From Pseudodesulfovibrio hydrargyri (GTDB lineage: Bacteria > Desulfobacterota > Desulfovibrionia > Desulfovibrionales > Desulfovibrionaceae), in the NCBI RefSeq assembly GCF_001874525.1, contig NZ_LKAQ01000001.1, positions 917,956 through 981,955 of the forward strand: a DNA stretch of 64,000 nt, read 5' to 3'. Position 1 is the first letter of the stretch, and each line of letters opens with the position of its first letter. Below the pieces are notes generated by a model. It was given only the letters and a program-made list of their open reading frames with translations, had not been told where the DNA came from and ran no database searches. This document shows positions 1 to 64,000 of this stretch, one piece after another. Made by a program: the position numbers and the translations under genes.

Positions 1-668
1 AGGTCTTCGACGGCCCCTTCGGCAAGAAGCTGGCGGGCGACATCACCGCCAAGACCGGCATGAAGTGCCTGGGCTTCTCCGACTCCGGCGGCTTCTTCCA
101 GTTCACCAACTCCAACCATCCGATCAAGACCCTGGAGGACATGAAGGGGCTCAAGATCCGGACCATGGGTCTGGACACCCACAAGATGCTCGTCTCCTCC
201 CTGGGCGGCCAGCCCGTGTCCATCGCCTGGTCCGAGGTCTACACCTCCCTGCAGACCGGCGTGGCCGACGGCCAGATGAACCCGGTGCCCATCGTCGAGT
301 TCGCCAAGCTGTATGAGGTCCAGAAGTACCTGACCATCTCCAACCACCTGTTCGCGCCCCACGTCTGGATGATGAACATGGACTTCTACAACTCCCTGAC
401 CCCGGCCGAGCGCCAGGTCGTGGAGAGCGCCGCCAAGACCGCCATCGTGGTCTCCCGGGGCATCGCCAACGCCATCGAGGCGTCCGACCGGGGCCTGCCC
501 TTCCTGTCCGCCAAGATGGAGATATACACCCTGCCCGAGTCCGAGAAGGAGCGCTTCCGCGCCGCTTCCCAGCCGGTCGTCATAAAGTACCTCGAAGAGC
601 ACTTCGGCGACGAGGGCAAGGAAATGCTGAACGCCTTCCTGGACGCCATCAAAGAGGCCTCCAAGTAA
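1..668 (+). CDS. TRAP transporter solute-binding protein, DctP family (C-terminal part)
   Basis: Periplasmic receptor of a tripartite (TRAP) transporter, which delivers usually a carboxylate-bearing solute to a sodium-driven permease. The frame is open from the left edge (codons in phase from base 3), so the N-terminus and signal peptide are outside the window; about 221 residues are visible. The segments LEDMKGLKIRT (the conserved Arg that salt-bridges a substrate carboxylate) and SEVYTSLQTGVADGQ are family signatures, and the C-terminal helices are complete. It is followed 71 bases later by amino-acid-type catabolic enzymes on the same strand, so the ligand is plausibly an N-substituted amino acid. 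The membrane subunits are not in the window. The family call is firm; the ligand is inferred. Confidence 0.9.
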   Translation, partial: VFDGPFGKKLAGDITAKTGMKCLGFSDSGGFFQFTNSNHPIKTLEDMKGLKIRTMGLDTHKMLVSSLGGQPVSIAWSEVYTSLQTGVADGQMNPVPIVEFAKLYEVQKYLTISNHLFAPHVWMMNMDFYNSLTPAERQVVESAAKTAIVVSRGIANAIEASDRGLPFLSAKMEIYTLPESEKERFRAASQPVVIKYLEEHFGDEGKEMLNAFLDAIKEASK

Positions 669-686
669 ACGGCCCAAGGATTGAAC

Positions 687-717
687 GCCGGGCGGCTGGA
701 CAATCCGGCCGCCCGGC
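687..717 (+). other. Intercistronic GC hairpin
   Basis: Perfect 10-bp inverted repeat GCCGGGCGGC / GCCGCCCGGC around an 11-base loop, 18 bases after the solute-binding protein stop and about 20 bases before the next start. There is no T-tract, so it is more likely an mRNA-stabilising or partial-termination hairpin that keeps the abundant binding protein message above that of the enzymes. The role is inferred. Confidence 0.55.
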
Positions 718-739
718 CATAACAACGTAAGCAGAAGAT

Positions 740-2023
740 ATGAACGAGACATCCCGGCCCGATCACGTCACAGGCATGCGCTGCACCCTCTGCGGCAAGA
801 CCTACCTCCCCGGCGAGGTGGACTACGTCTGCCCGGACCACGGCAACGAAGGCATCCTGGACATCGAATACGACTACGACGCCATCCGGCGACGAATTTC
901 CCCACAGAGCCTGGCCCTGGACAGGACGTGCAGCCAGTGGCGCTACCGCCCGCTCCTGCCTGTCCTGCCCGACACCCCGGCCCCGGCCGCGGCCGTGGGC
1001 TGGACCCCGCTTTACGAAACAGACCGCCTGGCGACATCGCTGGGCCTTCACGCTTTGTACGTCAAGGACGATTCCCGCCAGCCCACCGGTTCCCTCAAGG
1101 ACCGGGCCAGCGCCCTGGCCGTGATGAAGGCGCGCGAGGTCGGCGCGGGCATGATCACCACCGCCTCCACCGGCAACGCGGCCGCCGCCCTGGCGGGCAT
1201 GTGCGCGGCAAGCGACATGGCCTGCACCATCTTCGTGCCCCGCTCGGCCCCGAGGGCCAAGGTGGCCCAGCTGCTGGCCTACGGAGCCAGGGTATTCCTG
1301 GTGGACGGCAGTTACGACGACGCCTTCGAACTGTGCCTCAAGGCCGCCGGGAAATACGGCTGGTACAACCGCAACACCGGCTTCAACCCGTACATGGCCG
1401 AGGGCAAGAAGACCGCCGCCTTCGAGATATGCGAACAGCTCGACTGGCAATGCCCGGACGCCGTGTTCGTGGGCGTGGGCGACGGCTGCATCATCTCCGG
1501 CCTGCACAAGGGGTTCATGGACCTCTTCCGCCTGGGCTGGATCGACCGCATTCCCCGGCTCATGGGCGTGCAGGCGGAGGGCAGCGACTTCCTGTACCGC
1601 TGCTGGAAGGAAGGCGCCGATCCGGTGACCTTCCCGGCCATCAAGGCCCATACCGTGGCCGACTCCATTTCCGCGGGGCTGCCCCGCGACCGCCGCAAGG
1701 CCGTGGCCGCGGTCAACGGCACGGGCGGGGCCTTCCTGCGCGTGTCCGACGAGGCCATCCTGGCGGCCATCCCGGAACTGGCTCGCTTGACCGGCGTGTT
1801 CGCCGAACCCGCCGGGGCCTCGCCCCTGGCCGGGCTGCACGCCGCCCTGGACCAGGACCTGGTGGCCCGCGACGAGACCTGCGTGCTCCTCGCCACCGGC
1901 TCCGGGCTCAAGGACGTGGACGCGACCATCCGGGCATGCGACGCCGAGCCCCCGGTCATCGCCCCGACGCTCGACGCACTCGGGGACGCTCTTAACAGCG
2001 CCAAACGCAATCAAGAATCATAA
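740..2023 (+). CDS. Threonine synthase-like PLP-dependent enzyme
   Basis: Fold-type II PLP enzyme of 427 residues related to threonine synthase and threonine/serine dehydratases. The Schiff-base lysine is K120 in the motif PTGSLKDR, and the phosphate/substrate loop STGNAAAALAG follows at about 138-150. The N-terminus has a zinc-ribbon-like cysteine set (C15, C18, C31, with H34), as in several threonine synthase-like proteins. It is second in a same-strand operon whose next gene starts 20 bases later. No threonine biosynthesis genes are near. With the transporter and deacylases around it, a beta-elimination or lyase role in amino-acid catabolism is more likely than threonine synthesis. The family is clear; the substrate is unknown. 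Confidence 0.8.
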   Translation: MNETSRPDHVTGMRCTLCGKTYLPGEVDYVCPDHGNEGILDIEYDYDAIRRRISPQSLALDRTCSQWRYRPLLPVLPDTPAPAAAVGWTPLYETDRLATSLGLHALYVKDDSRQPTGSLKDRASALAVMKAREVGAGMITTASTGNAAAALAGMCAASDMACTIFVPRSAPRAKVAQLLAYGARVFLVDGSYDDAFELCLKAAGKYGWYNRNTGFNPYMAEGKKTAAFEICEQLDWQCPDAVFVGVGDGCIISGLHKGFMDLFRLGWIDRIPRLMGVQAEGSDFLYRCWKEGADPVTFPAIKAHTVADSISAGLPRDRRKAVAAVNGTGGAFLRVSDEAILAAIPELARLTGVFAEPAGASPLAGLHAALDQDLVARDETCVLLATGSGLKDVDATIRACDAEPPVIAPTLDALGDALNSAKRNQES

Positions 2024-2043
2024 CACATAAAGGACGGACAACC

Positions 2044-3510
2044 ATGCTTGACCTGACCATCAACCCGCAGGGCCTCGAAAGCGCCGTGGCCTGCGCGCGC
2101 GAGAAGAATATCATCATCCCCACCCTGGAGCAGATGTGCCACCCGGAGAAGATCCCGGCCGCCGTCAAGGAGAAGCTCGGCTCCGTGGGCCTGTGGGACC
2201 TCAACCCGATCAACCTCTTCCGCATCTCCTGGAAGAACGAGCCCGCCGCGAGCGGCGGCGCCTACGCCGGGGTCAACCACATCGAACTGCCCTCGTCCCT
2301 GACCGGCGTTCCGGCGCGCATCGTCCTGCTGGTCGGCAAGTGGTTCCCCACCGGGGCCCACAAGGTCGGCGCGGCCTTCGGCTGCCTGGCCCCGCGCCTG
2401 GTTACCGGCCAGTTCGATCCGCGCAAGCAGAAGGCGGTCTGGCCGTCCACCGGCAACTACTGCCGGGGCGGTGCCTACGACTCCAACCTGCTCGGCTGCG
2501 AGTCCATCGCCATCCTGCCCGAGGGCATGAGCCAGGAGCGCTTCGACTGGCTGTCCAAGGTCGCGGGCGAGACCATCAAGACCCCGGGTTCCGAGTCCAA
2601 CGTCAAGGAGATCTTCGACAAGTGCTGGGAGCTGCGCAACAGCGGCGACGACATCATGATCTTCAACCAGTTCGACGACATGGGCAACTACCTGTGGCAC
2701 TACACCGTGACCGGCAGGGCCATGGCCGAACTGATCGAGTCCCTGTCCGACGACGCCCAGAAGCACTTCAGGGGCGTGGTCCTGTCCACCGGTTCCGGCG
2801 GCACTTTAGCCGGCGGCGACTACCTCAAGCAGCGGTTCGCGGGCGTCAAGGTGGCCGCCTGCGAGGCCCTGCAGTGCCCCACCCTGCTGAACAACGGGTT
2901 CGGCGCGCACCGCATCGAGGGCATCGGCGACAAGCACGTGCCCTGGGTCCACAACGTGCGCAACACCGACATGGTCATCGCCGTGGACGATGAGGTGCCC
3001 ATGAATCTCATCCGGTTGTTCAACGAGCCCGCGGGCATCGAGGCCCTCAAGGAGAACGGCGTGCCCGCCGAGATCGCCGAGAACCTCAACCTGCTCGGCA
3101 TCTCCTCGGTGGCCAACATGGTTTCGGCCATCAAGTTCGCCAAATACTACGAGTTGGGCAAGGATGACGTGGTCCTGACCGTGGCCACGGACTCCATGGA
3201 GATGTACCAGAGCCGCCTGGCCGAACTGACCGGGGAAAAGGGCGAATACGACGCCAAGGACGCCGCCTACTCCCGGGGCATGCTGGCCGCCACGACCATC
3301 GACAACATGGAGGAGCTCGGCTACTACGACCGCAAGCGCATCCACAACCTCAAGTACTACACCTGGATCGAACAGCAGGGCATGGCCTTCGAGGACATCC
3401 AGGCCCAGTGGTACGACGAGAACTACTGGACGAGCGTCCAGAAGCTGGCCCCCGAGGTGGACAGGCTGATCAACGAATTCAACGCCCGCACCGGCCTGCT
3501 CGAGGACTAG
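2044..3510 (+). CDS. PLP-dependent enzyme, TrpB/cysteine-synthase-like (fold type II)
   Basis: A second fold-type II PLP enzyme, 488 residues, of a poorly characterised subgroup. The probable PLP lysine is K107 in TGAHKVGAAFG, which resembles the TrpB motif. A glycine-rich phosphate-binding loop STGSGGTLAGG and the segment WPSTGNYCRGG also fit the fold. The ATG is preceded by AAAGGACGG. It is translationally close to the threonine synthase-like gene upstream and the M20 hydrolase downstream (8-base gap). Having two different fold-type II enzymes side by side suggests consecutive steps such as racemisation or elimination on an unusual amino acid, or a heteromeric enzyme. No indole-glycerol-phosphate or O-acetylserine context exists, so TrpB and CysK names are not used. 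Confidence 0.75.
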   Translation: MLDLTINPQGLESAVACAREKNIIIPTLEQMCHPEKIPAAVKEKLGSVGLWDLNPINLFRISWKNEPAASGGAYAGVNHIELPSSLTGVPARIVLLVGKWFPTGAHKVGAAFGCLAPRLVTGQFDPRKQKAVWPSTGNYCRGGAYDSNLLGCESIAILPEGMSQERFDWLSKVAGETIKTPGSESNVKEIFDKCWELRNSGDDIMIFNQFDDMGNYLWHYTVTGRAMAELIESLSDDAQKHFRGVVLSTGSGGTLAGGDYLKQRFAGVKVAACEALQCPTLLNNGFGAHRIEGIGDKHVPWVHNVRNTDMVIAVDDEVPMNLIRLFNEPAGIEALKENGVPAEIAENLNLLGISSVANMVSAIKFAKYYELGKDDVVLTVATDSMEMYQSRLAELTGEKGEYDAKDAAYSRGMLAATTIDNMEELGYYDRKRIHNLKYYTWIEQQGMAFEDIQAQWYDENYWTSVQKLAPEVDRLINEFNARTGLLED

Positions 3511-3518
3511 GAGGGGAC

Positions 3519-4712
3519 ATGCCGAACAAGGAAAAATACTGCAACCTGAGCGTGGCCCTGTGCCAGGAGCTGGTCTCCCTGCCCAGCGTGTCCGGCGAGG
3601 AGAACGACGTGGCCAAGGCGTTGGCCGCGGCCATGGAGGCCAACGGCTTCCACAAGGTCACCGTGGACCGCTACGGCAACGTCGTCGGCCGCATCAAGGG
3701 CAACAAGCCCGGCCCGTGCATCCTGTTCGACGGGCACATGGACGTGGTTCCGGTGCCCGATCCCTCGGCCTGGACCCAGGCCCCGTTCGGCGGGGACATC
3801 GTGGACGGCAAGGTCTACGGCCGGGGCACCTCGGACATGAAGGGCGCCCTGTCCGCCATGGTCGGGGCCGCCTGCTGGTTCGCCAAGGAGACCAGGGGCA
3901 AGTTCGCGGGCGAGGTCTGCGTGGCCGGCGTGGTCCACGAGGAGCTCTTCGAGGGCATCGCCGCGCGAGAGATATCCCAGGCGGTCAAGCCGGACTTCGT
4001 CATCATCGGCGAGGCGTCCGAGCTGAACCTCAAGATCGGCCAGCGCGGCCGCGCCGAAATCGTGGTCGAGACCATGGGCGTGCCCGCCCACTCGGCCAAC
4101 CCGGACGCGGGCGTCAACGCCGTGCACCTGATGACCGACCTGATCCGCGAGATCGACAAGATCCAGGCCCCCTCCCAGGACGTCCTGGGCAAGGGCATCT
4201 GCGTGCTCACGGACATCAAGTCCACGCCCTACCCCGGCTCATCCGTGGTTCCCAGCGGCTGCCGGGCCACCTACGACCGCCGCCTGCTGGTGGGCGAGAC
4301 CCCGGAATCGGTCCTGGCCCCCATCAACGAGGCCATCGCCCGGTTGTCCGAGGCCAACCCGAACTTCAAGGCCAAGGCGTACTTCGCCAAGGGCAAGGAG
4401 AAATGCTACACCGGCGTGCACATCCAGGGCGAACGGTTCTTCCCGGGCTGGCTGTTCGACCAGGACGCCCCGTTCGTGGCCGCCGCCCTGGCCGGGCTGC
4501 GCAACGCCGGGCTCGAACCCGGCCTGTCCCACTACTCCTTCTGCACCAACGGCTCCCACTACGCGGGCGAAGCGGGTATCCGCACCTTGGGCTACGGCCC
4601 GTCCCGCGAGAACCTGGCCCACACCATCGACGAACACATCGAGGTGGACCAGCTGCACAAGGTCACCGTCGGCTACAAGGCCATCATCGAGGCCCTGCTG
4701 GCCTGCGAATAA
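3519..4712 (+). CDS. M20 family metallohydrolase, YgeY-like
   Basis: Cytoplasmic zinc-dependent amidohydrolase/peptidase of 397 residues. The start is the ATG at 3519, immediately after AGGAGGGGAC; an in-frame ATG at 3408 lies inside the previous gene and is rejected. Metal-site motifs are visible: FDGHMDVVPVPD, GRGTSDMKGALSAM, a general-base pair HEELFEG, and a C-terminal FCTNGSHYAGE segment. Overall it resembles the YgeY group found with diaminopropionate ammonia-lyase and carbamoyl-amino-acid genes in E. coli and clostridia. It probably cleaves an N-acyl or N-carbamoyl amino acid or dipeptide made or consumed by the neighbouring PLP enzymes. The reaction is inferred from family and operon. 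Confidence 0.8.
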   Translation: MPNKEKYCNLSVALCQELVSLPSVSGEENDVAKALAAAMEANGFHKVTVDRYGNVVGRIKGNKPGPCILFDGHMDVVPVPDPSAWTQAPFGGDIVDGKVYGRGTSDMKGALSAMVGAACWFAKETRGKFAGEVCVAGVVHEELFEGIAAREISQAVKPDFVIIGEASELNLKIGQRGRAEIVVETMGVPAHSANPDAGVNAVHLMTDLIREIDKIQAPSQDVLGKGICVLTDIKSTPYPGSSVVPSGCRATYDRRLLVGETPESVLAPINEAIARLSEANPNFKAKAYFAKGKEKCYTGVHIQGERFFPGWLFDQDAPFVAAALAGLRNAGLEPGLSHYSFCTNGSHYAGEAGIRTLGYGPSRENLAHTIDEHIEVDQLHKVTVGYKAIIEALLACE

Positions 4713-4728
4713 CCTTCAAGGAATCGCC

Positions 4729-6318
4729 ATGAGCATCCGCATCGAAAACGCCCGCATCATCGATGGCACCGGCAGCCCGGCCACGCCCGGCTCCGTGCGC
4801 GTCGAAAACGGCGTCATCACCCACGTGGGCCCGAATGCGCCCGAGGCGGACCAGACCATCGACGCCGAGGGGCGCGTGGTCTGCCCCGGGTTCATCGACA
4901 CCCACTCCCACTCGGACCTGGTGGTCATGGAGGACCCGTTCATTTGGCCCAAGATCCGCCAGGGCGTGACCACGGAAATCCTGGGCCAGGACGGCATCTC
5001 CATGGCCCCCCTGCCCCGGCGCCACATCCCGGCCTGGCGCAAGAACCTGAGCGGCCTGGAGGGCGAGTCCGAGGCCCTGGACTGGACCTGGGAGACCACC
5101 GACGGCTACCTCGCGCGCCTGGAACAGTCCGGCGCGGGCACCAATCTCTGCTACCTGGCCCCGCACGGCAACGTGCGCATGGAGGCCATGGGGTTGGACG
5201 ACCGCAAGGCCGGTCCCGGCGACCTCAAACTACTCCAGGCGGTGCTGCGCCGCGAACTGGAGGCCGGGGCCTTCGGCCTGTCCACCGGGCTGATCTACCC
5301 GCCCTGCACCTACGCGGACAAGGCCGAGATGGAGGCGCTCTGCTCGGTGGCCGCCGAGTTCGGACGCCCGCTGGTCATCCACCAGCGCAGCGAGGCCGAC
5401 ACCATCCTCGAATCCATGGACGAGGTGCTCGACATCGCCCGCACCACCGGCGTGCACGTCCACTTCTCCCACTTCAAGATCTGCGGCAAGTACAACGCCG
5501 ACAAGTTCGAGCGCGTCCTCGCCCTGCTCGACCGGGCCGCCGACGAAGGCCTCAAGGTGACCATCGACCAGTACCCCTATGTGGCGGGCTCGACCATGCT
5601 CGGGGCCATCCTGCCCCCCTGGGCCCACGCGGGCGGCACGGACAAGCTCCTGGAGCGCCTCGCCGACGAGAAATCCCGGGCACGCATGCTCCGCGACATC
5701 CGCGAAGGCATCCCCGGCTGGGACAACTTCGTGGCCTTTGCGGGCGTGGACGGCATCTTCGTCACCAGCACGCGCACCAAGGCCAACGGGGACGCCGTGG
5801 GCAAGACCCTGGTGGAACTCGGTGTGATGCGCGGCAAGCCGCCGCTCGAAGCCGCCCTCGACCTCCTGCTCCAGGAGGAAAACGCGGTCGGCATGGTCGA
5901 CTTCTACGGCCTGGAGGAGCACGTCAAGGCGTTCATGGTCCGCTCGGAAATGAACGTCTGCACCGACGGCCTGCTCGGCGGCACGCCCCACCCCCGCACC
6001 TACGGGGCCTTCCCCCGGGTGCTCGGCAAATACGTGCGCGAGGAAAAGGTCATGCCGCTCGAGACCGCCATCCGCAAGATGACCGGCAAACCGGCGGAAA
6101 CCTTCAAAATCGACAGGCGCGGCCTGCTCAAGCCCGGCTACCACGCCGACATCGTCCTGCTCGATCCGGACACCGTGCGCGACAACGGCACCTACACCGA
6201 ACCGCGCCAACACCCCACCGGCATCGACCTGGTCATGGTCAACGGCACCATCCTCCACGGCCCCGCCGCAGAGGACACCCCCACCCCCTCCGGGCACGTG
6301 CTCAGGCTAAGCAGATAA
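4729..6318 (+). CDS. N-acyl-D-amino-acid deacylase (D-aminoacylase) family amidohydrolase
   Basis: Amidohydrolase-superfamily enzyme of 529 residues, close to the usual length of D-aminoacylases. The beta-sandwich start IENARIIDGTGSPATPGSV, the metal ligands in FIDTHSHSD, the HQRSEAD and HFSHFKICG segments, and the late aspartate in CTDGLLGG are all present. The family hydrolyses N-acyl-D-amino acids or related amides. It is the last gene of the operon, 16 bases after the M20 hydrolase, and is followed by a strong hairpin 17 bases after the stop. The start has AAGGAATCGCC upstream. The operon supplies uptake, deacylation and PLP chemistry, which suggests complete use of an acylated (possibly D-) amino acid. 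Confidence 0.85.
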   Translation: MSIRIENARIIDGTGSPATPGSVRVENGVITHVGPNAPEADQTIDAEGRVVCPGFIDTHSHSDLVVMEDPFIWPKIRQGVTTEILGQDGISMAPLPRRHIPAWRKNLSGLEGESEALDWTWETTDGYLARLEQSGAGTNLCYLAPHGNVRMEAMGLDDRKAGPGDLKLLQAVLRRELEAGAFGLSTGLIYPPCTYADKAEMEALCSVAAEFGRPLVIHQRSEADTILESMDEVLDIARTTGVHVHFSHFKICGKYNADKFERVLALLDRAADEGLKVTIDQYPYVAGSTMLGAILPPWAHAGGTDKLLERLADEKSRARMLRDIREGIPGWDNFVAFAGVDGIFVTSTRTKANGDAVGKTLVELGVMRGKPPLEAALDLLLQEENAVGMVDFYGLEEHVKAFMVRSEMNVCTDGLLGGTPHPRTYGAFPRVLGKYVREEKVMPLETAIRKMTGKPAETFKIDRRGLLKPGYHADIVLLDPDTVRDNGTYTEPRQHPTGIDLVMVNGTILHGPAAEDTPTPSGHVLRLSR

Positions 6319-6335
6319 GCATGCCTCCGGCGGCT

Positions 6336-6388
6336 GGGGGAAGGGGAAGGAAAACCCTTTGAAAAGGGCTTTTCCTTCCCCTTCCCCC
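6336..6388 (+). terminator. Terminator-like hairpin after the deacylase operon
   Basis: Long, nearly perfect inverted repeat. The left arm is GGGGGAAGGGGAAGGAAAA then CCCTTT, and the right arm AAAGGG then CTTTTCCTTCCCCTTCCCCC, with one unpaired base. It starts 17 bases after the stop codon at 6318. It is the gene-proximal half of a larger repeat described at 6336-6440. There is no long T-run, so efficiency is unknown. Confidence 0.65.
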
Positions 6389-6440
6389 AGACCCCCATCC
6401 CCATCCTTTCCGAAACTTTTTGTCGCCGCTTCGCGGGTGT
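6336..6440 (-). repeat. Terminator-bearing interspersed repeat, copy 1
   Basis: Read on the minus strand, this element begins with the small hairpin CCGCGAAGCGG, passes through ACAAAAAGTTTCGGAAAGG and GGGGATGGGGGTCTGGGGG, and ends in the long GGGGAAGGGGAAGG hairpin. The same order and mostly the same bases occur at 36057-36160, and without the CGCGAAGCG part at 6541-6640. The hairpin end abuts the stop of the deacylase gene. Similarity was judged by eye and no database search was possible. Confidence 0.7.
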
Positions 6441-6540
6441 GCGGGCGCGTGAAACCCATCGCCTTCACAGACAATTCACCTAGCTCGAACACAGGAAAAA
6501 GAAGGGGCACGGAATCTCTCGCCCCTCCTCCCGCGCGCAT

Positions 6541-6640
6541 GCGCATACAAAAGGTTTGGGAGGGAAGAGGGGATGGGGGGTTCGGGGGAAGGGGAGAGGG
6601 GAACCTTTTGGGAAAAAGGTTCCCCTCTCCCCTTCCCCCG
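6541..6640 (+). repeat. Terminator-bearing interspersed repeat, copy 2
   Basis: Contains ACAAAAGGTTTGGGAGGG, a GGGGATGGGGGG run and then a long hairpin (6583-6640) whose arms are GGGGGAAGGGGAGAGGGGAA and its complement. It lies head to head with copy 1 in the space between two convergent genes, and its hairpin end is 8 bases from the stop codon of the antiporter gene. The CGCGAAGCGG end of the other two copies is absent here. Confidence 0.65.
6583..6640 (-). terminator. Terminator-like hairpin after the antiporter gene
   Basis: Inverted repeat of about 27 bp per arm with the sequence AACCTTTT / AAAAAGGTT at the tip. For the minus-strand antiporter gene it begins 8 bases after the stop codon. 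It is purine-rich on one strand and lacks a T-tract. It is part of repeat copy 2. Confidence 0.6.
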
Positions 6641-6648
6641 ATTCTTCC

Positions 6649-8646
6649 TTACGCCACGCAGTCGATGGTGGCGCCGGATTCGGTGCGGGAGAAGGTGCAG
6701 AACCGGGAGCGGTCCTGGTCGTTGCCGATGAAGGCCACGAGGTCGCCGGGCTCGAGGGTGTAGGTCGCGTCCGGGTTGGTTTTGAGTTGGCCGTCGCGGA
6801 CCACGCCGACGATGGACGCGCCGGTGGCCTTGCGGACGTTGCTTTCGCCGATGGTTTTTCCGGCCAGGGGGCTGGAGGCCGGGACCTTGATCCACTGCAG
6901 GTCGAACTGCTGTTCCGCGCCCCGGAACTGGATGAGTTCTCGGTATTCGTTGGAGGAGTCGGACAGCACGGAATAGAACTCCTGGCGGATGCGGTCGGTG
7001 TGGCGCAGGATTTCCACGGGCGACTTGCCCAGGCGCAGCAGGGACTGGCGGGACATCTCCAGGCTGGCCTCGAGTTCCGGGAGCACGGCCTCGTCCGCGC
7101 CCAGCTCCTTCATGTCGTGCAGGTGGTCGCGGGTGGTGGACCGGGCGATGATGTCCAGATCCGGGTTGTCGTGCCGGACGTGCTGAATGATGGTCCGGAT
7201 GGTCACCAGATCGGGCACGGTGACGATGAGCTGGGCCGCCCGGGCCAGCCCGGCGGCCTCGAGGACGATCTCCTGGCTGGCGTCGCCGTAGACCGCCGGG
7301 ATGCCCGCCTTCTTGGCCTGCTCGAAGCGCCGGTGGTCCAGTTCCACGACCACGTGGGTCAGATCGAACCGTCTGAGGATCTGGGCTATTTCCAGGCCCA
7401 CCCGGCCCGCGCCGAGGATGATCACGTGGCCGCTCAGCCCCTGAGGCATATTGGACGATTCCAGCTCCTCATGGGAGAACCAGCGCTTGCGCAGGGCGTA
7501 GAGCCGGGCGGTCTGGCCGGAGATGATCGGGGTCAGGACCATGGAGATGATGGTCACGGTCATGATCATGGAATAGATCTCGCGCGGAATGGACCCGGTG
7601 GACAGGCCGAGCCGGGCCAGGACAAAGGCGAACTCGCCGATCTGGAACAGGCCGAGCCCCACGGCCAGGGGCACGACGTTGCGGTAGCGGAATATCTTGG
7701 CGACCACGGCGAAGATGAGCCCCTTGCCCACGCAAAGCACGGTCAGCAGCCAGAGGACCCGGCCGAGGTGCTCCACCAGGTACATGGGGTTGAAGAGCAT
7801 GCCCACCGAGGAGAAGAACAGCAGCCCGAAAATGTCGCGCAGGGGGATGATGTCGGACAGGGCCTGGTGGCCGAAGTCCGACTCGGACAGGACCATGCCG
7901 GCCACGAACGCGCCGAAGGCGAAGGACAGCCCGGCCAGGTAGGTGACGTAACCCACACCCAGGCCGATGGCCGCGATGGCCAGCAGGAAGAGCTCGCGCG
8001 AGCCGAGTTGGGCGATGCGGGCCATGAGCCAGGGCAGCAGGCGCGTGCCGAGCAGGATCATGGAGGCCAGGAACAGGGCGGCCTTGACCAGGGCGAAGCC
8101 GAGCTTGGGCAGGCCGACCACCGGGTCGTTCAGCTCGGGCAGGACGATCATCATGGGCACCACGGCCAGGTCCTGGACGATGAGCATGCCGATCATGACC
8201 TTGGACGACAGGGTGCCGAGCCAGCCCTGGTTCATCAGGGTCTTGAGGATGACCATGGTGCTGGAGAAGGAGGCCAGCGCCCCCAGCCACAGGGAGGACT
8301 TCCAGTCGAATCCCATGAAGTGGCCGATGGCGAAGCCGAGCGCCATGGTCAGGAGCATTTGCACGGGCGTGCCGATGAGGGCCACCCACTTCACCGGCTT
8401 GAGGTCCTTGAAGGAGAATTCCAGCCCCAGGGCGAACAGGAGCAGGGCGATGCCGATTTCGGCCAGCAGTTCGATCTCGTGCGCCCCGGACACGGTCAGC
8501 CCGCCGGTGTACGGCCCGAGCAGCACCCCGGACAGGATGTAGCCGAGGATGATCGGCTGGCCCACCCGCTGGGCCGCCAGCCCGCAAAAGAAGGCGAAAA
8601 CGATGATCAGGATGATATCCGTGGCAAGGCCCATGTCCAGGTCCAC
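6649..8646 (-). CDS. Monovalent cation:proton antiporter, CPA2/KefB type with TrkA-N and TrkA-C domains
   Basis: Inner-membrane antiporter of 665 residues that probably exchanges K+ or Na+ for H+. The first 380 or so residues form about 12 membrane segments of the Na_H exchanger fold, with [16 protein letters not shown] and the conserved IVQDLAVVP loop. A regulatory nucleotide-binding (TrkA-N/RCK) domain starts at [15 protein letters not shown] (about residue 412), and a TrkA-C domain closes the protein ([19 protein letters not shown], ending near [11 protein letters not shown]). The domain order matches YbaL/KefB relatives. It is a single-gene unit, convergent with the deacylase operon, and its 3' end is marked by repeat copy 2. 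Ion specificity cannot be read from the sequence. Confidence 0.88.
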
Positions 8647-9040
8647 CTCGTGTTGCGTTGTCGTGCGCGGGCCGGAAAGTCGGCCGTTTCGCGGTCGCGG
8701 AGTTTTACCATAAAGGGTATCCCGGCCGGAATCCAGATGAAAAGGAATGAAGCCGGCGACGACTCAACACTTATTTTTCATTGACTTTCCTTTTGGCATA
8801 CCTGGTTCGCCCCATGGAGGCGGGCCCTTTCCGGCGACGTCCCGGGGCCCGCGCCAAACCGCCTTCCCGCCCTGTTTTTCGCTTTCATACTACATTTTTG
8901 TATACATCTTGTTTCAAATATGTACGAAAACGCACAATTGTAGGCACGCCTGAATACCTATTTGATTGTGATCATTGTATTTCATGGAGTGGCACAGTGT
9001 ATGCTCACAGAGACATAAATACCCAAACAAGGCGTAGCGA
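8647..9040. other. Divergent intergenic region, AT-rich, with sigma54 promoter
   Basis: 394 bases between the divergently transcribed antiporter and trmO-like genes. The right half (about 8880-9040) is markedly AT-rich compared with the surroundings. It holds GTATACAT and ATGTAC arms around TTGTTTCAAAT (8897-8930), the palindrome ACAATTGT at 8934-8941, ATTGTGATCATTGTAT, and the sigma54 promoter at 8990-9005. The arms could be activator sites. No open reading frame in it looks genuine. Confidence 0.5.
8990..9005 (+). promoter_or_regulatory. Sigma54 (RpoN) -24/-12 promoter
   Basis: TGGCACAGTGTATGCT matches the consensus TGGCACG-N4-TTGC(A/T), with the invariant GG and GC ten bases apart and a single T-to-A change in the -12 block. 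The predicted start is near 9016, about 25 bases before the trmO-like ATG. It would drive trmO-like and the two hydrolase genes. A sigma54 promoter requires an upstream-bound activator; the AT-rich DNA before it is the likely binding region. Confidence 0.75.
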
Positions 9041-9547
9041 ATGCAGATCACCTACCGACCCATAGGCTTTTTTCATACCCCGCACCAATGCACCACGGGC
9101 ATGCCCATTCAGCCCTCCGGAGCCCAGGGGATCAAAGGGACCATCAAGATCCTGCCCGAGTTCCGCGAGGGCCTCCGGGACATCGAGGGATTCTCGCATC
9201 TGATCATCCTCTACCACCTGCACGAGATACAGGGCCAGGAACTGACCGTGATCCCTTTCCTGGACAAGAACCCCCACGGCATCTTCGCCACCCGGTCGCC
9301 CAAGCGGCCCAACCCGCTGGGGTTGTCGGTCATGTCCCTGTGCGGGGTCTCGGAAGAGGGCATCATCCTGAACAACGTGGACGTGCTCGACGGCACGCCG
9401 GTCATCGATATCAAGCCCTATGTCCCGGACTTCGACGTCTGGCCCGCCGACCGCGTGGGCTGGTTCGATGGCAAGTCCTGCAACGCCACGACCAAGCGCA
9501 GCGACGACCGGTTCGCGGCCTGTTCCCTCGAGGACACGGGGAGCTGA
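9041..9547 (+). CDS. trmO: TrmO/TsaA-family SAM-dependent methyltransferase
   Basis: 168-residue protein of the TrmO (YaeB/TsaA/VirR) family, which N6-methylates the threonylcarbamoyl-adenosine at position 37 of some tRNAs. The family signature RSPKRPNPLGLS is intact. The surrounding beta-barrel segments (GFFHTPHQCTTGMPIQ, DIEGFSHLIILYHLHE, DVLDGTPVIDIKPYVP) match the single-domain form that lacks the C-terminal extension of E. coli TrmO. It is first in a three-gene unit behind a sigma54 promoter; the next gene starts 4 bases after its stop. The ribosome-binding site is weak (AAGGCG). Control by sigma54 is unusual for a tRNA-modifying enzyme, so an alternative substrate is possible. Confidence 0.82.
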   Translation: MQITYRPIGFFHTPHQCTTGMPIQPSGAQGIKGTIKILPEFREGLRDIEGFSHLIILYHLHEIQGQELTVIPFLDKNPHGIFATRSPKRPNPLGLSVMSLCGVSEEGIILNNVDVLDGTPVIDIKPYVPDFDVWPADRVGWFDGKSCNATTKRSDDRFAACSLEDTGS

Positions 9548-9551
9548 CGCC

Positions 9552-10247
9552 ATGGCCGCGTTCCTGCTCGTGCACGGCGCCTTCCAGGGCGGCTGGATAT
9601 GGGACGAAACCGCCCGGCGTCTTCGCGGAGACGGGCACGAGGTCCACGCCCCGACACTGACCGGGTGCGGCTATCTGGCCGGTGGCCTGCGCCAGGGAGT
9701 GGATCTGCATACCTTCATCCAGGACGTGTCCGACTATATCTTCCTGCACGACCTGAAGGACGTGACCCTGGTGGCCCACAGTTTTTCCGGGATGATCTGC
9801 GCGGGCGCGGCCAAACGCGTCCCGCACCTGATACGGCGCATGGTCTTCGTGGACGCCGCCATCCCGGAGTCCAACACGAGTTTCGCGGACCTGGGGGGCG
9901 AGGCCTTCCGGGTCATGCTGGACAATCACCGCAGCGGAGGCTGGAAGGTGCGCCCCTGGCCGCTGCCCGCCTTCGGTGTGACCGGCGAACGGGAGCAGTG
10001 GTTTTCGGCCCGGCTGAGGGACTTCCCCGAAGCGGCCTTCACCACGCCCTTTCCCGGCGAATTCGAGCCCGACGGGCTTCCGGCGGCCTTCATCGGCTGC
10101 ACCGGCACCGTCAACGCGATGATACAGGGCATGGCAGCCAGGGCATCCGGCCTGGGGTGGCCCGTCCTCTCCCTCGATTCGGCGCACAGTCCGATGACAA
10201 CGCATCCCGAAGAACTCGCGGCCCTGCTGTCCGGGTTCGGCGGTTGA
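9552..10247 (+). CDS. Alpha/beta hydrolase, esterase of the HNL/MES-like group
   Basis: 231-residue alpha/beta hydrolase starting at ATG 9552, four bases after the trmO-like stop. The N-terminal oxyanion segment FLLVHGAFQGGWIWDETA, the nucleophile elbow VAHSFSGM (Ser in AHSFS rather than GxSxG), and a late histidine in LDSAHSPMTTHPEEL give a recognisable catalytic set of the hydroxynitrile lyase/methylesterase-like group. It is cytoplasmic, with no signal peptide. It is a tandem paralogue of the following gene and both start with nearly the same 15-residue sequence. The substrate is unknown. Confidence 0.82.
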   Translation: MAAFLLVHGAFQGGWIWDETARRLRGDGHEVHAPTLTGCGYLAGGLRQGVDLHTFIQDVSDYIFLHDLKDVTLVAHSFSGMICAGAAKRVPHLIRRMVFVDAAIPESNTSFADLGGEAFRVMLDNHRSGGWKVRPWPLPAFGVTGEREQWFSARLRDFPEAAFTTPFPGEFEPDGLPAAFIGCTGTVNAMIQGMAARASGLGWPVLSLDSAHSPMTTHPEELAALLSGFGG

Positions 10248-10271
10248 CGCACAACATTACCGAGGTGAATC

Positions 10272-11087
10272 ATGGCAGTTTTCGTTCTTTTGCACGACGC
10301 TTTTCAGGGCGGGTGGGTCTGGCGCCAGACGGCCCGCGAACTGCGCGACCTCGGACACGAGGTCCACACACCGAGCTACGCCGGACGCACGCTGCCCCTT
10401 GACACGGATAGCGCGGACAGCCCGGCCCGGGCCGCCCTGGAAAACCTGGTCCGCTACTTTAAGACCGAGGACATCACCGGCGCGGCGATCGTCTGCTCGG
10501 GCTGGTCCGGCCTGCTCGGCCCGGCCCTGGCCGCGGCCCTGCCCTCGGCCGTGCGCACCCTGGTCTTCTGGGACGCCGTGGTCCCCGAGCCCGGCAAGAG
10601 TTTCATGGAGGTCTGCCCCGCCTCCCTGGCCGAGGCCATCGACGGCAACAGCGAGTCCGCCCAGGTCGCGCCCTTCGTATCCGGCCCGCTGACCTGGCTG
10701 GAGCTGTGCGAGGACTCCGCCTCGCTCCTGGCCCCGTTCCCCAGGCGGGCCTTCACCGAGCCGTACACCGGCCCGGCGCGGGGCCGCTGGCCCAAATCCC
10801 TGTTCGTGCACTCCCCGGACGAGGACGGGCCCGGCTCGCCGTTTGTCCGCGAGGCGGTCGAAGGGACGGGCATGCCGTGGTTAGAACTGAATATGTACGA
10901 GTACCCGCTCCTGGGCCGGGCGCAGGAACTGGCCCTGCTTCTGGCGGACCAGGCCGCGTCCGGCCCCTCGCGCAGCCAGGATGGCTGCGCCCGGAACACC
11001 ATGCCGCACGAGCTGCGCATGCAGTATTGTTCGCATTACAGGAAACGCCACGAGATGGCCGTGGCCTGTGAAGGAATTGACGCCTGA
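10272..11087 (+). CDS. Alpha/beta hydrolase-fold protein, probable pseudoenzyme paralogue
   Basis: 271-residue tandem paralogue of the preceding hydrolase (AVFVLLHDAFQGGWVWRQTA against AAFLLVHGAFQGGWIWDETA). An ungapped alignment of the elbow region places the catalytic serine of AHSFSGM opposite glycine in CSGWSGL. The region of the catalytic histidine (SAHSPM) aligns with MYEYPL, so that residue is glutamate. Both catalytic residues therefore appear lost while the fold core is kept. A C-terminal extension of about 40 residues has Cys and His (CARNTMPHELRMQYCSHYRKRHEM) and is absent from the paralogue. It may be a regulatory or binding partner of the active hydrolase. The loss is seen directly in the alignment; the role is inferred. 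Confidence 0.8.
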   Translation: MAVFVLLHDAFQGGWVWRQTARELRDLGHEVHTPSYAGRTLPLDTDSADSPARAALENLVRYFKTEDITGAAIVCSGWSGLLGPALAAALPSAVRTLVFWDAVVPEPGKSFMEVCPASLAEAIDGNSESAQVAPFVSGPLTWLELCEDSASLLAPFPRRAFTEPYTGPARGRWPKSLFVHSPDEDGPGSPFVREAVEGTGMPWLELNMYEYPLLGRAQELALLLADQAASGPSRSQDGCARNTMPHELRMQYCSHYRKRHEMAVACEGIDA

Positions 11088-11152
11088 CGGCGGGTTACCT
11101 CCTCCCGCCCGTCGGCAAGACGGCCCACGCCACCCGGGCCGCCACCCTCGTC

Positions 11153-11193
11153 ACCGTCCGCGCCGGAAGCCGCACCTTTGTCCGGCGCGGACG
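11153..11193 (+). terminator. Inverted repeat between convergent genes
   Basis: Perfect 13-bp arms CCGTCCGCGCCGG / CCGGCGCGGACGG around a 15-base loop, between the stop of the hydrolase paralogue and the stop of the DUF169 gene. It has no T-tract and probably acts as a bidirectional terminator. Confidence 0.6.
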
Positions 11194-11215
11194 GGTCGTC
11201 GAGGATTGATCCCGC

Positions 11216-11992
11216 CTATTGTTCCTTCTTGAAGATGATCAACGGGCAGTTCTTGCACACGTCCGCGCCGGGGAAACCGTCGCCGGGCCGGGTGATGGAG
11301 CTGCTGCCCGCCTCGATCCGATCCATGAGCCGGTCGAAGACCGCCCCGAACTGCTTGCCCGGGATGATCACGTTGATCTCGCCGCGTTCGGTCTTGCCCG
11401 CGTTGTAGCTGCCCGAACAGGCCGGAAGCATGTTGAACTCCTGGGACACGTAGGAGCTGACGTTGCCGCCGCAAGCCGAGGAGTTCATGGTGATGGTCGG
11501 GCGCAGGGGATGGGTGTCCGTGGCCGCCATGTAGTCCACGGCCAGGTGATAGGCCTGCATGTTGTCACAGTAGAAGTGCACGGTGTCCGGCTCATAGAGG
11601 CCGTCCACCGCGCCCAGCGGGGCCACGGCGATGCCGAGCAGCCCCTCGGGCAGGCGCGATTTGGAACGCACGAACCGCTCGGCCTGGGCCAGGTCCTTGG
11701 TGTACTTGGCGTGGCCCTTGATCTCGGCGTCGTCCAGGTCCTTCCAGCCGAAGCTGTACTTGGCGTTGCCGCAGCCCAGCCCCTCGGCGCCGGAATAGAC
11801 GATCTGGCCCTTCATGCGAGCGCCCAGCTCCCACTGGCAGAAGGTCATGGCCTTCACCGGCGCGTAAATCTCCGGGGCCGCCTTGTGGAAGGCGTCCAGC
11901 TCGGCCTGGTCGTAGAAGAACTTGACCGCCACGGGGTAATGGTAGAGGCGCAGCTCGCGCATCAGGACTTCCTGCATTTCCTTGTACGACAT
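11216..11992 (-). CDS. DUF169 domain-containing protein
   Basis: 258-residue protein of the DUF169 family, common in anaerobes and archaea and without a settled function. Conserved features visible are AVKFFYD near residue 25, CQWELGARMKG, the glycine/cysteine segment EGLGCGNAKYSFGW, FYCDNMQAYHL, SSACGGNVSSYV, MLPACSGSYNAG and a C-terminal VCKNCPLIIF. The many conserved Cys residues suggest metal or redox-cofactor binding, but no classical Fe-S spacing is complete. It is a single gene, convergent with the hydrolase operon. A palindromic site lies about 133 bases upstream of its start. It has good homologues by pattern but no firm biochemical role. Confidence 0.8.
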   Translation of the reverse strand: MSYKEMQEVLMRELRLYHYPVAVKFFYDQAELDAFHKAAPEIYAPVKAMTFCQWELGARMKGQIVYSGAEGLGCGNAKYSFGWKDLDDAEIKGHAKYTKDLAQAERFVRSKSRLPEGLLGIAVAPLGAVDGLYEPDTVHFYCDNMQAYHLAVDYMAATDTHPLRPTITMNSSACGGNVSSYVSQEFNMLPACSGSYNAGKTERGEINVIIPGKQFGAVFDRLMDRIEAGSSSITRPGDGFPGADVCKNCPLIIFKKEQ

Positions 11993-12124
11993 GGGTTTCT
12001 CCTTCTTGTCTTGGGTGATGTGATGGACGCCGGACCGGACGAGAGGCCCCCTTCCGACATCCTTCCGCTATGCCCCGGACATGCCGTGGTCAAGCGGGCA
12101 CCGCCTTGTGAAATTCGGCACACT

Positions 12125-12146
12125 ATTATGCTCAAAAAAACATAAT
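12125..12146 (-). promoter_or_regulatory. Palindromic operator-like site
   Basis: ATTATG-N10-CATAAT, embedded in locally AT-rich DNA, about 133 bases upstream of the DUF169 start. The spacing suits a dimeric repressor or activator. The binding protein is unknown. Confidence 0.35.
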
Positions 12147-12272
12147 GTAGCTTCCTGAATCCCTAATCTTTGCACCGCATTTCGCAAGCGGCAAGAGAGT
12201 CACGGAAACAGGTTGGTTGCGGACCTTTTTACGGGCCCGCCCAACCGGGAGGTATCGAGGGGAAGGGGTGGC

Positions 12273-12307
12273 GGCGGAGCCCCGGACAAGGGGTTGGGGG
12301 CTCCGCC
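12273..12307 (-). terminator. Terminator-like hairpin after the USP operon
   Basis: GGCGGAGCCC / GGGCTCCGCC arms of 10 bp with a 15-base loop, beginning 18 bases beyond the stop codon of the last USP gene on the minus strand. It has no clear T-run. Confidence 0.55.
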
Positions 12308-12325
12308 TCCGGTTCGGTTCACGGA

Positions 12326-13192
12326 TCAGCGCAGGATAAGCATGGATGAGGAGGCGTGATTAACCAACGCATTGACCCGCTTGGAATGGAAAAGACGCTG
12401 CAGGGGGGACTTGTGCCTGAGCCACAGGGCCATGAGGTCGTCCTTGCGCCCGGACTCGATGAAGGTCTCGAGCGAATCCTCGTCCACCACCCGGATCAGG
12501 GCGTGGACGTCCCGCTTCAGGTAGTAGTCCAGGACCTCGCCCATCTTGGCCTCGACCTCCTCGCGCAGCTCGCCCTTCTTGAGCACACCGACCACCTCGA
12601 GCCCGGCGGCGTAGATGGTCACCCACTGGTTGATCAGCTCGAGCGACTCCTGGGAAATGTCCGCATGGTCCAGGCAGCAGACCACGCGCGAGGTGGCAGG
12701 CTCCTCGCGGATGACGAAGACCGAGCAGTCGGCCGCGTCGGCCACCCGGCCGGGCACGTCCGAGCCCCGGCCCCAGCCGCCCTCGTGCTGGCCGCAGCCG
12801 AGGATGACCAGATCGCACCCCTCGGCCTGGGCCTCGGCGGTGATGGCCTTGACCGGGTCGCCGCCGCGCAGGTGGAGCCTGAAGGTCTTTCGGCCCGAGA
12901 GGTCCTGTTCCAGGACCTTGTCCTCGCGGCGGACAAACGGGGCGTCCTCCCGGCCGTCGTACAGGTCCACGCCCGGGCCCAGGGCGTCGAGGAAGTCGGC
13001 CCGGTAGCGGTTCAGCAGCCGCAGCCTGGGATGGGCGTGGGCCGGGTCCAGCTCCTCCTCGGCGATGTAGGAACGGTTCTTTTCGATGGCCAGCATGACC
13101 ACGTCGGCCCAGGTGTTGGCCGCCAGGCGGGCGGCCTGGCGCACGGCGTACCGGCTGTAGGCGTTTTCATCCACGGCGACGAGAATCTTCAT
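12326..13192 (-). CDS. Tandem-domain universal stress protein
   Basis: 288-residue cytoplasmic protein with a clear N-terminal Usp domain: MKILVAVDENAYSRYAVRQA at the start, then the nucleotide-binding region DLVILGCGQHEGGWGRGSDVPGRVADAADCSVFVIRE near residues 129-165. A second, degenerate Usp-like half follows (RVVCCLDHADISQESLELI, ending SSSMLILR). It is the last gene of the sigma54-headed operon that starts at 19281. In this operon three Usp proteins accompany a receiver protein and a PEP/pyruvate-binding protein, which suggests an ATP- or energy-sensing signalling group. The family call is firm for the first half. Confidence 0.82.
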   Translation of the reverse strand: MKILVAVDENAYSRYAVRQAARLAANTWADVVMLAIEKNRSYIAEEELDPAHAHPRLRLLNRYRADFLDALGPGVDLYDGREDAPFVRREDKVLEQDLSGRKTFRLHLRGGDPVKAITAEAQAEGCDLVILGCGQHEGGWGRGSDVPGRVADAADCSVFVIREEPATSRVVCCLDHADISQESLELINQWVTIYAAGLEVVGVLKKGELREEVEAKMGEVLDYYLKRDVHALIRVVDEDSLETFIESGRKDDLMALWLRHKSPLQRLFHSKRVNALVNHASSSMLILR

Positions 13193-13213
13193 GTCAACTC
13201 TCCCTTGGTGCGG

Positions 13214-14011
13214 TTACCAGCAAATGAGGATGGGGCTGGAGGCCAGACCCAGGACCTCGGACAGGGGCGACTTGCGATTGGACCTGCGGTCCATGTGGGC
13301 CACGATCATGCCGTAGTCGCCCAGGTTGCGCGCGGCGGTCTCGGGCGAGCCCAGCAGGGTGAAGGCGCGGGCCGGCCTGTAGCCGAGCTTGCCCAGCAGC
13401 TCCCCGCCCTCGCTCAACAGTTCGTCCGGATGCGGGTCCTGATGCAGGTCGTCCATGGCGTAGGCGCACAGGTCGAAGTCCACGTCCCGGCCGCCGAACA
13501 GCTGGTGGAAGCGGCCCACCAGGGACTGCACGTCGGTCTTCTCGTCCAGGACCAGGGCCAGGCGGTCGGACTGGATCATGTTGCGCACCAGCAGGACCGG
13601 ACACGGCATCTGGCGGTAGAGCCTGGAGCGCAGCCGCTTGCGGAACGCGCCGGTATTGAAGTTGGCCACCTCCCCTTCCACGAAGAAATCGTATCCGCCG
13701 AGGCGCAGCTCCTCGAGCAGGGTGTCGTCGCGATCGCCCACGCGGACGATGGGATTGGGCATGATGAAGCAGTCGAGCTTCTCGCTGTTCAGGATGCGCT
13801 GCACCTCCTCGAGCCCGGCCTGGCGCAGCCCCGATTCCCAGGAGCGGCGGATCCAGCCGGTTTCCGAGGAGTGCGGCTTGTGATCCGGTTCCTCCACATG
13901 CACGGGCTGCACGGCGATGCCGAGCAGCTCCGCCTTCCGGCACAGGTATCGCAGGGCCACATTGGACGCCAACGTCATCTCCACGGGGACAAGGGCTTTC
14001 AGCATGTCCAT
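13214..14011 (-). CDS. Universal stress protein-like, divergent two-domain
   Basis: 265-residue protein with Usp-like start MDMLKALVPVEMTLASNVALRYLCRKAELLG and internal repeats of the fold. The segments PCPVLLVRNMI (about residues 136-146) and SPLSEVLGLASSPILICW at the C-terminus are the usual Usp beta5 ends, so two domains are present. The canonical ATP-binding G-2x-G-9x-G(S/T) motif is not clearly conserved in either. It lies between the receiver protein (36 bases upstream) and the other tandem USP (21 bases downstream), probably in the same transcript. A non-nucleotide-binding partner role is possible. Confidence 0.7.
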   Translation of the reverse strand: MDMLKALVPVEMTLASNVALRYLCRKAELLGIAVQPVHVEEPDHKPHSSETGWIRRSWESGLRQAGLEEVQRILNSEKLDCFIMPNPIVRVGDRDDTLLEELRLGGYDFFVEGEVANFNTGAFRKRLRSRLYRQMPCPVLLVRNMIQSDRLALVLDEKTDVQSLVGRFHQLFGGRDVDFDLCAYAMDDLHQDPHPDELLSEGGELLGKLGYRPARAFTLLGSPETAARNLGDYGMIVAHMDRRSNRKSPLSEVLGLASSPILICW

Positions 14012-14047
14012 GGGCGCACCTCGCTAGTTGAATGGTTCATGAAAATC

Positions 14048-14449
14048 CTATTCCTTCCCGGCCTTGCCGAGACGGATGTGTTCCTCGGCCTTTCTGATGA
14101 CTTCCTGGATCTCGCCGAGCTTGAACGGCTTGGCCAGGAAGTCGAACACGCCCTTGCGCATGGACTCCTTGGCCGTGTCCATGGTGGCGAACCCGGTGAT
14201 GACGATGACCTCGGTGCGCGGGGAGAGCTTCTTCACCTCGGCCAGAAACTGCATGCCGTCGATGCCTTCCATCTTCAGGTCGGTGACGACGATGTCGAAA
14301 CTCCGCTCCCGGATGCGGACCATGGCCCGGGCGCTCTCGTAGAAGCTCTCCACCTCGTAGCCCTTCTTTTCCAGGGCGGGCTGAAGCCGCTTACTGACGA
14401 TCGGTTCGTCGTCGAGAATGAGAATACTGGTCTTCGATGTGGCGGTCAT
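14048..14449 (-). CDS. Single-domain response regulator (CheY/DivK-like receiver)
   Basis: 133 residues forming a complete receiver domain with no output domain. The acidic pair is in ILILDDEP, the phosphoacceptor Asp in DIVVTDLKMEGIDG, the switch Thr in VIVITGFATMD and the lysine in DFLAKPFK. The start is the ATG at 14449, behind GGAGG with an 8-base spacer; an in-frame ATG five codons upstream overlaps this ribosome site and is less likely. It is encoded between the PEP/pyruvate-binding protein and the USP genes. It is a phosphorylation target or relay element whose kinase may be the histidine kinase at 21212-22612. Its partner in the operon is not evident from sequence. Confidence 0.88.
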   Translation of the reverse strand: MTATSKTSILILDDEPIVSKRLQPALEKKGYEVESFYESARAMVRIRERSFDIVVTDLKMEGIDGMQFLAEVKKLSPRTEVIVITGFATMDTAKESMRKGVFDFLAKPFKLGEIQEVIRKAEEHIRLGKAGKE

Positions 14450-14467
14450 GGTGCCAACCTCCAATAG

Positions 14468-17062
14468 CTAATTGCCCACCGCCTCTTCGGCGATGTGTTC
14501 AAATTCCTGACAATGCTCGAAAATCACGGCGTCGCTGACCATGGAGACGTCCAGCTGGCGGGTGTAGGCCACCAGCAGGCCGAGGATGCGCATGAGCCGG
14601 TTCAGGTCGCGGGCCATCCACCCCTTGGCCCGGGCAACCACCAGGTCGTCCTTGACGGTCACGGAAAAATCAAACCCCTTGAGCACCTCGGACAAAAAGC
14701 GCGCCCGGCGGGAGCGGCGCACCGCCCCGGTGACCCCGCCCGCGAAGCGGAACTGCACGCTGTTGCGCGAATCGTCCTCGCTCTCGTAGCAGTCGATCAG
14801 GGTGAAGTGGTAGCCGAGCTTGAGGCTCAGGTGCAGGTAGCGGTCCGAGACCACGGCCAGGTTCTGGCCCATCCGCTTGACCCCGGCCGAATCGGCCGAA
14901 AACGTCCGGGTCATGCTCGACATGAAGCTGGAAAAGTCCACGGCCACGGGGTGGGACTGCCAGACCCCCTCCAGGGTCACGCCGTCGATGAAGGCGCGCA
15001 GGGTCTTTGACCGGACCTGCTCCGGCCGGACGGTCCGCCTGCGGCTCGGCGTGCCGTCCTCGCTCCCGGCGCACTCCTCGGTCAGCCCGCCGCCGATGTC
15101 CAGGACCACCAGGTCCATGGGCACCGGAAGCTCGAGGCGCCCGCCCGGGCAGGCCTCGCTGGCCCCGGCCGTGGTCGGGATCTCGGTCAGGATTTCCACG
15201 GCCTTCTCGTGGATGAACCGGGCGATGTCGTGCATGGTCCGGCACCCCTGGGGGGTGAAATTGTTCTCTTCCGGGTCCACCAGATAGAGGGGCTCGATGA
15301 GCTTGAGCATGCGCCGCAGCAGCCGGTATTCGTAGGTCTCCTCCATGCGGTCGCTCATGAAGTCATGCATGCGCAGTTCGCGGACCAGCCCCTGGTAGAC
15401 GGTCTTCTGCTCGGCGTCCAGGGTGACCACGTCGCCCTCCTTGAGGACCAATGTGGCCCGGCTGGCGTTGAGCAGCGCGGGCACCCGGTACTCGCGGGCG
15501 ATGGTCGCCATGTGCCCGAGCGGCGAGCCGATGTCCGTGATCACGCCCGAGGCCTTGGGCAGGACCGCGGCGTACTGGGGCGAGGACAGGTGGGCCACCA
15601 GGACCGCGCCCACCGGAAACTCCTCCAGGTCGCGCCCCTCCCAGGCCACGAAGACCGGGCCCGAGGCCACGCCCTGCTGGGCCACGTCGCCCTCGCCGCT
15701 GAGCAGCACGGGGTATTCCTTGAGCACCTCGCTCAGGGCCGGGGAGTGCGGGTCGTCGCCCGCCTCGATGCGCAGGGGCCGTGACTGGAGCACGATGAGT
15801 GCCCCGGACGGGTCGAAGGCGAACTCCATGTCCTGGGGCTTCTTGAAATACTGTTCCAGGCGGATGGCCGTGTCGGCCAGCAGCCGGACCTCCTCGGGCG
15901 ACAGGCTGGGCGCGTCGCGCAGCGGTTCGTCCACGTCCTCGGTGACCACCGATCCCTCGGGGCCGGGGCGCAGGGCCGTGGGCTTGTGGGCCACGGTCCG
16001 CCGGAGCAGGGCGTGTTCCGGCTCGCGGCCGACCAGGAAGCGGTCCACCTCCACCTCGCCCGAGACCACCGGGGAGCCAAGCCCCCAGGCGGCGGCGATC
16101 TCGATGCCGCTCACCCCGCGCCGGACCGGGGACAGGGAGTAGACCACGCCGCTGGTCCGGGCCTCGACCATGGCCTGCACGGACACGGCCATGAAGACCT
16201 CGTCGGGCTTGAAGTCGTACTCGCGCCGGTATTCCATGGCCGCCGGGGAATAGGTGGACGCCAGGACCTTGCGGTAGGCGTCGTGCAGGTCCTCGGGCCG
16301 GACGTTCAGAAAACTGTCGTACTGCCCGGCAAAGGACAGGTCGCCGTCCTCGCCCCAGGCCGAACTGCGCACGGCCAGACGCAGGCCGCCCTCGCCCGCG
16401 CCCCGGCGCAGGTTCTCCAGTTCGCGGCCCATGGCCCGGCGCACGCGGGGCGGGATGGACCCGGCCAGGATGCGCGAGCGGATCTTGCCCGAGGCCTCCT
16501 GCACGGTCATCCCGCCGTTGCGCCACCCGTCCTCCAGGCGGACGATCTCGTCCTCGATGTCGTTGAGCTCCATGAACAGCCGGTAGGCCGAGGTGGTCAC
16601 CGCGAAGCCGGGCGGCACGGCCCCGGCCGAGGCCTTGGCCAGCATGACCAGCCGGGTGGACTTGGCCCCGGCCGCGTCCATGTCCCGGAGGCGGATGTCC
16701 GCGAACGGGATGGCCATGACGTCGGGCAGGACCGGGCGGCGTTCCAGCTCGCTCTCCAGCTTGTGCCGGATGTCGCGGAACGCGGTGTACAGGCCGGGAT
16801 AGCGCCCGGGAGCCATGGCGTCGAAGGCGTCGATGAGCTCCCGGACGGTATCCACGATGAACTGCTTGGACGAGCGCAGGTATTGCACGTCGAAGATGTA
16901 GTCCCCGCCGAGCTTGTCGTGCATGGAGGCGATGGCCGTGAGGATGCGGTTGTTCAGCTCGAGCACCTGCTGGAACTGCCGGAACAGGGCGGCCAGGGAA
17001 ACGCGTTCCCTGCGCCGCCTGCGCAGCAGCCTGGTGCGGATATGCTCAAGCAGTCCGAACAT
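14468..17062 (-). CDS. PEP/pyruvate-binding domain protein (PPDK-like ATP-grasp plus swivelling His domain)
   Basis: 864 residues. A basic N-terminal region (RLLRRRRRER) and helical segment precede a PPDK_N/ATP-grasp domain at about 125-435, with the nucleotide motif around 231-250 (VRSSAWGED, SFAGQYDS) and MEFAFDPSGALIVLQSRPL near 412-430. A phosphohistidine swivelling domain follows at about 460-550, with H517 in GSPLGHMATIARE. The C-terminal PEP/pyruvate TIM barrel of PEP synthase or PPDK is missing; instead about 310 residues of unrecognised sequence follow. The enzyme could thus transfer phosphate from ATP to an unknown acceptor through H517, as rifampin phosphotransferase does with a different domain order. 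It is central in the sigma54 operon, next to the receiver protein. Confidence 0.8.
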   Translation of the reverse strand: MFGLLEHIRTRLLRRRRRERVSLAALFRQFQQVLELNNRILTAIASMHDKLGGDYIFDVQYLRSSKQFIVDTVRELIDAFDAMAPGRYPGLYTAFRDIRHKLESELERRPVLPDVMAIPFADIRLRDMDAAGAKSTRLVMLAKASAGAVPPGFAVTTSAYRLFMELNDIEDEIVRLEDGWRNGGMTVQEASGKIRSRILAGSIPPRVRRAMGRELENLRRGAGEGGLRLAVRSSAWGEDGDLSFAGQYDSFLNVRPEDLHDAYRKVLASTYSPAAMEYRREYDFKPDEVFMAVSVQAMVEARTSGVVYSLSPVRRGVSGIEIAAAWGLGSPVVSGEVEVDRFLVGREPEHALLRRTVAHKPTALRPGPEGSVVTEDVDEPLRDAPSLSPEEVRLLADTAIRLEQYFKKPQDMEFAFDPSGALIVLQSRPLRIEAGDDPHSPALSEVLKEYPVLLSGEGDVAQQGVASGPVFVAWEGRDLEEFPVGAVLVAHLSSPQYAAVLPKASGVITDIGSPLGHMATIAREYRVPALLNASRATLVLKEGDVVTLDAEQKTVYQGLVRELRMHDFMSDRMEETYEYRLLRRMLKLIEPLYLVDPEENNFTPQGCRTMHDIARFIHEKAVEILTEIPTTAGASEACPGGRLELPVPMDLVVLDIGGGLTEECAGSEDGTPSRRRTVRPEQVRSKTLRAFIDGVTLEGVWQSHPVAVDFSSFMSSMTRTFSADSAGVKRMGQNLAVVSDRYLHLSLKLGYHFTLIDCYESEDDSRNSVQFRFAGGVTGAVRRSRRARFLSEVLKGFDFSVTVKDDLVVARAKGWMARDLNRLMRILGLLVAYTRQLDVSMVSDAVIFEHCQEFEHIAEEAVGN

Positions 17063-17077
17063 GGCCGATCCCTCGCC

Positions 17078-17812
17078 CTAGTGGGCGCCTCCGCGTTCCT
17101 TGAAAACCAGGCTCATGAACAGCCCGGCCAGGATGGCGATGACCACGGCGGCCACCCCGTAGAGCAGCGAGTGGTCGAAGGCCAGCCTGGACAGGAAGGC
17201 GGGCAGCCCGGTCAGCTTGGTGTGCAGCTCCTCGGAGGCCATGTCCGCGACACGGCCGTCCTTCACGGCCAGGACCTCGACCCGGTACACGCCCTGGTGC
17301 ATGGCCGAGGGGATGGACAGTTCGGCCCGGAAGGAGCGCATGCCCTCTTCCTCGCCGGTGTACTGGACAATGCCGTTCTCCACCTCGTAGAAGCCGTCCT
17401 CCTCCATGAGCTTGATGAACTCGTCATAGATCCAGTCTTCGGTATCCCCCTTGACGGATTGGAAGGCAAGGTCCGAGTGTTCCCAGTTGATTTCGGACGC
17501 GCCGTCCGTGCCCACCAGGAAGACGTCGGGCACGCCCTTGATCTCCACCTCGCCGAGGTTCATCCACAGCAGGCCCAGAGCCCTGCCCTTCTTCTTGAAG
17601 GCCTTGTCGCGCGGCTCGCCGAGCAGGCGGATGACCGCGGACGTGCCCTGGGGCACCGCGCCGGTGACGGTCACCCTGGTGCCGTTGAAGCCGGTGCCGA
17701 TGGTCACCAGATTGGGCCGGATGGTCATGCTCACCGGGGCGGCGGCAAAGGCCGGGCAGGACAGGGACAGGGCGGCCAGCAGGGCCGCGCAGGCGTATGC
17801 GAACTTATTCAT
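17078..17812 (-). CDS. TIGR02186 family membrane-anchored periplasmic protein
   Basis: 244 residues: a signal peptide ending near AFAAAP (residues 1-25), a periplasmic beta-rich part (MTIRPNLVTIGTGFNGTRVTVTGAVP), and one C-terminal membrane segment at about 213-236 followed by a short positively charged tail. This matches the TIGR02186/PF09608 group, which is encoded beside TauE/SafE permeases in many proteobacteria. It overlaps no gene, but its start is only 2 bases from the stop of the TauE gene. It probably assists or senses the exported anion. The function of the family is not established. Confidence 0.82.
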   Translation of the reverse strand: MNKFAYACAALLAALSLSCPAFAAAPVSMTIRPNLVTIGTGFNGTRVTVTGAVPQGTSAVIRLLGEPRDKAFKKKGRALGLLWMNLGEVEIKGVPDVFLVGTDGASEINWEHSDLAFQSVKGDTEDWIYDEFIKLMEEDGFYEVENGIVQYTGEEEGMRSFRAELSIPSAMHQGVYRVEVLAVKDGRVADMASEELHTKLTGLPAFLSRLAFDHSLLYGVAAVVIAILAGLFMSLVFKERGGAH

Positions 17813-17814
17813 GA

Positions 17815-18744
17815 CTAGTGACCTCCGGCGATGGCCAGCAGCACGTCGGGCGTGACCAGCAGGTTGAGCAGCATCTTGACCATGACGGCCAGGACCAGGG
17901 TGGCCAGCAGGATCTTGAGCTGTTCGCCCTTGAGCTTGCGGCTGATGCGGGTGCCGAACTGCGCCCCCAGGGTGGAGCCGAGCAGGAGCAGGACCGCCAG
18001 GACGAAGTCCACGGTGTGGTTGGTGTAGGACTGCAGGATGGTCACGTTGATGCAGGTGAACAGGATCTGGAACAGGCTGGTGCCGACGACCACGTGCATG
18101 GGCATGCGCAGCAGGTAGACCATGATCGGGACCATGATGAATCCGCCGCCCACGCCCATGATGGCCGCGAGCACGCCCACCAGGACGCCGAGCACCAACG
18201 GCATGAGCATGGACAGGCGCACTCCGGACTTGACGAAGTCGGTCTGGAAGGGAAGCGCCTCCATCATGGCCGCATAGCGCGACTTCTTGACCGGCTTGGC
18301 CGGCGCGTCGGCCTCCGGGGCCTTTTTGCGCAGGCTCTGGACCGACTCGATGAACATATAGGACCCCACGCCGCCGAGCATGAGCACGTAGGTGATGTTG
18401 ATCAGAAAATCCGCGTTACCCATGGCCCGCAGGACCTTGATCACCTGAACGCCGCCGAAGCCGCCGAGCACGCCGCCGATGAGCAGCAGAAAGCCCATCT
18501 TGAAGTCCACGTTGCCCAGCCGGTAGTGGGCCAGGCAGCCCGAGGTGGACGCGCCCACGATCTGGTTGGAATCCGAGGCCGCGGCCACGGTCGGCGGAAT
18601 GCCGAACATGATCAGCAGCGGCGTCATCAAGAACCCGCCGCCGACACCGAAGATGCCGGAAAGCAGGCCGACGAACCCTCCCAGGGCGAATACCAGGAAC
18701 ACGTTGACGCTGTTCCCGGCGATGGGAAGATACATATGAAACAT
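17815..18744 (-). CDS. TauE/SafE family sulfite/sulfoacetate-type exporter
   Basis: 309-residue membrane protein with the duplicated TauE motif: GGFVGLLSGIFGVGGGFLMTPLL near residues 20-45 and a second copy GVLVGVLAAIMGVGGGFIMVPIM near 187-215. These repeats flank about eight hydrophobic segments. A charged cytoplasmic loop of roughly 40 residues (SLRKKAPEADAPAKPVKKSRYAAMM) separates the halves. The ATG at 18744 has GGAGG eight bases upstream. The family exports sulfite, sulfoacetate or related organosulfur anions. In a sulfate reducer a role in sulfite or thiosulfate balance is plausible. It is the second gene after the sigma54 promoter. Confidence 0.85.
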   Translation of the reverse strand: MFHMYLPIAGNSVNVFLVFALGGFVGLLSGIFGVGGGFLMTPLLIMFGIPPTVAAASDSNQIVGASTSGCLAHYRLGNVDFKMGFLLLIGGVLGGFGGVQVIKVLRAMGNADFLINITYVLMLGGVGSYMFIESVQSLRKKAPEADAPAKPVKKSRYAAMMEALPFQTDFVKSGVRLSMLMPLVLGVLVGVLAAIMGVGGGFIMVPIMVYLLRMPMHVVVGTSLFQILFTCINVTILQSYTNHTVDFVLAVLLLLGSTLGAQFGTRISRKLKGEQLKILLATLVLAVMVKMLLNLLVTPDVLLAIAGGH

Positions 18745-18849
18745 CGATAGTCCTCCACTAGGTTGAATTCCATGTTCAGGCCCAAGCCCGCGACCGGGCG
18801 GGACCCGAGCCGGCCCGCGCCGTCCGCCTCGCCCCCTTGGGGGACGGAC

Positions 18850-19281
18850 TCACCTGCGCTTGCCGTGCGCGGACACCTTCTGCACCACCTCCACCTCGCA
18901 GCGGGTGGTGGTATTCACCGCGTCGATCACCCTCATCAGTTTCAAGTAGAGCGATCGACGTCCCGACGGAGGGGCGCCGATGAAGAGCTTGGTCACGGAG
19001 TTTTCACGGATGAACTTGGGGATTTCCTCCTCCATCCGGCCCCGGACCACGTAGTAATCGAGACGGGTTCCCTCGGATCGGCCCTCGGCGAGGATCGACT
19101 CGAGCCGCTTCTCGGGCGAGCCTATCCACTCCTCGTTGTCCCCGGCCCGGCCGTCGATTTCCTCGTCCACAACCAGGAGGATGGAGACGTTCACGGCCAT
19201 GCGCCGGGTCAGCCCCATGGCGTAATAGGCCAGCCACAGGCTCGATTCCGATTTGTCCACTACGATCAATACATTCTTCAT
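18850..19281 (-). CDS. Universal stress protein, first gene of the sigma54 operon
   Basis: 143 residues from ATG 19281; a longer in-frame start at 19323 would run through the promoter and is rejected. Single Usp domain: MKNVLIVVDKSESSLWLAYYAMG, a loop with VVDEEIDGRAG, and VTKLFIGAPPSGRRSLYLKLMRVIDAVNTTTRCEVEVVQKV. The binding loop GAPPSGRRS replaces the usual GSRGxGxxxxxxLGS. The ribosome site GGAAGGG lies 4 bases before the ATG, and a sigma54 promoter lies 26 bases upstream. It leads a seven-gene minus-strand unit down to 12326. Confidence 0.82.
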   Translation of the reverse strand: MKNVLIVVDKSESSLWLAYYAMGLTRRMAVNVSILLVVDEEIDGRAGDNEEWIGSPEKRLESILAEGRSEGTRLDYYVVRGRMEEEIPKFIRENSVTKLFIGAPPSGRRSLYLKLMRVIDAVNTTTRCEVEVVQKVSAHGKRR

Positions 19282-19306
19282 TTTTCCCTTCCGTCGCCGC
19301 CTTAAG

Positions 19307-19322
19307 AGCAAGGCCGGTGCCA
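19307..19322 (-). promoter_or_regulatory. Sigma54 (RpoN) -24/-12 promoter
   Basis: On the minus strand the sequence is TGGCACCGGCCTTGCT. It matches the full consensus, with GG and GC ten bases apart and the TTGC block intact. The predicted transcription start is near 19296, giving a leader of about 15 bases before the USP start at 19281. Three palindromic sites 95-320 bases upstream are positioned as enhancers. Confidence 0.88.
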
Positions 19323-19414
19323 CGGCCGGATTGAAGAAGGATATCTCAACCTATCAATATATAAGGAATTTTATTTTCTTGGAGGACTGTTCGGCCCGAT
19401 TTTGCGCATTTTTT

Positions 19415-19429
19415 GTTTCAAAATGAAAA
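19415..19429. promoter_or_regulatory. Enhancer-like site 1, GTTTCA-AAA-TGAAAA
   Basis: Palindromic core TTTCA-N3-TGAAA, about 95 bases upstream of the sigma54 promoter. It shares its half-sites and 3-base spacing with two further copies in the same intergenic region. Confidence 0.65.
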
Positions 19430-19563
19430 GCGATAGGATTGACCGGGCAAACGGTGGGCGAGTCTGTTGTGAAGGATCGAACAACACTACAACCACCTAG
19501 GATATCGATATTTTATTGAAACAACTCCACAGGAGCACGGATTCCGGCAGCACCGAAATGAAT

Positions 19564-19578
19564 GTTTCATTCTGAAAA
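19564..19578. promoter_or_regulatory. Enhancer-like site 2, GTTTCA-TTC-TGAAAA
   Basis: Same half-sites and spacing as site 1 with a different spacer (TTC), which indicates that the half-sites, not the spacer, are conserved. About 245 bases upstream of the sigma54 promoter. Confidence 0.65.
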
Positions 19579-19625
19579 ACCAGGGATAATCTCAGCCCCT
19601 CCAGGCCACTTTTGCGGCCAAACGT

Positions 19626-19640
19626 GTTTCAAAATGAACA
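19626..19640. promoter_or_regulatory. Enhancer-like site 3, GTTTCA-AAA-TGAACA
   Basis: Third copy, with one change in the right half-site, about 305 bases upstream of the sigma54 promoter. Three copies are typical of oligomerising sigma54 activators. Confidence 0.6.
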
Positions 19641-19856
19641 AGAGAGAAAAATCCCCGGTAAGGTAGCTGTAAAAAAACCGCGTTTTTTCTTGAAGACAGG
19701 CGATAAAAGGGGCGTAAGGAGCCGCCCCGGGGCATGGGGACTTGTGGTGATGCGGCGGCGCGCCGGGATGGCGCAACGGGCCGGGCCGCGCGGGGCGCGG
19801 GTTCCCCCGGGCCGGGACGGCCGGGGCGGGAAGAAGCGACGGGGTGCGGGAGGCGG

Positions 19857-21215
19857 CTACGTTTCGTCCGTGTCCAGGCCGAACTTCTTGAGCCGCCGCC
19901 AGAGGGTGGTCCGGGGGATGCCCAGGATGGAGCTGGCCAGCCCCTTGTTGTTGCCCGTGGCCTCGAGCACGTGGAGGATGTGCCGTTTCTCGACCTCCTC
20001 CAGGGGGAGCAGGCCCGGGGTGCCGAGGTTGCTGAAGGTCAGGTTGAGCAGGTCGGGCGGCAGTTCGCGCAGGCCGATGACCGCGCCGTCGGCCAGCGCC
20101 ACGGCGCGCTGGACGATGTTCTCCAGCTCGCGGACGTTGCCCGGATAGTTGTACTGGGTCAGGACCTCCATGGCCTGGGACGAGATGGAGGCCACCTCCT
20201 TGCCGAACCGGGCGTTGAAGGTCGTGAGGAAATGCTCGGCCAGGAGCGGGATATCCTCGCGCCGCTCGGCCAGGGTGGGCAGGTAGATGCGCACCACGTT
20301 GAGGCGGTAGAAGAGGTCCTCGCGAAACTGCCCGGCGGCCATGGCCTCCTGCAGGTCGCGGTTGGTGGCCGCGATGATCCGGATGTCCAGGTCGATGGGC
20401 TGGGTGCCGCCCACGCGCAGGATGCGCCGGTCCTGGATGACGTGGAGCAGCTTGACCTGCATGTTCAGGGGCATCTCGCCTATCTCGTCCAGAAAGACCG
20501 TCCCGCCGTTGGCCGATTCGAGCAGCCCGATCTTGGTGGCCGTGGCCCCGGTGAAGGCTCCCTTCTCGTGGCCGAACAGTTCGCTCGAGATGAGCTCCTC
20601 GGTGAACCCGCCGCAGTTGAAGGAGACGAAGGTCCGGTTCTTGCGCGGGGAGAGGTCGTGGATGGCCTTGGCCGCCCGCTCCTTGCCCGTGCCGGTGTCG
20701 GCCTGGAGCAGGACCGTGCAGTTGACCGGCGCGACCTTGCGGATCATGGCGAAGACGTCGAGCATGACCCGGCTGGCCCCGAGGAAGTCCTTGAGCGGCG
20801 GGACGTCGTCCAGGGCCTCTTTCAGCCGCCGGTTCTCCTCGCGCAACTCGAGCTTTTCAAGCGCCTCGCGGGCCACGGTGCGGATTTCCTGGAGGCGAAA
20901 CGGCTTGACGATGTAGTTGGCCGCGCCCTTGGCCGTGGCCTCCACGGCCGAGGCGATGGATCCGTGCCCGGTGATGATCACGGCCTCCACGTTCTCGAAC
21001 CCGGTCTTGACGGCCTCGAGGATGTCGATGCCGTCCATGTCCGGCAGCTTGAGGTCGATGAAGGCGAGCTGGAAGGGGGCCTCGGCCATGCGCGCCAGGA
21101 AATTGTGCCCCAGCCCGAAGGTCTCCACTTCGAAGCCGAGCCTGGTCAGCGCCCTGCCGACCATCTTGGCCGCCTGCCCCTCGTCGTCGATGACCGCCGC
21201 GCGGAACCGGGTCAT
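19857..21215 (-). CDS. Sigma54-dependent response regulator (NtrC family)
   Basis: 452 residues: a receiver domain at 1-120 with D10/D11, phosphoacceptor D54 in FIDLKLPDMDG and K104 in IVKPF; an AAA+ domain at about 145-375 with GAFTGA in GHEKGAFTGATATK and Walker B TVFLDEIGEM; and a Fis-type helix-turn-helix at the C-terminus (NNKGLASSILGIPRTTLWRRLKKFG). The Walker A reads ADTGTGKE (from A172), with Ala in place of the usual first Gly. The start overlaps the histidine kinase stop by 4 bases, so the two form a classic pair. It is the obvious candidate to bind the three GTTTCA-N3-TGAA sites just downstream of its own 3' end and activate the USP-TauE operon. Confidence 0.92.
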   Translation of the reverse strand: MTRFRAAVIDDEGQAAKMVGRALTRLGFEVETFGLGHNFLARMAEAPFQLAFIDLKLPDMDGIDILEAVKTGFENVEAVIITGHGSIASAVEATAKGAANYIVKPFRLQEIRTVAREALEKLELREENRRLKEALDDVPPLKDFLGASRVMLDVFAMIRKVAPVNCTVLLQADTGTGKERAAKAIHDLSPRKNRTFVSFNCGGFTEELISSELFGHEKGAFTGATATKIGLLESANGGTVFLDEIGEMPLNMQVKLLHVIQDRRILRVGGTQPIDLDIRIIAATNRDLQEAMAAGQFREDLFYRLNVVRIYLPTLAERREDIPLLAEHFLTTFNARFGKEVASISSQAMEVLTQYNYPGNVRELENIVQRAVALADGAVIGLRELPPDLLNLTFSNLGTPGLLPLEEVEKRHILHVLEATGNNKGLASSILGIPRTTLWRRLKKFGLDTDET

Positions 21216-22612
21216 GCCGCCTCCCCGTCGGCCAGGACCGGCAGGCAGACGGTGAAGGTCGTGCCTTCGCCCTCCCGGCTCTGCACGTCCACGGTCCCGC
21301 CGTGCTTCTTGAGGATGCCGTAGATGATGGACAGCCCGAGCCCCGTGCCTTTGCCCACCGGCTTGGTGGTGAAGAAGGGATCGAAGATGCGGCTCAGGGT
21401 GTCCTTGTCCATGCCGCAGCCCGTGTCGGACACGTCCACGCAGACCCGTTCGCCGTCGGTCCAGGCCGCCACGCCGAGGGTGCCGCCCCGTTCCATGGCC
21501 TGGTCCGCGTTGAGAAAGAGGTTGATGAAGACCTGCTGCAGGTAGTGCATATCGCCGTGGATGTCCGGCAGGCCGTCCGGCAGGTCCGTCTCCACCCTGA
21601 CGCCGTTCAGGGAGAGCTGGTTGCCGACCAGCTTGAGGGTCTGGCGGATGACGTTGTTCATGTCCAGGCGGGCCAGGGGCCGGTCCTCCTCCCTGGAGAA
21701 GTCGAGCAGGTTGCGGACCACTTCCGAGGCCCGGCCGGTCTCGTTGATGATGTCGCCGAGCAATTCGCGGACCTCCTCCTCGGGCAGATCCTCGAGTTCC
21801 TCGAGCAGGGTGTCGGCGGTCAGGGAGACGTTGTTCAGCGGATTGTTCAATTCATGGGCGATGCCCGAGGTCAGGGTGCCGATGGAGACCAGCTTGCGGG
21901 CCTCGATGAGCTGCTCCTGGCGCTCGTCCAGCTGGGCGGCCATGGACTGGAAGGCCGAACGCATCATCACCGAGATGGGATCCTCGCTGGTCAGGTGCTG
22001 GATGGCCTCGTAGTCTCCCTTGGCCACGCCGTCCGCGGCGCGCTGCACGTAGTTGAGCCGCCCGAGCATCTTGCGCGCCTGCCAGATGTAGACGGCGGTG
22101 ATCAGGATGAGGATCAGGGAGCTGGCCGCCAGGGGCATGTACAGGATGCGGTTCAGGGCGTCGTGGATGGTCTGCCGCTTCTTGGCGAGCAGGGCCTGGG
22201 CCGCCTCCACCAACCGGGTGCCGTGCTGCCGGGTGCTGTCGGCCACGCTCTTGTCGCCGTTGGCCAGAGCATGCAGCAGCGTGCGGTATGCGGCGATGTC
22301 CTCGAGCACGCCGTCATAGGTCCCCCGGCCCAGGATCTCAACGATCTGGGGCCTGAGCAGGGCCACGGTGTGCTCGGCGCGGTCCAGGTAGACCAGGGCC
22401 TCCGACAGGCTGCCCGGCTCTGGGTAGAACATGAAGTTCTTCTCGTAGCGCCGGGTCTCCAGGATGTCCGAGACCACGTCGTGGAACTCGTCCATGATGA
22501 TCAGCCGCTCGCGGAAGGCCACTATGTTCCACCAGTACATGCCCATGGTCAGGAGCATGAACAGAACAAAGGCGAGGACCACCAGAAAGACCTTGATCTT
22601 CAACGACTGCAT
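21212..22612 (-). CDS. Membrane sensor histidine kinase
   Basis: 466 residues from ATG 22612 (GGAG 7 bases upstream); the longer frame to 22705 has no membrane-like start and is rejected. A first membrane segment (KIKVFLVVLAFVLFMLLTMGMYW), a periplasmic helical sensor of about 140 residues, a second membrane segment (SLILILITAVYIW) and a HAMP linker lead to the kinase core. The H-box is in TSGIAHELNNPLNNV, the N-box is INLFLNADQAM, G1 is DTGCGMD and G2 is GKGTGLGLSI. The sensor resembles a four-helix bundle, and its signal is unknown. It is co-transcribed with the sigma54 response regulator. Confidence 0.9.
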   Translation of the reverse strand: MQSLKIKVFLVVLAFVLFMLLTMGMYWWNIVAFRERLIIMDEFHDVVSDILETRRYEKNFMFYPEPGSLSEALVYLDRAEHTVALLRPQIVEILGRGTYDGVLEDIAAYRTLLHALANGDKSVADSTRQHGTRLVEAAQALLAKKRQTIHDALNRILYMPLAASSLILILITAVYIWQARKMLGRLNYVQRAADGVAKGDYEAIQHLTSEDPISVMMRSAFQSMAAQLDERQEQLIEARKLVSIGTLTSGIAHELNNPLNNVSLTADTLLEELEDLPEEEVRELLGDIINETGRASEVVRNLLDFSREEDRPLARLDMNNVIRQTLKLVGNQLSLNGVRVETDLPDGLPDIHGDMHYLQQVFINLFLNADQAMERGGTLGVAAWTDGERVCVDVSDTGCGMDKDTLSRIFDPFFTTKPVGKGTGLGLSIIYGILKKHGGTVDVQSREGEGTTFTVCLPVLADGEAA

Positions 22613-22795
22613 AGCGGCTCCGAATGTTACCCGAGGCCCGGCGGCACGCCCGCCCGCGCGTGCGGACGGGCATGGCCGGAGACAAGGGCGATATTCTCGC
22701 CTCAAACGGGTGCAAAAAGCAACTCCCCGGCGGACGCCGCGTTCCGGGCGGAGCCGGGGAGGCTTCCGAATGCCTGTTCCGGGCGCGCGAGCCGG

Positions 22796-24112
22796 TCAGT
22801 ATTCCCCGGCCGACAGGTCCACGCCGAACGCCTTCCACTGGGCCTCGGCCAGGACGGTGGCCTTGTCGACCAGCTCCGCCTCCCACGGCTCCAGGACCAG
22901 GGTTTCGGCCACCAGCTGCCAGATGTACTTCACCTCGTACTTGTAGTCCGTGTAGTACTTGGGCAGCCGCTTCATGATCTGGTCGCGGCAGTTGGAGCAG
23001 CCGACCACGACCACGTCGGCCCCGGTCCGCTTGATCTGCTCGAACTTGTGCCGCCCGTGCCAGGCGGACTGGTCGTCGAACGGGGCGGGCCACATGCCGC
23101 CGCCCGCGCCGCAGCAGTAGTTCAGCCCCCGGTTGGGGGTCATGTCCACGAAGTCGTCCACGCACTGGCGGACGATCCAGCGCGGCTCCTCGTAGAACCC
23201 CTTGCCGAAGTGGCGCTGCAGTTCCCGGCCGTGCTTACAGGAGTCGTGCCAGGTGAACCGCCTGCCCGCGTTGACCGACTTGTCGAGCTTGATGCGCCCC
23301 TCGCGGATGATCCCGACCAGGTAGTCGTAGAGATAGGTGAAGCCGACCTCGTTGTTCGGGTCCTCGAGCACGCAGGCCTCCATACCCTTGCGGCAGCCGT
23401 AGGACCCGCCGCCGCAGTCGGGCATGATCATGCGCTCGATGTTGTATTGGTGCATGTAGTCGATCTTGCGCTTGGCCAGGAACTTGTTGGCCGCGTAGTT
23501 GCCGGTGAACAGGGCCCAGTCCACGGCCTCCCACCCCTGCGACGGCACGGTCCAGTCCTCGCGGGCCGCGTAGAAGACCTTCCACCACCAGAACTGGTCC
23601 TCGAAGTCGCCGTAGACCTCCTTGGAGTTGGGGAAGAAGAGGATTTTCGCGTCCTGCTTGTCCACGGGCACGTAGAAGCCCGGGCACTCCTCGGCCAATT
23701 CGCTCCCCAGGTCGGCCATGCCTTCCAGGTATTCCTCGCGGCTGATGGCCAGGTTGTTGCCCGTGTCCACGTTGTTCTGCATGCCCTTGTGCAGGGAGCC
23801 CGGGACCTTGTCCCGGTCGCGCAGGCTCTTCATGTGGGCCATGACCGCCGGGATGTCGATGTTCGCGGGACAGGAATAGGCGCACCGCCCGCAGCCGGTG
23901 CACAGCCACGGGAAGTCGGAATCGACCACCTCGTCGACCATGCCGTAGGCGAGCATGCGCATGACCTTGCGGATGTCCCACTCCTCCATGCCCGGGGTGG
24001 CGGTCACCGGGCAGCCGTTGGAGCAGGTGCCGCAGGCCAGGCACCCGCTGAAATCGAATCTGTTCAGGAACTCCCTGACTTCCGCGTCCAAGGGCTTGGG
24101 CATAACCGTCAT
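22796..24112 (-). CDS. HdrD-like iron-sulfur protein (two 4Fe-4S motifs plus CCG domains)
   Basis: 438 residues. The N-terminal ferredoxin part has CLACGTCSNGCP (C24, C27, C30, C34) and CTGCGRCAYSCP near residue 73. The rest holds cysteine-rich CCG-type motifs (MPDCGGGSYGCRKG, WHDSCKHGRE, NYCCGAGGGMW, VVGCSNCRDQ) that in HdrB/HdrD bind non-cubane clusters. It is soluble, with no membrane segments. It is similar in build to HdrD and to TmcB-type subunits of sulfate reducers. It lies 93 bases after a USP gene that follows hdrB, on the same strand as the Hdr operon. It probably acts as a disulfide- or DsrC-type reductase module; the partner is inferred. Confidence 0.82.
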   Translation of the reverse strand: MTVMPKPLDAEVREFLNRFDFSGCLACGTCSNGCPVTATPGMEEWDIRKVMRMLAYGMVDEVVDSDFPWLCTGCGRCAYSCPANIDIPAVMAHMKSLRDRDKVPGSLHKGMQNNVDTGNNLAISREEYLEGMADLGSELAEECPGFYVPVDKQDAKILFFPNSKEVYGDFEDQFWWWKVFYAAREDWTVPSQGWEAVDWALFTGNYAANKFLAKRKIDYMHQYNIERMIMPDCGGGSYGCRKGMEACVLEDPNNEVGFTYLYDYLVGIIREGRIKLDKSVNAGRRFTWHDSCKHGRELQRHFGKGFYEEPRWIVRQCVDDFVDMTPNRGLNYCCGAGGGMWPAPFDDQSAWHGRHKFEQIKRTGADVVVVGCSNCRDQIMKRLPKYYTDYKYEVKYIWQLVAETLVLEPWEAELVDKATVLAEAQWKAFGVDLSAGEY

Positions 24113-24155
24113 GGCTCACTCCTTTCGCATCGCCTGGCGCACGCCGCGCCGGGGC

Positions 24156-24185
24156 GTTCCGGGGGCGGCCGTCCGCCCCCGGAAC
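24156..24185 (-). other. Strong GC hairpin between USP and HdrD-like genes
   Basis: Perfect 13-bp arms GTTCCGGGGGCGG / CCGCCCCCGGAAC around a 4-base loop, 20 bases after the USP stop. There is no T-tract. It could partly terminate or stabilise the Hdr transcript, setting the HdrD-like gene apart. Confidence 0.6.
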
Positions 24186-24205
24186 CGGTTCGGTTCAACG
24201 CCGGG

Positions 24206-25111
24206 TCAGGCCAGGGCCTCGGCCTGGACCACCTGGCCGCCCTGGTCGTACATCAGGCCGCAGCGCAGGTCGAAGTGCCGGTTGACGCTCATGGTCGGAC
24301 ACGGCGCGTTCAGGGCCACCTGGGTCACGGTGGAGCCCAGGAACGCCTTTTCCGGGTCGCGCTCCTTGGAATGGTGGGCCATGATCAGCAGGTCCGCGTC
24401 GCCCTGGCGGGCCGTGCGCAGGATCTCCATGGCCGGTTCGCCCATCTCGGCCCTGAACGAGCATTCGGGGATGCCGTCCAGCCGCTTGCCGTACACGCCC
24501 TCCAGCCGGGACAGACACTCGCCGCGCCCCTCGCCGCCGGGTTCGCTGACGTGCATGACCACCAGGTTGGCCTTGTACTGTCGGGCCATCTGGCCGCCGT
24601 AGGCCACGGCGCATTCAGCCTGGTCCGAGAAGTCCGTGGCCACCACGATGTTGGTGAACAGCGGCTCCTTGCAGGCCACGTCCTTGTGCACGATCATGAC
24701 CGGGCAGCGGGCGCGCTGGCTGACGCGCTCGAGCGTGCTGCCGGCCATGCCCCACATCTTGGAGCGCCGCTCCTCGTATTCCTGGGTGTGCGGGCCCATG
24801 ACGATGAGGTCCGTGTTCTTGGACCGGGCCAGGCGCAGCAGTTCGTTGTGCGGGATGCCCGGCACGACCACGATCTGCGCGCCCGGCACGTTGCCCAGGT
24901 ATTCGTCGTACATTTCGCGCAGCTTGCCGCCGAGCTGGTCGGTCTCGCCCGAGGGCGCGAGGTGCTCGATGGAGCCCCAGCCCTGCTCCATGCCGGCCAC
25001 GTGGACCAGGTAGAGCTTGGACTCGAACTTGGCGGCGAACTCGGCCGCCGCCCTGACCGCGCAGGCATCGATGCCGGTGGGCGTGACGCCCACGATGATG
25101 TCCTTAAACAT
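24206..25111 (-). CDS. Tandem-domain universal stress protein in the Hdr operon
   Basis: 301 residues with two Usp domains. Domain 1 (about 1-145) starts MFKDIIVGVTPTGIDACAVRAA and has DLIVMGPHTQEYEERRSKMWGMAGSTLERVSQRARCPVMIVH, close to the ATP-binding pattern. Domain 2 starts FTNIVVATDFSDQAECAVAYGG and ends DLLIMAHHSKERDPEKAFLGSTVTQVALNAPCPTMSV. It lies 24 bases after hdrB in the same orientation, so a stress- or nucleotide-responsive protein is made together with the electron-transfer complex. The family assignment is firm. Confidence 0.85.
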   Translation of the reverse strand: MFKDIIVGVTPTGIDACAVRAAAEFAAKFESKLYLVHVAGMEQGWGSIEHLAPSGETDQLGGKLREMYDEYLGNVPGAQIVVVPGIPHNELLRLARSKNTDLIVMGPHTQEYEERRSKMWGMAGSTLERVSQRARCPVMIVHKDVACKEPLFTNIVVATDFSDQAECAVAYGGQMARQYKANLVVMHVSEPGGEGRGECLSRLEGVYGKRLDGIPECSFRAEMGEPAMEILRTARQGDADLLIMAHHSKERDPEKAFLGSTVTQVALNAPCPTMSVNRHFDLRCGLMYDQGGQVVQAEALA

Positions 25112-25135
25112 GACTAGCCCCCTTTGCTTTCCGGT

Positions 25136-26062
25136 TTATGCGTTCAAACCCGTTTCCTCCCCGTCTTCGGGCGCGGGCTCGGCCCACGCCCTGGCTGCAA
25201 TGCCCCGCCTGACCGCCGGGGTCATGGTCAGGTTGGCCGAAAGCTGCATGTCCTTATCGGACAGCCCCATGGCCAGCCCCATGAGCTGGGTCAGGTAGAG
25301 CACGGGCACGCCCTGGCCGCCCGCCCTGCGCGCCTTGGCTTGGTACGCCTCCAGGTTCATCTGGCACAGCGGGCAGACCGTGACGATGGCGTCGGCCCCG
25401 GCCGCATCGCTCAATATGTCGGCCACGGACCGGATGGCCACCTCGGCATGTCCCATCATCAGCGAGGCCCCGCAGCACCGGTTGGCCATGTCCCACTGGT
25501 GGACCTCGCCGCCCATGGCCTGGATGAACGGCTCCATGGACACCGGCCTGCCCGGCTCGTCGAAGACCGGATAGGGCCGCAGGATCTGGCAGCCGTAATA
25601 CGGCGCGATCCGCATGCCCTGGAGCCCGTCGGTGATCTTCTGCTCCACGATCCTGGCGCCCACGTCGTTCTTGAGCACGTCGAGCAGGTGGCGGACCCTG
25701 ACCCCGCCCCGGTAGTGCAGCCCGGAAGCGGCCAGGACCTCGTTGACCCGGCCGTGCAGGCTCCGGTCGCCGACCACCTCGCGGTCGACCTTGAGCAGGT
25801 TGAGGTAGCAGGCCGAGCACGGCGCGAGCACGTCAGTGACGCCCTGGTCCGCCATCTCCTGTTCCACGATGGCCAGGTTGCGCGCGGGCAGGGCGTAATG
25901 CATCAGCTTGCTTACCGGCTCGGCCGCGCTCGCCCCGCAGCAGGTCCAGTCCGGAATTTCGACCAGCTCAACGCCCAGCCGCTCCATGACCAGCCGGGTG
26001 GACACGTCGAACTCGCGGGCGCTCTCGGTCAGCGAACAGCCGGGATAGTACGCGTACTTCAT
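25136..26062 (-). CDS. hdrB: Heterodisulfide reductase subunit B-like (CCG domains)
   Basis: 308 residues with two intact CCG modules: YPGCSLTESAREFD ... PDWTCCGA ... PCSACYLNLL in the first half, and YYGCQILRPYPVF ... NRCCGASLMMGH ... VCPLCQMNLE in the second. HdrB of methanogens carries two non-cubane [4Fe-4S] clusters on such motifs and performs the disulfide reduction. The stop of hdrC overlaps its start by 4 bases, so B and C are translationally coupled. A sulfate reducer lacks CoM-S-S-CoB, so the substrate is unknown; DsrC trisulfide is a frequent proposal for such proteins. Confidence 0.9.
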   Translation of the reverse strand: MKYAYYPGCSLTESAREFDVSTRLVMERLGVELVEIPDWTCCGASAAEPVSKLMHYALPARNLAIVEQEMADQGVTDVLAPCSACYLNLLKVDREVVGDRSLHGRVNEVLAASGLHYRGGVRVRHLLDVLKNDVGARIVEQKITDGLQGMRIAPYYGCQILRPYPVFDEPGRPVSMEPFIQAMGGEVHQWDMANRCCGASLMMGHAEVAIRSVADILSDAAGADAIVTVCPLCQMNLEAYQAKARRAGGQGVPVLYLTQLMGLAMGLSDKDMQLSANLTMTPAVRRGIAARAWAEPAPEDGEETGLNA

Positions 26063-26628
26063 GACAATCCCTCCATTTCACGGGCCTTGGCGAACAGGGG
26101 CCTGAGCACCCCGCCCCGCCCCCGGCCCGGCATGCGCACCTTGCCCTTGCCGAGCATGCGCACCCCGAGCGGGACATAGGAGAGCGGCAGCATGGGGTCG
26201 CGGGCCTTGAGAAAGTACCGCTGCATCATGCTCGTCTCCTGGACCCGGCCGTGGGCCTCCACGTCGTCCATGAAGGCGGCGTAGAAGGCCTGGTTCTTCC
26301 GCGCACTCCTGCCGCCCTCGATCCCGGCCAGCCTTTTCAGGGCGGCCATGGCCGAGGTCAGCTTCAGGCCGCGCGGACAGCGCAGCGTGCACATGTAGCA
26401 GGCCGAGCACATCCAGAACGTCCTGCTCGCCAGTATCTCGTCGAGCATGCCGAACTGGATCATCCGCCACATGGCCCGGGGGGTGATGTCCATGGCGTGC
26501 CGGTTGGGGCACGATGCCGTGCAGGTGCCACACTGCATGCACGCGCCCACGGCCTCGCGCAGTTCCTTGAGCACCATCCGGTCGGCCTCCAGGGCCGGGC
26601 TCCACGTTTCCCTGACTGCTTGGTTCAT
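26059..26628 (-). CDS. hdrC: Heterodisulfide reductase subunit C-like
   Basis: 189 residues with two ferredoxin-type motifs, CMQCGTCTASCPNRH (about residues 30-44) and CSACYMCTLRCPRGL (about 75-89), as in HdrC, which wires HdrA to HdrB. The ribosome site AAGGAG precedes the ATG by 9 bases. The C-terminal half is longer than the minimal HdrC and has no membrane segment. It lies between the giant HdrA (34 bases upstream) and hdrB (4-base overlap). Confidence 0.9.
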   Translation of the reverse strand: MNQAVRETWSPALEADRMVLKELREAVGACMQCGTCTASCPNRHAMDITPRAMWRMIQFGMLDEILASRTFWMCSACYMCTLRCPRGLKLTSAMAALKRLAGIEGGRSARKNQAFYAAFMDDVEAHGRVQETSMMQRYFLKARDPMLPLSYVPLGVRMLGKGKVRMPGRGRGGVLRPLFAKAREMEGLS

Positions 26629-26662
26629 GATCCGTCACTCCTTGGCAATGTGTTGCCCGGCC

Positions 26663-29600
26663 CTAGGCCGGTTCCTCCAGGGCCGCGTCGATGACCGACA
26701 GCATCGGCCCGTCGTGGAACCCCTTGAGCACGGTGGCGCTGTTGGGACAGACCGCGGCGCACGCCCCGCACCCCTGGCAGAGGATCTCGTCCACCACGAT
26801 CCGTTCCTCGGCCATGTCCACGCTCCTGGCCCCGTAAGGGCAGGCGCCGACGCAGGCCTGGCACAGGGAGCACAGGGAGTCGCGCACCGTGGCCACCACG
26901 GTCTCTCGAGGAATCTTTTCGGCGTTCAGGATGCGCAGGGCCCGCTGGGCCGCCGCCTTGGCCGAGGCCACGGTCTCGCGCATGCGCCGGGGCCCCAGGG
27001 CGATGCCGCACAGGTAGATGCCCTGCTTGAGGAAATCCACAGGCCGCCACTTGAAGTCCGCCTCGCGGTAGAAGCCGTCCTGGTCGATCTCCACGTCGAA
27101 GACCTCGAGCAGGTCCTCCACGTCGTTGGGCTCGATGCCGCTGGCGAGCGACAGGATGTCCGGCCGCAGCTCGATCTGTTCGCGCAGGATGGGGTCGAAG
27201 CCCCGGACCACGGGCTTGCCGTCCTCGAAGGTCACCTGGGGCGAGGTCAGGTCGTCGTAGCGGATGAAGATCGCCCCGGCCTTGCGCGCTTGGGTGTAGT
27301 AGGTCTCCAGGAACCCCTGGGTCATGATGTCCCGGTAGAAGACGTAGACGGGCAGGTCCGGGTTGCGCCCCTTGAGGGCGAGCACGTTCTTGAGCATCTC
27401 CGGGCAGCAGACCTTGCTGCAATAGGTCCGGTCCTGGCCGGGGTTTCGCCAGCACTGGATCATGACCACGGACGACAACCCCTTGGCGTCGAGCTGGCCG
27501 GTGGCCAGCTGCTCCTCCAGGGTCAGGTGGGTCATGACCGGCTTGTGCACGCACAGCCCGGACTCGTAGACCTTGGCCTCGTGCCCGCCGGTGGCCAGGA
27601 TGGTCACCCCGTGCTCCAGGGGGAAGACCCCCATGGGGCTGGCGATGGCCGAGCGGAAGTGTCCGGCGCGGCCCCGGGACAGAACCACCCGCGCCTCCTT
27701 GAAGACCTTGATGTTCGGGTGCTTCTCCACCTGGGCGATGAGCTCCTCCATGTAGGCGCGCGGGTCCGTGCCGTCCAGCTGGGTATGCAGCCGCATGGCC
27801 GTGCCGCCGAGCGACTCCTCGGCCTCCACCAGGCAGACCCCGTACCCCTGGTCCGCGATGGACATGGCCGCGACCATGCCGGCCAGGCCGCCGCCGACCA
27901 CCAGGGCCGAGCGGACCACGTCCACGGTCACGGCCTGGCCGGACGGGTCCGCGCCCTGCAACCGGGCCACGGCCGTGGCCAGGGAGGAGTATATCTCGCG
28001 CGCGGTGCGCCCGTTCCCGTTGCCGTCGCCGCCCACGGTGGCGGTGTAGATGTCGACCACGTCCATGAGCGCGGGGTTCAGGCCGATGGTCCGGCCCAGC
28101 TCCTTGAGCCTGGGGATGTAGGCGTACGGCATGCACGCCCCGATGAGCACGCGGTTGGGCTTGTACTCCATGGCCGCCGCCTCGATGTCCTTCCAGCCCT
28201 GCGGGGTGCAGGCGCTGCCCACGCGCATGACCTTGCAGACCGAGTGGACCCTCTGCATGCGATCGGCCAGCGCGTCCAGGTCCACGGCCTGTTCCAGGGT
28301 CGGGCAGGAGGTGCAGATGGTCACCAGCGTCCGCGCCGGGTCCCTGGACACGTCCGGGTATTCCGGCTCGGGCTCGGCCTCGATGCCCGCCAGGACGTCG
28401 TAGGCCTTGATGATCCTGGACGCGGCCTGGGCCGCGGCCCCGGCGTGGATGACCGACTCGGAGATGTCGCGCGGCTCGCCGCAGGCGCCCGCCGCAAACA
28501 CGCCCACCCGGCTGGTCCGCTCGGGCCGGTACGGCAGGGTGTCCACGAAGCCCCACTCGTTCAGGTCCACGCCCATGGTCAGGGCGAACTTGTCCATGCC
28601 CCTGGGCGGCCGCGCCCCGGCGGCCAGGACGACCATGTCGTATTCCTCGGCGACCAGTTCGCCCGCGTCGGTCAGGTATTCCAGCCTCAGCCCCCGGCCG
28701 TCGTCGGTCGGCTGAATGGAGTGCGGGCGGCTGCGCACGAAACGCACGCCGTATTCCTTCTCCGCGTTGGCCCGGTAGCGCTGGTACTCCTTGCCCGAGG
28801 TGCGCATGTCCATGTAGAAGATGGAGGTCTCGGCCTCCCCGCCCGTGGCCCGCTTGGCCAACAGCGCCTCCTTGATGGAGAACATGCAGCATACCCCGGA
28901 GCAGAAATCGGCGTTCTTGTGCGCGTCGCGCGAGCCCACGCACTGAATCCAGGCGATGCGCCCGGCCTTTTCGCCGTCGGGCCGCCGCAGTTCGCCGCCC
29001 GTGGGCCCGGTGCCCGAGAGCAGCCGCTCGAACTCCACGGCGGTAAGCACGCCGGGATGACGGTAGTTCCAGATGTCCGCCCCGCCCTCGGGGTCCATGT
29101 CCGGGCTGTAGCAGTCGAAGCCCCCGGCCAGGACCACGGCCCCGACCTCGAGCTTGTCCGTGCGGTCGGACAGAATGCGCACGTAGAGCTTGTCCAGCCA
29201 GGGCACGAAGGCCTTGCCCGCGAGCGGCTTGACCAGGTATTCGCGCGCGCCCTGCATGACCAGGTTCCCGGCCTGCTCCACGGCCTCCGCATCGGCCAGA
29301 ACCACCACGGGCAGGTCGGGCCGCAGCTCCCTGGCCCGGGTCAGGACCCGTTCGGCGTCCATGTCGTCCAGGCCCATGCCCACCAGGAGCAGCCCGACCG
29401 GTTCGTCCGTGGCGAGCATGTCCACGGCCTCGCGCCCGGACTCGGTGAAGTGCAGCGGGAAGTTCTGCTCTCTAAGCTCCTTCTCCATCATCGCTTTGAC
29501 CTCGGGGTCGCGGTCGGCCACCAGGATGTGGAACTCCTTGCGCTCCTCGAACTTGAAGTCGATGGCACCGGTGGGGCAGGCCTCGAAGCACTTCCAACAG

Positions 29601-30097
29601 CGGATGCAGTTGTCCAGGTCGAGCACGTAGTGGTTGGGGATGGCGTGGGGCACGGGCAGGTGGACCGCCGTGCGCTCGGTCAGCCCGGCGTTGAACTCGC
29701 TGGGCACGCGCACCGGGCAGACCTCGGCGCACTTGCCGCAGCTGATGCACTTGGCCGGGTCGATAAGCGTGGACTTGCGCTTGAGCGAGACCAGGAACTT
29801 GCCGGGCTCGCCCTCCATGGTCTCCACCTCGGTGGACAGCATGATGTCGATGTTGTCGTGGAACAGCCCCTTGCGCAGGCAGAACTGGCTGGAGGAGTCG
29901 CGCGACATCAGCGGGAGCATGCGGCACATGCCGCAGTGGTCCGAAGGGAACTGGTGGTCCAGTTGGCTGAGGATGCCGCCGTGGCTGGGCCTGCGGTCGA
30001 TGAGCGCCACCTTGTGCCCGGTGACGGCCAGGTCCAGGGCCGCGCGGATGCCGCCGATGCCCGCCCCGACCACCAATGCGCCGTATTGCTTTCTCAT
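26663..30097 (-). CDS. Giant double HdrA-like flavoprotein with an embedded pseudo-receiver domain
   Basis: 1144 residues. Unit 1: FAD site GAGIGGIRAALDL (11-23), cysteines near 55-73, and two ferredoxin motifs CISCGKCAEVCP (117-128) and CIRCWKCFEACP (164-175). Residues 189-310 then form a CheY-like domain inserted before unit 1 resumes (VVLAGGFDCYSP). Its acidic pair is D195/R196, the phosphoacceptor position is G240 in LLLVGMGLDDMD, and the lysine K290 is kept, so it is unlikely to be phosphorylated. Unit 2 is a complete HdrA: an N-terminal Cys domain, a second FAD site (VVGGGLAGMVAAMS, about 725), and C-terminal ferredoxin motifs from C1076. It lies between the FrhB-like gene and hdrC. Probable electron-bifurcating core; the role of the insert is unknown. 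Confidence 0.85.
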   Translation of the reverse strand: MRKQYGALVVGAGIGGIRAALDLAVTGHKVALIDRRPSHGGILSQLDHQFPSDHCGMCRMLPLMSRDSSSQFCLRKGLFHDNIDIMLSTEVETMEGEPGKFLVSLKRKSTLIDPAKCISCGKCAEVCPVRVPSEFNAGLTERTAVHLPVPHAIPNHYVLDLDNCIRCWKCFEACPTGAIDFKFEERKEFHILVADRDPEVKAMMEKELREQNFPLHFTESGREAVDMLATDEPVGLLLVGMGLDDMDAERVLTRARELRPDLPVVVLADAEAVEQAGNLVMQGAREYLVKPLAGKAFVPWLDKLYVRILSDRTDKLEVGAVVLAGGFDCYSPDMDPEGGADIWNYRHPGVLTAVEFERLLSGTGPTGGELRRPDGEKAGRIAWIQCVGSRDAHKNADFCSGVCCMFSIKEALLAKRATGGEAETSIFYMDMRTSGKEYQRYRANAEKEYGVRFVRSRPHSIQPTDDGRGLRLEYLTDAGELVAEEYDMVVLAAGARPPRGMDKFALTMGVDLNEWGFVDTLPYRPERTSRVGVFAAGACGEPRDISESVIHAGAAAQAASRIIKAYDVLAGIEAEPEPEYPDVSRDPARTLVTICTSCPTLEQAVDLDALADRMQRVHSVCKVMRVGSACTPQGWKDIEAAAMEYKPNRVLIGACMPYAYIPRLKELGRTIGLNPALMDVVDIYTATVGGDGNGNGRTAREIYSSLATAVARLQGADPSGQAVTVDVVRSALVVGGGLAGMVAAMSIADQGYGVCLVEAEESLGGTAMRLHTQLDGTDPRAYMEELIAQVEKHPNIKVFKEARVVLSRGRAGHFRSAIASPMGVFPLEHGVTILATGGHEAKVYESGLCVHKPVMTHLTLEEQLATGQLDAKGLSSVVMIQCWRNPGQDRTYCSKVCCPEMLKNVLALKGRNPDLPVYVFYRDIMTQGFLETYYTQARKAGAIFIRYDDLTSPQVTFEDGKPVVRGFDPILREQIELRPDILSLASGIEPNDVEDLLEVFDVEIDQDGFYREADFKWRPVDFLKQGIYLCGIALGPRRMRETVASAKAAAQRALRILNAEKIPRETVVATVRDSLCSLCQACVGACPYGARSVDMAEERIVVDEILCQGCGACAAVCPNSATVLKGFHDGPMLSVIDAALEEPA

Positions 30098-30137
30098 GTC
30101 TCTCCTCCCCTGTGTCGGGCCGTCAATCGTGCGATGA

Positions 30138-31265
30138 TCAGGCCATGTGCGAAACCGCGTCCTGGAACTCGTCTTCCTTGAAGACCGACAACGGCGGCGG
30201 TTCGTCCAGGCTGCGGCCCGGCACGTAGTCGAAACTCTCCTGGGTGCGCGCGGCCACGGTGCGGAACAGCTCCATGACCGGGATGTCGTTGGGGCAGGCG
30301 TTTGAGCACTGGCCGCAGCCCACGCAGGCCATGGACATGTGGGCCATGCGCGTCAGGTGGTAGAAGACCGTGTCCGTGGGCATCTTGAGCGCCCCCTTGC
30401 GCTTGGCCCAGCCCATGTACTGCCACGGCTTGTGCTCGAACACGTCGGTGTTGAAGACGCACTCCTTGCAGTAGCAAACCGGGCAGGCCACCCGGCAGTT
30501 GTAGCAGTTGACGCAGGACGAGAGATACTCGGACAGGTCGGTCAGGGTGCCGGTGGCCGCCCGGGTGCGTTCGAACATCGCGTCCCGGCTGGCCGTGCGC
30601 ACCTGGACCATGGCCTTCAACGCCTCGGCGCGGCCGCCCGCCTCGGCCTCGGACAGCCCCAGGCCGAGGAGCAGGGATTCGCCGCGCGGGCTGGCGGCCA
30701 TGACCGGGATGTGCCCGGACAGGTCGGCCCCGGCCAGGCCGAGAACGATGTCCGCGTTCTCCGGGGCCGGGTGCTCGCAGGCCATGCAGGCCGGGGCGAT
30801 CTCGGCCCCGCCGTCGCCGACCCGCTTGTGGAAGTCCAGGGTGGACTCGAACGGGTCGCGGTCGCCGCGAAACGCCTTGTAGCCGACGTTGTCAAAGGCC
30901 CCCATGCAGTCCAGGCCGACCAGGATGACGTCGTCGATGCTCCCCTGGTTGAGCTTGACCAACTCGACAAAGGCGCGGATCTCGCACGGCCGCATGACCG
31001 CCGCGATGCGCTCGCCCGCCTGGCCCCGGGTCAGCCGGGCCAGGAGCTTGGCGCTGTTCATGGGAAAGGCCGGGGCCAGCGGGTCCGCCCCGGAGAGCTG
31101 GGCCGGGTCGGTCACCAGGGTCGGCATGGGCATGCCCTTGCCGAACAGGTGCATGGGCACCAGCACGCCGCCGATATCCTCGCTTTCCATCAACCCGCGC
31201 AAAAACTCCTGCACCGCCGCGATCGGGTTGCCCCCGTCGATCCGAATCATTGCCGTGGTAGCCAT
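30138..31265 (-). CDS. FrhB/FdhB-like flavin and iron-sulfur subunit
   Basis: 375 residues. The centre resembles the coenzyme F420 hydrogenase / formate dehydrogenase beta family (AAVMRPCEIRAFVELVKLNQ, VILVGLDCMGAFDN), which binds FAD and passes electrons to or from F420 or NAD(P). The C-terminal part has ferredoxin-type cysteines CVNCYNCRVACPVCYCKEC and CVGCGQCSNACPNDIP. In the operon it follows mvhD by 17 bases and precedes the double HdrA by 40. It is the likely electron entry module, feeding from formate, F420H2 or NAD(P)H into MvhD and HdrA. The donor cannot be read from the sequence. Confidence 0.8.
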   Translation of the reverse strand: MATTAMIRIDGGNPIAAVQEFLRGLMESEDIGGVLVPMHLFGKGMPMPTLVTDPAQLSGADPLAPAFPMNSAKLLARLTRGQAGERIAAVMRPCEIRAFVELVKLNQGSIDDVILVGLDCMGAFDNVGYKAFRGDRDPFESTLDFHKRVGDGGAEIAPACMACEHPAPENADIVLGLAGADLSGHIPVMAASPRGESLLLGLGLSEAEAGGRAEALKAMVQVRTASRDAMFERTRAATGTLTDLSEYLSSCVNCYNCRVACPVCYCKECVFNTDVFEHKPWQYMGWAKRKGALKMPTDTVFYHLTRMAHMSMACVGCGQCSNACPNDIPVMELFRTVAARTQESFDYVPGRSLDEPPPLSVFKEDEFQDAVSHMA

Positions 31266-31282
31266 GTCACGCCTCCCGCGCC

Positions 31283-31708
31283 CTAGATCACGGCCATGGA
31301 ACGCGCTTCCATGGGGCCGAGCTCTCTGATTTCGTTGATGAAGTTATTGACCGTCGCGGCGAATTCATTGCCTTCGCTCGCCCCCACCCAGGTCAGCTTG
31401 ACCCGCCCCTTCTCGATGCCGAACTGGGGCAGGATCTCGTTCAGGAGCTTGACCCGCCGCCTCGCCTTGTAGTTGCCGTTGATGTAGTGGCAGTCGCCCG
31501 GGTGGCAGCCCGAGACGAGCACCCCGTCCGCTCCGGAGAGCAGGGACTTGACGATGTACTTGGGGTCCACCATGCCGGTGCACATCATGCGCACCATGCG
31601 CAGGTTGGGCTGCTGGATCATCCGCGAGGTCCCGGCCAGGTCCGCGGCCGTGAAGGTGCACCAGTTGCAGACAAAGGCCAGAATGGTCGGTTCGAACTCG
31701 CTACTCAT
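31283..31708 (-). CDS. mvhD: MvhD-type hydrogenase/Hdr iron-sulfur delta subunit
   Basis: 141 residues, the usual length of MvhD/FlpD. Conserved cysteines are in AFVCNWCTFTAAD, VRMMCTGMVDP and SGCHPGDCHY, which hold a [2Fe-2S] cluster that passes electrons to HdrA. Its start overlaps the end of hdrA by 8 bases, so the two are coupled. In methanogens and other anaerobes the presence of MvhD beside HdrA marks flavin-based bifurcation complexes. No [NiFe]-hydrogenase large or small subunit is near. Confidence 0.92.
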   Translation of the reverse strand: MSSEFEPTILAFVCNWCTFTAADLAGTSRMIQQPNLRMVRMMCTGMVDPKYIVKSLLSGADGVLVSGCHPGDCHYINGNYKARRRVKLLNEILPQFGIEKGRVKLTWVGASEGNEFAATVNNFINEIRELGPMEARSMAVI

Positions 31709-33737
31709 GGCGCGCCTCCTCGACGGGCCGCTCCACGGGAATCTCCACAGGATGTCCCTCGCCCTGTTCAGGCGGGAGCCAGCCCGGGACCATCCCCAGG
31801 AGTCCGTCTATTTCGTTGAATATCTGTGTCTCGTTGAAGTGCTTGATCCGGGCCGCGCCGCTCGGGCAGTACCCGGCGCACGAGCCGCACCCCTTGCACA
31901 TGGCCTCGTTGATCACGGCCACGTTGCGCCGCTCGTCGAACTCGATGGCCGAGTAGGCGCACAGCCCCACGCAGACCCGGCAGCCCACGCAGATGTCCGG
32001 GTTGATCCAGGAGGTGGTCGGCGAGATGGAGACCGTGCCCTTGGCCGCCAGGGCCAGGGCCTGGGCCGCGCCGCCCGAGGCGTGCGAGACCGCGTCCGGG
32101 ATGTCCTTGGGCCCCTGGCAGGCCCCGGCCAGGAAGACCCCGTCCGTGGCCGTGGAGACCGGCCCGAGCTTGGGGTGCTCTTCCAGCAGGAAGCCGTCCT
32201 GTCCCTGGGCCACGCCGAAGACGCGGGCCACCTCGGTCATGTCCGCCCTCGGTTCCATGGCCGTGCACAGGACGACCATGTCCACGGGCAGGCGCACGTT
32301 CACGCCGAGCAGGGTGTCCTCGCCCACCACCACGAGCTTGCCGTCCTCCCGCACGATCTCGGCGGGCCGCCCCCGGATGAAGGTCACGCCCTCCTCCTGG
32401 ACCCGCCGGTAGAATTCCTCGTACCCCTTCCCGAAGCAGCGCATGTCGATGTAGAAATTGTACACTTGGGTGTCGTGGCCGACCTTGTCCTTGATCAGGT
32501 GGTCGTACTTGAGCGCATACATGCAACAGGTCCGCGAACAGTACTCGTGGTAGTTCTTGTCGCGGCTGCCCACGCAGTGGATGATGGCCACACTCTCCGG
32601 CTTTTGCCCGTTCTTCATGACGATCTTGCCCCCGGTGGGGCCGACCGCGTTGTTCAGCCGCTCGAACTGGAGCGCGGTGTAGACCTCGTCATAGCGCCCG
32701 AAGCCATATTCGCGCATGGGCGTCGGGTCCATGGTGTCGTAGCCCGTGGCCAGGACGATGGAGCCCACGTGGAAGACCTCGCGGGTCTCCTTCATGTCGT
32801 AGTCGATGGCCCCGGTGGGGCATATCTTCTGGCAGACGCCGCACTTGTCCTTGGTGATCTTCCTGCAGATCGTCCCGTCGATGACCGGGGTGTTGGGCAC
32901 GGCCTGGGGCGAGTTGCGGTAGATGGCCTTGCGGTATCCCAGCCCCTCGTTGAATTCGCTGATCGCCTTGGTCGGGCACTTCTCCAGGCAGGCCCCGCAG
33001 CCGGTGCAGACGTCCGCGTTGACGTAACGCGGCTTGTGCTTGACCGTGACCGTGTAGTTGCCCACGAACCCGGTGACCTCCTCCACCTCGGACCAGGTCA
33101 TCAGGTTGATGTTCGGCTCCTGGCTGACCGCGACCATCTTGGGCGTGGAGATGCAGGCCGCGCAGTCGAGCGTCGGAAAGGTCTTGTCGAACTGGGCCAT
33201 GTGCCCGCCGATGGACGGGCTCTTCTCCACCAGGTGAACCTTGTGCCCGGACTTGGCGATGTCCAGCGACGCCTGGATACCCGCGATGCCCGCCCCAACG
33301 ACCATGACGTCGGGCAGGACCTCGACTTCGCGCGAGTAGAGCTTCTGGTGGTCCGCCACCCGCTCCACCGCGGCCTCGACTATGTGCCGCGCCTTGGCCG
33401 TGGCCTCGATCGGGTCCGCCGTGGTCCAGGAGCAGTGCTCGCGGATGCAGCAGTGCTGCATCAGGTACGGGTTGAGCCCGGCCCGGGCGCAGGCCTGCTG
33501 GAAAGTCTTCTCGTGCAGCCGGGGCGAACAGGAGGCGACCACCACCCGGTCCAGCCCGTACTGGCGGATGTCCTTGATGATCATCTCCTGGCCGGGGTCC
33601 GAGCACATGAACTGGTAGTCCCGGGACACGACCACGTCCTTGAGGCCGCCCGCGAACTCGGCCACGCCGCCGCAATCGACCTTGCCCGCGATGTTGGACC
33701 CGCAATGACAGACATAGACACCGATCTTTCTGGACAT
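31701..33737 (-). CDS. hdrA: Heterodisulfide reductase subunit A
   Basis: 678 residues from ATG 33737 (GGAGGGGG just upstream); longer in-frame starts run through the small gene at 33764 and are rejected. N-terminal Cys domain (VYVCHCGSNIAGKVDCGG, VVASCSPRLHEKTF, QHCCIREHC), FAD site VVGAGIAGIQASLD (146-159) with GGHMAQFDKTFPTLDCAAC, ferredoxin motifs CTGCGACLEKCP and CGVCQKICP, thioredoxin-reductase-like core, and C-terminal CVGCRVCVGLCAY and CKGCGSCAGYCP. This is the canonical HdrA domain order, carrying the flavin that bifurcates electrons. It is the first large gene of the operon and is followed by mvhD with an 8-base overlap. Confidence 0.93.
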   Translation of the reverse strand: MSRKIGVYVCHCGSNIAGKVDCGGVAEFAGGLKDVVVSRDYQFMCSDPGQEMIIKDIRQYGLDRVVVASCSPRLHEKTFQQACARAGLNPYLMQHCCIREHCSWTTADPIEATAKARHIVEAAVERVADHQKLYSREVEVLPDVMVVGAGIAGIQASLDIAKSGHKVHLVEKSPSIGGHMAQFDKTFPTLDCAACISTPKMVAVSQEPNINLMTWSEVEEVTGFVGNYTVTVKHKPRYVNADVCTGCGACLEKCPTKAISEFNEGLGYRKAIYRNSPQAVPNTPVIDGTICRKITKDKCGVCQKICPTGAIDYDMKETREVFHVGSIVLATGYDTMDPTPMREYGFGRYDEVYTALQFERLNNAVGPTGGKIVMKNGQKPESVAIIHCVGSRDKNYHEYCSRTCCMYALKYDHLIKDKVGHDTQVYNFYIDMRCFGKGYEEFYRRVQEEGVTFIRGRPAEIVREDGKLVVVGEDTLLGVNVRLPVDMVVLCTAMEPRADMTEVARVFGVAQGQDGFLLEEHPKLGPVSTATDGVFLAGACQGPKDIPDAVSHASGGAAQALALAAKGTVSISPTTSWINPDICVGCRVCVGLCAYSAIEFDERRNVAVINEAMCKGCGSCAGYCPSGAARIKHFNETQIFNEIDGLLGMVPGWLPPEQGEGHPVEIPVERPVEEARHE

Positions 33738-33763
33738 GTCCCCCTCCTCCGTGAAAACCGCGC

Positions 33764-34033
33764 TCACCGCGTGGGTTTGCCGCTGGTCAACTCCAGGGTC
33801 AGCTCGCCCACCAGCTTCTTGAGTTCCTCGTTCTCGGCCGCCAGCTCCATGTCGCCTGGAGGCAGGGGCGGCTTCTCGAACACGAGGTGGCTGTTCTCCA
33901 GAAAATGCCCCCGCCACTTGTAGTACTGGCCCGGCCGCAGGTCGTGGGCCCGGCAGAGATCGTTGACGCACTCGCCCATCAATCCCGCCAGCACGATCCT
34001 GGCCTTGGTCTTGGAATCCCACTTTCTCCTCAT
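33764..34033 (-). CDS. IS3/IS911 OrfA-like helix-turn-helix protein at the head of the Hdr operon
   Basis: 89 residues resembling the OrfA (InsE-type, HTH_Tnp_1) protein of IS3-family elements. It has KWDSKTKARIVLAGLMGECVNDLCRAHDLRPGQYYKWRGHFLEN (a helix-turn-helix), then a leucine-rich coiled coil (DMELAAENEELKKLVGELTLEL). No OrfB integrase, terminal inverted repeats or frameshift signal is nearby. The gene has a good ribosome site (GGAGGG, 8 bases before ATG) and ends 26 bases before hdrA. It therefore looks like a retained, co-transcribed gene rather than debris. A DNA-binding regulatory role is inferred. Confidence 0.7.
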   Translation of the reverse strand: MRRKWDSKTKARIVLAGLMGECVNDLCRAHDLRPGQYYKWRGHFLENSHLVFEKPPLPPGDMELAAENEELKKLVGELTLELTSGKPTR

Positions 34034-34620
34034 CCGCCGACCCTCCTGCCGATATTCCCGGTCTCGCCACCGCCTGCGCTTCCCCCTGGAGAGCCGGAGA
34101 GTCCGGCATCCTCCTCCACCGTCCTTGGGCCCGCGCCCCCTGTCCGGCCAACCGCCCGAATCGGAAGGCGAAATCCGTGATCATCAGGATGAACCCACCC
34201 CGTGCGCGGGCTACTCACTTTGTCTCCAAGTCAAGATGCGTGCCGTTTCAAACATAGAGAGGAATATGAAGATGATAATGGAGAGACATGCGCAGCTGAA
34301 CGGCATAACCGCAAAGGAAAACGGACTTTTTCCGTCTTGCCGCACAAGACGGTTCTTGCGCCGCAAGACGGCCGGCCCCGACGGGGAGAGTCGAGAACCA
34401 TTTTCATTGGGTGTTTAAAACACCTTGCGGTTCGAACCACTCTCCTGACCTCCAAGGGTTTTCAGGCGAAAGGCCATCTCGCCGGACAAGATACCGGAGC
34501 GGAGAGGGAGAGAATCCGGGGATGTTTCTTCAAGGATATCGCTGTGTCGAAGGCATTGCCCAGGAATCGTAAATTGTGCTACGTCTGGGGCATCATTCCT
34601 GTTGCAACGGGGGGCACCCC
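34034..34620. other. Divergent regulatory region between the Hdr operon and a sigma54 regulator gene
   Basis: 587 bases without a convincing gene. Features: GTTTCAAAC at 34245-34253 beside a weak sigma54-like element on the minus strand (CGGCACGCATCTTGAC, 34230-34245, with the -12 GC replaced by GA); a set of CCGTCTTG/CAAGACGG elements at 34332-34371; and an AT-richer stretch 34245-34330. It probably contains the Hdr operon promoter (leftward) and that of the regulator (rightward). Confidence 0.5.
34332..34371. promoter_or_regulatory. CCGTCTTG / CAAGACGG repeat cluster
   Basis: CCGTCTTG (34332-34339), CAAGACGG (34345-34352) and a second CAAGACGG (34364-34371). The first two form a perfect 8-bp palindrome with a 5-base spacer; the third lies 19 bases from the second, about two helical turns. 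The arrangement fits cooperative binding of a regulator, perhaps the product of the adjacent gene at 34621. It could alternatively form an RNA hairpin. Confidence 0.5.
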
Positions 34621-36030
34621 ATGACGGACATCCTGATCGTCGACGGCGACGCGGCCTTTGCCGGGGGGCTGGCCAAGTCGCTCCTGGAGCACGGCTTCGC
34701 GTCGAACTCCTGCAACTCGCTGTCCAGGGCCCTGGGCATCCTGCACACCGGCTCGTTCAAGGCGGTCCTGCTCGGGGACGACCTGCCCGACGGCGACGTG
34801 GTGGATTACCTGGCGCATATCCGCGAGGTGCCGTCCTTTCCCGAGGCGATCATCGTCACCCGCAGGCGGGACCCGGACATCGCGGAAAGGGCCATCCAGT
34901 CCGGGGCCTGGAACTACGTGACCAAGCCCCTGAACCTGCAACGGCTCCTGGTGTTGCTCGAGCGGGTCATCACCTACCACACCAAGGTCCATTCCGGATT
35001 CTGCCCGGTTTCGCTCCGGCGCCAGGGGATCATCGGCAACAGCCGGCCCATGCTCACCTGCCTGGACGCCGTGGCCCAGGCCGCGACCAGCGACATCAAC
35101 GTGCTGCTCATCGGCGAGACCGGCACGGGCAAGGAGCTCTTCGCCCGGTCCATCCACAAGAACTCGCCGCGCCGGGACAAGCCGTTCGTGGTCGTGGACT
35201 GCGCGGCCATGCCCGACACCCTGGCCGAGAGCCTGCTCTTCGGCCACGAGCGCGGCGCGTTCACCAGCGCGGACGCGCCCACCGTGGGGCTGGTCAAGCA
35301 GGCGGACGGGGGCACCCTGTTCCTGGACGAGGTGGGCGAACTGCCCATGCCCCTGCAAAAGGTCTTTTTGCGCGTGCTCGAGGGGCGCAGCTTCCGGCCC
35401 GTGGGCGGTACGCGCGAGATCAACAGCGACTTCCGGCTGCTGGCGGCCACCAACCGCGACCTGGAACGCATGGTCGAGGGAGGCGAGTTCAGGCGCGACC
35501 TGTATTTCCGGCTGCGCGGCATGCACATCCGCCTGCCCGCCCTGCGCGACATCACCGAGGACATCAACGAGATGACCTGCAAGTTCATCCAGCGCCATTG
35601 CGAAAAACTGAAGATGTCCACCAAGGGGTTTTCCCCGGACTTCCTGGACGCGCTCATGCACTACCAGTGGCCGGGCAACGTCCGCGAGCTGATCCACACC
35701 CTGGAGCAGGCCCTGTCCCGCGCGGGCAACGACGCCGTGCTCTTTCCCCGCCACCTGCCCAAGGCGATCCGCGCCCAGATCGCCCGCCGGGCCATGGAGC
35801 CGGAGCACCGGGAAGCCAAGCCGGCCCACCACCACGAGATCGCCCCGCCCGAGGCGTTCCCGGACATGCGCACCTACCGCGACCAGCAGATCGCCCAAAG
35901 CGAGGAGCGCTACCTCAAGAACCTGATGGAGCTGACCGGCGGCGACATCCCGTCCTCCTGCCAAATCTCCGGCCTGTCCCGCGCCCGCCTCTATGCCCTG
36001 CTCAAACTCTACGGCATCACCCGCAAGTAA
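34621..36030 (+). CDS. Atypical sigma54-family response regulator (GAFTSA variant)
   Basis: 469 residues from ATG 34621; the 15-codon upstream extension is rejected because it lacks receiver homology. Receiver 1-120: DGD at 8-10, but the phosphoacceptor position is G52 (LLGDDLP) with Asp at 53, and K98 is present in VTKPL. AAA+ domain about 130-370: Walker A GETGTGKELFARS, Walker B TLFLDEVGEL, and the sigma54-contact loop reads GAFTSA instead of GAFTGA. A long linker with HREAKPAHHHE precedes a Fis-like C-terminal helix-turn-helix (SCQISGLSRARLYALLKLYG). No kinase gene is adjacent. It is divergent from the Hdr operon, which is a plausible target. Confidence 0.88.
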   Translation: MTDILIVDGDAAFAGGLAKSLLEHGFASNSCNSLSRALGILHTGSFKAVLLGDDLPDGDVVDYLAHIREVPSFPEAIIVTRRRDPDIAERAIQSGAWNYVTKPLNLQRLLVLLERVITYHTKVHSGFCPVSLRRQGIIGNSRPMLTCLDAVAQAATSDINVLLIGETGTGKELFARSIHKNSPRRDKPFVVVDCAAMPDTLAESLLFGHERGAFTSADAPTVGLVKQADGGTLFLDEVGELPMPLQKVFLRVLEGRSFRPVGGTREINSDFRLLAATNRDLERMVEGGEFRRDLYFRLRGMHIRLPALRDITEDINEMTCKFIQRHCEKLKMSTKGFSPDFLDALMHYQWPGNVRELIHTLEQALSRAGNDAVLFPRHLPKAIRAQIARRAMEPEHREAKPAHHHEIAPPEAFPDMRTYRDQQIAQSEERYLKNLMELTGGDIPSSCQISGLSRARLYALLKLYGITRK

Positions 36031-36056
36031 AATCACCAACTCTCCGCGCTGATCCG

Positions 36057-36160
36057 CCCGCGAAGCGGCACCAAAAGGTTTAGGAAGGAAAGGGGGATGG
36101 GGGTCCGGGGGAAGGGGGAAAGGAACCTTTCCCAAAGGGTTTCCTTTCCCCTTCCCCGCT
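36057..36160 (+). repeat. Terminator-bearing interspersed repeat, copy 3
   Basis: Order of parts as in copy 1: CCGCGAAGCGG, ACCAAAAGGTTTAGGAAGG, GGGGGATGGGGGTCCGGGGG, then a long hairpin at 36107-36157 (GGGGGAAGGGGGAAAGGAACC and its complement). It fills the gap between two convergent genes, and its hairpin end lies 6 bases from the stop of the phosphatase gene. It is about 30 kb from copies 1 and 2. Confidence 0.7.
36107..36157 (-). terminator. Terminator-like hairpin after the sensor phosphatase gene
   Basis: Arms of about 24 bp with tips CCTTT / AAAGGG and a 3-base loop, just after the phosphatase stop on the minus strand. It is part of repeat copy 3 and could also serve the convergent regulator gene. 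Confidence 0.6.
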
Positions 36161-36163
36161 TCC

Positions 36164-38278
36164 CTACACCCAACGCACCACGGCCAGGGTCATGTCGTCG
36201 CGTTGGGGGGCGGTGGCGCGGAAGGCGGTCACGGCCTGATTCACGGTGTGGACCAGGCCGGCGGCGTCCTGGTCCGCGTGCTTGCGGACCAGGGCCTTGA
36301 AGCGATCCTTGCCGAACATTTCGCCGCCGGGCGAGACGGCCTCCCAGATGCCGTCGGTGCCGATGACCGCGACCTGTCCGGGATCGGCCTTGCCGCTGCC
36401 CACGGTGAAGTCGGCGTCCGGGACGACGCCCAGGGGCAGGCCTTCGCCCCGCAGCTCCTCGAACCGGTCCCCGGCCGGGGCGAGGAGCAGGGCCGGGTCG
36501 TGGCCCGCGCGGACCCATTCCATGGTCCCGTCCCCGAAAAGTTCCAGGAGAAAGAGGGTCATGAACCGGCCCGAGCCGTCCGTGTCCTCGAAGACCAGGC
36601 GGTTCACGGCCCGGACCGCCGGGCCGAGCGGCGCGCCGCCGGACAGGAGGCTGCGCAGGTAGGCGCGGGCCGAGGCCATGGTCAGGGCGGCCTGGACCCC
36701 GTGGCCGCTGACGTCGCCCACGGCCACCACCAGGCTGTCGCCGCGATCGGTGCGGCGCGGGATGAAGTCGTAGTAGTCGCCGCCGGTCTCGTCCGAATAG
36801 GCGCTGGCCCCCGCGATGTCCGTGCCCGGGAATTCAGGGTCCCGGCCGGGCAGGAGGCTGAGCTGGACCTCCTGGGCCACCTCCAGGGAATTCTGCATGC
36901 GCACCTTGTCCCGGAGTTCGGGGATCATGGCGTTGAAGGATTGGGCGAGCTGGCCCACCTCGTCTCGGGAATGCACCCCGACGCGGACCGAGAAGTCGCC
37001 CCGAGCCACGCTGCGCACCGCCCCGGCCAGTTCCCGGATGTTCCGGGTGAAGAGCTTGGACAGGAAAAAGGCCATGAGGACCACGACCAGGGCCACGGCC
37101 AGGACGACCATGCCCATCTTGGCGTTGTGCTCGCGCACCTGGCCGGCCACATAGCCGCGCGCGGCCCGGGCCTCTCCGACTATGTCCTTCTCGGGCACGA
37201 TGAGCAGCAGCGAGGCGCCGCTCTCGTCCATGGGCGCGAAGGCCCAGAGCTCGCTGCCCGAGGCCCCGGCCATGCCGACGACGCCCGGTTTCCCGGCCAG
37301 CATGGACTCGGCCATGCGCCGCATGGGCGCGGTGTCCTCCGGGGTCAGCCAGGCGTCGCTCTCGGGTATCCACATGTGCCCCATGCCGACCCGCTCGGCG
37401 CGTTCGCGGGCCACGATGCGCAGGCCGGGCTCGCGGGTGTCGGGGTCGGTCGCGGGCGCGACCAGCAGGGATTCGGTGCCCTCTGGAAACGGGCTGTTGC
37501 GGCTCTCCTCATGAAGGACCGCGTCCACGGGCACAACCAGGGTCAGACGGCCCGAGACCGCCCCCCCGGCGTCCCGGACGGGCGTGTTCAGGGCAAAGAC
37601 CATGCGCCCGGTGACGCGGTCCACCTCCGGGGCGGCCCAGGTCAGGCCCTGGGGAAAGGAATCGTCTCCGGCCGCCCCGCCCATGGAGCCCATCATGCCC
37701 TGCCCGCCGCCCATCATGCCCATGGTGCCGCCCATCATGGCCGAGCGGGCCTCGGGGTAGCGCGCCCGGTCGCCGTTCTTGAGGGCCACGTCGATCCACA
37801 GGAGCAGGCCGGGGTGTTCGGCCTTGACCCGTCCCAGGACCGGGGCCAGCCCGGCCAGGGGGCTGTCCGCGCCGCCGGATTCGACGGTTAGCCGGGCGAA
37901 GTCGACGTCGAGCGGCCGCCGGGCGCCGGACATGCCCAGGCCGAAATATTCGCTCCTCAAAGCGGCCAGACGGTCCTCCGGCGGGGCGTAGGCGCCGCTC
38001 CTCATGTGCTCGTGGCCGGAGAGAATTCCTTCCACCCTGGACGCCAGGAGCCGGGCCGTGGCCTCGAGGAGCTGGCGCTCGCGGTGCAGGATGGCCGCAT
38101 GGTCGGCCACCACCCGCTCCAGGGACTGACTGGCCTTGTGCACCAGCAGGTTGCCGCTGCGGTCGGCCAGGCTCTCGCCCATGGCGGTCATGTCCCGGCG
38201 CACGCTGCCCCAGACCAGGAGCAGGGGCGCCAGGGAAACCAGAAGAAAGAAGATAAGCAGTTTCGAGCGAATACGCAT
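36164..38278 (-). CDS. Membrane sensor PP2C-type (SpoIIE) phosphatase with HAMP domain and Met/Gly-rich periplasmic insert
   Basis: 704 residues from ATG 38278. TM1 at 5-23, a Cache-like periplasmic sensor to about 395, TM2 near 400-422 (GMVVLAVALVVVLMAFFLSKLF), HAMP 425-475 (ARGDFSVRVGVHSRDEVGQLAQSFNAM), and a SpoIIE/PP2C domain about 500-704 with SDETGGDYYDF, VAVGDVSGHGVQAAL, GTDGIWEA and RDDMTLAVVRW. Such proteins dephosphorylate anti-sigma-factor antagonists. Residues 181-200 hold eight Met and mostly Gly otherwise (MMGGTMGMM, QGMMGSMG), a pattern able to bind soft metals such as Cu(I) or Ag(I). The Met-rich secreted protein divergent to it supports a metal-related signal. No antagonist or anti-sigma gene is near. 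Confidence 0.87.
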   Translation of the reverse strand: MRIRSKLLIFFLLVSLAPLLLVWGSVRRDMTAMGESLADRSGNLLVHKASQSLERVVADHAAILHRERQLLEATARLLASRVEGILSGHEHMRSGAYAPPEDRLAALRSEYFGLGMSGARRPLDVDFARLTVESGGADSPLAGLAPVLGRVKAEHPGLLLWIDVALKNGDRARYPEARSAMMGGTMGMMGGGQGMMGSMGGAAGDDSFPQGLTWAAPEVDRVTGRMVFALNTPVRDAGGAVSGRLTLVVPVDAVLHEESRNSPFPEGTESLLVAPATDPDTREPGLRIVARERAERVGMGHMWIPESDAWLTPEDTAPMRRMAESMLAGKPGVVGMAGASGSELWAFAPMDESGASLLLIVPEKDIVGEARAARGYVAGQVREHNAKMGMVVLAVALVVVLMAFFLSKLFTRNIRELAGAVRSVARGDFSVRVGVHSRDEVGQLAQSFNAMIPELRDKVRMQNSLEVAQEVQLSLLPGRDPEFPGTDIAGASAYSDETGGDYYDFIPRRTDRGDSLVVAVGDVSGHGVQAALTMASARAYLRSLLSGGAPLGPAVRAVNRLVFEDTDGSGRFMTLFLLELFGDGTMEWVRAGHDPALLLAPAGDRFEELRGEGLPLGVVPDADFTVGSGKADPGQVAVIGTDGIWEAVSPGGEMFGKDRFKALVRKHADQDAAGLVHTVNQAVTAFRATAPQRDDMTLAVVRWV

Positions 38279-38434
38279 TAATCCATCCTGTCGTTCAAGG
38301 GCCGTCCTCCCGCCGAGACGTTCGGGCCGAAACTCGGGGCAAAACCCGTTTCCATCCAGTGTACAGACTCTCCCGTTGCCGAACAGTATATATTTTCCGT
38401 CTCCGATCCAAGGACTCGGATTTTGTGCCGTATG

Positions 38435-38474
38435 CTGCACATAAAATCTGCACATCCGGGACAATTCTGTGCAG
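38435..38474. promoter_or_regulatory. CTGCACA repeat cluster (activator-site candidate)
   Basis: CTGCACA at 38435-38441 and 38448-38454 (13 bases apart) and its inverse TGTGCAG at 38468-38474. The cluster lies 87-126 bases upstream of the sigma54-like promoter, the usual enhancer distance. Confidence 0.45.
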
Positions 38475-38560
38475 TCGCCCGCCCAACAGCCGATTTTCCA
38501 GGGCAAAAAAGTGGAATCACGCATCCCCCAACCGTTCCTCTTGGCAGCGGAACCGGGTTA

Positions 38561-38576
38561 TGGCACGAACCTTGTT
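38561..38576 (+). promoter_or_regulatory. Sigma54-like promoter with TTGT in place of TTGC
   Basis: TGGCACGAACCTTGTT: a perfect -24 block and correct spacing, with one change in the -12 block (GC to GT). It points to the small Met-rich secreted protein gene 197 bases downstream. Confidence 0.55.
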
Positions 38577-38772
38577 GTAAACCCGGGTCCGCGTGCGACC
38601 ACGGCGGCGCGGCCACCGCATTCATGCCCGGCAGCCTAAGCCCCGCCCGTGCCCGTGTTCCCGACGCCCGGCCCCGGCCGGAGGAAAAAGCGACAACCAC
38701 CCTCTCCCCGGCGGCCCCGAACAGGACCGGCGGGGAGCGAAGAGCGGGCATGCCCCGCAAAAGGAGAACCAC

Positions 38773-39210
38773 ATGAACAAGGTCACCCCTCTCATCCTGA
38801 CCTTCACCCTGACTCTGATGGCGGGTTCCCTGGCCCTGGCCATGGACGACGATCTCCGGCCCGAATACGTGGCCATGCGCCAGGACGTGCTCGCCATGGA
38901 CAACAGCATGCGCGGGATGGAGCAGGCCGTAAAAGGGCTGGAGGACCCGTCCCAGTGCCAGGAGGCCCTGAAAGAATTGAACGGCCACATGACGGAGATG
39001 CGCCGGCACATGCTCAAGGTGGAGGCCTACGCCGAGCAGTCCGGCGACATGACCCTGACCGCCTCCCTGCACCAGCTGGACAAGGCCATGACCGCCACCA
39101 TGCAGGGCATGGGCCAGTGCCTCAGGGACAGGGACACGGCCATCCCCCTGGTCCGGGATGGCGTCACCCGGATGCGGACCGCCCTCGACGTTATCAGGAC
39201 CGACACCTAG
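38773..39210 (+). CDS. Small exported Met-rich helical protein
   Basis: 145 residues starting at ATG 38773 behind AAGGAGAACCAC. A signal peptide (MNKVTPLILTFTLTLMAGSLALA) gives a mature protein of about 122 residues, predicted all-helical and amphipathic. It has about 12 methionines and two cysteines (PSQCQEAL, GMGQCLRD). The Met spacing (MRQDVLAMDNSMRGME, MTEMRRHML, MTATMQGMG) resembles periplasmic metal-handling or cytochrome b562-like four-helix proteins, but no haem motif is seen. It is divergent from a sensor phosphatase whose sensor also carries a Met-rich insert. A copper or silver link is inferred; no known family could be named. Confidence 0.75.
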   Translation: MNKVTPLILTFTLTLMAGSLALAMDDDLRPEYVAMRQDVLAMDNSMRGMEQAVKGLEDPSQCQEALKELNGHMTEMRRHMLKVEAYAEQSGDMTLTASLHQLDKAMTATMQGMGQCLRDRDTAIPLVRDGVTRMRTALDVIRTDT

Positions 39211-39234
39211 CCCCGCGCCGCCAAACGTGAAAAA

Positions 39235-39260
39235 GGCCCGGAAGGTTTCCCTCCGAGCCC
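39235..39260 (+). terminator. Weak terminator-like hairpin
   Basis: GGCCCGGAAGG / CCCTCCGAGCC arms with mismatches around TTT, between the stops of the Met-rich protein gene and the convergent LysE gene, and followed by GAAAAGG. Low stability compared with other hairpins here. Confidence 0.35.
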
Positions 39261-39286
39261 GAAAAGGCGTGTGCGAAGCGTTTGGA

Positions 39287-39928
39287 TCAGACGCGGTCGC
39301 TGAGCAGGATGCCCCCGCCCATGGCGATGAACAGTCCGCCGGTGAGCTTGTCGATCCTGCGCCCGAAGTCCTTGAACGAGAAACGGTGGCCCAGGGAGGC
39401 TATCAGGTACGAATAGCCCAGGTGCACACTGGTCACGATCCCGCAGATGGTCACGAACATGACCGTGAACTGCTCGGAAACCGGGTGCGCCGTATCCAGG
39501 AACTGCGGCAGGAAGGCGGACAGGAATATCAGGGTCTTGGGGTTGCTCGCCGAAACCAGGAAGGCCTCCAGGAAGAGGCTGCGCCTTCCCCTGCCCGCGG
39601 CGGGCGCGGCCTCGGCCTCGGCCAGGGCGGCGGACTTGCCCTTGCGGGCCGCGCGCAGGTTCTTGACGCCGAGGAAGATGAGATACGCCCCGCCCACGGT
39701 CTTCATGACCACGAACCAGAACGGCAGCTCGGCCAGAAGATGGCCGACGCCCACCGCCACCAGGCAGACGATCAGGAACTGGCAGGTCAGGTTCCCGAGC
39801 ACGGTGATGAAGGCGGACCTCCAGCCGTGGCGGATGCTGTTCTTGAGGACCAGCAGCACGTTCGGGCCCGGGGACAGGGTGGTCACCAGATAGGCCAGGA
39901 AAAACATGGCCCACATTTCCATATTCAT
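39287..39928 (-). CDS. LysE/RhtB family exporter
   Basis: 213-residue inner-membrane protein with six hydrophobic segments. The family motif TLSPGPNVLLVLKNSIRHGWRSA near residues 17-39 and GAYLIFLGVKNLRAA are typical of RhtB-type amino-acid exporters. A charged loop (AEAEAAPAAGRGRRS) separates the halves. Substrates of the family include homoserine lactone, threonine, lysine and other amino acids, and the present one is unknown. It is monocistronic and convergent with the Met-rich protein gene. Confidence 0.87.
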   Translation of the reverse strand: MNMEMWAMFFLAYLVTTLSPGPNVLLVLKNSIRHGWRSAFITVLGNLTCQFLIVCLVAVGVGHLLAELPFWFVVMKTVGGAYLIFLGVKNLRAARKGKSAALAEAEAAPAAGRGRRSLFLEAFLVSASNPKTLIFLSAFLPQFLDTAHPVSEQFTVMFVTICGIVTSVHLGYSYLIASLGHRFSFKDFGRRIDKLTGGLFIAMGGGILLSDRV

Positions 39929-39992
39929 CGCATACTCCGGGCCATCGCCGGGATGGCCTTGCTTACATTGAAGAAATTTGCCAGGTCCGTTC

Positions 39993-40718
39993 TCAGACCA
40001 ACCGCGCGCCGCCGTCGACCACCAGCGTGGTCCCCGTGACGTACGGACTTTCCATCAGATGGATATACGCTTTCACGACCTCTTCGGCCGAGGCGACCCT
40101 GCCCGCGGGGAACCGCCGGGCCCGCGCCTCGACATCGGGCGGCTTGGGGGCGACGAACCCCGGGCTGACCGCGTTGATCCGGACCGGGGCGAGTTCCACG
40201 GCCAGGGCGCGGCACAGGGTCTCGGTGGCGCTGTTGATCACGCTCATGGCGAAGTTGCCCGCATAGATGCGCTCGCCTGCGATCCCGCTGGTCAGGACGA
40301 TGCTGCCGTCCGGGGCGAGGCGGCCGTGCGCCTGCCGGATCAGCCTGCACTGTCCCCAGAATTTGGTTTCAAAGGCCTGCCTGGCCTGATCGAGATCGGC
40401 TTCGACAAACAGGGCCGGAGACAGCGGGGGCCGCGTGGCGACGACCATGTGGTCGATGTTCCCGACCCGCTCCAGTCCGCTTTCCACGTCCTCTTCCGAC
40501 GTGACGTCGAGGGAAACCGTTTCGATCCCGGCCCCGACGGCCTCGGCCAGTTCCTCGTGCCGGTCCGAAGCGGTGCGGGAGGCGATGACCACCTCTGCGC
40601 CGCGCCCGCGGGCCAGGCGGGAAACCATGAGGCCGAGCCCGGAACTTCCCCCGACGACGAGCACTCGCTTGTTCTTCAATCCGCCCATGATACCGTTCTC
40701 CGCAATCGATTCCCTCAT
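39993..40718 (-). CDS. Short-chain dehydrogenase/reductase (SDR)
   Basis: 241 residues (231 if the ATG at 40688 is used; both starts have a possible ribosome site). Cofactor motif VLVVGGSSGLGLMVSRLA with SRTASDR suggests NADP(H) preference, and VVATRPPLS replaces the common NNAG. The catalytic Ser is in VLTSGIAG. The usual YxxxK is altered: AGNFAMSVINSATETLCRALA has Phe-Ala-Met-Ser where Tyr-xxx-Lys is expected, so Tyr and Lys are apparently missing. The C-terminal EVVKAYIHLMESPYVTGTTLVVDGGARLV is normal. It is divergent from the DUF599 gene. It may be non-catalytic or use other residues. Confidence 0.8.
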   Translation of the reverse strand: MRESIAENGIMGGLKNKRVLVVGGSSGLGLMVSRLARGRGAEVVIASRTASDRHEELAEAVGAGIETVSLDVTSEEDVESGLERVGNIDHMVVATRPPLSPALFVEADLDQARQAFETKFWGQCRLIRQAHGRLAPDGSIVLTSGIAGERIYAGNFAMSVINSATETLCRALAVELAPVRINAVSPGFVAPKPPDVEARARRFPAGRVASAEEVVKAYIHLMESPYVTGTTLVVDGGARLV

Positions 40719-40889
40719 GTGAAGCTTCCCTCTCTACTGGACGGCGCGTGGCAAGGCAACCGGCAATTTCCACCTGTGGCGGGCGGGAACCCGGCCGTGC
40801 AGATGTATTTTTCACGGCTTGGCAAAATCCCGCCAATCAGGCTATCCTTGCGGGCGAGACGACGACCCGCCTCGGGAGGATGCGTGATA

Positions 40890-41606
40890 ATGCAAGACTT
40901 TTTCGCCCCACACCTGCTGGATCTGCTCTGCCTGGCCCTGTCCGCCGGGCTCTTTACCTTCTACCACCTGTACGTGCGCCACAAGCTCAAGGACAACCCG
41001 ACCTATTCCCTGTACGGGGCCACCACCATCGCCAGGACGGCCTGGGTGCTCAACGTCATGGAGGAGAAGAACGACATCCTGGCCGTGCAGACCCTGCGCA
41101 ACTCGACCATGGCCGCCACCTTCCTGGCATCGACCTCCATCCTCCTGGCCGTGGGGCTGCTGAGCCTGTCCGGCCAGGCCGACAAACTGGGCCAGACCTG
41201 GCACGCCCTGAACCTGTTCGGTTCCAGGGCCGAGAGCACCATCACCCTCAAGCTGCTGATCATCCTCGGCAACCTGTTCATCGCGTTCTTCAATTTTTCC
41301 TTCGCCATCCGGCTATTCAGCCACGTGGGCTTTTTGATCAACACCCCGCCCGAGGAGGGCAGCTACGGGTCGTCCATCACCTTTGTGGCCATGGAACTGA
41401 ACAAGGCGGGCGGCTACTTCCACATCGGCATGCGGGCCTACTACTTCCTGGTGCCGCTCATCTTCTGGCTGTTCAGCCCCCTGTTCATGCTCGCGGCCAC
41501 AGTCACCCTGGTGGGGCTCATGTCGCGCATAGAGAAGACCCCGCACCTGGACTGCGAATACCTGGGAGCCCTGTTCAAGAACTCCTGCCCCCTGCCGCGC
41601 AAGTAG
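40890..41606 (+). CDS. DUF599 domain membrane protein
   Basis: 238 residues with four membrane segments, matching DUF599 proteins of unknown function. The conserved start FFAPHLLDLLCLALSAGLFTFYHLYV, the RTAWVLNVMEEKNDILAVQTLRNSTMAATFLASTS block and the HIGMRAYYFLVPLIFWLF segment are visible. The ATG at 40890 lies 10 bases after GGGAGG; a GTG at 40884, two codons earlier, is equally possible. It is a single gene, convergent with a USP gene that ends 5 bases away. No function can be assigned. Confidence 0.82.
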   Translation: MQDFFAPHLLDLLCLALSAGLFTFYHLYVRHKLKDNPTYSLYGATTIARTAWVLNVMEEKNDILAVQTLRNSTMAATFLASTSILLAVGLLSLSGQADKLGQTWHALNLFGSRAESTITLKLLIILGNLFIAFFNFSFAIRLFSHVGFLINTPPEEGSYGSSITFVAMELNKAGGYFHIGMRAYYFLVPLIFWLFSPLFMLAATVTLVGLMSRIEKTPHLDCEYLGALFKNSCPLPRK

Positions 41607-41611
41607 CCCGG

Positions 41612-42100
41612 TCAGGAGACCACCCACACGGTCCGGTCCTTGGCGTGGTGGATGAGCTTGTTGGACACGCTGCCGAACAGAAACTCCTCGGCCTTGGATA
41701 CGCCCCGGCGGCCGATAACCAGGGTCCCGCAGTCCTCCCGCTCGGCGATGGACAGGATTTCCAGGGCGATGTTTCGGCCGTGGCTGCAATCCCCGGCCCC
41801 CTCGGGCCGGGCCGCGCAGCTGTCCACGTATTGGCTGCACACGGTCCCGCCGGACAGGCCGCCCGCCTCCAGCACCCTCCCGGCCTCGTCGAGAAACTCG
41901 CGCATGGCCCGCGAATGTTCCCGGCACTGCCCGGACCAGGCCGACTCGTCCGGGAACATGTCCCGCTCCGGCAGCCGCTCGATGTGCACCAGCCGCACGG
42001 CGTAGCCCGTCCCGCCACCCAGGATGGCGGCCGCGTAGCGCACGGCGCGCAGCGAATTCTCGGAACCGTCCACGGCGATGAGCACTTTCTTGAAATCCAT
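41612..42100 (-). CDS. Universal stress protein, single domain
   Basis: 162 residues with the standard Usp fold: MDFKKVLIAVDGSENSLRAVRYAA, a cysteine-containing middle (TVCSQYVDSCAARPEGAGDCSHG), and the binding loop CGTLVIGRRGVSKAEEFLFGSVSNKLIHHAKDRTVWVVS, which fits the ATP-binding G-2x-G-9x-G-S pattern. The ribosome site GGGGAGG is strong. It lies 60 bases after the kinase-like gene on the same strand, so it is probably co-transcribed with it. Confidence 0.9.
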   Translation of the reverse strand: MDFKKVLIAVDGSENSLRAVRYAAAILGGGTGYAVRLVHIERLPERDMFPDESAWSGQCREHSRAMREFLDEAGRVLEAGGLSGGTVCSQYVDSCAARPEGAGDCSHGRNIALEILSIAEREDCGTLVIGRRGVSKAEEFLFGSVSNKLIHHAKDRTVWVVS

Positions 42101-42160
42101 GGCGTCCTCCCCTTTGGTCCGAGGTAAACAGTGCGGGCCGCGCCCCTGCGCGGTCCCGGC

Positions 42161-43120
42161 TCACCCGAGGAGCCCGCGGCACGGCCGCAGCTCGTCGAGG
42201 AACTCCTCCACGGTGTCGTAGAAGACCTCGGTCTGTTGCGAAAAATGCATGAACACGTTGTTCAGTTCGGCCGGAATGTACGGGAAAAGCTTGCGCAGGT
42301 TGACCACCCGGTTGCGGATGACCAGGGAGTGGTCTCCCGGCCCCAGCCCGTTCAGGGTCTCGGCCGGGAAGCCGCCCTCGCCCAGGTTGCCCATGTTCCA
42401 GACCTGCTTGCCCGCGCAGTAGATGAGGATGTTGCCCAGGCCGAAGATGTCCAGGCCGTAGGGATTCTCGTGGAAGTCGAAGGTGTAGTCGAAGTCGATC
42501 CAGCGGTACTGCCCGGTGCCGTATTCGACGAACAGGTGGTCGCGCCGGATGTCGCCGTGCTTCTCGCCCTGGGCGTGCAGGGCCCCGATGGCCTCGCACG
42601 CGTCCAGGAAGCCGTCGAGCACGGCCGGGAAATGCTCGCGGAAGTAGGCCTCGTGACCGGCTTTGAGCGCGTAGACGTATTTGCCGATCTCCCGGCCCTG
42701 GACGATGTCCAGGATGCGCACCGGGTTGTCGTGGTCGTCCAGGCGGGTCGCGCCGTGCATGAACCGGGGATCGTCGGCCACCAGGTCCAGGATGCGCGAC
42801 TCCTTCTTGGGACTGCGGTAGCACTGGACCTCGAACTCGCCGACCCTCAGGGGGAAGCGTTCGTAAAAGACCAGCTTGAGGATCTTGCGCTCGCCGGTCT
42901 CCAGCTCGCGGCACCGCTTGACCCAGTACTTGGGGTCCTCCATGCCGAAGCGCCGCTCGCTCTCGTCCTTGAGCACCAGGTAGTGCAGGCCGCCCAGGGC
43001 GATGACGTCCCCGTGGCCGATGTCCATGAACTGGGTGGTGTCCGTAAACACCCTGCCGCACCGCCGGACGGGAAACTCCGGCATGTATCGCTCCACCAGA
43101 CCCCTGACTTCCTCGGACAT
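42161..43120 (-). CDS. Protein kinase-like (APH/RIO-type fold) protein
   Basis: 319 residues from ATG 43120. The catalytic-loop motif HGDIRRDHLF (about residue 190) and the metal-binding WIDFDYTFDF resemble the Brenner and DFG motifs of aminoglycoside- or protein-kinase-like enzymes. The N-lobe has LKDESERRFGMEDPKYWVKRC and RKILKLVFYERF, with candidate ATP-binding lysines. No membrane or sensor domain exists. Its placement next to a universal stress protein gene suggests phosphorylation of that or another stress target. An operator-like palindrome lies 37-51 bases upstream of its start. The kinase fold is likely; the substrate is unknown. Confidence 0.7.
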   Translation of the reverse strand: MSEEVRGLVERYMPEFPVRRCGRVFTDTTQFMDIGHGDVIALGGLHYLVLKDESERRFGMEDPKYWVKRCRELETGERKILKLVFYERFPLRVGEFEVQCYRSPKKESRILDLVADDPRFMHGATRLDDHDNPVRILDIVQGREIGKYVYALKAGHEAYFREHFPAVLDGFLDACEAIGALHAQGEKHGDIRRDHLFVEYGTGQYRWIDFDYTFDFHENPYGLDIFGLGNILIYCAGKQVWNMGNLGEGGFPAETLNGLGPGDHSLVIRNRVVNLRKLFPYIPAELNNVFMHFSQQTEVFYDTVEEFLDELRPCRGLLG

Positions 43121-43156
43121 GGCGAACCTCGCTTGGCCGGTTCCGGGGGAATCCCC

Positions 43157-43171
43157 TACTTTTACAAAGTA
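43157..43171 (-). promoter_or_regulatory. Operator-like palindrome TACTTT-TAC-AAAGTA
   Basis: Perfect 6-bp arms around a 3-base spacer in locally AT-rich DNA, 37 bases upstream of the kinase-like gene, where a promoter would lie. Confidence 0.4.
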
Positions 43172-43273
43172 TGGGCCCCGATGGGGAATGGCAAGCAAAG
43201 ATTCCGGCGCACGACCGGAGGCGGAGCGGGCGAAAGAGCGGGAGACGTCGGCGGCCCCGTGCGGGCCGGACGG

Positions 43274-44116
43274 CTAACGCGCGTCCAGCCGCTTGCGCAG
43301 GGTGTGGGTGAAGTCGGTGATGATCCCGAAGCAGCCCGCCTCAATGAGGGACAGGGCCCGGTCCATGTCGTTGACCGTGTAGGGGGAGACATGGATGCCC
43401 GCCCCGGTCAGGCGGCGGACCATATCCTCGTCCAGGATGGCTTCATCCGGGTGGTAGCCCACCGCGCCCAGGTCCGCGAGATGCCGCTCGATGTTTTCCG
43501 GATGATCGCCCTCAACCAGCGCGGCCAGGGGAATTTCCGGGGCCAGCCGGTGCATCTCGGCCAGATAGTCGTGGTTGAAGGAGGAGACCAGGATCAGGTC
43601 CTCGGCCTTGGCCTCGCGAATCCGGCGCAGGACCTGGGAGACGATGGACAGGTCGCCCGGGGCGTACTCCAGGTCCTTGATCTCCAGGTTCATGGGGAAG
43701 TCGTTGCGCCGGGTGAAGGCCAGGACCTTTTCCAGGGAGGGGATGCGCTGGCCGCGCATGCGCCCGAGGTCGGCCGGGCGCACCTCGCCCCGGGCGATGG
43801 TCCCGTAGGGGTCGGACTCGGCGAACCACGTCCCGGCGTCCAGGGAGCGCAGCTCCTCCAGGGAGAACAGCCGCAGGGGCCACGGCGCTCGCTCGCAGAA
43901 TTCGTGCCGGGCCGAGACGTCGGTGGTCCGGCCCAGGTCGTCGTCGTGAAAGACCACCAGCTCGCCGTCGGCGGTCCGCTGGACGTCCATTTCCCAAAAA
44001 TCCGCACCGTGCACCAGGCCGAGTTCGGCGGCCAGCATGGTGTTTTCCGGGGCCAGGGCCCGCGCGCCGCGATGGGCGCAGACATAGCCCGCGCTTTGCA
44101 GGTGATCGAAGAACAT
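43274..44116 (-). CDS. Glycerophosphodiester phosphodiesterase, cytoplasmic
   Basis: 280 residues. GDPD motifs: VCAHRGARALAPENTMLA (His and Glu-Asn of the active site), DFWEMDVQRTADGELVVFHDD, NLEIKDLE, and the C-terminal VSPYTVNDMDRALSLIEAGCFGIITDF. It has no signal peptide, so it acts on imported substrate, releasing sn-glycerol 3-phosphate and an alcohol such as ethanolamine or choline. Its ATG shares one base with the stop of the second ABC permease (TGATG), so it is translationally coupled to the transporter. It is the last gene of the eut-transporter group. The enzyme class is firm; the head group is inferred from the eutBC neighbours. Confidence 0.9.
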   Translation of the reverse strand: MFFDHLQSAGYVCAHRGARALAPENTMLAAELGLVHGADFWEMDVQRTADGELVVFHDDDLGRTTDVSARHEFCERAPWPLRLFSLEELRSLDAGTWFAESDPYGTIARGEVRPADLGRMRGQRIPSLEKVLAFTRRNDFPMNLEIKDLEYAPGDLSIVSQVLRRIREAKAEDLILVSSFNHDYLAEMHRLAPEIPLAALVEGDHPENIERHLADLGAVGYHPDEAILDEDMVRRLTGAGIHVSPYTVNDMDRALSLIEAGCFGIITDFTHTLRKRLDAR

Positions 44117-44970
44117 CAGTCCGTCTTCCTGGTGAAATAGAAGTTGATCAGGGCCAGCAGCGAGGTGCCCACGATGAGCATCAGCGAGACAGCGTTGATG
44201 ACCGGGGTGGAGCCGTCGCGCACCTGGAGGTAGAGGTTGATGGGCAGGGTCGGTTCCGAACCCACCAGAAACAGGGTCGTGTTGAAGTTCTCGAAGCTCA
44301 TCAGGAAGGCCACGGCCCCGGCCCCGACGATGGCGGGCCGCAGGAACTTGAGCGTGACGTGCCGGATGACCCCGAAGTGCGTGGCCCCGAGGTTCAGGGC
44401 CGCCTCTTCCAGGGCGGGATCGAACTTGCGCAGCCGGGCCGAGACCACCAGGGTGACGAAGGTGGTGATGAACGAGAACTGGCCCAGCACCACCAGCCAG
44501 AAGCTCGGCCGGAAGAAGGGAATGTCCACGCCGAAGGTCTCGTCCACGAAGGTGCCCGCCGTGTTGGCCGCCAGCAGCTGGGAGATGCCCAGGATGACGC
44601 CGGGGATGACCAGCGGGGCGAGCATGAGCATGTAGAGCAGCCCCTTGAAGCGGAACTCCTCCTTCTCGAACAGGAAGCTCGCGCAGGTGCCGACCACCAC
44701 GCTTAGGATGGACACGAAAAAGGCCGTCTCGAAGCTGGTCACGATGGAGCGCAGATTCTGCGCGTCGTGGAACAGCCCCACGCGGTCCGGGCCGTCGGCC
44801 ACGAACCAGTCCAGGCTGAATCCCTGCCACGGCAGGGACGGGAAGTCCGAGTTGTTGAAGGCCAGCACGCAGGTGACCACCAGCGGCGCGAACAGGAACA
44901 CGAAATAGAGGATGATGAACGCGTTGAAGGACCAGTCGTAGGTCTTGGAGCGCGGCAGGGAACGGATCAT
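44116..44970 (-). CDS. ABC transporter permease, PotC-like
   Basis: 284 residues from ATG 44970, overlapping the upstream permease by 4 bases. There are six membrane segments and the EAA loop EEAALNLGATHFGVIRHVTLKFLRPAI, which contacts the ATPase. It is similar in layout to the spermidine/putrescine permease PotC. With the genes at 44967, 45825 and 46995 it completes a four-component importer. It is coupled downstream to the phosphodiesterase. Substrate: polyamine by family, but ethanolamine phosphodiester or a related cation by context. Confidence 0.87.
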   Translation of the reverse strand: MIRSLPRSKTYDWSFNAFIILYFVFLFAPLVVTCVLAFNNSDFPSLPWQGFSLDWFVADGPDRVGLFHDAQNLRSIVTSFETAFFVSILSVVVGTCASFLFEKEEFRFKGLLYMLMLAPLVIPGVILGISQLLAANTAGTFVDETFGVDIPFFRPSFWLVVLGQFSFITTFVTLVVSARLRKFDPALEEAALNLGATHFGVIRHVTLKFLRPAIVGAGAVAFLMSFENFNTTLFLVGSEPTLPINLYLQVRDGSTPVINAVSLMLIVGTSLLALINFYFTRKTD

Positions 44971-45821
44971 GAGGCCACCTCCCCGAGTTTCTGGCCCGAG
45001 AGCTTGAGCCCGGCCCAGATGATCAGGGAGCTCAGGACCAGGAGCAGAAAGCCGAAGGCCGAGCCCTGGTTCCAGTTGAAGCTGGCGATGAACTGGTTGT
45101 ATATCTGTTCGGTGAACCACAGCGAGTTCTTGCCGCCCATGAGGTTCGGGGTCAGGTAGTTGCCGAGCGTGAGCATGAAGACCACGATGGCCCCGGAGGT
45201 GATGCCCGGCTTGCAGTGCGGGATGATGATCGTCCGCCAGATGGCCAGCTTGCCGGCCCCGAGGTCGTGGGCCGCCTCGATCAGGCTGTCGTCCAGGCTG
45301 TCCATGACCGAGACCAGGGGCACGACCATGAAGAGCATGGAGGTGTAGACCAGCCCCATGATCATGGTCGCGTCGTTGTAGAGCATCTCCACCGGCCTGT
45401 TCAGGACGCCGAGCTTGACCAGGAAGAAGTTGAGCACCCCGGACTCGCGCAGCAGGATCATCCAGCCGTAGATGCGCACCAGCTCGCTGACCCAGAACGG
45501 CAGCAGGATGAAGATCATCAGCGCGCCCTGCAACCGGCGCCGGGCGAGCTTGGAGATGTAGAAGGCCACGGGCATGGCCAGGACAAAGGTGATGGCCGTG
45601 GTCACGACCGCGTAGAGCGCGGTCCGCACGAAGGTCAGCCAGTAGATGGGCTCGGTGAAGAAATTCAGGTAGTTCCTTCCTGTCCAGACCATGTCGCCGT
45701 AGTCGTTCTCACCCCTAAAGCTCATGGTCAGCAGGTCGAGGTGGGGCAGGACGATGAGCAGCAGGAGCCACGTCAGCACCGGGGCCAGAAATATCCAGAA
45801 GGCGAGTCGCGAGCGGGGCAC
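44967..45821 (-). CDS. ABC transporter permease, PotB-like
   Basis: 284 residues with six membrane segments (first: LAFWIFLAPVLTWLLLLIVLP). The EAA loop is IEAAHDLGAGKLAIWRTIIIPHCKPGI. It follows the ATPase gene by 3 bases and overlaps the second permease by 4. Heteromeric partner of the PotC-like permease. Confidence 0.88.
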   Translation of the reverse strand: MPRSRLAFWIFLAPVLTWLLLLIVLPHLDLLTMSFRGENDYGDMVWTGRNYLNFFTEPIYWLTFVRTALYAVVTTAITFVLAMPVAFYISKLARRRLQGALMIFILLPFWVSELVRIYGWMILLRESGVLNFFLVKLGVLNRPVEMLYNDATMIMGLVYTSMLFMVVPLVSVMDSLDDSLIEAAHDLGAGKLAIWRTIIIPHCKPGITSGAIVVFMLTLGNYLTPNLMGGKNSLWFTEQIYNQFIASFNWNQGSAFGFLLLVLSSLIIWAGLKLSGQKLGEVAS

Positions 45822-45824
45822 GGA

Positions 45825-46910
45825 TCAGTCCTCCGCCCGGAAACAGATGCCGGACTCCGGGTGCCAGCCCACGCGGATGTCGTCGCCGGGCCGGATGTGG
45901 TCGAACTTGCGGTTCTGGGGCAGGGTGACGATCAGCTCGCGCTCCTCCTTGGTGACCGTGAGCAGGCGGCTGTTGGCCCCGTCGAAAAGGATGGACTTGA
46001 CGGTCACGTCAAAGGTGTTCAACCCCTCGCTCTCCCGGGGCTCGATGCGCATGGCCTCGGGCCGCAGGAAAAGATCCACCCGGCTGCATCCCGCGCAGGA
46101 ACTGTGCGCCAGGGTGCGGAAGGAATACCCCTCGTCGGTGGAGAGAACGACTTCGCCGTTCTCCAGGGTCTTGGAGATGGACCCGCTCCAGCGGTTGTTG
46201 TCGCCCACGAACTGGGCCACGAACGGGGTCTCGGGCTGGCCGTAGAGCTCCTGGGGCGTACCCACCTGCTCGAACCTCCCCTTGTTCATGACCGCCACGC
46301 GGTCGGACATGACCAGGGCCTCGGACTGGTCGTGGGTGATGTAGATGAAGGTCGTGCCCACCTTGGCCTGGAGCTTCTTGAGCTCGACCTTCATCTGCTC
46401 GCGCAGCTTCAGGTCCAGGGCGCCCAGCGGCTCGTCCAGGAGAAGCACCGACGGCTCCAGGACCAGGCAGCGGGCGATGGCCACGCGCTGCTTCTGCCCG
46501 CCGGACAGCTGGTCGATGCGCTTGACCCCGAAGCCGGGCAGCCCGACCCGCTCCAGGATGGCCTCGGTCTTCTTCCTGATCTCGGCCCCGGCCACGCCGC
46601 GCCGCTTCAGGCCGAAGGCCACGTTCTCGGCCACGTCCATCATGGGGAACAGGGCCAGGTGCTGGAACACGAGGTTCACGGGCCGCTGGTTGGGCGGCAC
46701 GCCGAGCATGTCCCGGCCGCGGATCTCGATGGTGCCCGAGGTCTGGGTCTCGAATCCGGCGATCATGCGCAAGAGCGTGGTCTTGCCGCAGCCGGACGGG
46801 CCGAGGATGGAAAAAAAGGACCCGTCGGGGACATCGAAGGTCACGTCGTCAACAGCGGTGAAGTCGCCGAAACGCTTCACCAGGGCTCGTACGGAAAGAT
46901 CGTTGGTCAT
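45825..46910 (-). CDS. ABC transporter ATP-binding protein, PotA-like
   Basis: 361 residues. Walker A GPSGCGKTTLLRMIAG, Q-loop NLVFQHLALFPMM, signature LSGGQKQRVAIAR, Walker B LLLDEPLGALD, and the switch His in ITHDQSEA are all intact. A C-terminal TOBE domain follows from about residue 245 and includes an unusual CAGC pair (HSSCAGCSRVDLFLRPEAM). It energises uptake by the two permeases. It is separated from the binding-protein gene by an 84-base gap with a strong hairpin. Confidence 0.92.
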   Translation of the reverse strand: MTNDLSVRALVKRFGDFTAVDDVTFDVPDGSFFSILGPSGCGKTTLLRMIAGFETQTSGTIEIRGRDMLGVPPNQRPVNLVFQHLALFPMMDVAENVAFGLKRRGVAGAEIRKKTEAILERVGLPGFGVKRIDQLSGGQKQRVAIARCLVLEPSVLLLDEPLGALDLKLREQMKVELKKLQAKVGTTFIYITHDQSEALVMSDRVAVMNKGRFEQVGTPQELYGQPETPFVAQFVGDNNRWSGSISKTLENGEVVLSTDEGYSFRTLAHSSCAGCSRVDLFLRPEAMRIEPRESEGLNTFDVTVKSILFDGANSRLLTVTKEERELIVTLPQNRKFDHIRPGDDIRVGWHPESGICFRAED

Positions 46911-46939
46911 AGATTTTCAACTGCTGGAGTACGGAATAA

Positions 46940-46966
46940 GGCGGGGAGCCTCTTCGGCTCCCCGCC
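46940..46966 (-). other. Hairpin between the binding-protein and ATPase genes
   Basis: Perfect 11-bp arms GGCGGGGAGCC / GGCTCCCCGCC with a 5-base loop, 28 bases after the binding-protein stop. There is no T-tract. Such hairpins usually protect the upstream message, keeping the periplasmic protein in excess over the membrane complex. Confidence 0.65.
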
Positions 46967-46994
46967 CCGTGCCATTGTCGTAAGCCGGGTCAGG

Positions 46995-48056
46995 TTAGTT
47001 GGCGGCCTTGATCTTGTCCAGGACTTTGCCTTCGATGCTCTCCAGCTTGGCCGGAACCGGCGGATACCACTTGATGTTGTCGATGGTTTCCTGCGGGAAG
47101 GAGCGGGCGAAGTTGTCGGCCACGGCCTTGTCCGTGAACTTGAGGGCGTCCTTGGACGCGGTGGCGTACTTTTCCTGGGAGGAGAAGTAGCCGCAGTTCT
47201 CGGGCTTCATGATGAAGTTGATCCACTTGTAGGCGGCATCCACGTTCTCGGCCTTGGCCGGGATGGCGAAGGTGTCGATCCAGCCGAGCGCGCCTTCCTT
47301 GGGGGCCTTGAAGTCGATGGCCGGGTTCTCGTCGTGCAGCTTCCATCCGCCCGCGTCCCAGGCCATGGCCACGAAGACCTCGCCGGAGCGCATGGACTCG
47401 ATCAGGGCGTCGCCGTTGGCCCAGTAGTTCTGGACGATGGGCTTGGCCTCGATCAGGGTGTCGGCGATCTTGTCGAGCATGGCCTTGTAGCCCTCGACGT
47501 CACTGTACAGAGCGAACGGGTCATAGCCGAGCGCGAAGCCCATGGCGATCAGGGTCGGCCGCTTCAGACGGTAGCTCACGCGGCCCTTGTACTTGGGATC
47601 GAGCAGCGCCTTGTAGGAATCGACGCCCGCCGCCTTGTCGTTGTTGACGATCAGGCCGGAGGTGCCCCAGCAGAACGGCACGGCATAGGACTTGCCGTCC
47701 ACCAGGGTGTTCTTCTTGACCGCCGCGAGCATGGACGGAATGAACAGGGGGGCGTCGATCTTGGAGTAGTCCAGGGCCTGGTAGATGTGGAACTTTTCCT
47801 GGACCGAGGAAATGCGGTCCTGGGAGGGCTGGGCCAGATCGAAGCCCGCGCCCCGGGTGGCGCGCAGCTTGGCGATCATCTCCTCGTTGTTGGAGAAGGT
47901 CACCTCGACCTTGATGCCGGTCTCCTTCTCGAACTGCTCGATGAGCTTCTGGGGGGCGTATCCCTTCCAGGTCAGGAGTTTCAGGGTCTCGGCCTGCGCC
48001 GTCCCGGCGAAGGCGAACATTGCCAGCATGAAAAGCGTGAAAATCCGTTTCATCAT
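46995..48056 (-). CDS. ABC transporter substrate-binding protein, PotD-like
   Basis: 353 residues from the first of two adjacent ATGs at 48056. Signal peptide MMKRIFTLFMLAMFAFAGTAQA, then LKLLTWKGYAPQKLIEQFEKETGIKVEVTFSNNEEMIAKL, typical of the spermidine/putrescine-binding PotD/PotF fold. The conserved aromatic and acidic ligands of the amine pocket are plausible (WGTSGLIVNND, AMAWDAGGWKLHDENP). It is encoded 92 bases downstream of eutC. Ligand: an amine cation; polyamine by family, ethanolamine-containing compound by neighbourhood. Confidence 0.88.
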   Translation of the reverse strand: MMKRIFTLFMLAMFAFAGTAQAETLKLLTWKGYAPQKLIEQFEKETGIKVEVTFSNNEEMIAKLRATRGAGFDLAQPSQDRISSVQEKFHIYQALDYSKIDAPLFIPSMLAAVKKNTLVDGKSYAVPFCWGTSGLIVNNDKAAGVDSYKALLDPKYKGRVSYRLKRPTLIAMGFALGYDPFALYSDVEGYKAMLDKIADTLIEAKPIVQNYWANGDALIESMRSGEVFVAMAWDAGGWKLHDENPAIDFKAPKEGALGWIDTFAIPAKAENVDAAYKWINFIMKPENCGYFSSQEKYATASKDALKFTDKAVADNFARSFPQETIDNIKWYPPVPAKLESIEGKVLDKIKAAN

Positions 48057-48148
48057 CGTCTCCGTTTGTGCGTAGTGGGTTAAATTCAAACGCTTGTTAC
48101 AATCATCCGGCCTGTTGCGCAATAACGCATTGTTACGAATGCATTAAG

Positions 48149-48949
48149 TTATCGGGCCTGTTTCGGAGAACGCGCCTGGCCCGCCAACCGCCCGGCCTCC
48201 CCGCCCGGCGCGAGCGCCAGGGCGTCGTCCACCTTGAGATCCACGCCGGACACCGAACGCCTGAACGCCTCGCTCATGAGCGCGCACAGGGTCCGGGCGG
48301 CCTCCGCATACCCCAGTCCGGCGGGCCGGATGTTGGAGATGCAGTTCCGGGCTTCGTCCGTGGTATCAGATTTCGGGCCGTATGTCATATAAATGCCCAT
48401 GCTGTCCGGGGAGCTCAGACCGGGCCGCTCGCCGATGAGGACCACGGCCATGCGGGCCCCAAGGGCCAGGGCCACGCGGTCGCCCAGGGCCACCCTGCCC
48501 TGCTCGGCGAAGCACGGCGGAGCCGCGCTCAGGCCGAGCCCTTCGAGCGCGGGCGCGAACTCCCGCCAGAAGGGCGCGAAATTCCTTTCCACGGCCGTGG
48601 ACGACAGCCCGGCCGAAACCGTGAAGGCCACGTCGAACCCGTTGCCCGCGCGGGCGGCGAGCATGGCCTCGCTCTCCCGGGCGAGCAGCCGCCCGAGGTC
48701 GGGCCGTTGCAGGAAGACCGCCCGGTCCGGGGCCCGGCTTTCCACTTCCAGAAACTCGATGTCGCCGAAGGTTGCCCGGCGGTCCGGCTGCTGGTGCACC
48801 GCGTCCCGCGCCCGGGCGTGGTCCAGCTGGAAGGCGAGCACGTCGCGGGTGCGCTGGCTGACCCCGGCCCGGCCGAGCGCGATGCGCGCGTCGGTCCAGG
48901 TGCGCAGCCCGGCCCAGAAGTCCTCGGCCACCAGATCGTCAGGTTTCAT
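48149..48949 (-). CDS. eutC: Ethanolamine ammonia-lyase small subunit
   Basis: 266 residues, normal for EutC. Conserved blocks TDARIALGRAGVSQRTRDVLAFQLDHARARDAVH, DVAFTVSAGLSSTAVERN, RVALGDRVALALGARMAVVLIGERPGLSSPDSMGIYMTYGPK and EARNCISNIRPAGLGYAEAA are clear, including the adenosylcobalamin-binding region. It forms the heteromeric enzyme with EutB that cleaves ethanolamine to acetaldehyde and ammonia. It starts 22 bases after eutB with a poor ribosome site, suggesting coupling. No microcompartment shell genes or EutA reactivase are in the window. Confidence 0.95.
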   Translation of the reverse strand: MKPDDLVAEDFWAGLRTWTDARIALGRAGVSQRTRDVLAFQLDHARARDAVHQQPDRRATFGDIEFLEVESRAPDRAVFLQRPDLGRLLARESEAMLAARAGNGFDVAFTVSAGLSSTAVERNFAPFWREFAPALEGLGLSAAPPCFAEQGRVALGDRVALALGARMAVVLIGERPGLSSPDSMGIYMTYGPKSDTTDEARNCISNIRPAGLGYAEAARTLCALMSEAFRRSVSGVDLKVDDALALAPGGEAGRLAGQARSPKQAR

Positions 48950-48971
48950 GTCGACGACGGGATGCTTGGTT

Positions 48972-50360
48972 TTAGGAAGACAGGCCACGGAACCGCTCCT
49001 TGTCGGGAATGTGCAGGGAATGTTTCGGGGCCTTGAGTTGGCCGTCCTTGAACACGCCGGTGCGCTCCAGCCAGGCCGCGAACTCCGGGGCCGGGGAAAG
49101 GCCGAGCTGGCGGCGGACATACAGGGCGTCGTGGAAGGAGGTGGATTGATAATTGAGCATGATGTCGTCCGCCCCGGGCACGCCCATGATGAAATTGCAT
49201 CCGGCCACGCCGAGCAGGGTCAGCAGGGTGTCCATGGAATCCTGGTCCGCCTCGGCGTGGTTGGTGTAGCAGACGTCCATGCCCATGGGCACGCCGAGCA
49301 GCTTGCCGCAGAAATGGTCCTCCAGACCGGCCCGGATGATCTGCTTTTCGTCGTAGAGATACTCCGGGCCGATGAAGCCGACCACGGAATTGAGCAGAAA
49401 CGGCTCGTAGCGCCGGGCCAGGCCGTAGGCCCGCGCCTCCAGGGTCTGCTGGTCCACCCCGCAGTGCGCCCCGGCGGACAGGGCCGAGCCCTGGCCGGTC
49501 TCGAAATACATGACGTTGTCGCCCACCGTGCCGCGTTTCAAGGACCGCCCGGCCTCGAGCCCCTCGCGCAGGACTTCCAGGGTCACGCCGAAGCTTTTGT
49601 TCACGCCCTCGGTGCCGCCGATGGACTGGAAGACCAGGTCCACGGGAGCGCCCCGCTCCACGGCCTGAATGGTGTTGGTCACGTGGGTCAGCACGCAGGA
49701 CTGGGTGGGGATGTCGTATTCCCGGCGCAACCGGTCGAGCAGCTCCATGAGCCGCATGGCCGAGGCCGTGCTGTCCGTGGCCGGGTTGATGCCGATGCAG
49801 GCGTCCCCGCTGCCGTACATGAGCCCGTCGAAGACCGAGGCCACGATGCCCGCCGGGTCGTCGGTCGGGTGGTTGGGCTGCAGCCGCGCGGCCAGGGTGC
49901 CGGGCAGGCCGACCGTGGTCCGGAATTGGGTGACCACGCGGACCTTGGAGGCCACATGGATGAGATCCTGGACGCGCATAAGCTTGGACACGGCGGCGGC
50001 CATCTCGGGCATGAGCCCCGGGGCCAGGGCGGCGAGCGCGTCCCCGTCCGCCTCGGCCGAGAGCAGCCAGTCGCGGAACCCGCCCACGGTCAGCCCGGCC
50101 ACGGGCTTGAAAGCCTCGCGGTCCAGTGTGTCGACGATCAGCCGGGTCACGGCGTCGTCCTCGTAGGAGATGACCAGGTCTTCCAGAAAGGCGGCCAGCG
50201 GGACCTCGGCCAGGCAGAGCTGGGCCACGGCCCGCTCGCGGGCCGAACGCGCCCCGATCCCGGCCAGTTCATCCCCGGATTTGGGCGCGGAGGCGACGGC
50301 CAGCAGGGTGCGCAGGTCCGCGTACTCTTGGGTCACGCTGTCTATGGTGATGGCATACAT
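48972..50360 (-). CDS. eutB: Ethanolamine ammonia-lyase large subunit
   Basis: 462 residues from ATG 50360 (MYAITID); an upstream in-frame ATG at 50438 gives a non-conserved extension through the operator region and is rejected. Active-site segments include VTQFRTTVGLPGTLAARLQPNHPTDD, GDACIGINPATDS, FQSIGGTEGVNKSFGV, YFETGQGSALSAGAH and GVPMGMDVCYTNHAEADQDS. It is the catalytic partner of EutC in a coenzyme B12-dependent radical reaction in the cytoplasm. It leads the eut-transporter-GDPD group. Two tandem 18-bp repeats 54-89 bases upstream look like operators. Confidence 0.95.
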   Translation of the reverse strand: MYAITIDSVTQEYADLRTLLAVASAPKSGDELAGIGARSARERAVAQLCLAEVPLAAFLEDLVISYEDDAVTRLIVDTLDREAFKPVAGLTVGGFRDWLLSAEADGDALAALAPGLMPEMAAAVSKLMRVQDLIHVASKVRVVTQFRTTVGLPGTLAARLQPNHPTDDPAGIVASVFDGLMYGSGDACIGINPATDSTASAMRLMELLDRLRREYDIPTQSCVLTHVTNTIQAVERGAPVDLVFQSIGGTEGVNKSFGVTLEVLREGLEAGRSLKRGTVGDNVMYFETGQGSALSAGAHCGVDQQTLEARAYGLARRYEPFLLNSVVGFIGPEYLYDEKQIIRAGLEDHFCGKLLGVPMGMDVCYTNHAEADQDSMDTLLTLLGVAGCNFIMGVPGADDIMLNYQSTSFHDALYVRRQLGLSPAPEFAAWLERTGVFKDGQLKAPKHSLHIPDKERFRGLSS

Positions 50361-50413
50361 GGCGGCACGGGGTTCAGGGTTGCATGAAAAGGGCCACGGG
50401 CTCGAAGGGCTTG

Positions 50414-50449
50414 GTTCCATTTGCGAAAACCGTTCCACTTGCGGAACGC
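50414..50449 (-). promoter_or_regulatory. Two tandem 18-bp operator-like repeats upstream of eutB
   Basis: GTTCCATTTGCGAAAACC followed directly by GTTCCACTTGCGGAACGC; the shared core is GTTCCA(T/C)TTGCG(A/G)AA. The second unit is itself a palindrome (TTCC-N6-GGAA). The form resembles IclR-family binding sites. It lies 54-89 bases before the eutB start, in promoter position. No regulator gene is adjacent. Confidence 0.6.
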
Positions 50450-50570
50450 ATTCCCCGGCCCTGCCCTATCAGGCCCACCGTACCCCGTCCGGCCCGCCCG
50501 AGACAAGGGAATTGCCGCCCTTTCGAGCCGCCCCGGTAGCGCGTCCAAGGGAGGGCAAACGCCCCGCCCC

Positions 50571-50588
50571 TCTGACAACATTGTCAGA
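50571..50588. promoter_or_regulatory. 18-bp palindrome TCTGACAA-CA-TTGTCAGA
   Basis: Perfect 8-bp arms with a 2-base centre, flanked by GCCCC and GGAGGGGC that extend the symmetry. It lies in the 260-base gap between the M20 amidohydrolase stop and eutB. It may be a terminator stem for the former or an operator for the latter. Confidence 0.5.
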
Positions 50589-50620
50589 CCGGAGGGGCCG
50601 ATTGCCCGATATTGTGCAAA

Positions 50621-51958
50621 TCAGACGCCTTGCGCGGTCCGGGCCCGGCCCGGCAGTTCCATGCAGCCGAGGACGCAGCGGGCGAACAGGGCCGCGCCCG
50701 GGGCCAGGCAGCGCTCGTCGAAGTCGAAGCGGGCGTTGTGGTGCCCGGCGGCCAGGTCGCTGCCGAGCATGAGGTAGGTGCCAAGCCCGCCCTGATGCTG
50801 GACCTCGGCCAGCATCAGGGCGAAGTCCTCGCTGCCGCGCAGGTCCATGGCGTCGATGACCCCGGCGGGATCGAAAAAGTCCATTGCCCCGGCCGCCCGC
50901 CGGACCACCGCCGCCAGCTCCGGGTCGCTCCGCCCGCTCACGCTGCGCCCGACCTCGGCCAGGGCGAGGTCCACCCCGTACATCCGCGCGGCCCCGGCCA
51001 GGACCTCCCGGGCGCGCCCGTACATGAAATCGTTGATCGCCGTGGTCTGGCCGCGCGTCTCCCCCTTGATAAGCGCGTTCGGAGGGACCACGTTGCGCCC
51101 CTGGCCCGCGTTGAGCACGCCCACGGATATCCGTGAAGCGCCCTGCCCGTGGCGCGGGATGGCGTGCAGGTTCAGGGCCGCGCAGGCCGCGGCCAGCAGG
51201 GCGTTGCGCCCCTGCTCCGGGGCCGCCCCGGCGTGGGCCGCCACCCCGCTGAAGGTCGCGTCGAACTTGGTGGTGGCCAGGAACCCGCCGACCCCGCAGA
51301 CCAGTTGCCCGGTCCTGGGCGCGCGGAACCCGATGTGCCCGCCGAAGAGGTAATCCACCCCGTCGAGCGCCCCGGCGTCGACCATGGGCCCGGCCCCGCG
51401 CACGCCCTCCTCGCCGGGCTGGAAGATCAACCGGACCGTGCCGTGAAGCCGGTCCTTGAGCCCGGCCAGGAGTTCGGCCACGCCCAGGCCGATAACCACG
51501 TGACCGTCGTGGCCGCAGGCGTGCATCACTCCGGGGTTGACCGAGGCGAACCCTTCGCGGAAAGGGCGGTGCGCTTGGTCGCGGGCCTCGTCCAGGTCGT
51601 TGGCGTCCATGTCGAAGCGCATGGCCGTCACCGGGCCGTCGCCGCAACGCAGTTCCCCGACCACTCCGGTCAGGCCGCCGCGCATGCGTTCGATCAGGTC
51701 CGGGTCGCCGCCCTGGGTCACGGCGCGTTCCATGTGGGCGGAAAGTTCCTCTTCCGTCGGCACCCCGAGCATGGACTCGCGGCGCACCGCGTCCTCGCCC
51801 AGGCGGACTTCGTACCCGGCGGCCATGAGCGCGGCCGCGACCTTGGACGCGGTCCGAAATTCCGTCCAGGCGGCCTCGGGGCAGCGGTGCAGGTCGCGCC
51901 GCCGCTCGATGAGCCGTTTCTCCATCCCCGCCGCCAGCCGTTCCATATCCTCGGTCAT
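50621..51958 (-). CDS. M20 family amidohydrolase, AbgA/AbgB-like
   Basis: 445 residues. Metal-binding motifs RFDMDANDL and VMHACGHDGHVVIGLG, the glutamate pair QPGEEGVRGAG, the dimerisation-domain segment SGVAAHAGAAPEQGRNAL and the C-terminal LGSDLAAGHHNARFDFDE are complete. The N-terminal insert of about 40 residues (SMLGVPTEEELSAHMERAV) matches p-aminobenzoyl-glutamate hydrolase-like members. It probably cleaves an aminoacyl amide in the cytoplasm. It shares orientation with eutB but is separated from it by 260 bases holding operator-like repeats, so it is probably a separate transcript. Confidence 0.85.
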   Translation of the reverse strand: MTEDMERLAAGMEKRLIERRRDLHRCPEAAWTEFRTASKVAAALMAAGYEVRLGEDAVRRESMLGVPTEEELSAHMERAVTQGGDPDLIERMRGGLTGVVGELRCGDGPVTAMRFDMDANDLDEARDQAHRPFREGFASVNPGVMHACGHDGHVVIGLGVAELLAGLKDRLHGTVRLIFQPGEEGVRGAGPMVDAGALDGVDYLFGGHIGFRAPRTGQLVCGVGGFLATTKFDATFSGVAAHAGAAPEQGRNALLAAACAALNLHAIPRHGQGASRISVGVLNAGQGRNVVPPNALIKGETRGQTTAINDFMYGRAREVLAGAARMYGVDLALAEVGRSVSGRSDPELAAVVRRAAGAMDFFDPAGVIDAMDLRGSEDFALMLAEVQHQGGLGTYLMLGSDLAAGHHNARFDFDERCLAPGAALFARCVLGCMELPGRARTAQGV

Positions 51959-52061
51959 GTCGCCCTCCGATTGTGCGTCCCCCTGTTCTGGCCCATCGGC
52001 CGACCAAATGCAAAGGGGAAGCGGGCGGCGTCCCGCACCGTGGGGACGGGCCGCCGTCCGC

Positions 52062-52097
52062 GCAAAAGGCCCGGAAGCGAGACTGCCGGGCCTTTGC
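52062..52097 (-). terminator. Terminator after the His-rich protein gene
   Basis: AAAGGCCCGG / CCGGGCCTTT arms with an 11-base loop, about 50 bases after the stop at 52148 on the minus strand and ending in CCTTTTGCG. A typical factor-independent terminator shape with a short T-run. Confidence 0.65.
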
Positions 52098-52147
52098 CGT
52101 GCGGCCCCAAGGCCGTGGTGAAATCGTCCGCGCTGTCCGCGCCGCGC

Positions 52148-52444
52148 CTAGTCGTGGCTGTGGCCGTGCCCGTCGCCGCCGTCGTGGGCGTGGTCCACGT
52201 CGTGGCTGTGCGCGCCGTGGCCGTGGGTGTGCTCGCCCTCGGCCCCGTGCTCGTGCCCGTGCTCGTGGCCATGGCTGTGCACGTGGCAGTGTTCATGGGT
52301 ATGGATGGTGCCGTCCTCGTGGGTATGCTCGTGCACGTGGGCGTGCTCATGCTCATGTTCGTGCTCGTGCATGCCCTTGTCGCCATGGGCGTGCTGATGG
52401 GTCACCTTGCCCTTGCCGTTATTGCAACCGCAGTCCTTGCACAT
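52148..52444 (-). CDS. Small histidine-rich metal-binding protein with HypB-like N-terminus
   Basis: 98 residues, 32 of them His (about one third), with many in HE, HA and HG repeats. The start MCKDCGCN resembles the metal-binding N-terminus of the hydrogenase nickel chaperone HypB, but no GTPase domain follows. No signal peptide, so cytoplasmic. It probably buffers or stores Ni(II), Co(II) or Zn(II). In an anaerobe with [NiFe]-hydrogenases and B12 enzymes, nickel or cobalt is plausible. An ATACA-N5-TGTAT palindrome overlaps its predicted promoter, suggesting metal-dependent repression, and a terminator follows. Low-complexity sequence makes homology calls uncertain. Confidence 0.85.
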   Translation of the reverse strand: MCKDCGCNNGKGKVTHQHAHGDKGMHEHEHEHEHAHVHEHTHEDGTIHTHEHCHVHSHGHEHGHEHGAEGEHTHGHGAHSHDVDHAHDGGDGHGHSHD

Positions 52445-52479
52445 ATCGCCGCTCCTTTGAGGCTGAATTGCTTCCCTCT

Positions 52480-52494
52480 ATACAGAGTATGTAT
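52480..52494 (-). promoter_or_regulatory. Operator-like palindrome ATACA-N5-TGTAT over the His-rich gene promoter
   Basis: Inverted repeat 36 bases upstream of the ATG. It overlaps a possible -10 (TGTATA on the minus strand) that is 17 bases from TTGCAT. The position suits a metalloregulator blocking RNA polymerase. Confidence 0.45.
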
Positions 52495-52637
52495 TCGATC
52501 CATGCAACTGGCAAGCCCGCAAGAAAAGACTTTTCATGCCCGGCCAAGGACAACGGGCCGCGCCCGGTGGCACGCTTTCACACGAAATCCGCGCCGGGGC
52601 GCGGGCCCGATCGACCAAGCGCCGCCCGGTGCCCGGA

Positions 52638-53873
52638 TCAGCCGTCCAGGCCGTCCACGTAGTCCATGATCGCCCGGGCCGAACGCTTGGAGCGGGCAAC
52701 GGCCTCTGCCACGGTTTTGGCCCCGGTGACCACGTCGCCCGAGGCGAACACGCCTTCGCGGGTGGTCCGGCCGTCCTCGTCGGTGATGATCAGGCCGGTC
52801 TTGCCCACTTCCAGGCCGACCAGGTTGGACCGGGGGGCCTGGCTGACCGCGATGAAGACCGAGTCGGCCTCGAACAGGAATTCCGAGCCATCCACCGGGA
52901 CCACGCGCGTCCTGCCGTCGTCGCCTTCCGCGAGCCGCGTCTCCACGCAGACCACGCCCCGGTCGTTGATCTCCTCGGGCGAGGTGAAGAACCGGAAGCG
53001 GACCCCGTCGACTTTGGCGTACTCGTACTCGTACTTGGTCGCGGACATGTCGTCCTCGCCCCGGCGGTAGAGCACGGTGACCTCCCGGGCGCCCTTGCGC
53101 AGGGCGGTCCGGGCCACGTCCATGGCCACATTGCCCGCGCCGATGACCGCGACCTTGCGGCCCAGGCTGTAGACCGAGGGATTTTTGAGGTAATGGATGG
53201 CGTAATGCACGTGGCCCAGGGTCTCGCCCTTGAGCCTGAGCGGCCTCGGGTTCCAGACCCCGGTGCCGATGAAGATCGCCCTGTACTCGTCCCGGAACAA
53301 GTCGTCGATGCCGATGACCGGCCCGATGAGCGTGTTGGGCCGGATCTTCACGCCCAAGCCCATGAGCTTTTCCTTGAGCTTTTCCAGGATGTCCTTGGGC
53401 AGCCGGAAATCCGGGATGCCGTATTGGAGCACGCCGCCGATCCTTTCCTTGGACTCGAACAGGGTCACGTCGAACCCCTGCCGGGCCAGGATAAAGGCCA
53501 CGGTGATCCCGGCCGGACCGGACCCGACGATGGCGATGCGCTTGTCGTTGTTCCCGTTGACCGGACGCTCCGGCTGGAACTGCTCCAGGTAGTAGCGGGA
53601 GATGTACTGCTCGATGCTGCTGACCTGGACCGGCGCGCTCTTCCTGCCCAGGATGCAGTGCCCTTCGCAGAAGTGCTCGTGCGGACAGATCAGCGAGCAA
53701 ACCGAGGTCAACGGATTGTTCTCAAACAGCATGGCGCCCGCCTTGCGCATGTCGCCCTGAAGCAGGGCCTCGACCATCAAATTGGCCGGGGTCGATACGG
53801 GGCAGCCCTTGCTGCACAACGGTTTCTTGCATTGCAGACAGCGGGACGCCTCTTCGATTATATGCTTGCCCAT
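52638..53873 (-). CDS. GltD/NfnB-like NAD(P)-dependent oxidoreductase (glutamate synthase small-subunit type)
   Basis: 411 residues from ATG 53873. N-terminal Cys-rich Fer4_20 domain (EEASRCLQCKKPLCSKGCPVST, SVCSLICPHEHFCEGHCILG), FAD motif IVGSGPAGITVAFILARQG (about residue 115), and NAD(P) motif VAVIGAGNVAMDVARTALRKGA with TVLYRRGEDDMSA (about 235), ending in FASGDVVTGAKTVAEAVARSKRSA. There is no glutamate synthase large subunit next to it, so it could be an NfnB-type or free-standing ferredoxin:NAD(P)H enzyme or serve an unlinked partner. It is divergent from the EamA transporter. The domain architecture is certain; the partner is unknown. Confidence 0.87.
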   Translation of the reverse strand: MGKHIIEEASRCLQCKKPLCSKGCPVSTPANLMVEALLQGDMRKAGAMLFENNPLTSVCSLICPHEHFCEGHCILGRKSAPVQVSSIEQYISRYYLEQFQPERPVNGNNDKRIAIVGSGPAGITVAFILARQGFDVTLFESKERIGGVLQYGIPDFRLPKDILEKLKEKLMGLGVKIRPNTLIGPVIGIDDLFRDEYRAIFIGTGVWNPRPLRLKGETLGHVHYAIHYLKNPSVYSLGRKVAVIGAGNVAMDVARTALRKGAREVTVLYRRGEDDMSATKYEYEYAKVDGVRFRFFTSPEEINDRGVVCVETRLAEGDDGRTRVVPVDGSEFLFEADSVFIAVSQAPRSNLVGLEVGKTGLIITDEDGRTTREGVFASGDVVTGAKTVAEAVARSKRSARAIMDYVDGLDG

Positions 53874-54116
53874 TGAATTTCCTTGTCTGTTGTCGTTGCG
53901 GCCCGGCGAACCGGGCGGAAGGATGGTCCTACAGCATGTGCGCCCGACGTGCAATTCCCTCGGAGCCGACCGGGCGGCGCGCGGGAAAAGTGTTGCCTTC
54001 AAGCCGGACATTCGGCTACGGCCATGGCTTCGCCGTCCTCAAGCGGCGCGCGACAACACCGGCCCGCCCCACGGGCCGGGAGACACCGTCAGCAAGGCCA
54101 ACGGCCGGAAACGAAT

Positions 54117-55019
54117 ATGAACGCCGCCCTCCTCGCCCTCGCGACCATCCTCATGTGGAGTTCCCTGGCCCTGCTCACGGACCGCATCTCGCACCTTCCG
54201 CCCCTGCTCTCGGTGGGGCTGGTCCTGACCGCCTGCGGCCTGGCCGGAGCGGTCAGGCTGCGCAGCTGGAAGGTCTCGGCCGCGACCTGGCTGACCGGCG
54301 TGGGCGGCATCTTCGGCTACCATTTTCTGCTCTTCGCGGCCTTCGGGCGCGCCCCGGCCGTGGAGGCGAACATGGTCCAGTACCTCTGGCCCCTGTGCAT
54401 CGTCCTGTTCACGCCCCTGTTCCTGCCGGGCAACCGGCTGACGCCGGCCCACCTGCTCGGGGCGGCCCTCGGCCTGTCGGGCGCGGGGCTGATCGTCACC
54501 GGCGGGAGCCTCGGCCTGCGCATGGACTACCTGCCGGGCTACCTCTGCGCTCTGGGCGCGGCCGTGACCTGGGCCTGCTACTCGCTCCAGACCAAACGGC
54601 TGCCCCCCTTCCCCACGGCTGCCGTTGGCGGCTTCTGCCTGGTCTCGGGACTGCTCTCCCTGACCCTGCACTTCGCGCTGGGCGGGCACGGGCCCACCCC
54701 CTCGGGCGGGGACTGGCTGATCATCCTGCTGCTCGGCTTCGGCCCCATGGGCGCGGCCTTCTACACCTGGGACGCCGCCATGAAACGGGGCGACCCGCGC
54801 ATGATCGGCGCCCTGGCCTACCTGACCCCCATGCTTTCCACCATGCTGCTCGTGGCGGTCAACGGCCGGGAGTTCACCCCCCTGCACGGCCTGGCCATCC
54901 TGCTGGTCACGGGCGGTGCGGTGATCGGCTCCCTGGACTCCCTGCGCCCGCTGCTCGCGGGCCGCTTCGGACGCCGCCGCAGGGCCTGGGCGCCGTCGTC
55001 CGCCAAGCCGGAAAAGTAG
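54117..55019 (+). CDS. EamA/DMT family transporter, YddG-like
   Basis: 300-residue membrane protein of ten segments arranged as two EamA repeats (ALLALATILMWSSLALLTDRIS; YLCALGAAVTWACYSLQTKRLP). The segment EANMVQYLWPLCIVLFTPLFL resembles the aromatic amino-acid exporter YddG. A positively charged C-terminal tail (GRFGRRRRAW) follows the positive-inside rule. The start is ATG 54117; longer frames are not membrane-like. It is a single gene followed by a GC-rich region with hairpins. Probable metabolite exporter; substrate not known. Confidence 0.87.
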   Translation: MNAALLALATILMWSSLALLTDRISHLPPLLSVGLVLTACGLAGAVRLRSWKVSAATWLTGVGGIFGYHFLLFAAFGRAPAVEANMVQYLWPLCIVLFTPLFLPGNRLTPAHLLGAALGLSGAGLIVTGGSLGLRMDYLPGYLCALGAAVTWACYSLQTKRLPPFPTAAVGGFCLVSGLLSLTLHFALGGHGPTPSGGDWLIILLLGFGPMGAAFYTWDAAMKRGDPRMIGALAYLTPMLSTMLLVAVNGREFTPLHGLAILLVTGGAVIGSLDSLRPLLAGRFGRRRRAWAPSSAKPEK

Positions 55020-55771
55020 CCCGGCCTCCCCGGCGGCCGGGATCGCACGGGTACTTACCTTTTTGCTACCAACCTCCCCAAAAGACCGTTTTTGAGCCTC
55101 GAAAACGGCCCCAACATGTTTGAAACAGGGCCAACGACACTCAAAAAGAGCATCTTCACGGCCAAAGGGCTTTTCAAACCCGAAAAAACGTGGCATAGCT
55201 ATTCATACTGAAAACGAACCAACATATCCTCCCCCGTGGTAATTATAACCACCACCGTTTAGAGGAACAGCCGCGGGGGAAGGCATCACCACTTGTTCCG
55301 CCAGTGGAGGGAGTCGACGCTTCGTACAATTCGCCTGACGCACCGCGTTGATCGGGATTCCGAGGAATCAGGCCGTATCGACAAACGGGTCCGTCACGAC
55401 ATTGTATCGGGAAGATGCTCGGCACCTCGCGAACAGCAACACCGGCGGCACAAGGACACTCCACCAGACAGGCTACGGGGCCTCCGCTCCAAAGCCCGGT
55501 GACGGGGCACCCCGCGCCGGTCCGCACCGCACCCTCGAGCAGGGATCATCTCTTCCGCACAATGTCGCCGCGGCCCGGCGTCCCGTCCGCGAATTGGACT
55601 TTCGCACGGATCAAAACGACTTCATGCACGCCCCGGCACAGCCCGCCCTCTGCGGGCCAGTGGCGGCCCGGGGCCGTTTCGACCGGAGACGGCGCGGCGA
55701 GACCGCCGAGCTGCGGGTCGGGACCAAGGGTAAACGTTTATTCAGGGATGAAAACCTTCAAGGAGGTAACT
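55020..55771. other. Long non-coding region before the fwd operon
   Basis: About 750 bases with no convincing gene; reading frames through it show no family features. It contains a CCGTTTT/AAAACGG hairpin (55087-55109) and a GGCCC/GGGCC stem with TGTTTGAAACA in its loop (55108-55133), either of which may end the EamA transcript. It also has an AT-rich patch at 55140-55260 (promoter area) including GTGGT-AATTAT-AACCAC, and GGAACA/TGTTCC arms at 55264-55299. The last 450 bases are GC-rich. A structured leader or riboswitch for the molybdo/tungsto-enzyme operon is possible but not shown. Confidence 0.45.
55087..55133 (+). terminator. Paired hairpins after the EamA gene
   Basis: CCGTTTT-N9-AAAACGG followed immediately by GGCCC-N16-GGGCC, the second loop carrying the odd palindrome TGTTTGAAACA. 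It lies about 70 bases after the stop at 55019. The terminator role is probable; the palindrome may instead be a regulator site. Confidence 0.45.
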
Positions 55772-55774
55772 GTG
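55760..55774 (+). promoter_or_regulatory. Ribosome-binding site that sets a GTG start for fwdD
   Basis: AAGGAGG at 55760-55766 is followed after 5 bases by GTG at 55772. An in-frame ATG at 55748 has no comparable site and would place this Shine-Dalgarno sequence inside the gene. The GTG start gives a protein beginning at GSISGLLVTV, the start of the FwdD fold. Confidence 0.65.
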
Positions 55775-56155
55775 GGCAGCATTTCAGGTCTGTTAGTGAC
55801 GGTCCGAACCGCCAAACAGGGCTCGGAGATGGTCACCAGCAAGCATGGGGCGCCATACCTTGCCGAGATATCCACCCTGCGCATCCACCCGGACGACCTC
55901 AGCGCCGTGGGCGTGGAGGATGGGGGTCCGGCCGTGCTGGCCAGCCCGCACGGCGAGGTGCGCGTCACCTGCAAGGGCACCGACGTGCCCAAGGGGCTCT
56001 TCTTCCTGCCGCTCGGGCCGGTGGCCAACACCCTCTTCAGCGCGTGGAGCACCGAGGAATCGGGCGTGCCCAACTGGAAGAGGATCAACGTGTCGCTGAC
56101 CCCCTGCGACGAGACGGCCGAAGCGGACAACACCGGCCAAGGAGCGGAGCGATGA
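55772..56155 (+). CDS. fwdD: Formylmethanofuran dehydrogenase subunit D (molybdopterin-dinucleotide-binding)
   Basis: 127 residues, matching the length of stand-alone archaeal FwdD/FmdD, which forms the C-terminal pterin-binding beta-barrel of molybdopterin oxidoreductases. Visible: LLVTVRTAKQGSEMVTSKHGAPYLAEISTLRIHPDDLSAVGVEDGGPAVLASPHGEVRVTC, the usual dinucleotide-binding strand order. It overlaps fwdB by 4 bases (ATGA). Methylotroph FhcABCD complexes have no D subunit, so its presence points to a cofactor-bearing, redox-active enzyme. The start is GTG by the ribosome site. Confidence 0.85.
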   Translation: MGSISGLLVTVRTAKQGSEMVTSKHGAPYLAEISTLRIHPDDLSAVGVEDGGPAVLASPHGEVRVTCKGTDVPKGLFFLPLGPVANTLFSAWSTEESGVPNWKRINVSLTPCDETAEADNTGQGAER

Positions 56156-57444
56156 CGACTCACGACAACGTGGTCTGCACCTTTTGCGGCTGCCTCTGCG
56201 ACGACATAGAGGTGGAGGTGCGGGACAATACCATAACGGCGGTCAAGAAGGCTTGCGCCATCGGCAAGAACAAGATCATGCACGCCACCTCCGATCCCCC
56301 GCCGATCTCCGTGCGCGGGGTCGAGACCTCGGTGGACGAGGCCGTTGAGGAGGCCGTGCGGATCATGAGCACGGCCCGCAATCCCATGGTCTACGGGATG
56401 AGCAGCACCACCTCCGAGGCCCAGCGGGAGATGGTCGAGATCGCCGAGATCACCGGCGCCAACCTGGACAACTGTTCCTCCTACTGTCACGGGCCGGGCG
56501 TGCTCGCCCGCCAGCAGGTGGGGTTGGTCTCCTGCTCCCTGGGCGAGGCCAAGAACCGCGCGGACCTGGTCATCTACTGGGGCTGCAATCCGGTGGAGGC
56601 GCACATGCGCCACCTGTCCCGCTACTCCCTGCAACCCAAGGGGCTGTTCATGCCCGAGGGGCGCAAGGGACGCAAGGTCGTGGCCATCGACGTCCGCCCC
56701 ACGCCGACCACCAAGCGGGCCGACGTCTTCCTCCAGGTCCAACCCGGCCACACCTTCGAGATCGCCTCGGTCCTGCGCGCCCTGCTCAACGGCGTGGAGC
56801 TGGACTTCCCGGACGGCGCCGATTCCGTCGCGGGCGTGCCGGTGGAAGCCTGGCGCGAGGTCGTGGAGATGGTCAAAAAATGCAAGTACGGCGTGCTCTT
56901 CTTCGGCCTGGGCGTGACCCAGTGCCGGAACACGGACATCAACGTCGAGCAGGTCGCCCGGCTGGTCCAGGACGCCAACCGGCACACCCGGTTCTCGGCC
57001 GTGGCCATGCGCGGGCACGGCAACGTCAACGGCACCAACCAGGTCATGAGCTGGCTGACCGGCTATCCCCTGGCCGTGAACTTCAGCAGGGGCTTCCCCC
57101 GGCACAATCCCGGGGAATTCAGCGTGGTGCCCATGCTGGCGCGCAAGGAGATCGACGCGGCCCTGATCGTGGCCACCGACCCCGGCGCGCACCTGCCCAA
57201 GGACGCGGTGGACTTTCTCAAGACCATCCCGGTCATCCACCTCGACCCGCACCGCAACATGACCACGCCTTGGGCCACGGTGGTCATCCCCGTGGCCCCG
57301 GTGGGCGTGGCCGCGACCGGCACCTTCTACCGCATGGACAACGTCCCCCTGCGCCTGAAAAAGCTGGTGGACTCCCCCTTCCCCACGGACGAGGAGGTCC
57401 TGAAAACCATGAAGGAGAAGATCGCTTATGCTGCGAATAACTAA
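56152..57444 (+). CDS. fwdB: Formylmethanofuran dehydrogenase subunit B, catalytic (Mo/W)
   Basis: 430 residues, the archaeal FwdB length. Molybdopterin oxidoreductase fold with N-terminal [4Fe-4S] cysteines C9, C12, C16 (VCTFCGCLCDD) and C35. The motif YCHGPGVL at 111-118 supplies C112, equivalent to the cysteine that ligates tungsten or molybdenum in methanogen FwdB. Pterin-binding regions (IYWGCNPVEAHMRH, AIDVRPTPTTKRADVFLQVQPG, MRGHGNVNGTNQVMSWLTGYP, VATDPGAHLP) are complete. It reduces CO2 to formate at a buried Mo/W site or runs in reverse. The methylotroph FhcB is reported to lack the cluster and cofactor, unlike this protein. It overlaps fwdA by 17 bases. Confidence 0.93.
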   Translation: MTTHDNVVCTFCGCLCDDIEVEVRDNTITAVKKACAIGKNKIMHATSDPPPISVRGVETSVDEAVEEAVRIMSTARNPMVYGMSSTTSEAQREMVEIAEITGANLDNCSSYCHGPGVLARQQVGLVSCSLGEAKNRADLVIYWGCNPVEAHMRHLSRYSLQPKGLFMPEGRKGRKVVAIDVRPTPTTKRADVFLQVQPGHTFEIASVLRALLNGVELDFPDGADSVAGVPVEAWREVVEMVKKCKYGVLFFGLGVTQCRNTDINVEQVARLVQDANRHTRFSAVAMRGHGNVNGTNQVMSWLTGYPLAVNFSRGFPRHNPGEFSVVPMLARKEIDAALIVATDPGAHLPKDAVDFLKTIPVIHLDPHRNMTTPWATVVIPVAPVGVAATGTFYRMDNVPLRLKKLVDSPFPTDEEVLKTMKEKIAYAANN

Positions 57445-59080
57445 CGGCCAAGTCCACGACCCGGCCAACGGCCTGAGCGGCGAGGTGCGGGACGTGATCA
57501 TTGACGGCGGGACCATCGTCTCCGCCGAAGGGCTCCCGCAGGCGCAGCTCGACGAGATGGAGACCATCGACGCAACCGGCTGCGTGGTCATGCCCGGCGG
57601 CGTGGACATCCACAGCCATATCGCCGGGGCCAAGGTCAACAGCGGGCGCATCCTCTGCCCCGAGGAGCACGGCAGCCACGTATCGGCCCGGACTGCGATC
57701 ACGCGGGCCGGGTGCGGCCTGACCGTGCCCACCACCCACCGCACCGGCTACCTCTATTCCAAGCTCGGCTACACCACCGCCTTCGAGGCCGCGGTGCCGC
57801 CGCTCGAGGCCCGGCACGCCCACGAGGAGTTGCAGGACCTGCCCATGCTGGACAAGGGCTGCTACACGGTCATGGGCAACAACCACCTGGTCATGCAGGT
57901 CCTGAGCGACAGCGACCCGGTGCGCCGCAAGGAGCGGCTGCGCGATCTGGTCTCCTGGCTGCTCAAGGCCAGCCGGGGCTACGCCGTGAAGGTCGTCAAC
58001 CCCGGCGGCGTGGAGGACTGGAAGTGGAACACGGGCGCGGCCGACCTGGACATCCCCACCCCGCCCTTCGGGGTGACGCCCAGGCAGATCATCTCGGCCC
58101 TGGCCGAGACGGTTGACGACCTCAAGCTGCCCCATTCCATGCACCTGCACTGCAACCATCTGGGCGAGCCCGGCAACCTGGCCACCACCTTGGCGACCAT
58201 GCGCAACCTGGAGGGGCACCGGGCCCACTTCACCCACCTGCAGTTCCACTCCTACGGCAAGACGCCCAAGGGCGGATTCACCTCGGGCGCGGCGGAGATG
58301 GCCGAGTACTTCAACCGGCATCCCGAGTTCACATGCGACGTGGGCCAGATCGTCTTCGGCCCCACCCTGACCATGACCTCGGACGCGCCCATGGAGTTTC
58401 ATCTGCACCAGATGCGCAAGGCCAAGTGGGCCAGCGGCGACATCGAGATGGAGAGCGGGTCGGGCGTGGTGCCCATGACCTACAGCCCCGGCGTGCTGGT
58501 CAACGCCATCCAGTGGGCCGTGGGACTCGAGCTCCTGCTGCTGATCAAGAACCCCTGGCAGATCATCCTGACCACGGACCACCCCAACGCGGGCCCGTTC
58601 ACGGCCTACCCGGAGATCATCAAGCTGCTCATGGACGCGGACTACCGCAACTCCTGGCTGGAGAAGCTCCACCCCAAGGTCCGGCGGTACACCTGCCTGT
58701 TCGACCTCAACCGCGAATACACCTTCGACGAGATCGCGGTCATCACCCGTTCCGGCCCGGCCCGGGCCCTGGGCCTGGCGAACAAGGGCCACATCGGGGC
58801 GGGCGCCGAGGCCGACGTGGCCATCTACCGTATAGGCGACGACAAGCGGGCCATGTTCAACGCACCGGCTTACGTCCTCAAGCAGGGCGAGGTGGTCGTG
58901 CGCGACGGCGAGATCGTCCGGACCGTACAGGGCAGGACCCTGGGCGTCTCCCCGGAAGGGGGCGAGCGGCTGGACGACGAACTGACCGAGACCTTTGACG
59001 GCTACTACACGGTCAGGCTGGCGAACTACATGGTGGAAGACGAATATCTGGACCGGCCGGAGGTTGTCCCATGCGGATAA
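57428..59080 (+). CDS. fwdA: Formylmethanofuran dehydrogenase subunit A (dinuclear zinc amidohydrolase)
   Basis: 550 residues. Amidohydrolase barrel with H62 and H64 in GGVDIHSHIAGAKVNSGR, the probable carbamylated lysine in YAVKVVNPGG, histidines in LHLHCNHLGEPGN and HFTHLQFHSYG, and the metal-site Asp in TTDHPNAGPF. In Fwd this subunit condenses formate, channelled from FwdB, with methanofuran; in methylotrophs it hydrolyses formyl-methanofuran. It is translationally coupled to fwdB (17-base overlap) and ftr (10-base overlap). Confidence 0.94.
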   Translation: MLRITNGQVHDPANGLSGEVRDVIIDGGTIVSAEGLPQAQLDEMETIDATGCVVMPGGVDIHSHIAGAKVNSGRILCPEEHGSHVSARTAITRAGCGLTVPTTHRTGYLYSKLGYTTAFEAAVPPLEARHAHEELQDLPMLDKGCYTVMGNNHLVMQVLSDSDPVRRKERLRDLVSWLLKASRGYAVKVVNPGGVEDWKWNTGAADLDIPTPPFGVTPRQIISALAETVDDLKLPHSMHLHCNHLGEPGNLATTLATMRNLEGHRAHFTHLQFHSYGKTPKGGFTSGAAEMAEYFNRHPEFTCDVGQIVFGPTLTMTSDAPMEFHLHQMRKAKWASGDIEMESGSGVVPMTYSPGVLVNAIQWAVGLELLLLIKNPWQIILTTDHPNAGPFTAYPEIIKLLMDADYRNSWLEKLHPKVRRYTCLFDLNREYTFDEIAVITRSGPARALGLANKGHIGAGAEADVAIYRIGDDKRAMFNAPAYVLKQGEVVVRDGEIVRTVQGRTLGVSPEGGERLDDELTETFDGYYTVRLANYMVEDEYLDRPEVVPCG

Positions 59081-59970
59081 ACAACGTTGAGATCGTGGAC
59101 ACCTTCGCCGAGGCCTTTCCCATGGCCGCCGTGCGGGTGACCATCACGGCGAAGAATGAGAAATGGGCCATGCAGGCGGCCCTGGCCGCCACCGGGTTCG
59201 CCACCTCGGTCATCGGCTGTGGCATCGAGGCGGACATCGACGGCCCCTCGCCGAGCACCCCGGACGGCCGTCCGGGCGTGGACTGCCTGTTCTTCGGCAT
59301 GTCCACGGACGCCCTGGAAAAGCAGATGCTCAAGCGTATCGGCCAGGCGATCATGACCACCCCGACCACCGCCTGTTTCGACGGAGGCCTGGCCGAGTGC
59401 CCGGCGGACGAGCGCAAGCCCCTGAAGCTGGGCGGCAAGATCCGCTTCTTCGGCGACGGGTTCCAGGCCAGCAAGATCATCGGCGACGAGCGCTATTGGC
59501 GCATCCCGGTCATGGAGGGCGAGTTCCTGATCCAGGAGTCGTTCTCCACGGCCAAGGGCATCGGCGGCGGCAACTTCATGATCCTGGCCGAGTCCGACGA
59601 CGCGGCCCTCACTGCGGCCGAGGCCGCGGTGGAGCGCATGCGCGAGGTGCGCGGCGTGGCCCTGCCCTTCCCGGGCGGGATCGTGCGCAGCGGAAGCCAG
59701 GTGGGGTCCAAGTACGCCTTCCTGCCCGCTTCCACCAACATCGCCTTCTGCCCGACCATCCGCAGCCGTGTGCCGCAGACCGTGCTCCCGCCCGGGACCA
59801 ACTCGGTCATGGAGGTGGTCATCGACGCCCTGACTTACGCCCAGGTGGCCGAGGCGACCCGGGTCGGCATCGAGGCGGCCTGCCTCCCCGGCGTGCTCCA
59901 GATCACCGCCGGAAACTACGGCGGCAAGCTCGGCAAGCACCACTTCCACCTCCGGGAGCTGCTCGGATGA
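59071..59970 (+). CDS. ftr: Formylmethanofuran:tetrahydromethanopterin formyltransferase
   Basis: 299 residues, the length of archaeal Ftr and methylotroph FhcD. Conserved stretches: NNVEIVDTFAEAFPMAAVRVTITAKNEKWAMQAALAATGFATSVIGCGIEADID, QAIMTTPTTACFDGG, GEFLIQESFSTAKGIGGGNFMI, and SKYAFLPASTNIAFCPTIR. It moves the formyl group between methanofuran and H4MPT. Its presence inside the operon implies that the host makes methanofuran- and H4MPT-type carriers. The start overlaps fwdA by 10 bases. Confidence 0.95.
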   Translation: MRINNVEIVDTFAEAFPMAAVRVTITAKNEKWAMQAALAATGFATSVIGCGIEADIDGPSPSTPDGRPGVDCLFFGMSTDALEKQMLKRIGQAIMTTPTTACFDGGLAECPADERKPLKLGGKIRFFGDGFQASKIIGDERYWRIPVMEGEFLIQESFSTAKGIGGGNFMILAESDDAALTAAEAAVERMREVRGVALPFPGGIVRSGSQVGSKYAFLPASTNIAFCPTIRSRVPQTVLPPGTNSVMEVVIDALTYAQVAEATRVGIEAACLPGVLQITAGNYGGKLGKHHFHLRELLG

Positions 59971-60008
59971 CGGGACACGCCAAACAACCACAAGGAACTG
60001 GAGCCAAT

Positions 60009-60860
60009 ATGAACACGAGGGTTTACCTGACTCTGCGCACGGCCCCGGCCATGCCCGTGGAGGCGGAGTCCCTGCTTCCCGAAAACGTCACGGGCAAAAG
60101 CGCGGAGGAAATCGAATCCCTGCCCCTGCAGGTGGGCAACCGCACGGAACCGGTCGGCGACCATTTCCGGGTGGAGATACACGAAGGCCGGTCCGGCGGG
60201 CCGGATGAAGGCGCCGCCGCCCTGGAACTGACCGGCGACCTGACCCGGTTCAAGCGGCTGGGCGAAGGCATGTCCCGAGGGTCCCTGACCGTGAACGGCA
60301 CGGTCGGCTTCCACGCGGGCGCGCGCATGAGCGGCGGCACGCTGACCATCAACGGCAACGCCGGGGACTACCTGGGGGCCATGATGACCGGCGGAAGGAT
60401 CACGGTCCACGGCAATGCCGGGCACTTCGCGGGCTCGGCCTACCGGGGCTTTTTCCGGGGCATGTCCGGCGGCTCGATCCTGGTGCTCGGCAACGCGGGC
60501 AACCTGACCGGAGCGCGCATGCGCCGGGGCATGATCGCGGTGCGCGGCACCTGCGGCGACCTGGCCGGATACGCCATGGGCGCGGGCACCGTGCTCATCG
60601 GCGGCCGGGCCGGGGTCCGGGCGGGCGCGAACATGGTCCGGGGGACCGTGATCCTGCTCACGCCCCCGGAGGAGATGCCGCCCACCTTCCGCTACGACTA
60701 CACCGGGCTGCCGCCGTTCTGGCCGCTCATGCACGCCTCCCTGTCCGAGGCGGGCTGGACCGCGCCCGAGGCCGAGGCCCGGGCCGAGTTCAAGCGCTAC
60801 AGCGGCGACTTCAACGAGGGCGGACGCGGGGAACTGCTGCTGCTCTCCGGGGCGGCCTGA
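60009..60860 (+). CDS. fwdC: Formylmethanofuran dehydrogenase subunit C
   Basis: 283 residues from ATG 60009 (GGAG 5 bases before); an in-frame ATG at 59967 overlaps the ftr stop but adds non-conserved residues. The start VYLTLRTAPAMPVEAESLLPENVTGKSAEEIESLPLQVGN is family-typical. It is followed by a left-handed beta-helix of Gly-rich repeats (GSLTVNGTVGFHAGARMSGGTLTINGNAGDYLGAMMTGG, and so on), as in FwdC and the GltB C-terminal domain. It scaffolds FwdA and FwdB. Last gene of the operon; a strong terminator follows. No FwdF/FwdG polyferredoxin is encoded here. Confidence 0.94.
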   Translation: MNTRVYLTLRTAPAMPVEAESLLPENVTGKSAEEIESLPLQVGNRTEPVGDHFRVEIHEGRSGGPDEGAAALELTGDLTRFKRLGEGMSRGSLTVNGTVGFHAGARMSGGTLTINGNAGDYLGAMMTGGRITVHGNAGHFAGSAYRGFFRGMSGGSILVLGNAGNLTGARMRRGMIAVRGTCGDLAGYAMGAGTVLIGGRAGVRAGANMVRGTVILLTPPEEMPPTFRYDYTGLPPFWPLMHASLSEAGWTAPEAEARAEFKRYSGDFNEGGRGELLLLSGAA

Positions 60861-60993
60861 GCCGGTCCGAAAGAACACTGACATCGTGCTATAGCCGATA
60901 GGATGCGGCGCCCCGGCACACCCCAGCCGAACAGGCTCCGGGCGCCGAACACCATCCCCCCACCCCGGGTGAAGCCGTTCGGCATCACCGCAA

Positions 60994-61030
60994 GCGTCCC
61001 GGCGGCCTTGAACCGCCGGGACGCCCTTTT
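60994..61030 (+). terminator. Rho-independent terminator of the fwd operon
   Basis: GCGTCCCGGCGG / CCGCCGGGACGC, 12-bp perfect arms, 7-base loop, followed by CCTTTTG. It lies 133 bases after the fwdC stop and just before the stop of the convergent CitG-like gene. Confidence 0.8.
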
Positions 61031-61050
61031 GCGCCTTCCGTCCGGCCGCC

Positions 61051-61935
61051 CTACCAGCGGGCCAGCAACGCGGGCACGGTCTCGGGCGTCTCGTACGAAA
61101 GGAGCAGGGCGAACAGGGCCCCGGCCATGATATCCGCCGTGGTGCCGGGGTTGTAAAGCCGTTTCTCGTCGCGGGTCAATCGGTCGAAGCGTTCCACGGC
61201 CCGACGCCCCTGTTCGCTGAACACCCCGCCCAGCCCGAGCGCCTCGGCGGCCTGGGCCGAGATGGAGCGGGCCGTGTCCGTGTCGGTCTTGCGGGCGATG
61301 TCCGTGTCGGGCACCGAGGCCAGAATGGTCAGATAGGTCTGGATCACGGCCTGGGACAGGCTCGCCCCCTCGTCGAGCAGCCGCTTCAGCCCGGCGCGCC
61401 CTTCGAAGACCAGCTCGAAATCCGTGACGTACTGCGCGGCCAGGGTGTCCCTGTCCCGGGCCAGTCCCATGGCCTCGCGCAGGGTGATGGTCACCTCGGT
61501 GTCGCGGATGTCCCCCTCCTCCACCGTGTCCATGCCGTGGGGCGCGGCCTTGACGATGGACGCGAACGCCAGGCGGGAGTCCTCCACCGTGAGTCCCGCC
61601 AGGACCCGGCGCAGGGACGCGCGCAGCTCGGACGATCCTCCCAGGGCGGCCGCCTTGGCCAAGGGAGCGAGCATGAGCAGGATGCCCACGTTGGTGTTCA
61701 CCCCGGCCAGGGTCTTGGTGTGGTCCGCGCCGTCACGGATCATCTCCCCCACCGAGGCGGCGGAGGCCGAAGAGAAGGCCGGGCCGATGGCCGCCGCGCT
61801 GACCAGAAAATGCTCCAGACGCAGGCCCGAGCAGTCCCGGGTCCGGGTCACGTTGCCCGGCTTCTCGGCCAGGACCTCGAAAATACAGGCTATCTGGGCG
61901 GCCCAGGATATCCATCGATCACTGCATGGGGGCAT
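61051..61935 (-). CDS. CitG/MdcB-like triphosphoribosyl-dephospho-CoA synthase family protein
   Basis: 294 residues from ATG 61935, which has AAGGAG six bases upstream; a longer frame to 62010 is rejected. Family features: ACIFEVLAEKPGNVTRTRDCSGLRLEHFLVSAAAIGPAF, GVNTNVGILLMLAPLAKAA, and TPGTTADIMAG-like NPGTTADIMAGALFALLL near the C-terminus. CitG makes a CoA-derived prosthetic group for citrate lyase, but no citrate or malonate lyase genes are here. CitG-like genes also occur in H4MPT/methanofuran gene clusters of methylotrophs (from memory), so a role in making a C1-carrier is more likely. It is convergent with fwdC. Confidence 0.78.
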   Translation of the reverse strand: MPPCSDRWISWAAQIACIFEVLAEKPGNVTRTRDCSGLRLEHFLVSAAAIGPAFSSASAASVGEMIRDGADHTKTLAGVNTNVGILLMLAPLAKAAALGGSSELRASLRRVLAGLTVEDSRLAFASIVKAAPHGMDTVEEGDIRDTEVTITLREAMGLARDRDTLAAQYVTDFELVFEGRAGLKRLLDEGASLSQAVIQTYLTILASVPDTDIARKTDTDTARSISAQAAEALGLGGVFSEQGRRAVERFDRLTRDEKRLYNPGTTADIMAGALFALLLSYETPETVPALLARW

Positions 61936-62003
61936 GAAATCTCCTTGCTCCGGCGACACGCCGCCGTTTTTCAGGCCCGGAACATGACAGATCGCCGAGA
62001 GTT

Positions 62004-62027
62004 GCGTCAAGACGACGGGATTGACGC
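62004..62027. promoter_or_regulatory. Inverted repeat GCGTCAA-N10-TTGACGC
   Basis: Perfect 7-bp arms in the divergent space between the CitG-like gene and the symporter. The right arm contains TTGACG, a possible -35 for the symporter leader, so it may be an operator. Confidence 0.4.
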
Positions 62028-62043
62028 CGGGCCTTTTTTCCCC

Positions 62044-62103
62044 TAACCATCAGGGCAGGAAATCGCGGGCCGATCGAGCGGTGCCGCGGGTTCCTCATGG
62101 TTA
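62044..62103 (+). promoter_or_regulatory. Structured leader RNA candidate upstream of the symporter gene
   Basis: Nested pairing elements TAACCAT/ATGGTTA (62044-62050 with 62097-62103), AGGAA/TTCCT (62057-62061 with 62091-62095) and CGCGG/CCGCG (62064-62068 with 62084-62088). Together they give an extended stem with small internal loops and a 15-base apical loop. It is followed 9 bases later by an intrinsic terminator, then the gene. Leader plus terminator is the layout of an attenuator or riboswitch; no known class was recognised. Confidence 0.5.
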
Positions 62104-62112
62104 TGCCAGGCC

Positions 62113-62149
62113 AAAGGCCATCCCGACCAAATCGGGATGGCCTTTTTTT
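62113..62149 (+). terminator. Intrinsic terminator immediately upstream of the symporter gene
   Basis: AAAGGCCATCCCGA / TCGGGATGGCCTTT, 14-bp perfect arms, 5-base loop, then TTTT. It ends only 28 bases before the symporter ATG and no plus-strand gene precedes it within 1 kb except the terminated fwd operon. It therefore probably regulates the symporter itself or ends a small RNA. Confidence 0.85.
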
Positions 62150-62177
62150 GTGTCCAACGACCAACAGGGGGAAGATC

Positions 62178-63779
62178 ATGCTGGGCAAACTGCTCGTCCT
62201 TGTCACCTACATCGCCGCCATGCTCGGGCTCGGGCTGTACATCCGGGGCCGGGTCCAGGACTCGCCCGCCGAATATTTCCTGGCCGGGCGCAGGCTCGGG
62301 CTGTTCGTCCTGCTCGGCTCCATGGCGGCCACCAACTTCAGCGCCTTCACCGTGTTCGGGGCCTCGGGCGCGGGCTACCTGCACGGGCTGGCCTTCTTCC
62401 CGATCATGGGCTTCGGCACCGGGTTCATGGCCCTGACCTTCTGGCTCATCGGCAAACGCGTCAACCGGCTGGGCAGGCTCCACGAACTGGTCACGCCCTC
62501 GGAACTGGTCCAGCACCGCTACGGCAGCCGCCCCCTGTCCGGCCTGTTCGCCCTGGTCATGGTCGTCTTCACCATCCCCTACCTGGCCCTGCAGCCCATG
62601 GCCGGCGGCTACGTGCTCAACCAGCTGGTCGGGCTACCCCAGGCGGCGGGCGCGGGCATCGTCACCCTGGTCATCCTGGCCTACACCCTGCGCGGCGGGC
62701 TGCGCTCCGTGGCCTGGACCGACACCCTCCAGGGGCTGATCATGATCGTCATGCTGGCCGCCGCCCTGGTCATGGCCGCCGAACACCACGGCGGGTTCGC
62801 CAGGGCCATGGGCAAAGCTCTCGAGGCCGACCCCGAGCTGTTCTCGCGCCCCGGCGGGCTGGGCCGGTTCGGGCCGGGCATCTGGCTGTCCTACATTCTG
62901 TTGTGGTTCTTCTGCGACCCCATGTTCCCGCAGCTCTTCCAGCGGTTCTACACGGCCCGCGACGAGAAGGCGTTGCAGCGGACCATGCTCCTCTACCCGC
63001 TCATCTGCACCGTGGTCTTCGCCATGCCCGTGCTCCTCGGCGTGCTCGGGCGGCTCGACTTCCCCGGCCTGCACGGCAAGGAGGCGGACGCCATCGTCCC
63101 CATGCTGATGACCTCGGTGGGCGGCGATTTCATGGGCGCGCTGGTCCTGACCGCCGGGCTGGCCGCCCTGATGTCGACCATGGATTCCCAGCTGCTGACC
63201 CTGTCCTCCATCTTCACCCGCGACGTGTATCCCTTCTTCACCGGCGGCCGGACCGGCTCGTCCACGGTGGGCCGCGTCTTCGTCTGCTGCCTGGCCGCGG
63301 CCGGATACGCCATGGCCGTGAACCCTCCGGGCAGCATCCTCAAGATCGCCACCCAGACCTTCACCGGCCTGGCCGTGCTCTTCCCGACCGTCTTCTGCGG
63401 CCTGTACCTGGAACGACCCCGCGCCCTGCCCGCCATCGTCTCCATCCTGGCGGGCGAGGCGGCCATGATCTGGTTCGCCCTGGCCGGGCCCGGCGACCTG
63501 TCGGTCCTGCCCGCCATCCCGGTCATGGGCGTGGCCTTCGGCACCTACATTCTGGTCCACCTGTTCAGCGGAGCCGGGTTCGCCTGGCAATGGTCCGGCG
63601 CGTCCCGCAAATGGGCGGCGGCCTTCGGCCTGCTCCTCCTGGCGGCCTGCGATTTCTGGCAATGGACCGACCGCACGCCCGTGTTCCTCGGCCTGCCGGG
63701 TTGGGTCTGGTATTTCGTGGGGTTGAGCGCCCTGCAGACTATTTTGATGTGGCGCATGTGCCGGGAGGAGAGCAGATAG
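62178..63779 (+). CDS. Sodium:solute symporter (SSS) family transporter
   Basis: 533-residue inner-membrane protein of about 13 segments. SSS motifs: EYFLAGRRLGLFVLLGSMAATNFSAFTVFGASGAGYLHGL (first inverted repeat, sodium-site Ser/Thr), RYGSRPLSGLFALVMVV, and the family signature region GGDFMGALVLTAGLAALMSTMDSQLLTLSSIFTRDVYPFF. Closest in style to the PanF/YodF-type branch. The ATG at 62178 follows CAGGGGGAAGATC. The gene sits behind a structured leader and terminator, suggesting attenuation. Substrate unknown; carboxylate or vitamin-like solutes are typical. Confidence 0.9.
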   Translation: MLGKLLVLVTYIAAMLGLGLYIRGRVQDSPAEYFLAGRRLGLFVLLGSMAATNFSAFTVFGASGAGYLHGLAFFPIMGFGTGFMALTFWLIGKRVNRLGRLHELVTPSELVQHRYGSRPLSGLFALVMVVFTIPYLALQPMAGGYVLNQLVGLPQAAGAGIVTLVILAYTLRGGLRSVAWTDTLQGLIMIVMLAAALVMAAEHHGGFARAMGKALEADPELFSRPGGLGRFGPGIWLSYILLWFFCDPMFPQLFQRFYTARDEKALQRTMLLYPLICTVVFAMPVLLGVLGRLDFPGLHGKEADAIVPMLMTSVGGDFMGALVLTAGLAALMSTMDSQLLTLSSIFTRDVYPFFTGGRTGSSTVGRVFVCCLAAAGYAMAVNPPGSILKIATQTFTGLAVLFPTVFCGLYLERPRALPAIVSILAGEAAMIWFALAGPGDLSVLPAIPVMGVAFGTYILVHLFSGAGFAWQWSGASRKWAAAFGLLLLAACDFWQWTDRTPVFLGLPGWVWYFVGLSALQTILMWRMCREESR

Positions 63780-64000
63780 TAACATGATAGTAGGAATCAA
63801 TACTATATTTGTCCGCCTCCATAACTTGCCATAACACCGGGCGGTTGGTGATGCAGTGGGGCCGAGAGGCCGGGAGGTTGTCTTGTTAAACGAGTAACCA
63901 AAAGCATACCTGGTTGACTAAAAATCTGAAAAATGCATTATACAAGGTGCCCATTGCCTTCACCGCTGCGTTCGATATGGCAACCTATATAGGATGTTAG
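63780..64000. other. AT-rich right edge, with a promoter-like sequence
   Basis: 221 bases after the symporter without a gene. GC content drops, and TTGACT (63915-63920), a 17-base spacer and ATTATA (63938-63943) form a sigma70-like promoter reading out of the window to the right. Confidence 0.4.

Follow-up and report, generated by a model that had tools for sequence, protein, structure and literature searches.

H4MPT and methanofuran chemistry has long been associated with methanogens and methylotrophs. Redox-competent formylmethanofuran dehydrogenase (Fwd) operons of the type described here are already known in anaerobic bacteria, as the available parts of three reports indicate (PMC7325909, PMC4807772, PMC10100899), and the type is also present in named Desulfosporosinus and Halanaerobium strains. 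That of the Hakuba Actinobacteria has the same order as here, fwdDBA-ftr-fwdC, without fwdE/F/G, and likewise encodes a FwdB with cluster and catalytic cysteines; the accessible text describes a Wood-Ljungdahl pathway and reports no methanopterin-making genes seen (PMC7325909), whereas the genome studied here carries cofactor genes and gave no match for a CODH/ACS-type CdhD. The planctomycete FmdDBAC operons share the D-B-A-C order and the exchange of selenocysteine for cysteine, a selenocysteine FmdB having already been published for a planctomycete, but belong to a different phylum and are given without ftr in the available portion of the paper (PMC4807772). The Wood-Ljungdahl annotation of Ca. 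Formimonas leaves methanofuran and methanopterin unmentioned in the accessible main text (PMC9768040).

The archaeal FwdABCD(FG) enzymes (e.g. 5t5i, 8rja) have subunits A-D, active-site residues and full-length homology in common with the Pseudodesulfovibrio hydrargyri locus, but the latter has no F/G, contains ftr and encodes a FwdB of the bacterial clade. Methylotroph Fhc (6s6y) shares the B-A-Ftr-C order and the FwdA metal-site residues, but its B proteins lack C112-H113 and FwdD was not found in the four annotated Fhc regions. What is new is the presence of the operon in a Desulfovibrionaceae genus together with cofactor genes, rare as it is there (three of 36 genomes), and hints, short of statistical proof, of a mobile cassette. 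Redox-competent Fwd of anaerobic bacteria is known from genomes, the literature searched yielding no biochemical test; this genus and the Desulfosporosinus and Halanaerobium strains make direction, metal and electron partner testable outside methanogens.

The fwdDBA-ftr-fwdC operon

Within the window, the whole 64,000-nucleotide stretch of DNA analysed, five genes occupy positions 55772-60860 in the order fwdD-fwdB-fwdA-ftr-fwdC (Table 1), exactly to the base as the sequence-only reading had placed them. Neighbouring genes overlap by 4 (fwdD/fwdB), 17 (fwdB/fwdA) and 10 (fwdA/ftr) bases, a gap of 38 bases separates ftr from fwdC, and fwdD starts with GTG, with AAGGAGG upstream. The products exceed the NCBIfam cut-offs for FwdB (TIGR03129, 531 bits, cut-off 328), FwdA (TIGR03121, 739, cut-off 393), Ftr (TIGR03119, 401, cut-off 293) and FwdC (TIGR03122, 265, cut-off 131); this five-gene operon is not a chance pattern. 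FwdD falls below the NCBIfam methanogen FwdD cut-off (54 versus 175), and the sole profile cut-off it passes is that of Pfam Molydop_binding (46.8 bits, cut-off 26.8); together with matches to four solved FwdD chains (2ki8, 8rja_D, 9sfi_S, 5t5i_D) this upholds the earlier call of a separate FwdD. No FwdF/FwdG ferredoxin subunit is encoded within the operon.

Table 1. Coordinates of the operon, the metal-ligand codon and the neighbouring gene (window positions)
Feature	Position	Strand	Description and evidence
fwdD	55772-56155	+	molybdopterin-dinucleotide-binding subunit, 127 aa; Pfam Molydop_binding and solved FwdD matches
fwdB	56152-57444	+	catalytic subunit, 430 aa; TIGR03129, full-length structure matches, residue table, trees
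fwdA	57428-59080	+	amidohydrolase subunit, 550 aa; TIGR03121, full-length solved FwdA matches
ftr	59071-59970	+	formylmethanofuran:H4MPT formyltransferase, 299 aa; TIGR03119, Pfam FTR and FTR_C, tree
fwdC	60009-60860	+	GXGXG subunit, 283 aa; TIGR03122
fwdB C112 codon (TGT)	56485-56487	+	aligned with TGA in 9/80 related loci
CitG-family gene (triphosphoribosyl-dephospho-CoA synthase fold)	61051-62010	-	Pfam CitG 203 bits

Active sites of FwdB and FwdA

FwdB matches solved archaeal enzymes over its full length (8rja_B, 5t5i_B, 9sfi_Q, 9sw6_J, 7bkb_H), and FwdA and FwdD likewise align lengthwise with their solved archaeal counterparts. At the positions already claimed from the sequence it has C9, C12, C16 and C35, the [4Fe-4S] cluster set, and C112 in C112-H113-G-P, the Mo/W ligand motif. 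In the FwdB residue table the four cluster cysteines and H113 are present in all 71 other Fwd rows and C112 in 70. The sequence-only reading had set this FwdB against an Fhc-type B subunit devoid of both cluster and cofactor; the cluster half of that contrast fails, as the four N-terminal cysteines are retained in all five Fhc-type B proteins, while the cofactor half stands, C112 and H113 being missing in all five. R287 and H289 likewise follow the Fwd pattern and are absent in the same five rows. The TGA aligned with the C112 codon in related loci (Table 1), an apparent selenocysteine, marks this position as a metal-binding active site. The predicted FwdB model is of low confidence (mean pLDDT 71.9, below 50 at residues 108-132, C112 included), and its nearest folds are 8rja and 5t5 (TM 0.75-0.76), against 0.54 for FhcB.

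These data bear on the view that the complex is an Fhc-type formyl hydrolase, in which formate would be released by FwdA and FwdB would act as a scaffold. The A-ftr-C order is indeed that of Fhc loci, and the conserved FwdA residues H62, H64, K188, H239, H241, H270 and D384, of the binuclear metal site type, are common to Fwd and Fhc in the conservation table. Nevertheless R287, H289 and the TGA/Cys exchange at position 112 are at odds with such an enzyme, and we reject an Fhc-like hydrolase, which we rate as very unlikely, on C112-H113, the encoded FwdD and the FwdB tree, in which the Fhc rows are set apart by a branch of length 2.71 (support 100/100). FwdB does not group with FhcB in alignment or tree, and the structure matches, residue table, tree and TGA/Cys exchange bear out its assignment to the redox-competent Fwd type.

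Carrier genes and descent of the locus

The proposal that the enzyme works with H4MPT-type carriers gained support from a genome search, which found H4MPT and methanofuran pathway genes, several below cut-off. A 15,610 bp contig of the same assembly (C2) carries mch, mtdB, mptA, mptG and methanofuran-type genes, with matches above cut-off for FolK-MptA, FwdC, Mch, TIGR03123, 4HFCP_synth, Mpt_N and MptG, and below the model cut-offs for MptN, MfnD, MfnE and PTPS. The genus-mate G158 has mtdB, a dmrA-like gene, mptG, mfnB/E/F/D, mptN, mch and part of dhps on its fwd contig, most of the H4MPT/methanofuran genes lying within about 26 kb of the operon. C2 is separate and ends abruptly, and some of its genes fit host codon usage more poorly (0.87-0.98, compared with at least 0.913 for single window genes), as might be seen were it contamination, leaving the organism with Fwd and Ftr and an incomplete pathway. 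This is highly improbable, as C2 Mch is sister to the Mch of G158 and G163 in the tree, G158 has the corresponding genes on its fwd contig, pooled C2 codon usage correlates at 0.985 with that of the window genes (GC 0.68), and the assembly is 100% complete and 0.84% contaminated.

FwdB is placed within a bacterial FwdB clade; the earlier reading of an enzyme of archaeal type needs correcting here, as this is no recent import from archaea. A history of the H4MPT genes separate from that of FwdB was sought in the Mch tree and set aside, as a grouping of this Mch with Bacillota copies survives the AU test (p 0.128; p 0.451 with delta copies); for separate movement of the Fwd core there are hints without statistical proof. 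We tentatively suggest that the redox core fwdDBA, with ftr and fwdC, could be a mobile cassette that replaced an older Fwd core in a deltaproteobacterial H4MPT cluster, leaving an orphan second FwdC. In these anaerobically respiring bacteria it could now catalyse the last step of a C1 oxidation branch that lacks Fae, releasing CO2 and reducing ferredoxin, with Sec/Cys switching at the metal ligand.

Proposed role and electron routes

From the genes, active-site residues, cofactor genes and absences seen in the sequence we infer a metal loading, carriers, electron acceptor, direction and C1 source. The FwdABCD core would hold Mo or W and a [4Fe-4S] cluster in FwdB and an amidohydrolase site in FwdA, and Fwd, Ftr, Mch and an NAD(P)-type MtdB would form the branch joining methylene-H4MPT and CO2, on home-made H4MPT- and methanofuran-type carriers. 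This redox-competent enzyme and its formyltransferase, with Mch/MtdB, probably complete that branch and serve mostly in C1 oxidation to CO2. C1 units would enter as methylene-H4MPT, e.g. by free formaldehyde reacting with the carrier, and their oxidation would give NAD(P)H from MtdB and low-potential electrons, probably to ferredoxin, from FwdB. A PF03599 search of the genome found no CODH/ACS-type CdhD, the one match being the HgcA frame (359 aa); there is therefore no acetyl-CoA end, which makes this a CO2-to-methylene-H4MPT branch and not a Wood-Ljungdahl pathway, and favours C1 oxidation over CO2 fixation. The entry routes considered, Fae, F420-dependent Mtd and MttB, have no match in this genome (MttB occurs in one of 36 genus genomes), and with neither Fae nor MttB the C1 source is without a candidate, which counts against this oxidative explanation.

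The lack of Fae would suit the same enzyme run reductively, supplying methylene-H4MPT made from CO2 to the synthesis of serine/glycine or other products, and direction is not readable from sequence; Fwd is reversible in archaea. Against reduction, the PF03599 search of this genome found no CODH/ACS acceptor, and MtdB, NAD(P)-linked as it is in oxidising methylotrophs, is present in 38 of 52 bacterial and none of 28 archaeal loci, the archaeal zero applying to this MtdB query only. We consider the reductive role rather unlikely.

A linkage to Rnf, a ferredoxin-coupled complex, was rejected as it is seen in G158 only, where an additional Rnf copy lies within the cluster; in the P. hydrargyri genome the Rnf genes are away from the fwd cluster. 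The G158 arrangement favours the proposed oxidative role, while that in P. hydrargyri, like the operon's lack of FwdF/FwdG, weighs against it. In Desulfosporosinus, Formimonas and Halanaerobium DUF2193 adjoins the cluster, but its absence from this genome and from G158 indicates that it is not a required partner. A gene for FdhD, a formate-dehydrogenase cofactor factor, adjoins the fwd genes in locus L038, which speaks for the redox-competent reading. The CitG-family gene is convergent with fwdC; such genes adjoin 25 of 52 bacterial and six of 28 archaeal loci (at least 60 bits), and recur next to mch/mptN and fwd in clusters from both bacteria and archaea.

Operon and active site of FwdB

The five-gene layout fwdD-fwdB-fwdA-ftr-fwdC claimed by the sequence-only reading was confirmed on the sequence, at the same place (see the table). 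Four of the five products (FwdB, FwdA, Ftr and FwdC) score above the curated thresholds of the NCBIfam models for their families; FwdD is above cut-off only for a Pfam dinucleotide-binding model, not for its NCBIfam model. A CitG-family gene follows fwdC on the opposite strand, and the window ends where contig C1 ends (981,955 bp) in an assembly of five contigs (100% complete, 0.84% contaminated); the bases shared by this end and the start of contig C4 are an assembly-breaking repeat.

FwdB matches 8rja_B, 5t5i_B, 9sfi_Q, 9sw6_J and 7bkb_H across almost its full length, and the methylotroph hydrolase-type FhcB (6s6y_B) over residues 244-392 only (E 1.5e-14; both phmmer). The FwdB alignment comprises the window protein, 71 redox-type (Fwd) rows and five Fhc-type rows from plasmids, with 10 of 87 rows excluded for an open frame below 380 aa; the related loci are 80 of 382 among the matches listed, and the picture is partial. 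C112 (70/71), H113 (71/71), R287 (70/71) and H289 (71/71) are conserved in the Fwd rows and present in none of the five Fhc rows. The cluster cysteines C9, C12, C16 and C35 occur in all 71 Fwd rows and also in 5/5 Fhc rows, so the earlier view of FhcB as lacking both cluster and cofactor holds for the cofactor, given the missing C112 and H113, but not for the cluster cysteines. The single Fwd row without C112, from a Desulfosporosinus MAG (L046), has AGA (Arg) at the aligned codon, which would point either to a FwdB without catalytic activity or to an error in the sequence.

In the 77-row FwdB tree, a branch of length 2.71 (support 100/100) sets the five Fhc rows apart, leaving window FwdB with the Fwd rows, as the redox-type assignment had predicted. 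Among these loci, drawn from the 80 of 382 listed, bacterial and archaeal Fwd rows are divided by a single branch with support 89/94, recovered in 99% of the 200 bootstrap trees. Window FwdB pairs first with that of the genus-mate G158 and next with L039 and L040; these belong to a ten-row bacterial clade (99/100) whose other members include rows from Desulfosporosinus, Peptococcaceae and Synergistaceae.

The codon at position 112

TGA stands at the codon aligned with C112 in nine of the 80 loci (of 382 listed), in bacteria (L038, L042, L043, L044, L045, L051, L053, L115) and in Methanothermococcus (L113). Apart from L046, the remaining loci encode Cys (69/80) or end before the codon (L041); the codon table additionally includes G158 and the five Fhc rows. 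Most short-frame rows left out of the alignment are thus informative, since they carry this TGA, which from its position is best read as selenocysteine (Sec). Folding of four Sec loci showed a hairpin-forming stretch after the codon in each, and the window has one as well. On a 29-row tree the Sec/Cys label requires four changes, of which at least three fall on starred branches. In-frame TGA occurs in 2/17 molybdopterin-family matches of the window genome; if these encode Sec, the Cys form in the window does not simply reflect a lack of Sec coding.

Published accounts describe an identical operon order with a competent FwdB (PMC7325909), an archaeal origin of FwdB followed by passage to bacteria, with 149 bacterial members (PMC10100899), Sec-FmdB in bacteria (PMC4807772) and FwdB among the Sec families of methanogenic archaea (PMC13188914). 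The kind of operon is therefore already known, and what is new is this instance. Among titles and abstract openings found by pairing Pseudodesulfovibrio with methanopterin, or Desulfosporosinus with both methanopterin and formylmethanofuran, none concerns this operon.

Distribution, partner genes and history

FwdB is above cut-off in 1/149 family genomes, with weaker matches, as given by other molybdopterin enzymes, in 125/149. FwdA-like matches occur in 9/36 genus genomes, full-length at at least 81% identity only in the window genome and its genus-mates G158 and G163, the other six having short amidohydrolase stretches only. Mch is found in 1/149 family genomes, that of the window, and in G158 and G163 too.

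Working with H4MPT-type carriers had been proposed, and the genome indeed holds mch on contig C2 (15,610 bp), together with pterin-type genes (folK-mptA, PTPS-like, DHPS-like, mptN-like, mptG), methanofuran-type genes (mfnB and mfnD-, mfnF- and mfnE-like), an Mpt_N (MtdB-type) dehydrogenase gene, a second fwdC, and flavoprotein, HxlR regulator and second ATP-grasp genes. Several models score below cut-off: MptN (225 vs 350), MfnD (82 vs 400), MfnE (130 vs 300), PTPS (76 vs 125.5) and MfnF (192 vs 520, with TIGR03123 above at 300 vs 244). Pfam gave no match for the gene that separates mptG from mfnB. On the question of whether C2 belongs to this genome, its pooled codon usage correlates at 0.985 with that of 51 genes from the window and its flanks; single genes reach down to 0.87 on C2 and are at least 0.913 in the host. 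Within about 26 kb of the stretch examined, G158 carries fwdDBA-ftr-fwdC, citG, mtdB, an ATP-grasp gene, a cytochrome and Rnf set, dmrA-like, mptG, mfnB, mfnE, mfnF, mfnD, mptN, mch, the second fwdC and part of a DHPS-like gene.

Synteny was counted at 60 bits or above within the DNA around each locus, many loci being cut by contig ends. Among 52 bacterial loci (of the 80 of 382 listed), ftr is present in 45, mch in 35, mtdB in 38, mptN in 37 and citG in 25, and fwdD, ftr, mch and mtdB together in 21; mtdB matched in 0/28 archaeal loci. By these counts, a branch from methylene-H4MPT to CO2 that uses an NAD(P)-type MtdB is widespread as a gene cluster in anaerobic bacteria.

Mean identities were compared between a Bacillota/Synergistota set and a second bacterial set, both chosen after seeing the FwdB tree and the comparison of loci, and leaving out L038-L040 and other loci. 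The operon proteins are nearer the former: FwdB 60.8% (n=11) vs 49.1% (n=19), FwdA 63.1% (n=11) vs 50.1% (n=19), Ftr 64.3% (n=10) vs 55.7% (n=18) and FwdC 50.2% (n=10) vs 39.7% (n=18). MtdB (46.8% vs 55.5%), DHPS-like (44.0% vs 50.6%), MptN (46.3% vs 51.4%) and second FwdC (38.4% vs 42.3%) are nearer the second set, and Mch is about equal (48.7% vs 50.6%). The Ftr tree is consistent with FwdB (15-row clade, support 100); in L039, the Fwd genes resemble those of the window, with Mch and Ftr near Desulfocapsa. An AU test on the Mch tree was not significant, and the identity contrast and the L039 mix therefore give only a hint of cassette exchange of the Fwd core.

Probable direction and possible electron partner

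In the established scheme for this enzyme family, FwdB catalyses the reversible conversion of CO2 to formate at a Mo/W site, FwdA couples the formate to methanofuran, Ftr passes the formyl group to H4MPT, and Mch and MtdB carry it on to methylene. The genome has no match to Fae, F420-type Mtd or MttB, and its sole CdhD-family match is a 359-aa frame with the NVWCAAGK motif, as in HgcA, so that no acetyl-CoA-forming end was found. This, and the NAD(P) kind of MtdB, favour a branch that would run oxidatively, from methylene-H4MPT to CO2, over the main rival, a reductive, biosynthetic use. Judging by the HgcA-like frame, the organism may methylate mercury.

For the oxidative branch, ferredoxin would be our guess as electron acceptor; it fits the third Rnf copy of G158, which lies inside the H4MPT/fwd cluster, but the three copies of the window genome all lie outside it. 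The in-cluster copy best matches the window genome's copy at C4:1768502 (76.6% over 2,702 bases), which has a closer counterpart in another G158 copy (78.5% over 2,817 bases). An Hdr/MvhD-like set 24 kb from fwd is a possible candidate electron partner. The DUF2193 product encoded in or next to some fwd/H4MPT clusters is possibly an unknown C1 protein.

Coordinates and content of the features discussed
Feature	Location	Strand	Content
fwd operon	window 55772-60860	+	fwdD-fwdB-fwdA-ftr-fwdC
Hdr/MvhD-like set	window 25139-31708	-	HdrB-, HdrC-, HdrA-, MvhD-like genes and 375-aa Fe-S protein gene
EutB	window 48149-50438		ethanolamine ammonia-lyase; followed by a probable EutC, judged from reading the sequence
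Window end	window 63721-64000		about 276 bases, recurring inverted (98%) at start of C4 (L034)
HgcA-like locus (L159)	C1:638129-638482 and around		359-aa frame, then start of ferredoxin-like frame
Second fwdC-like gene	L030 3351-4208		adjoins mch; same in the window genome and G158
G158 extra Rnf copy	L131		in H4MPT cluster, with multihaem cytochrome gene and RnfB fused to GltD-like domain
DUF2193 gene	L043 1193-2674		aquaporin-family-like gene after it
DUF2193 gene	L045 1426-2895		aquaporin-family-like gene after it (Pfam MIP)
DUF2193 gene	L064 5966-7453
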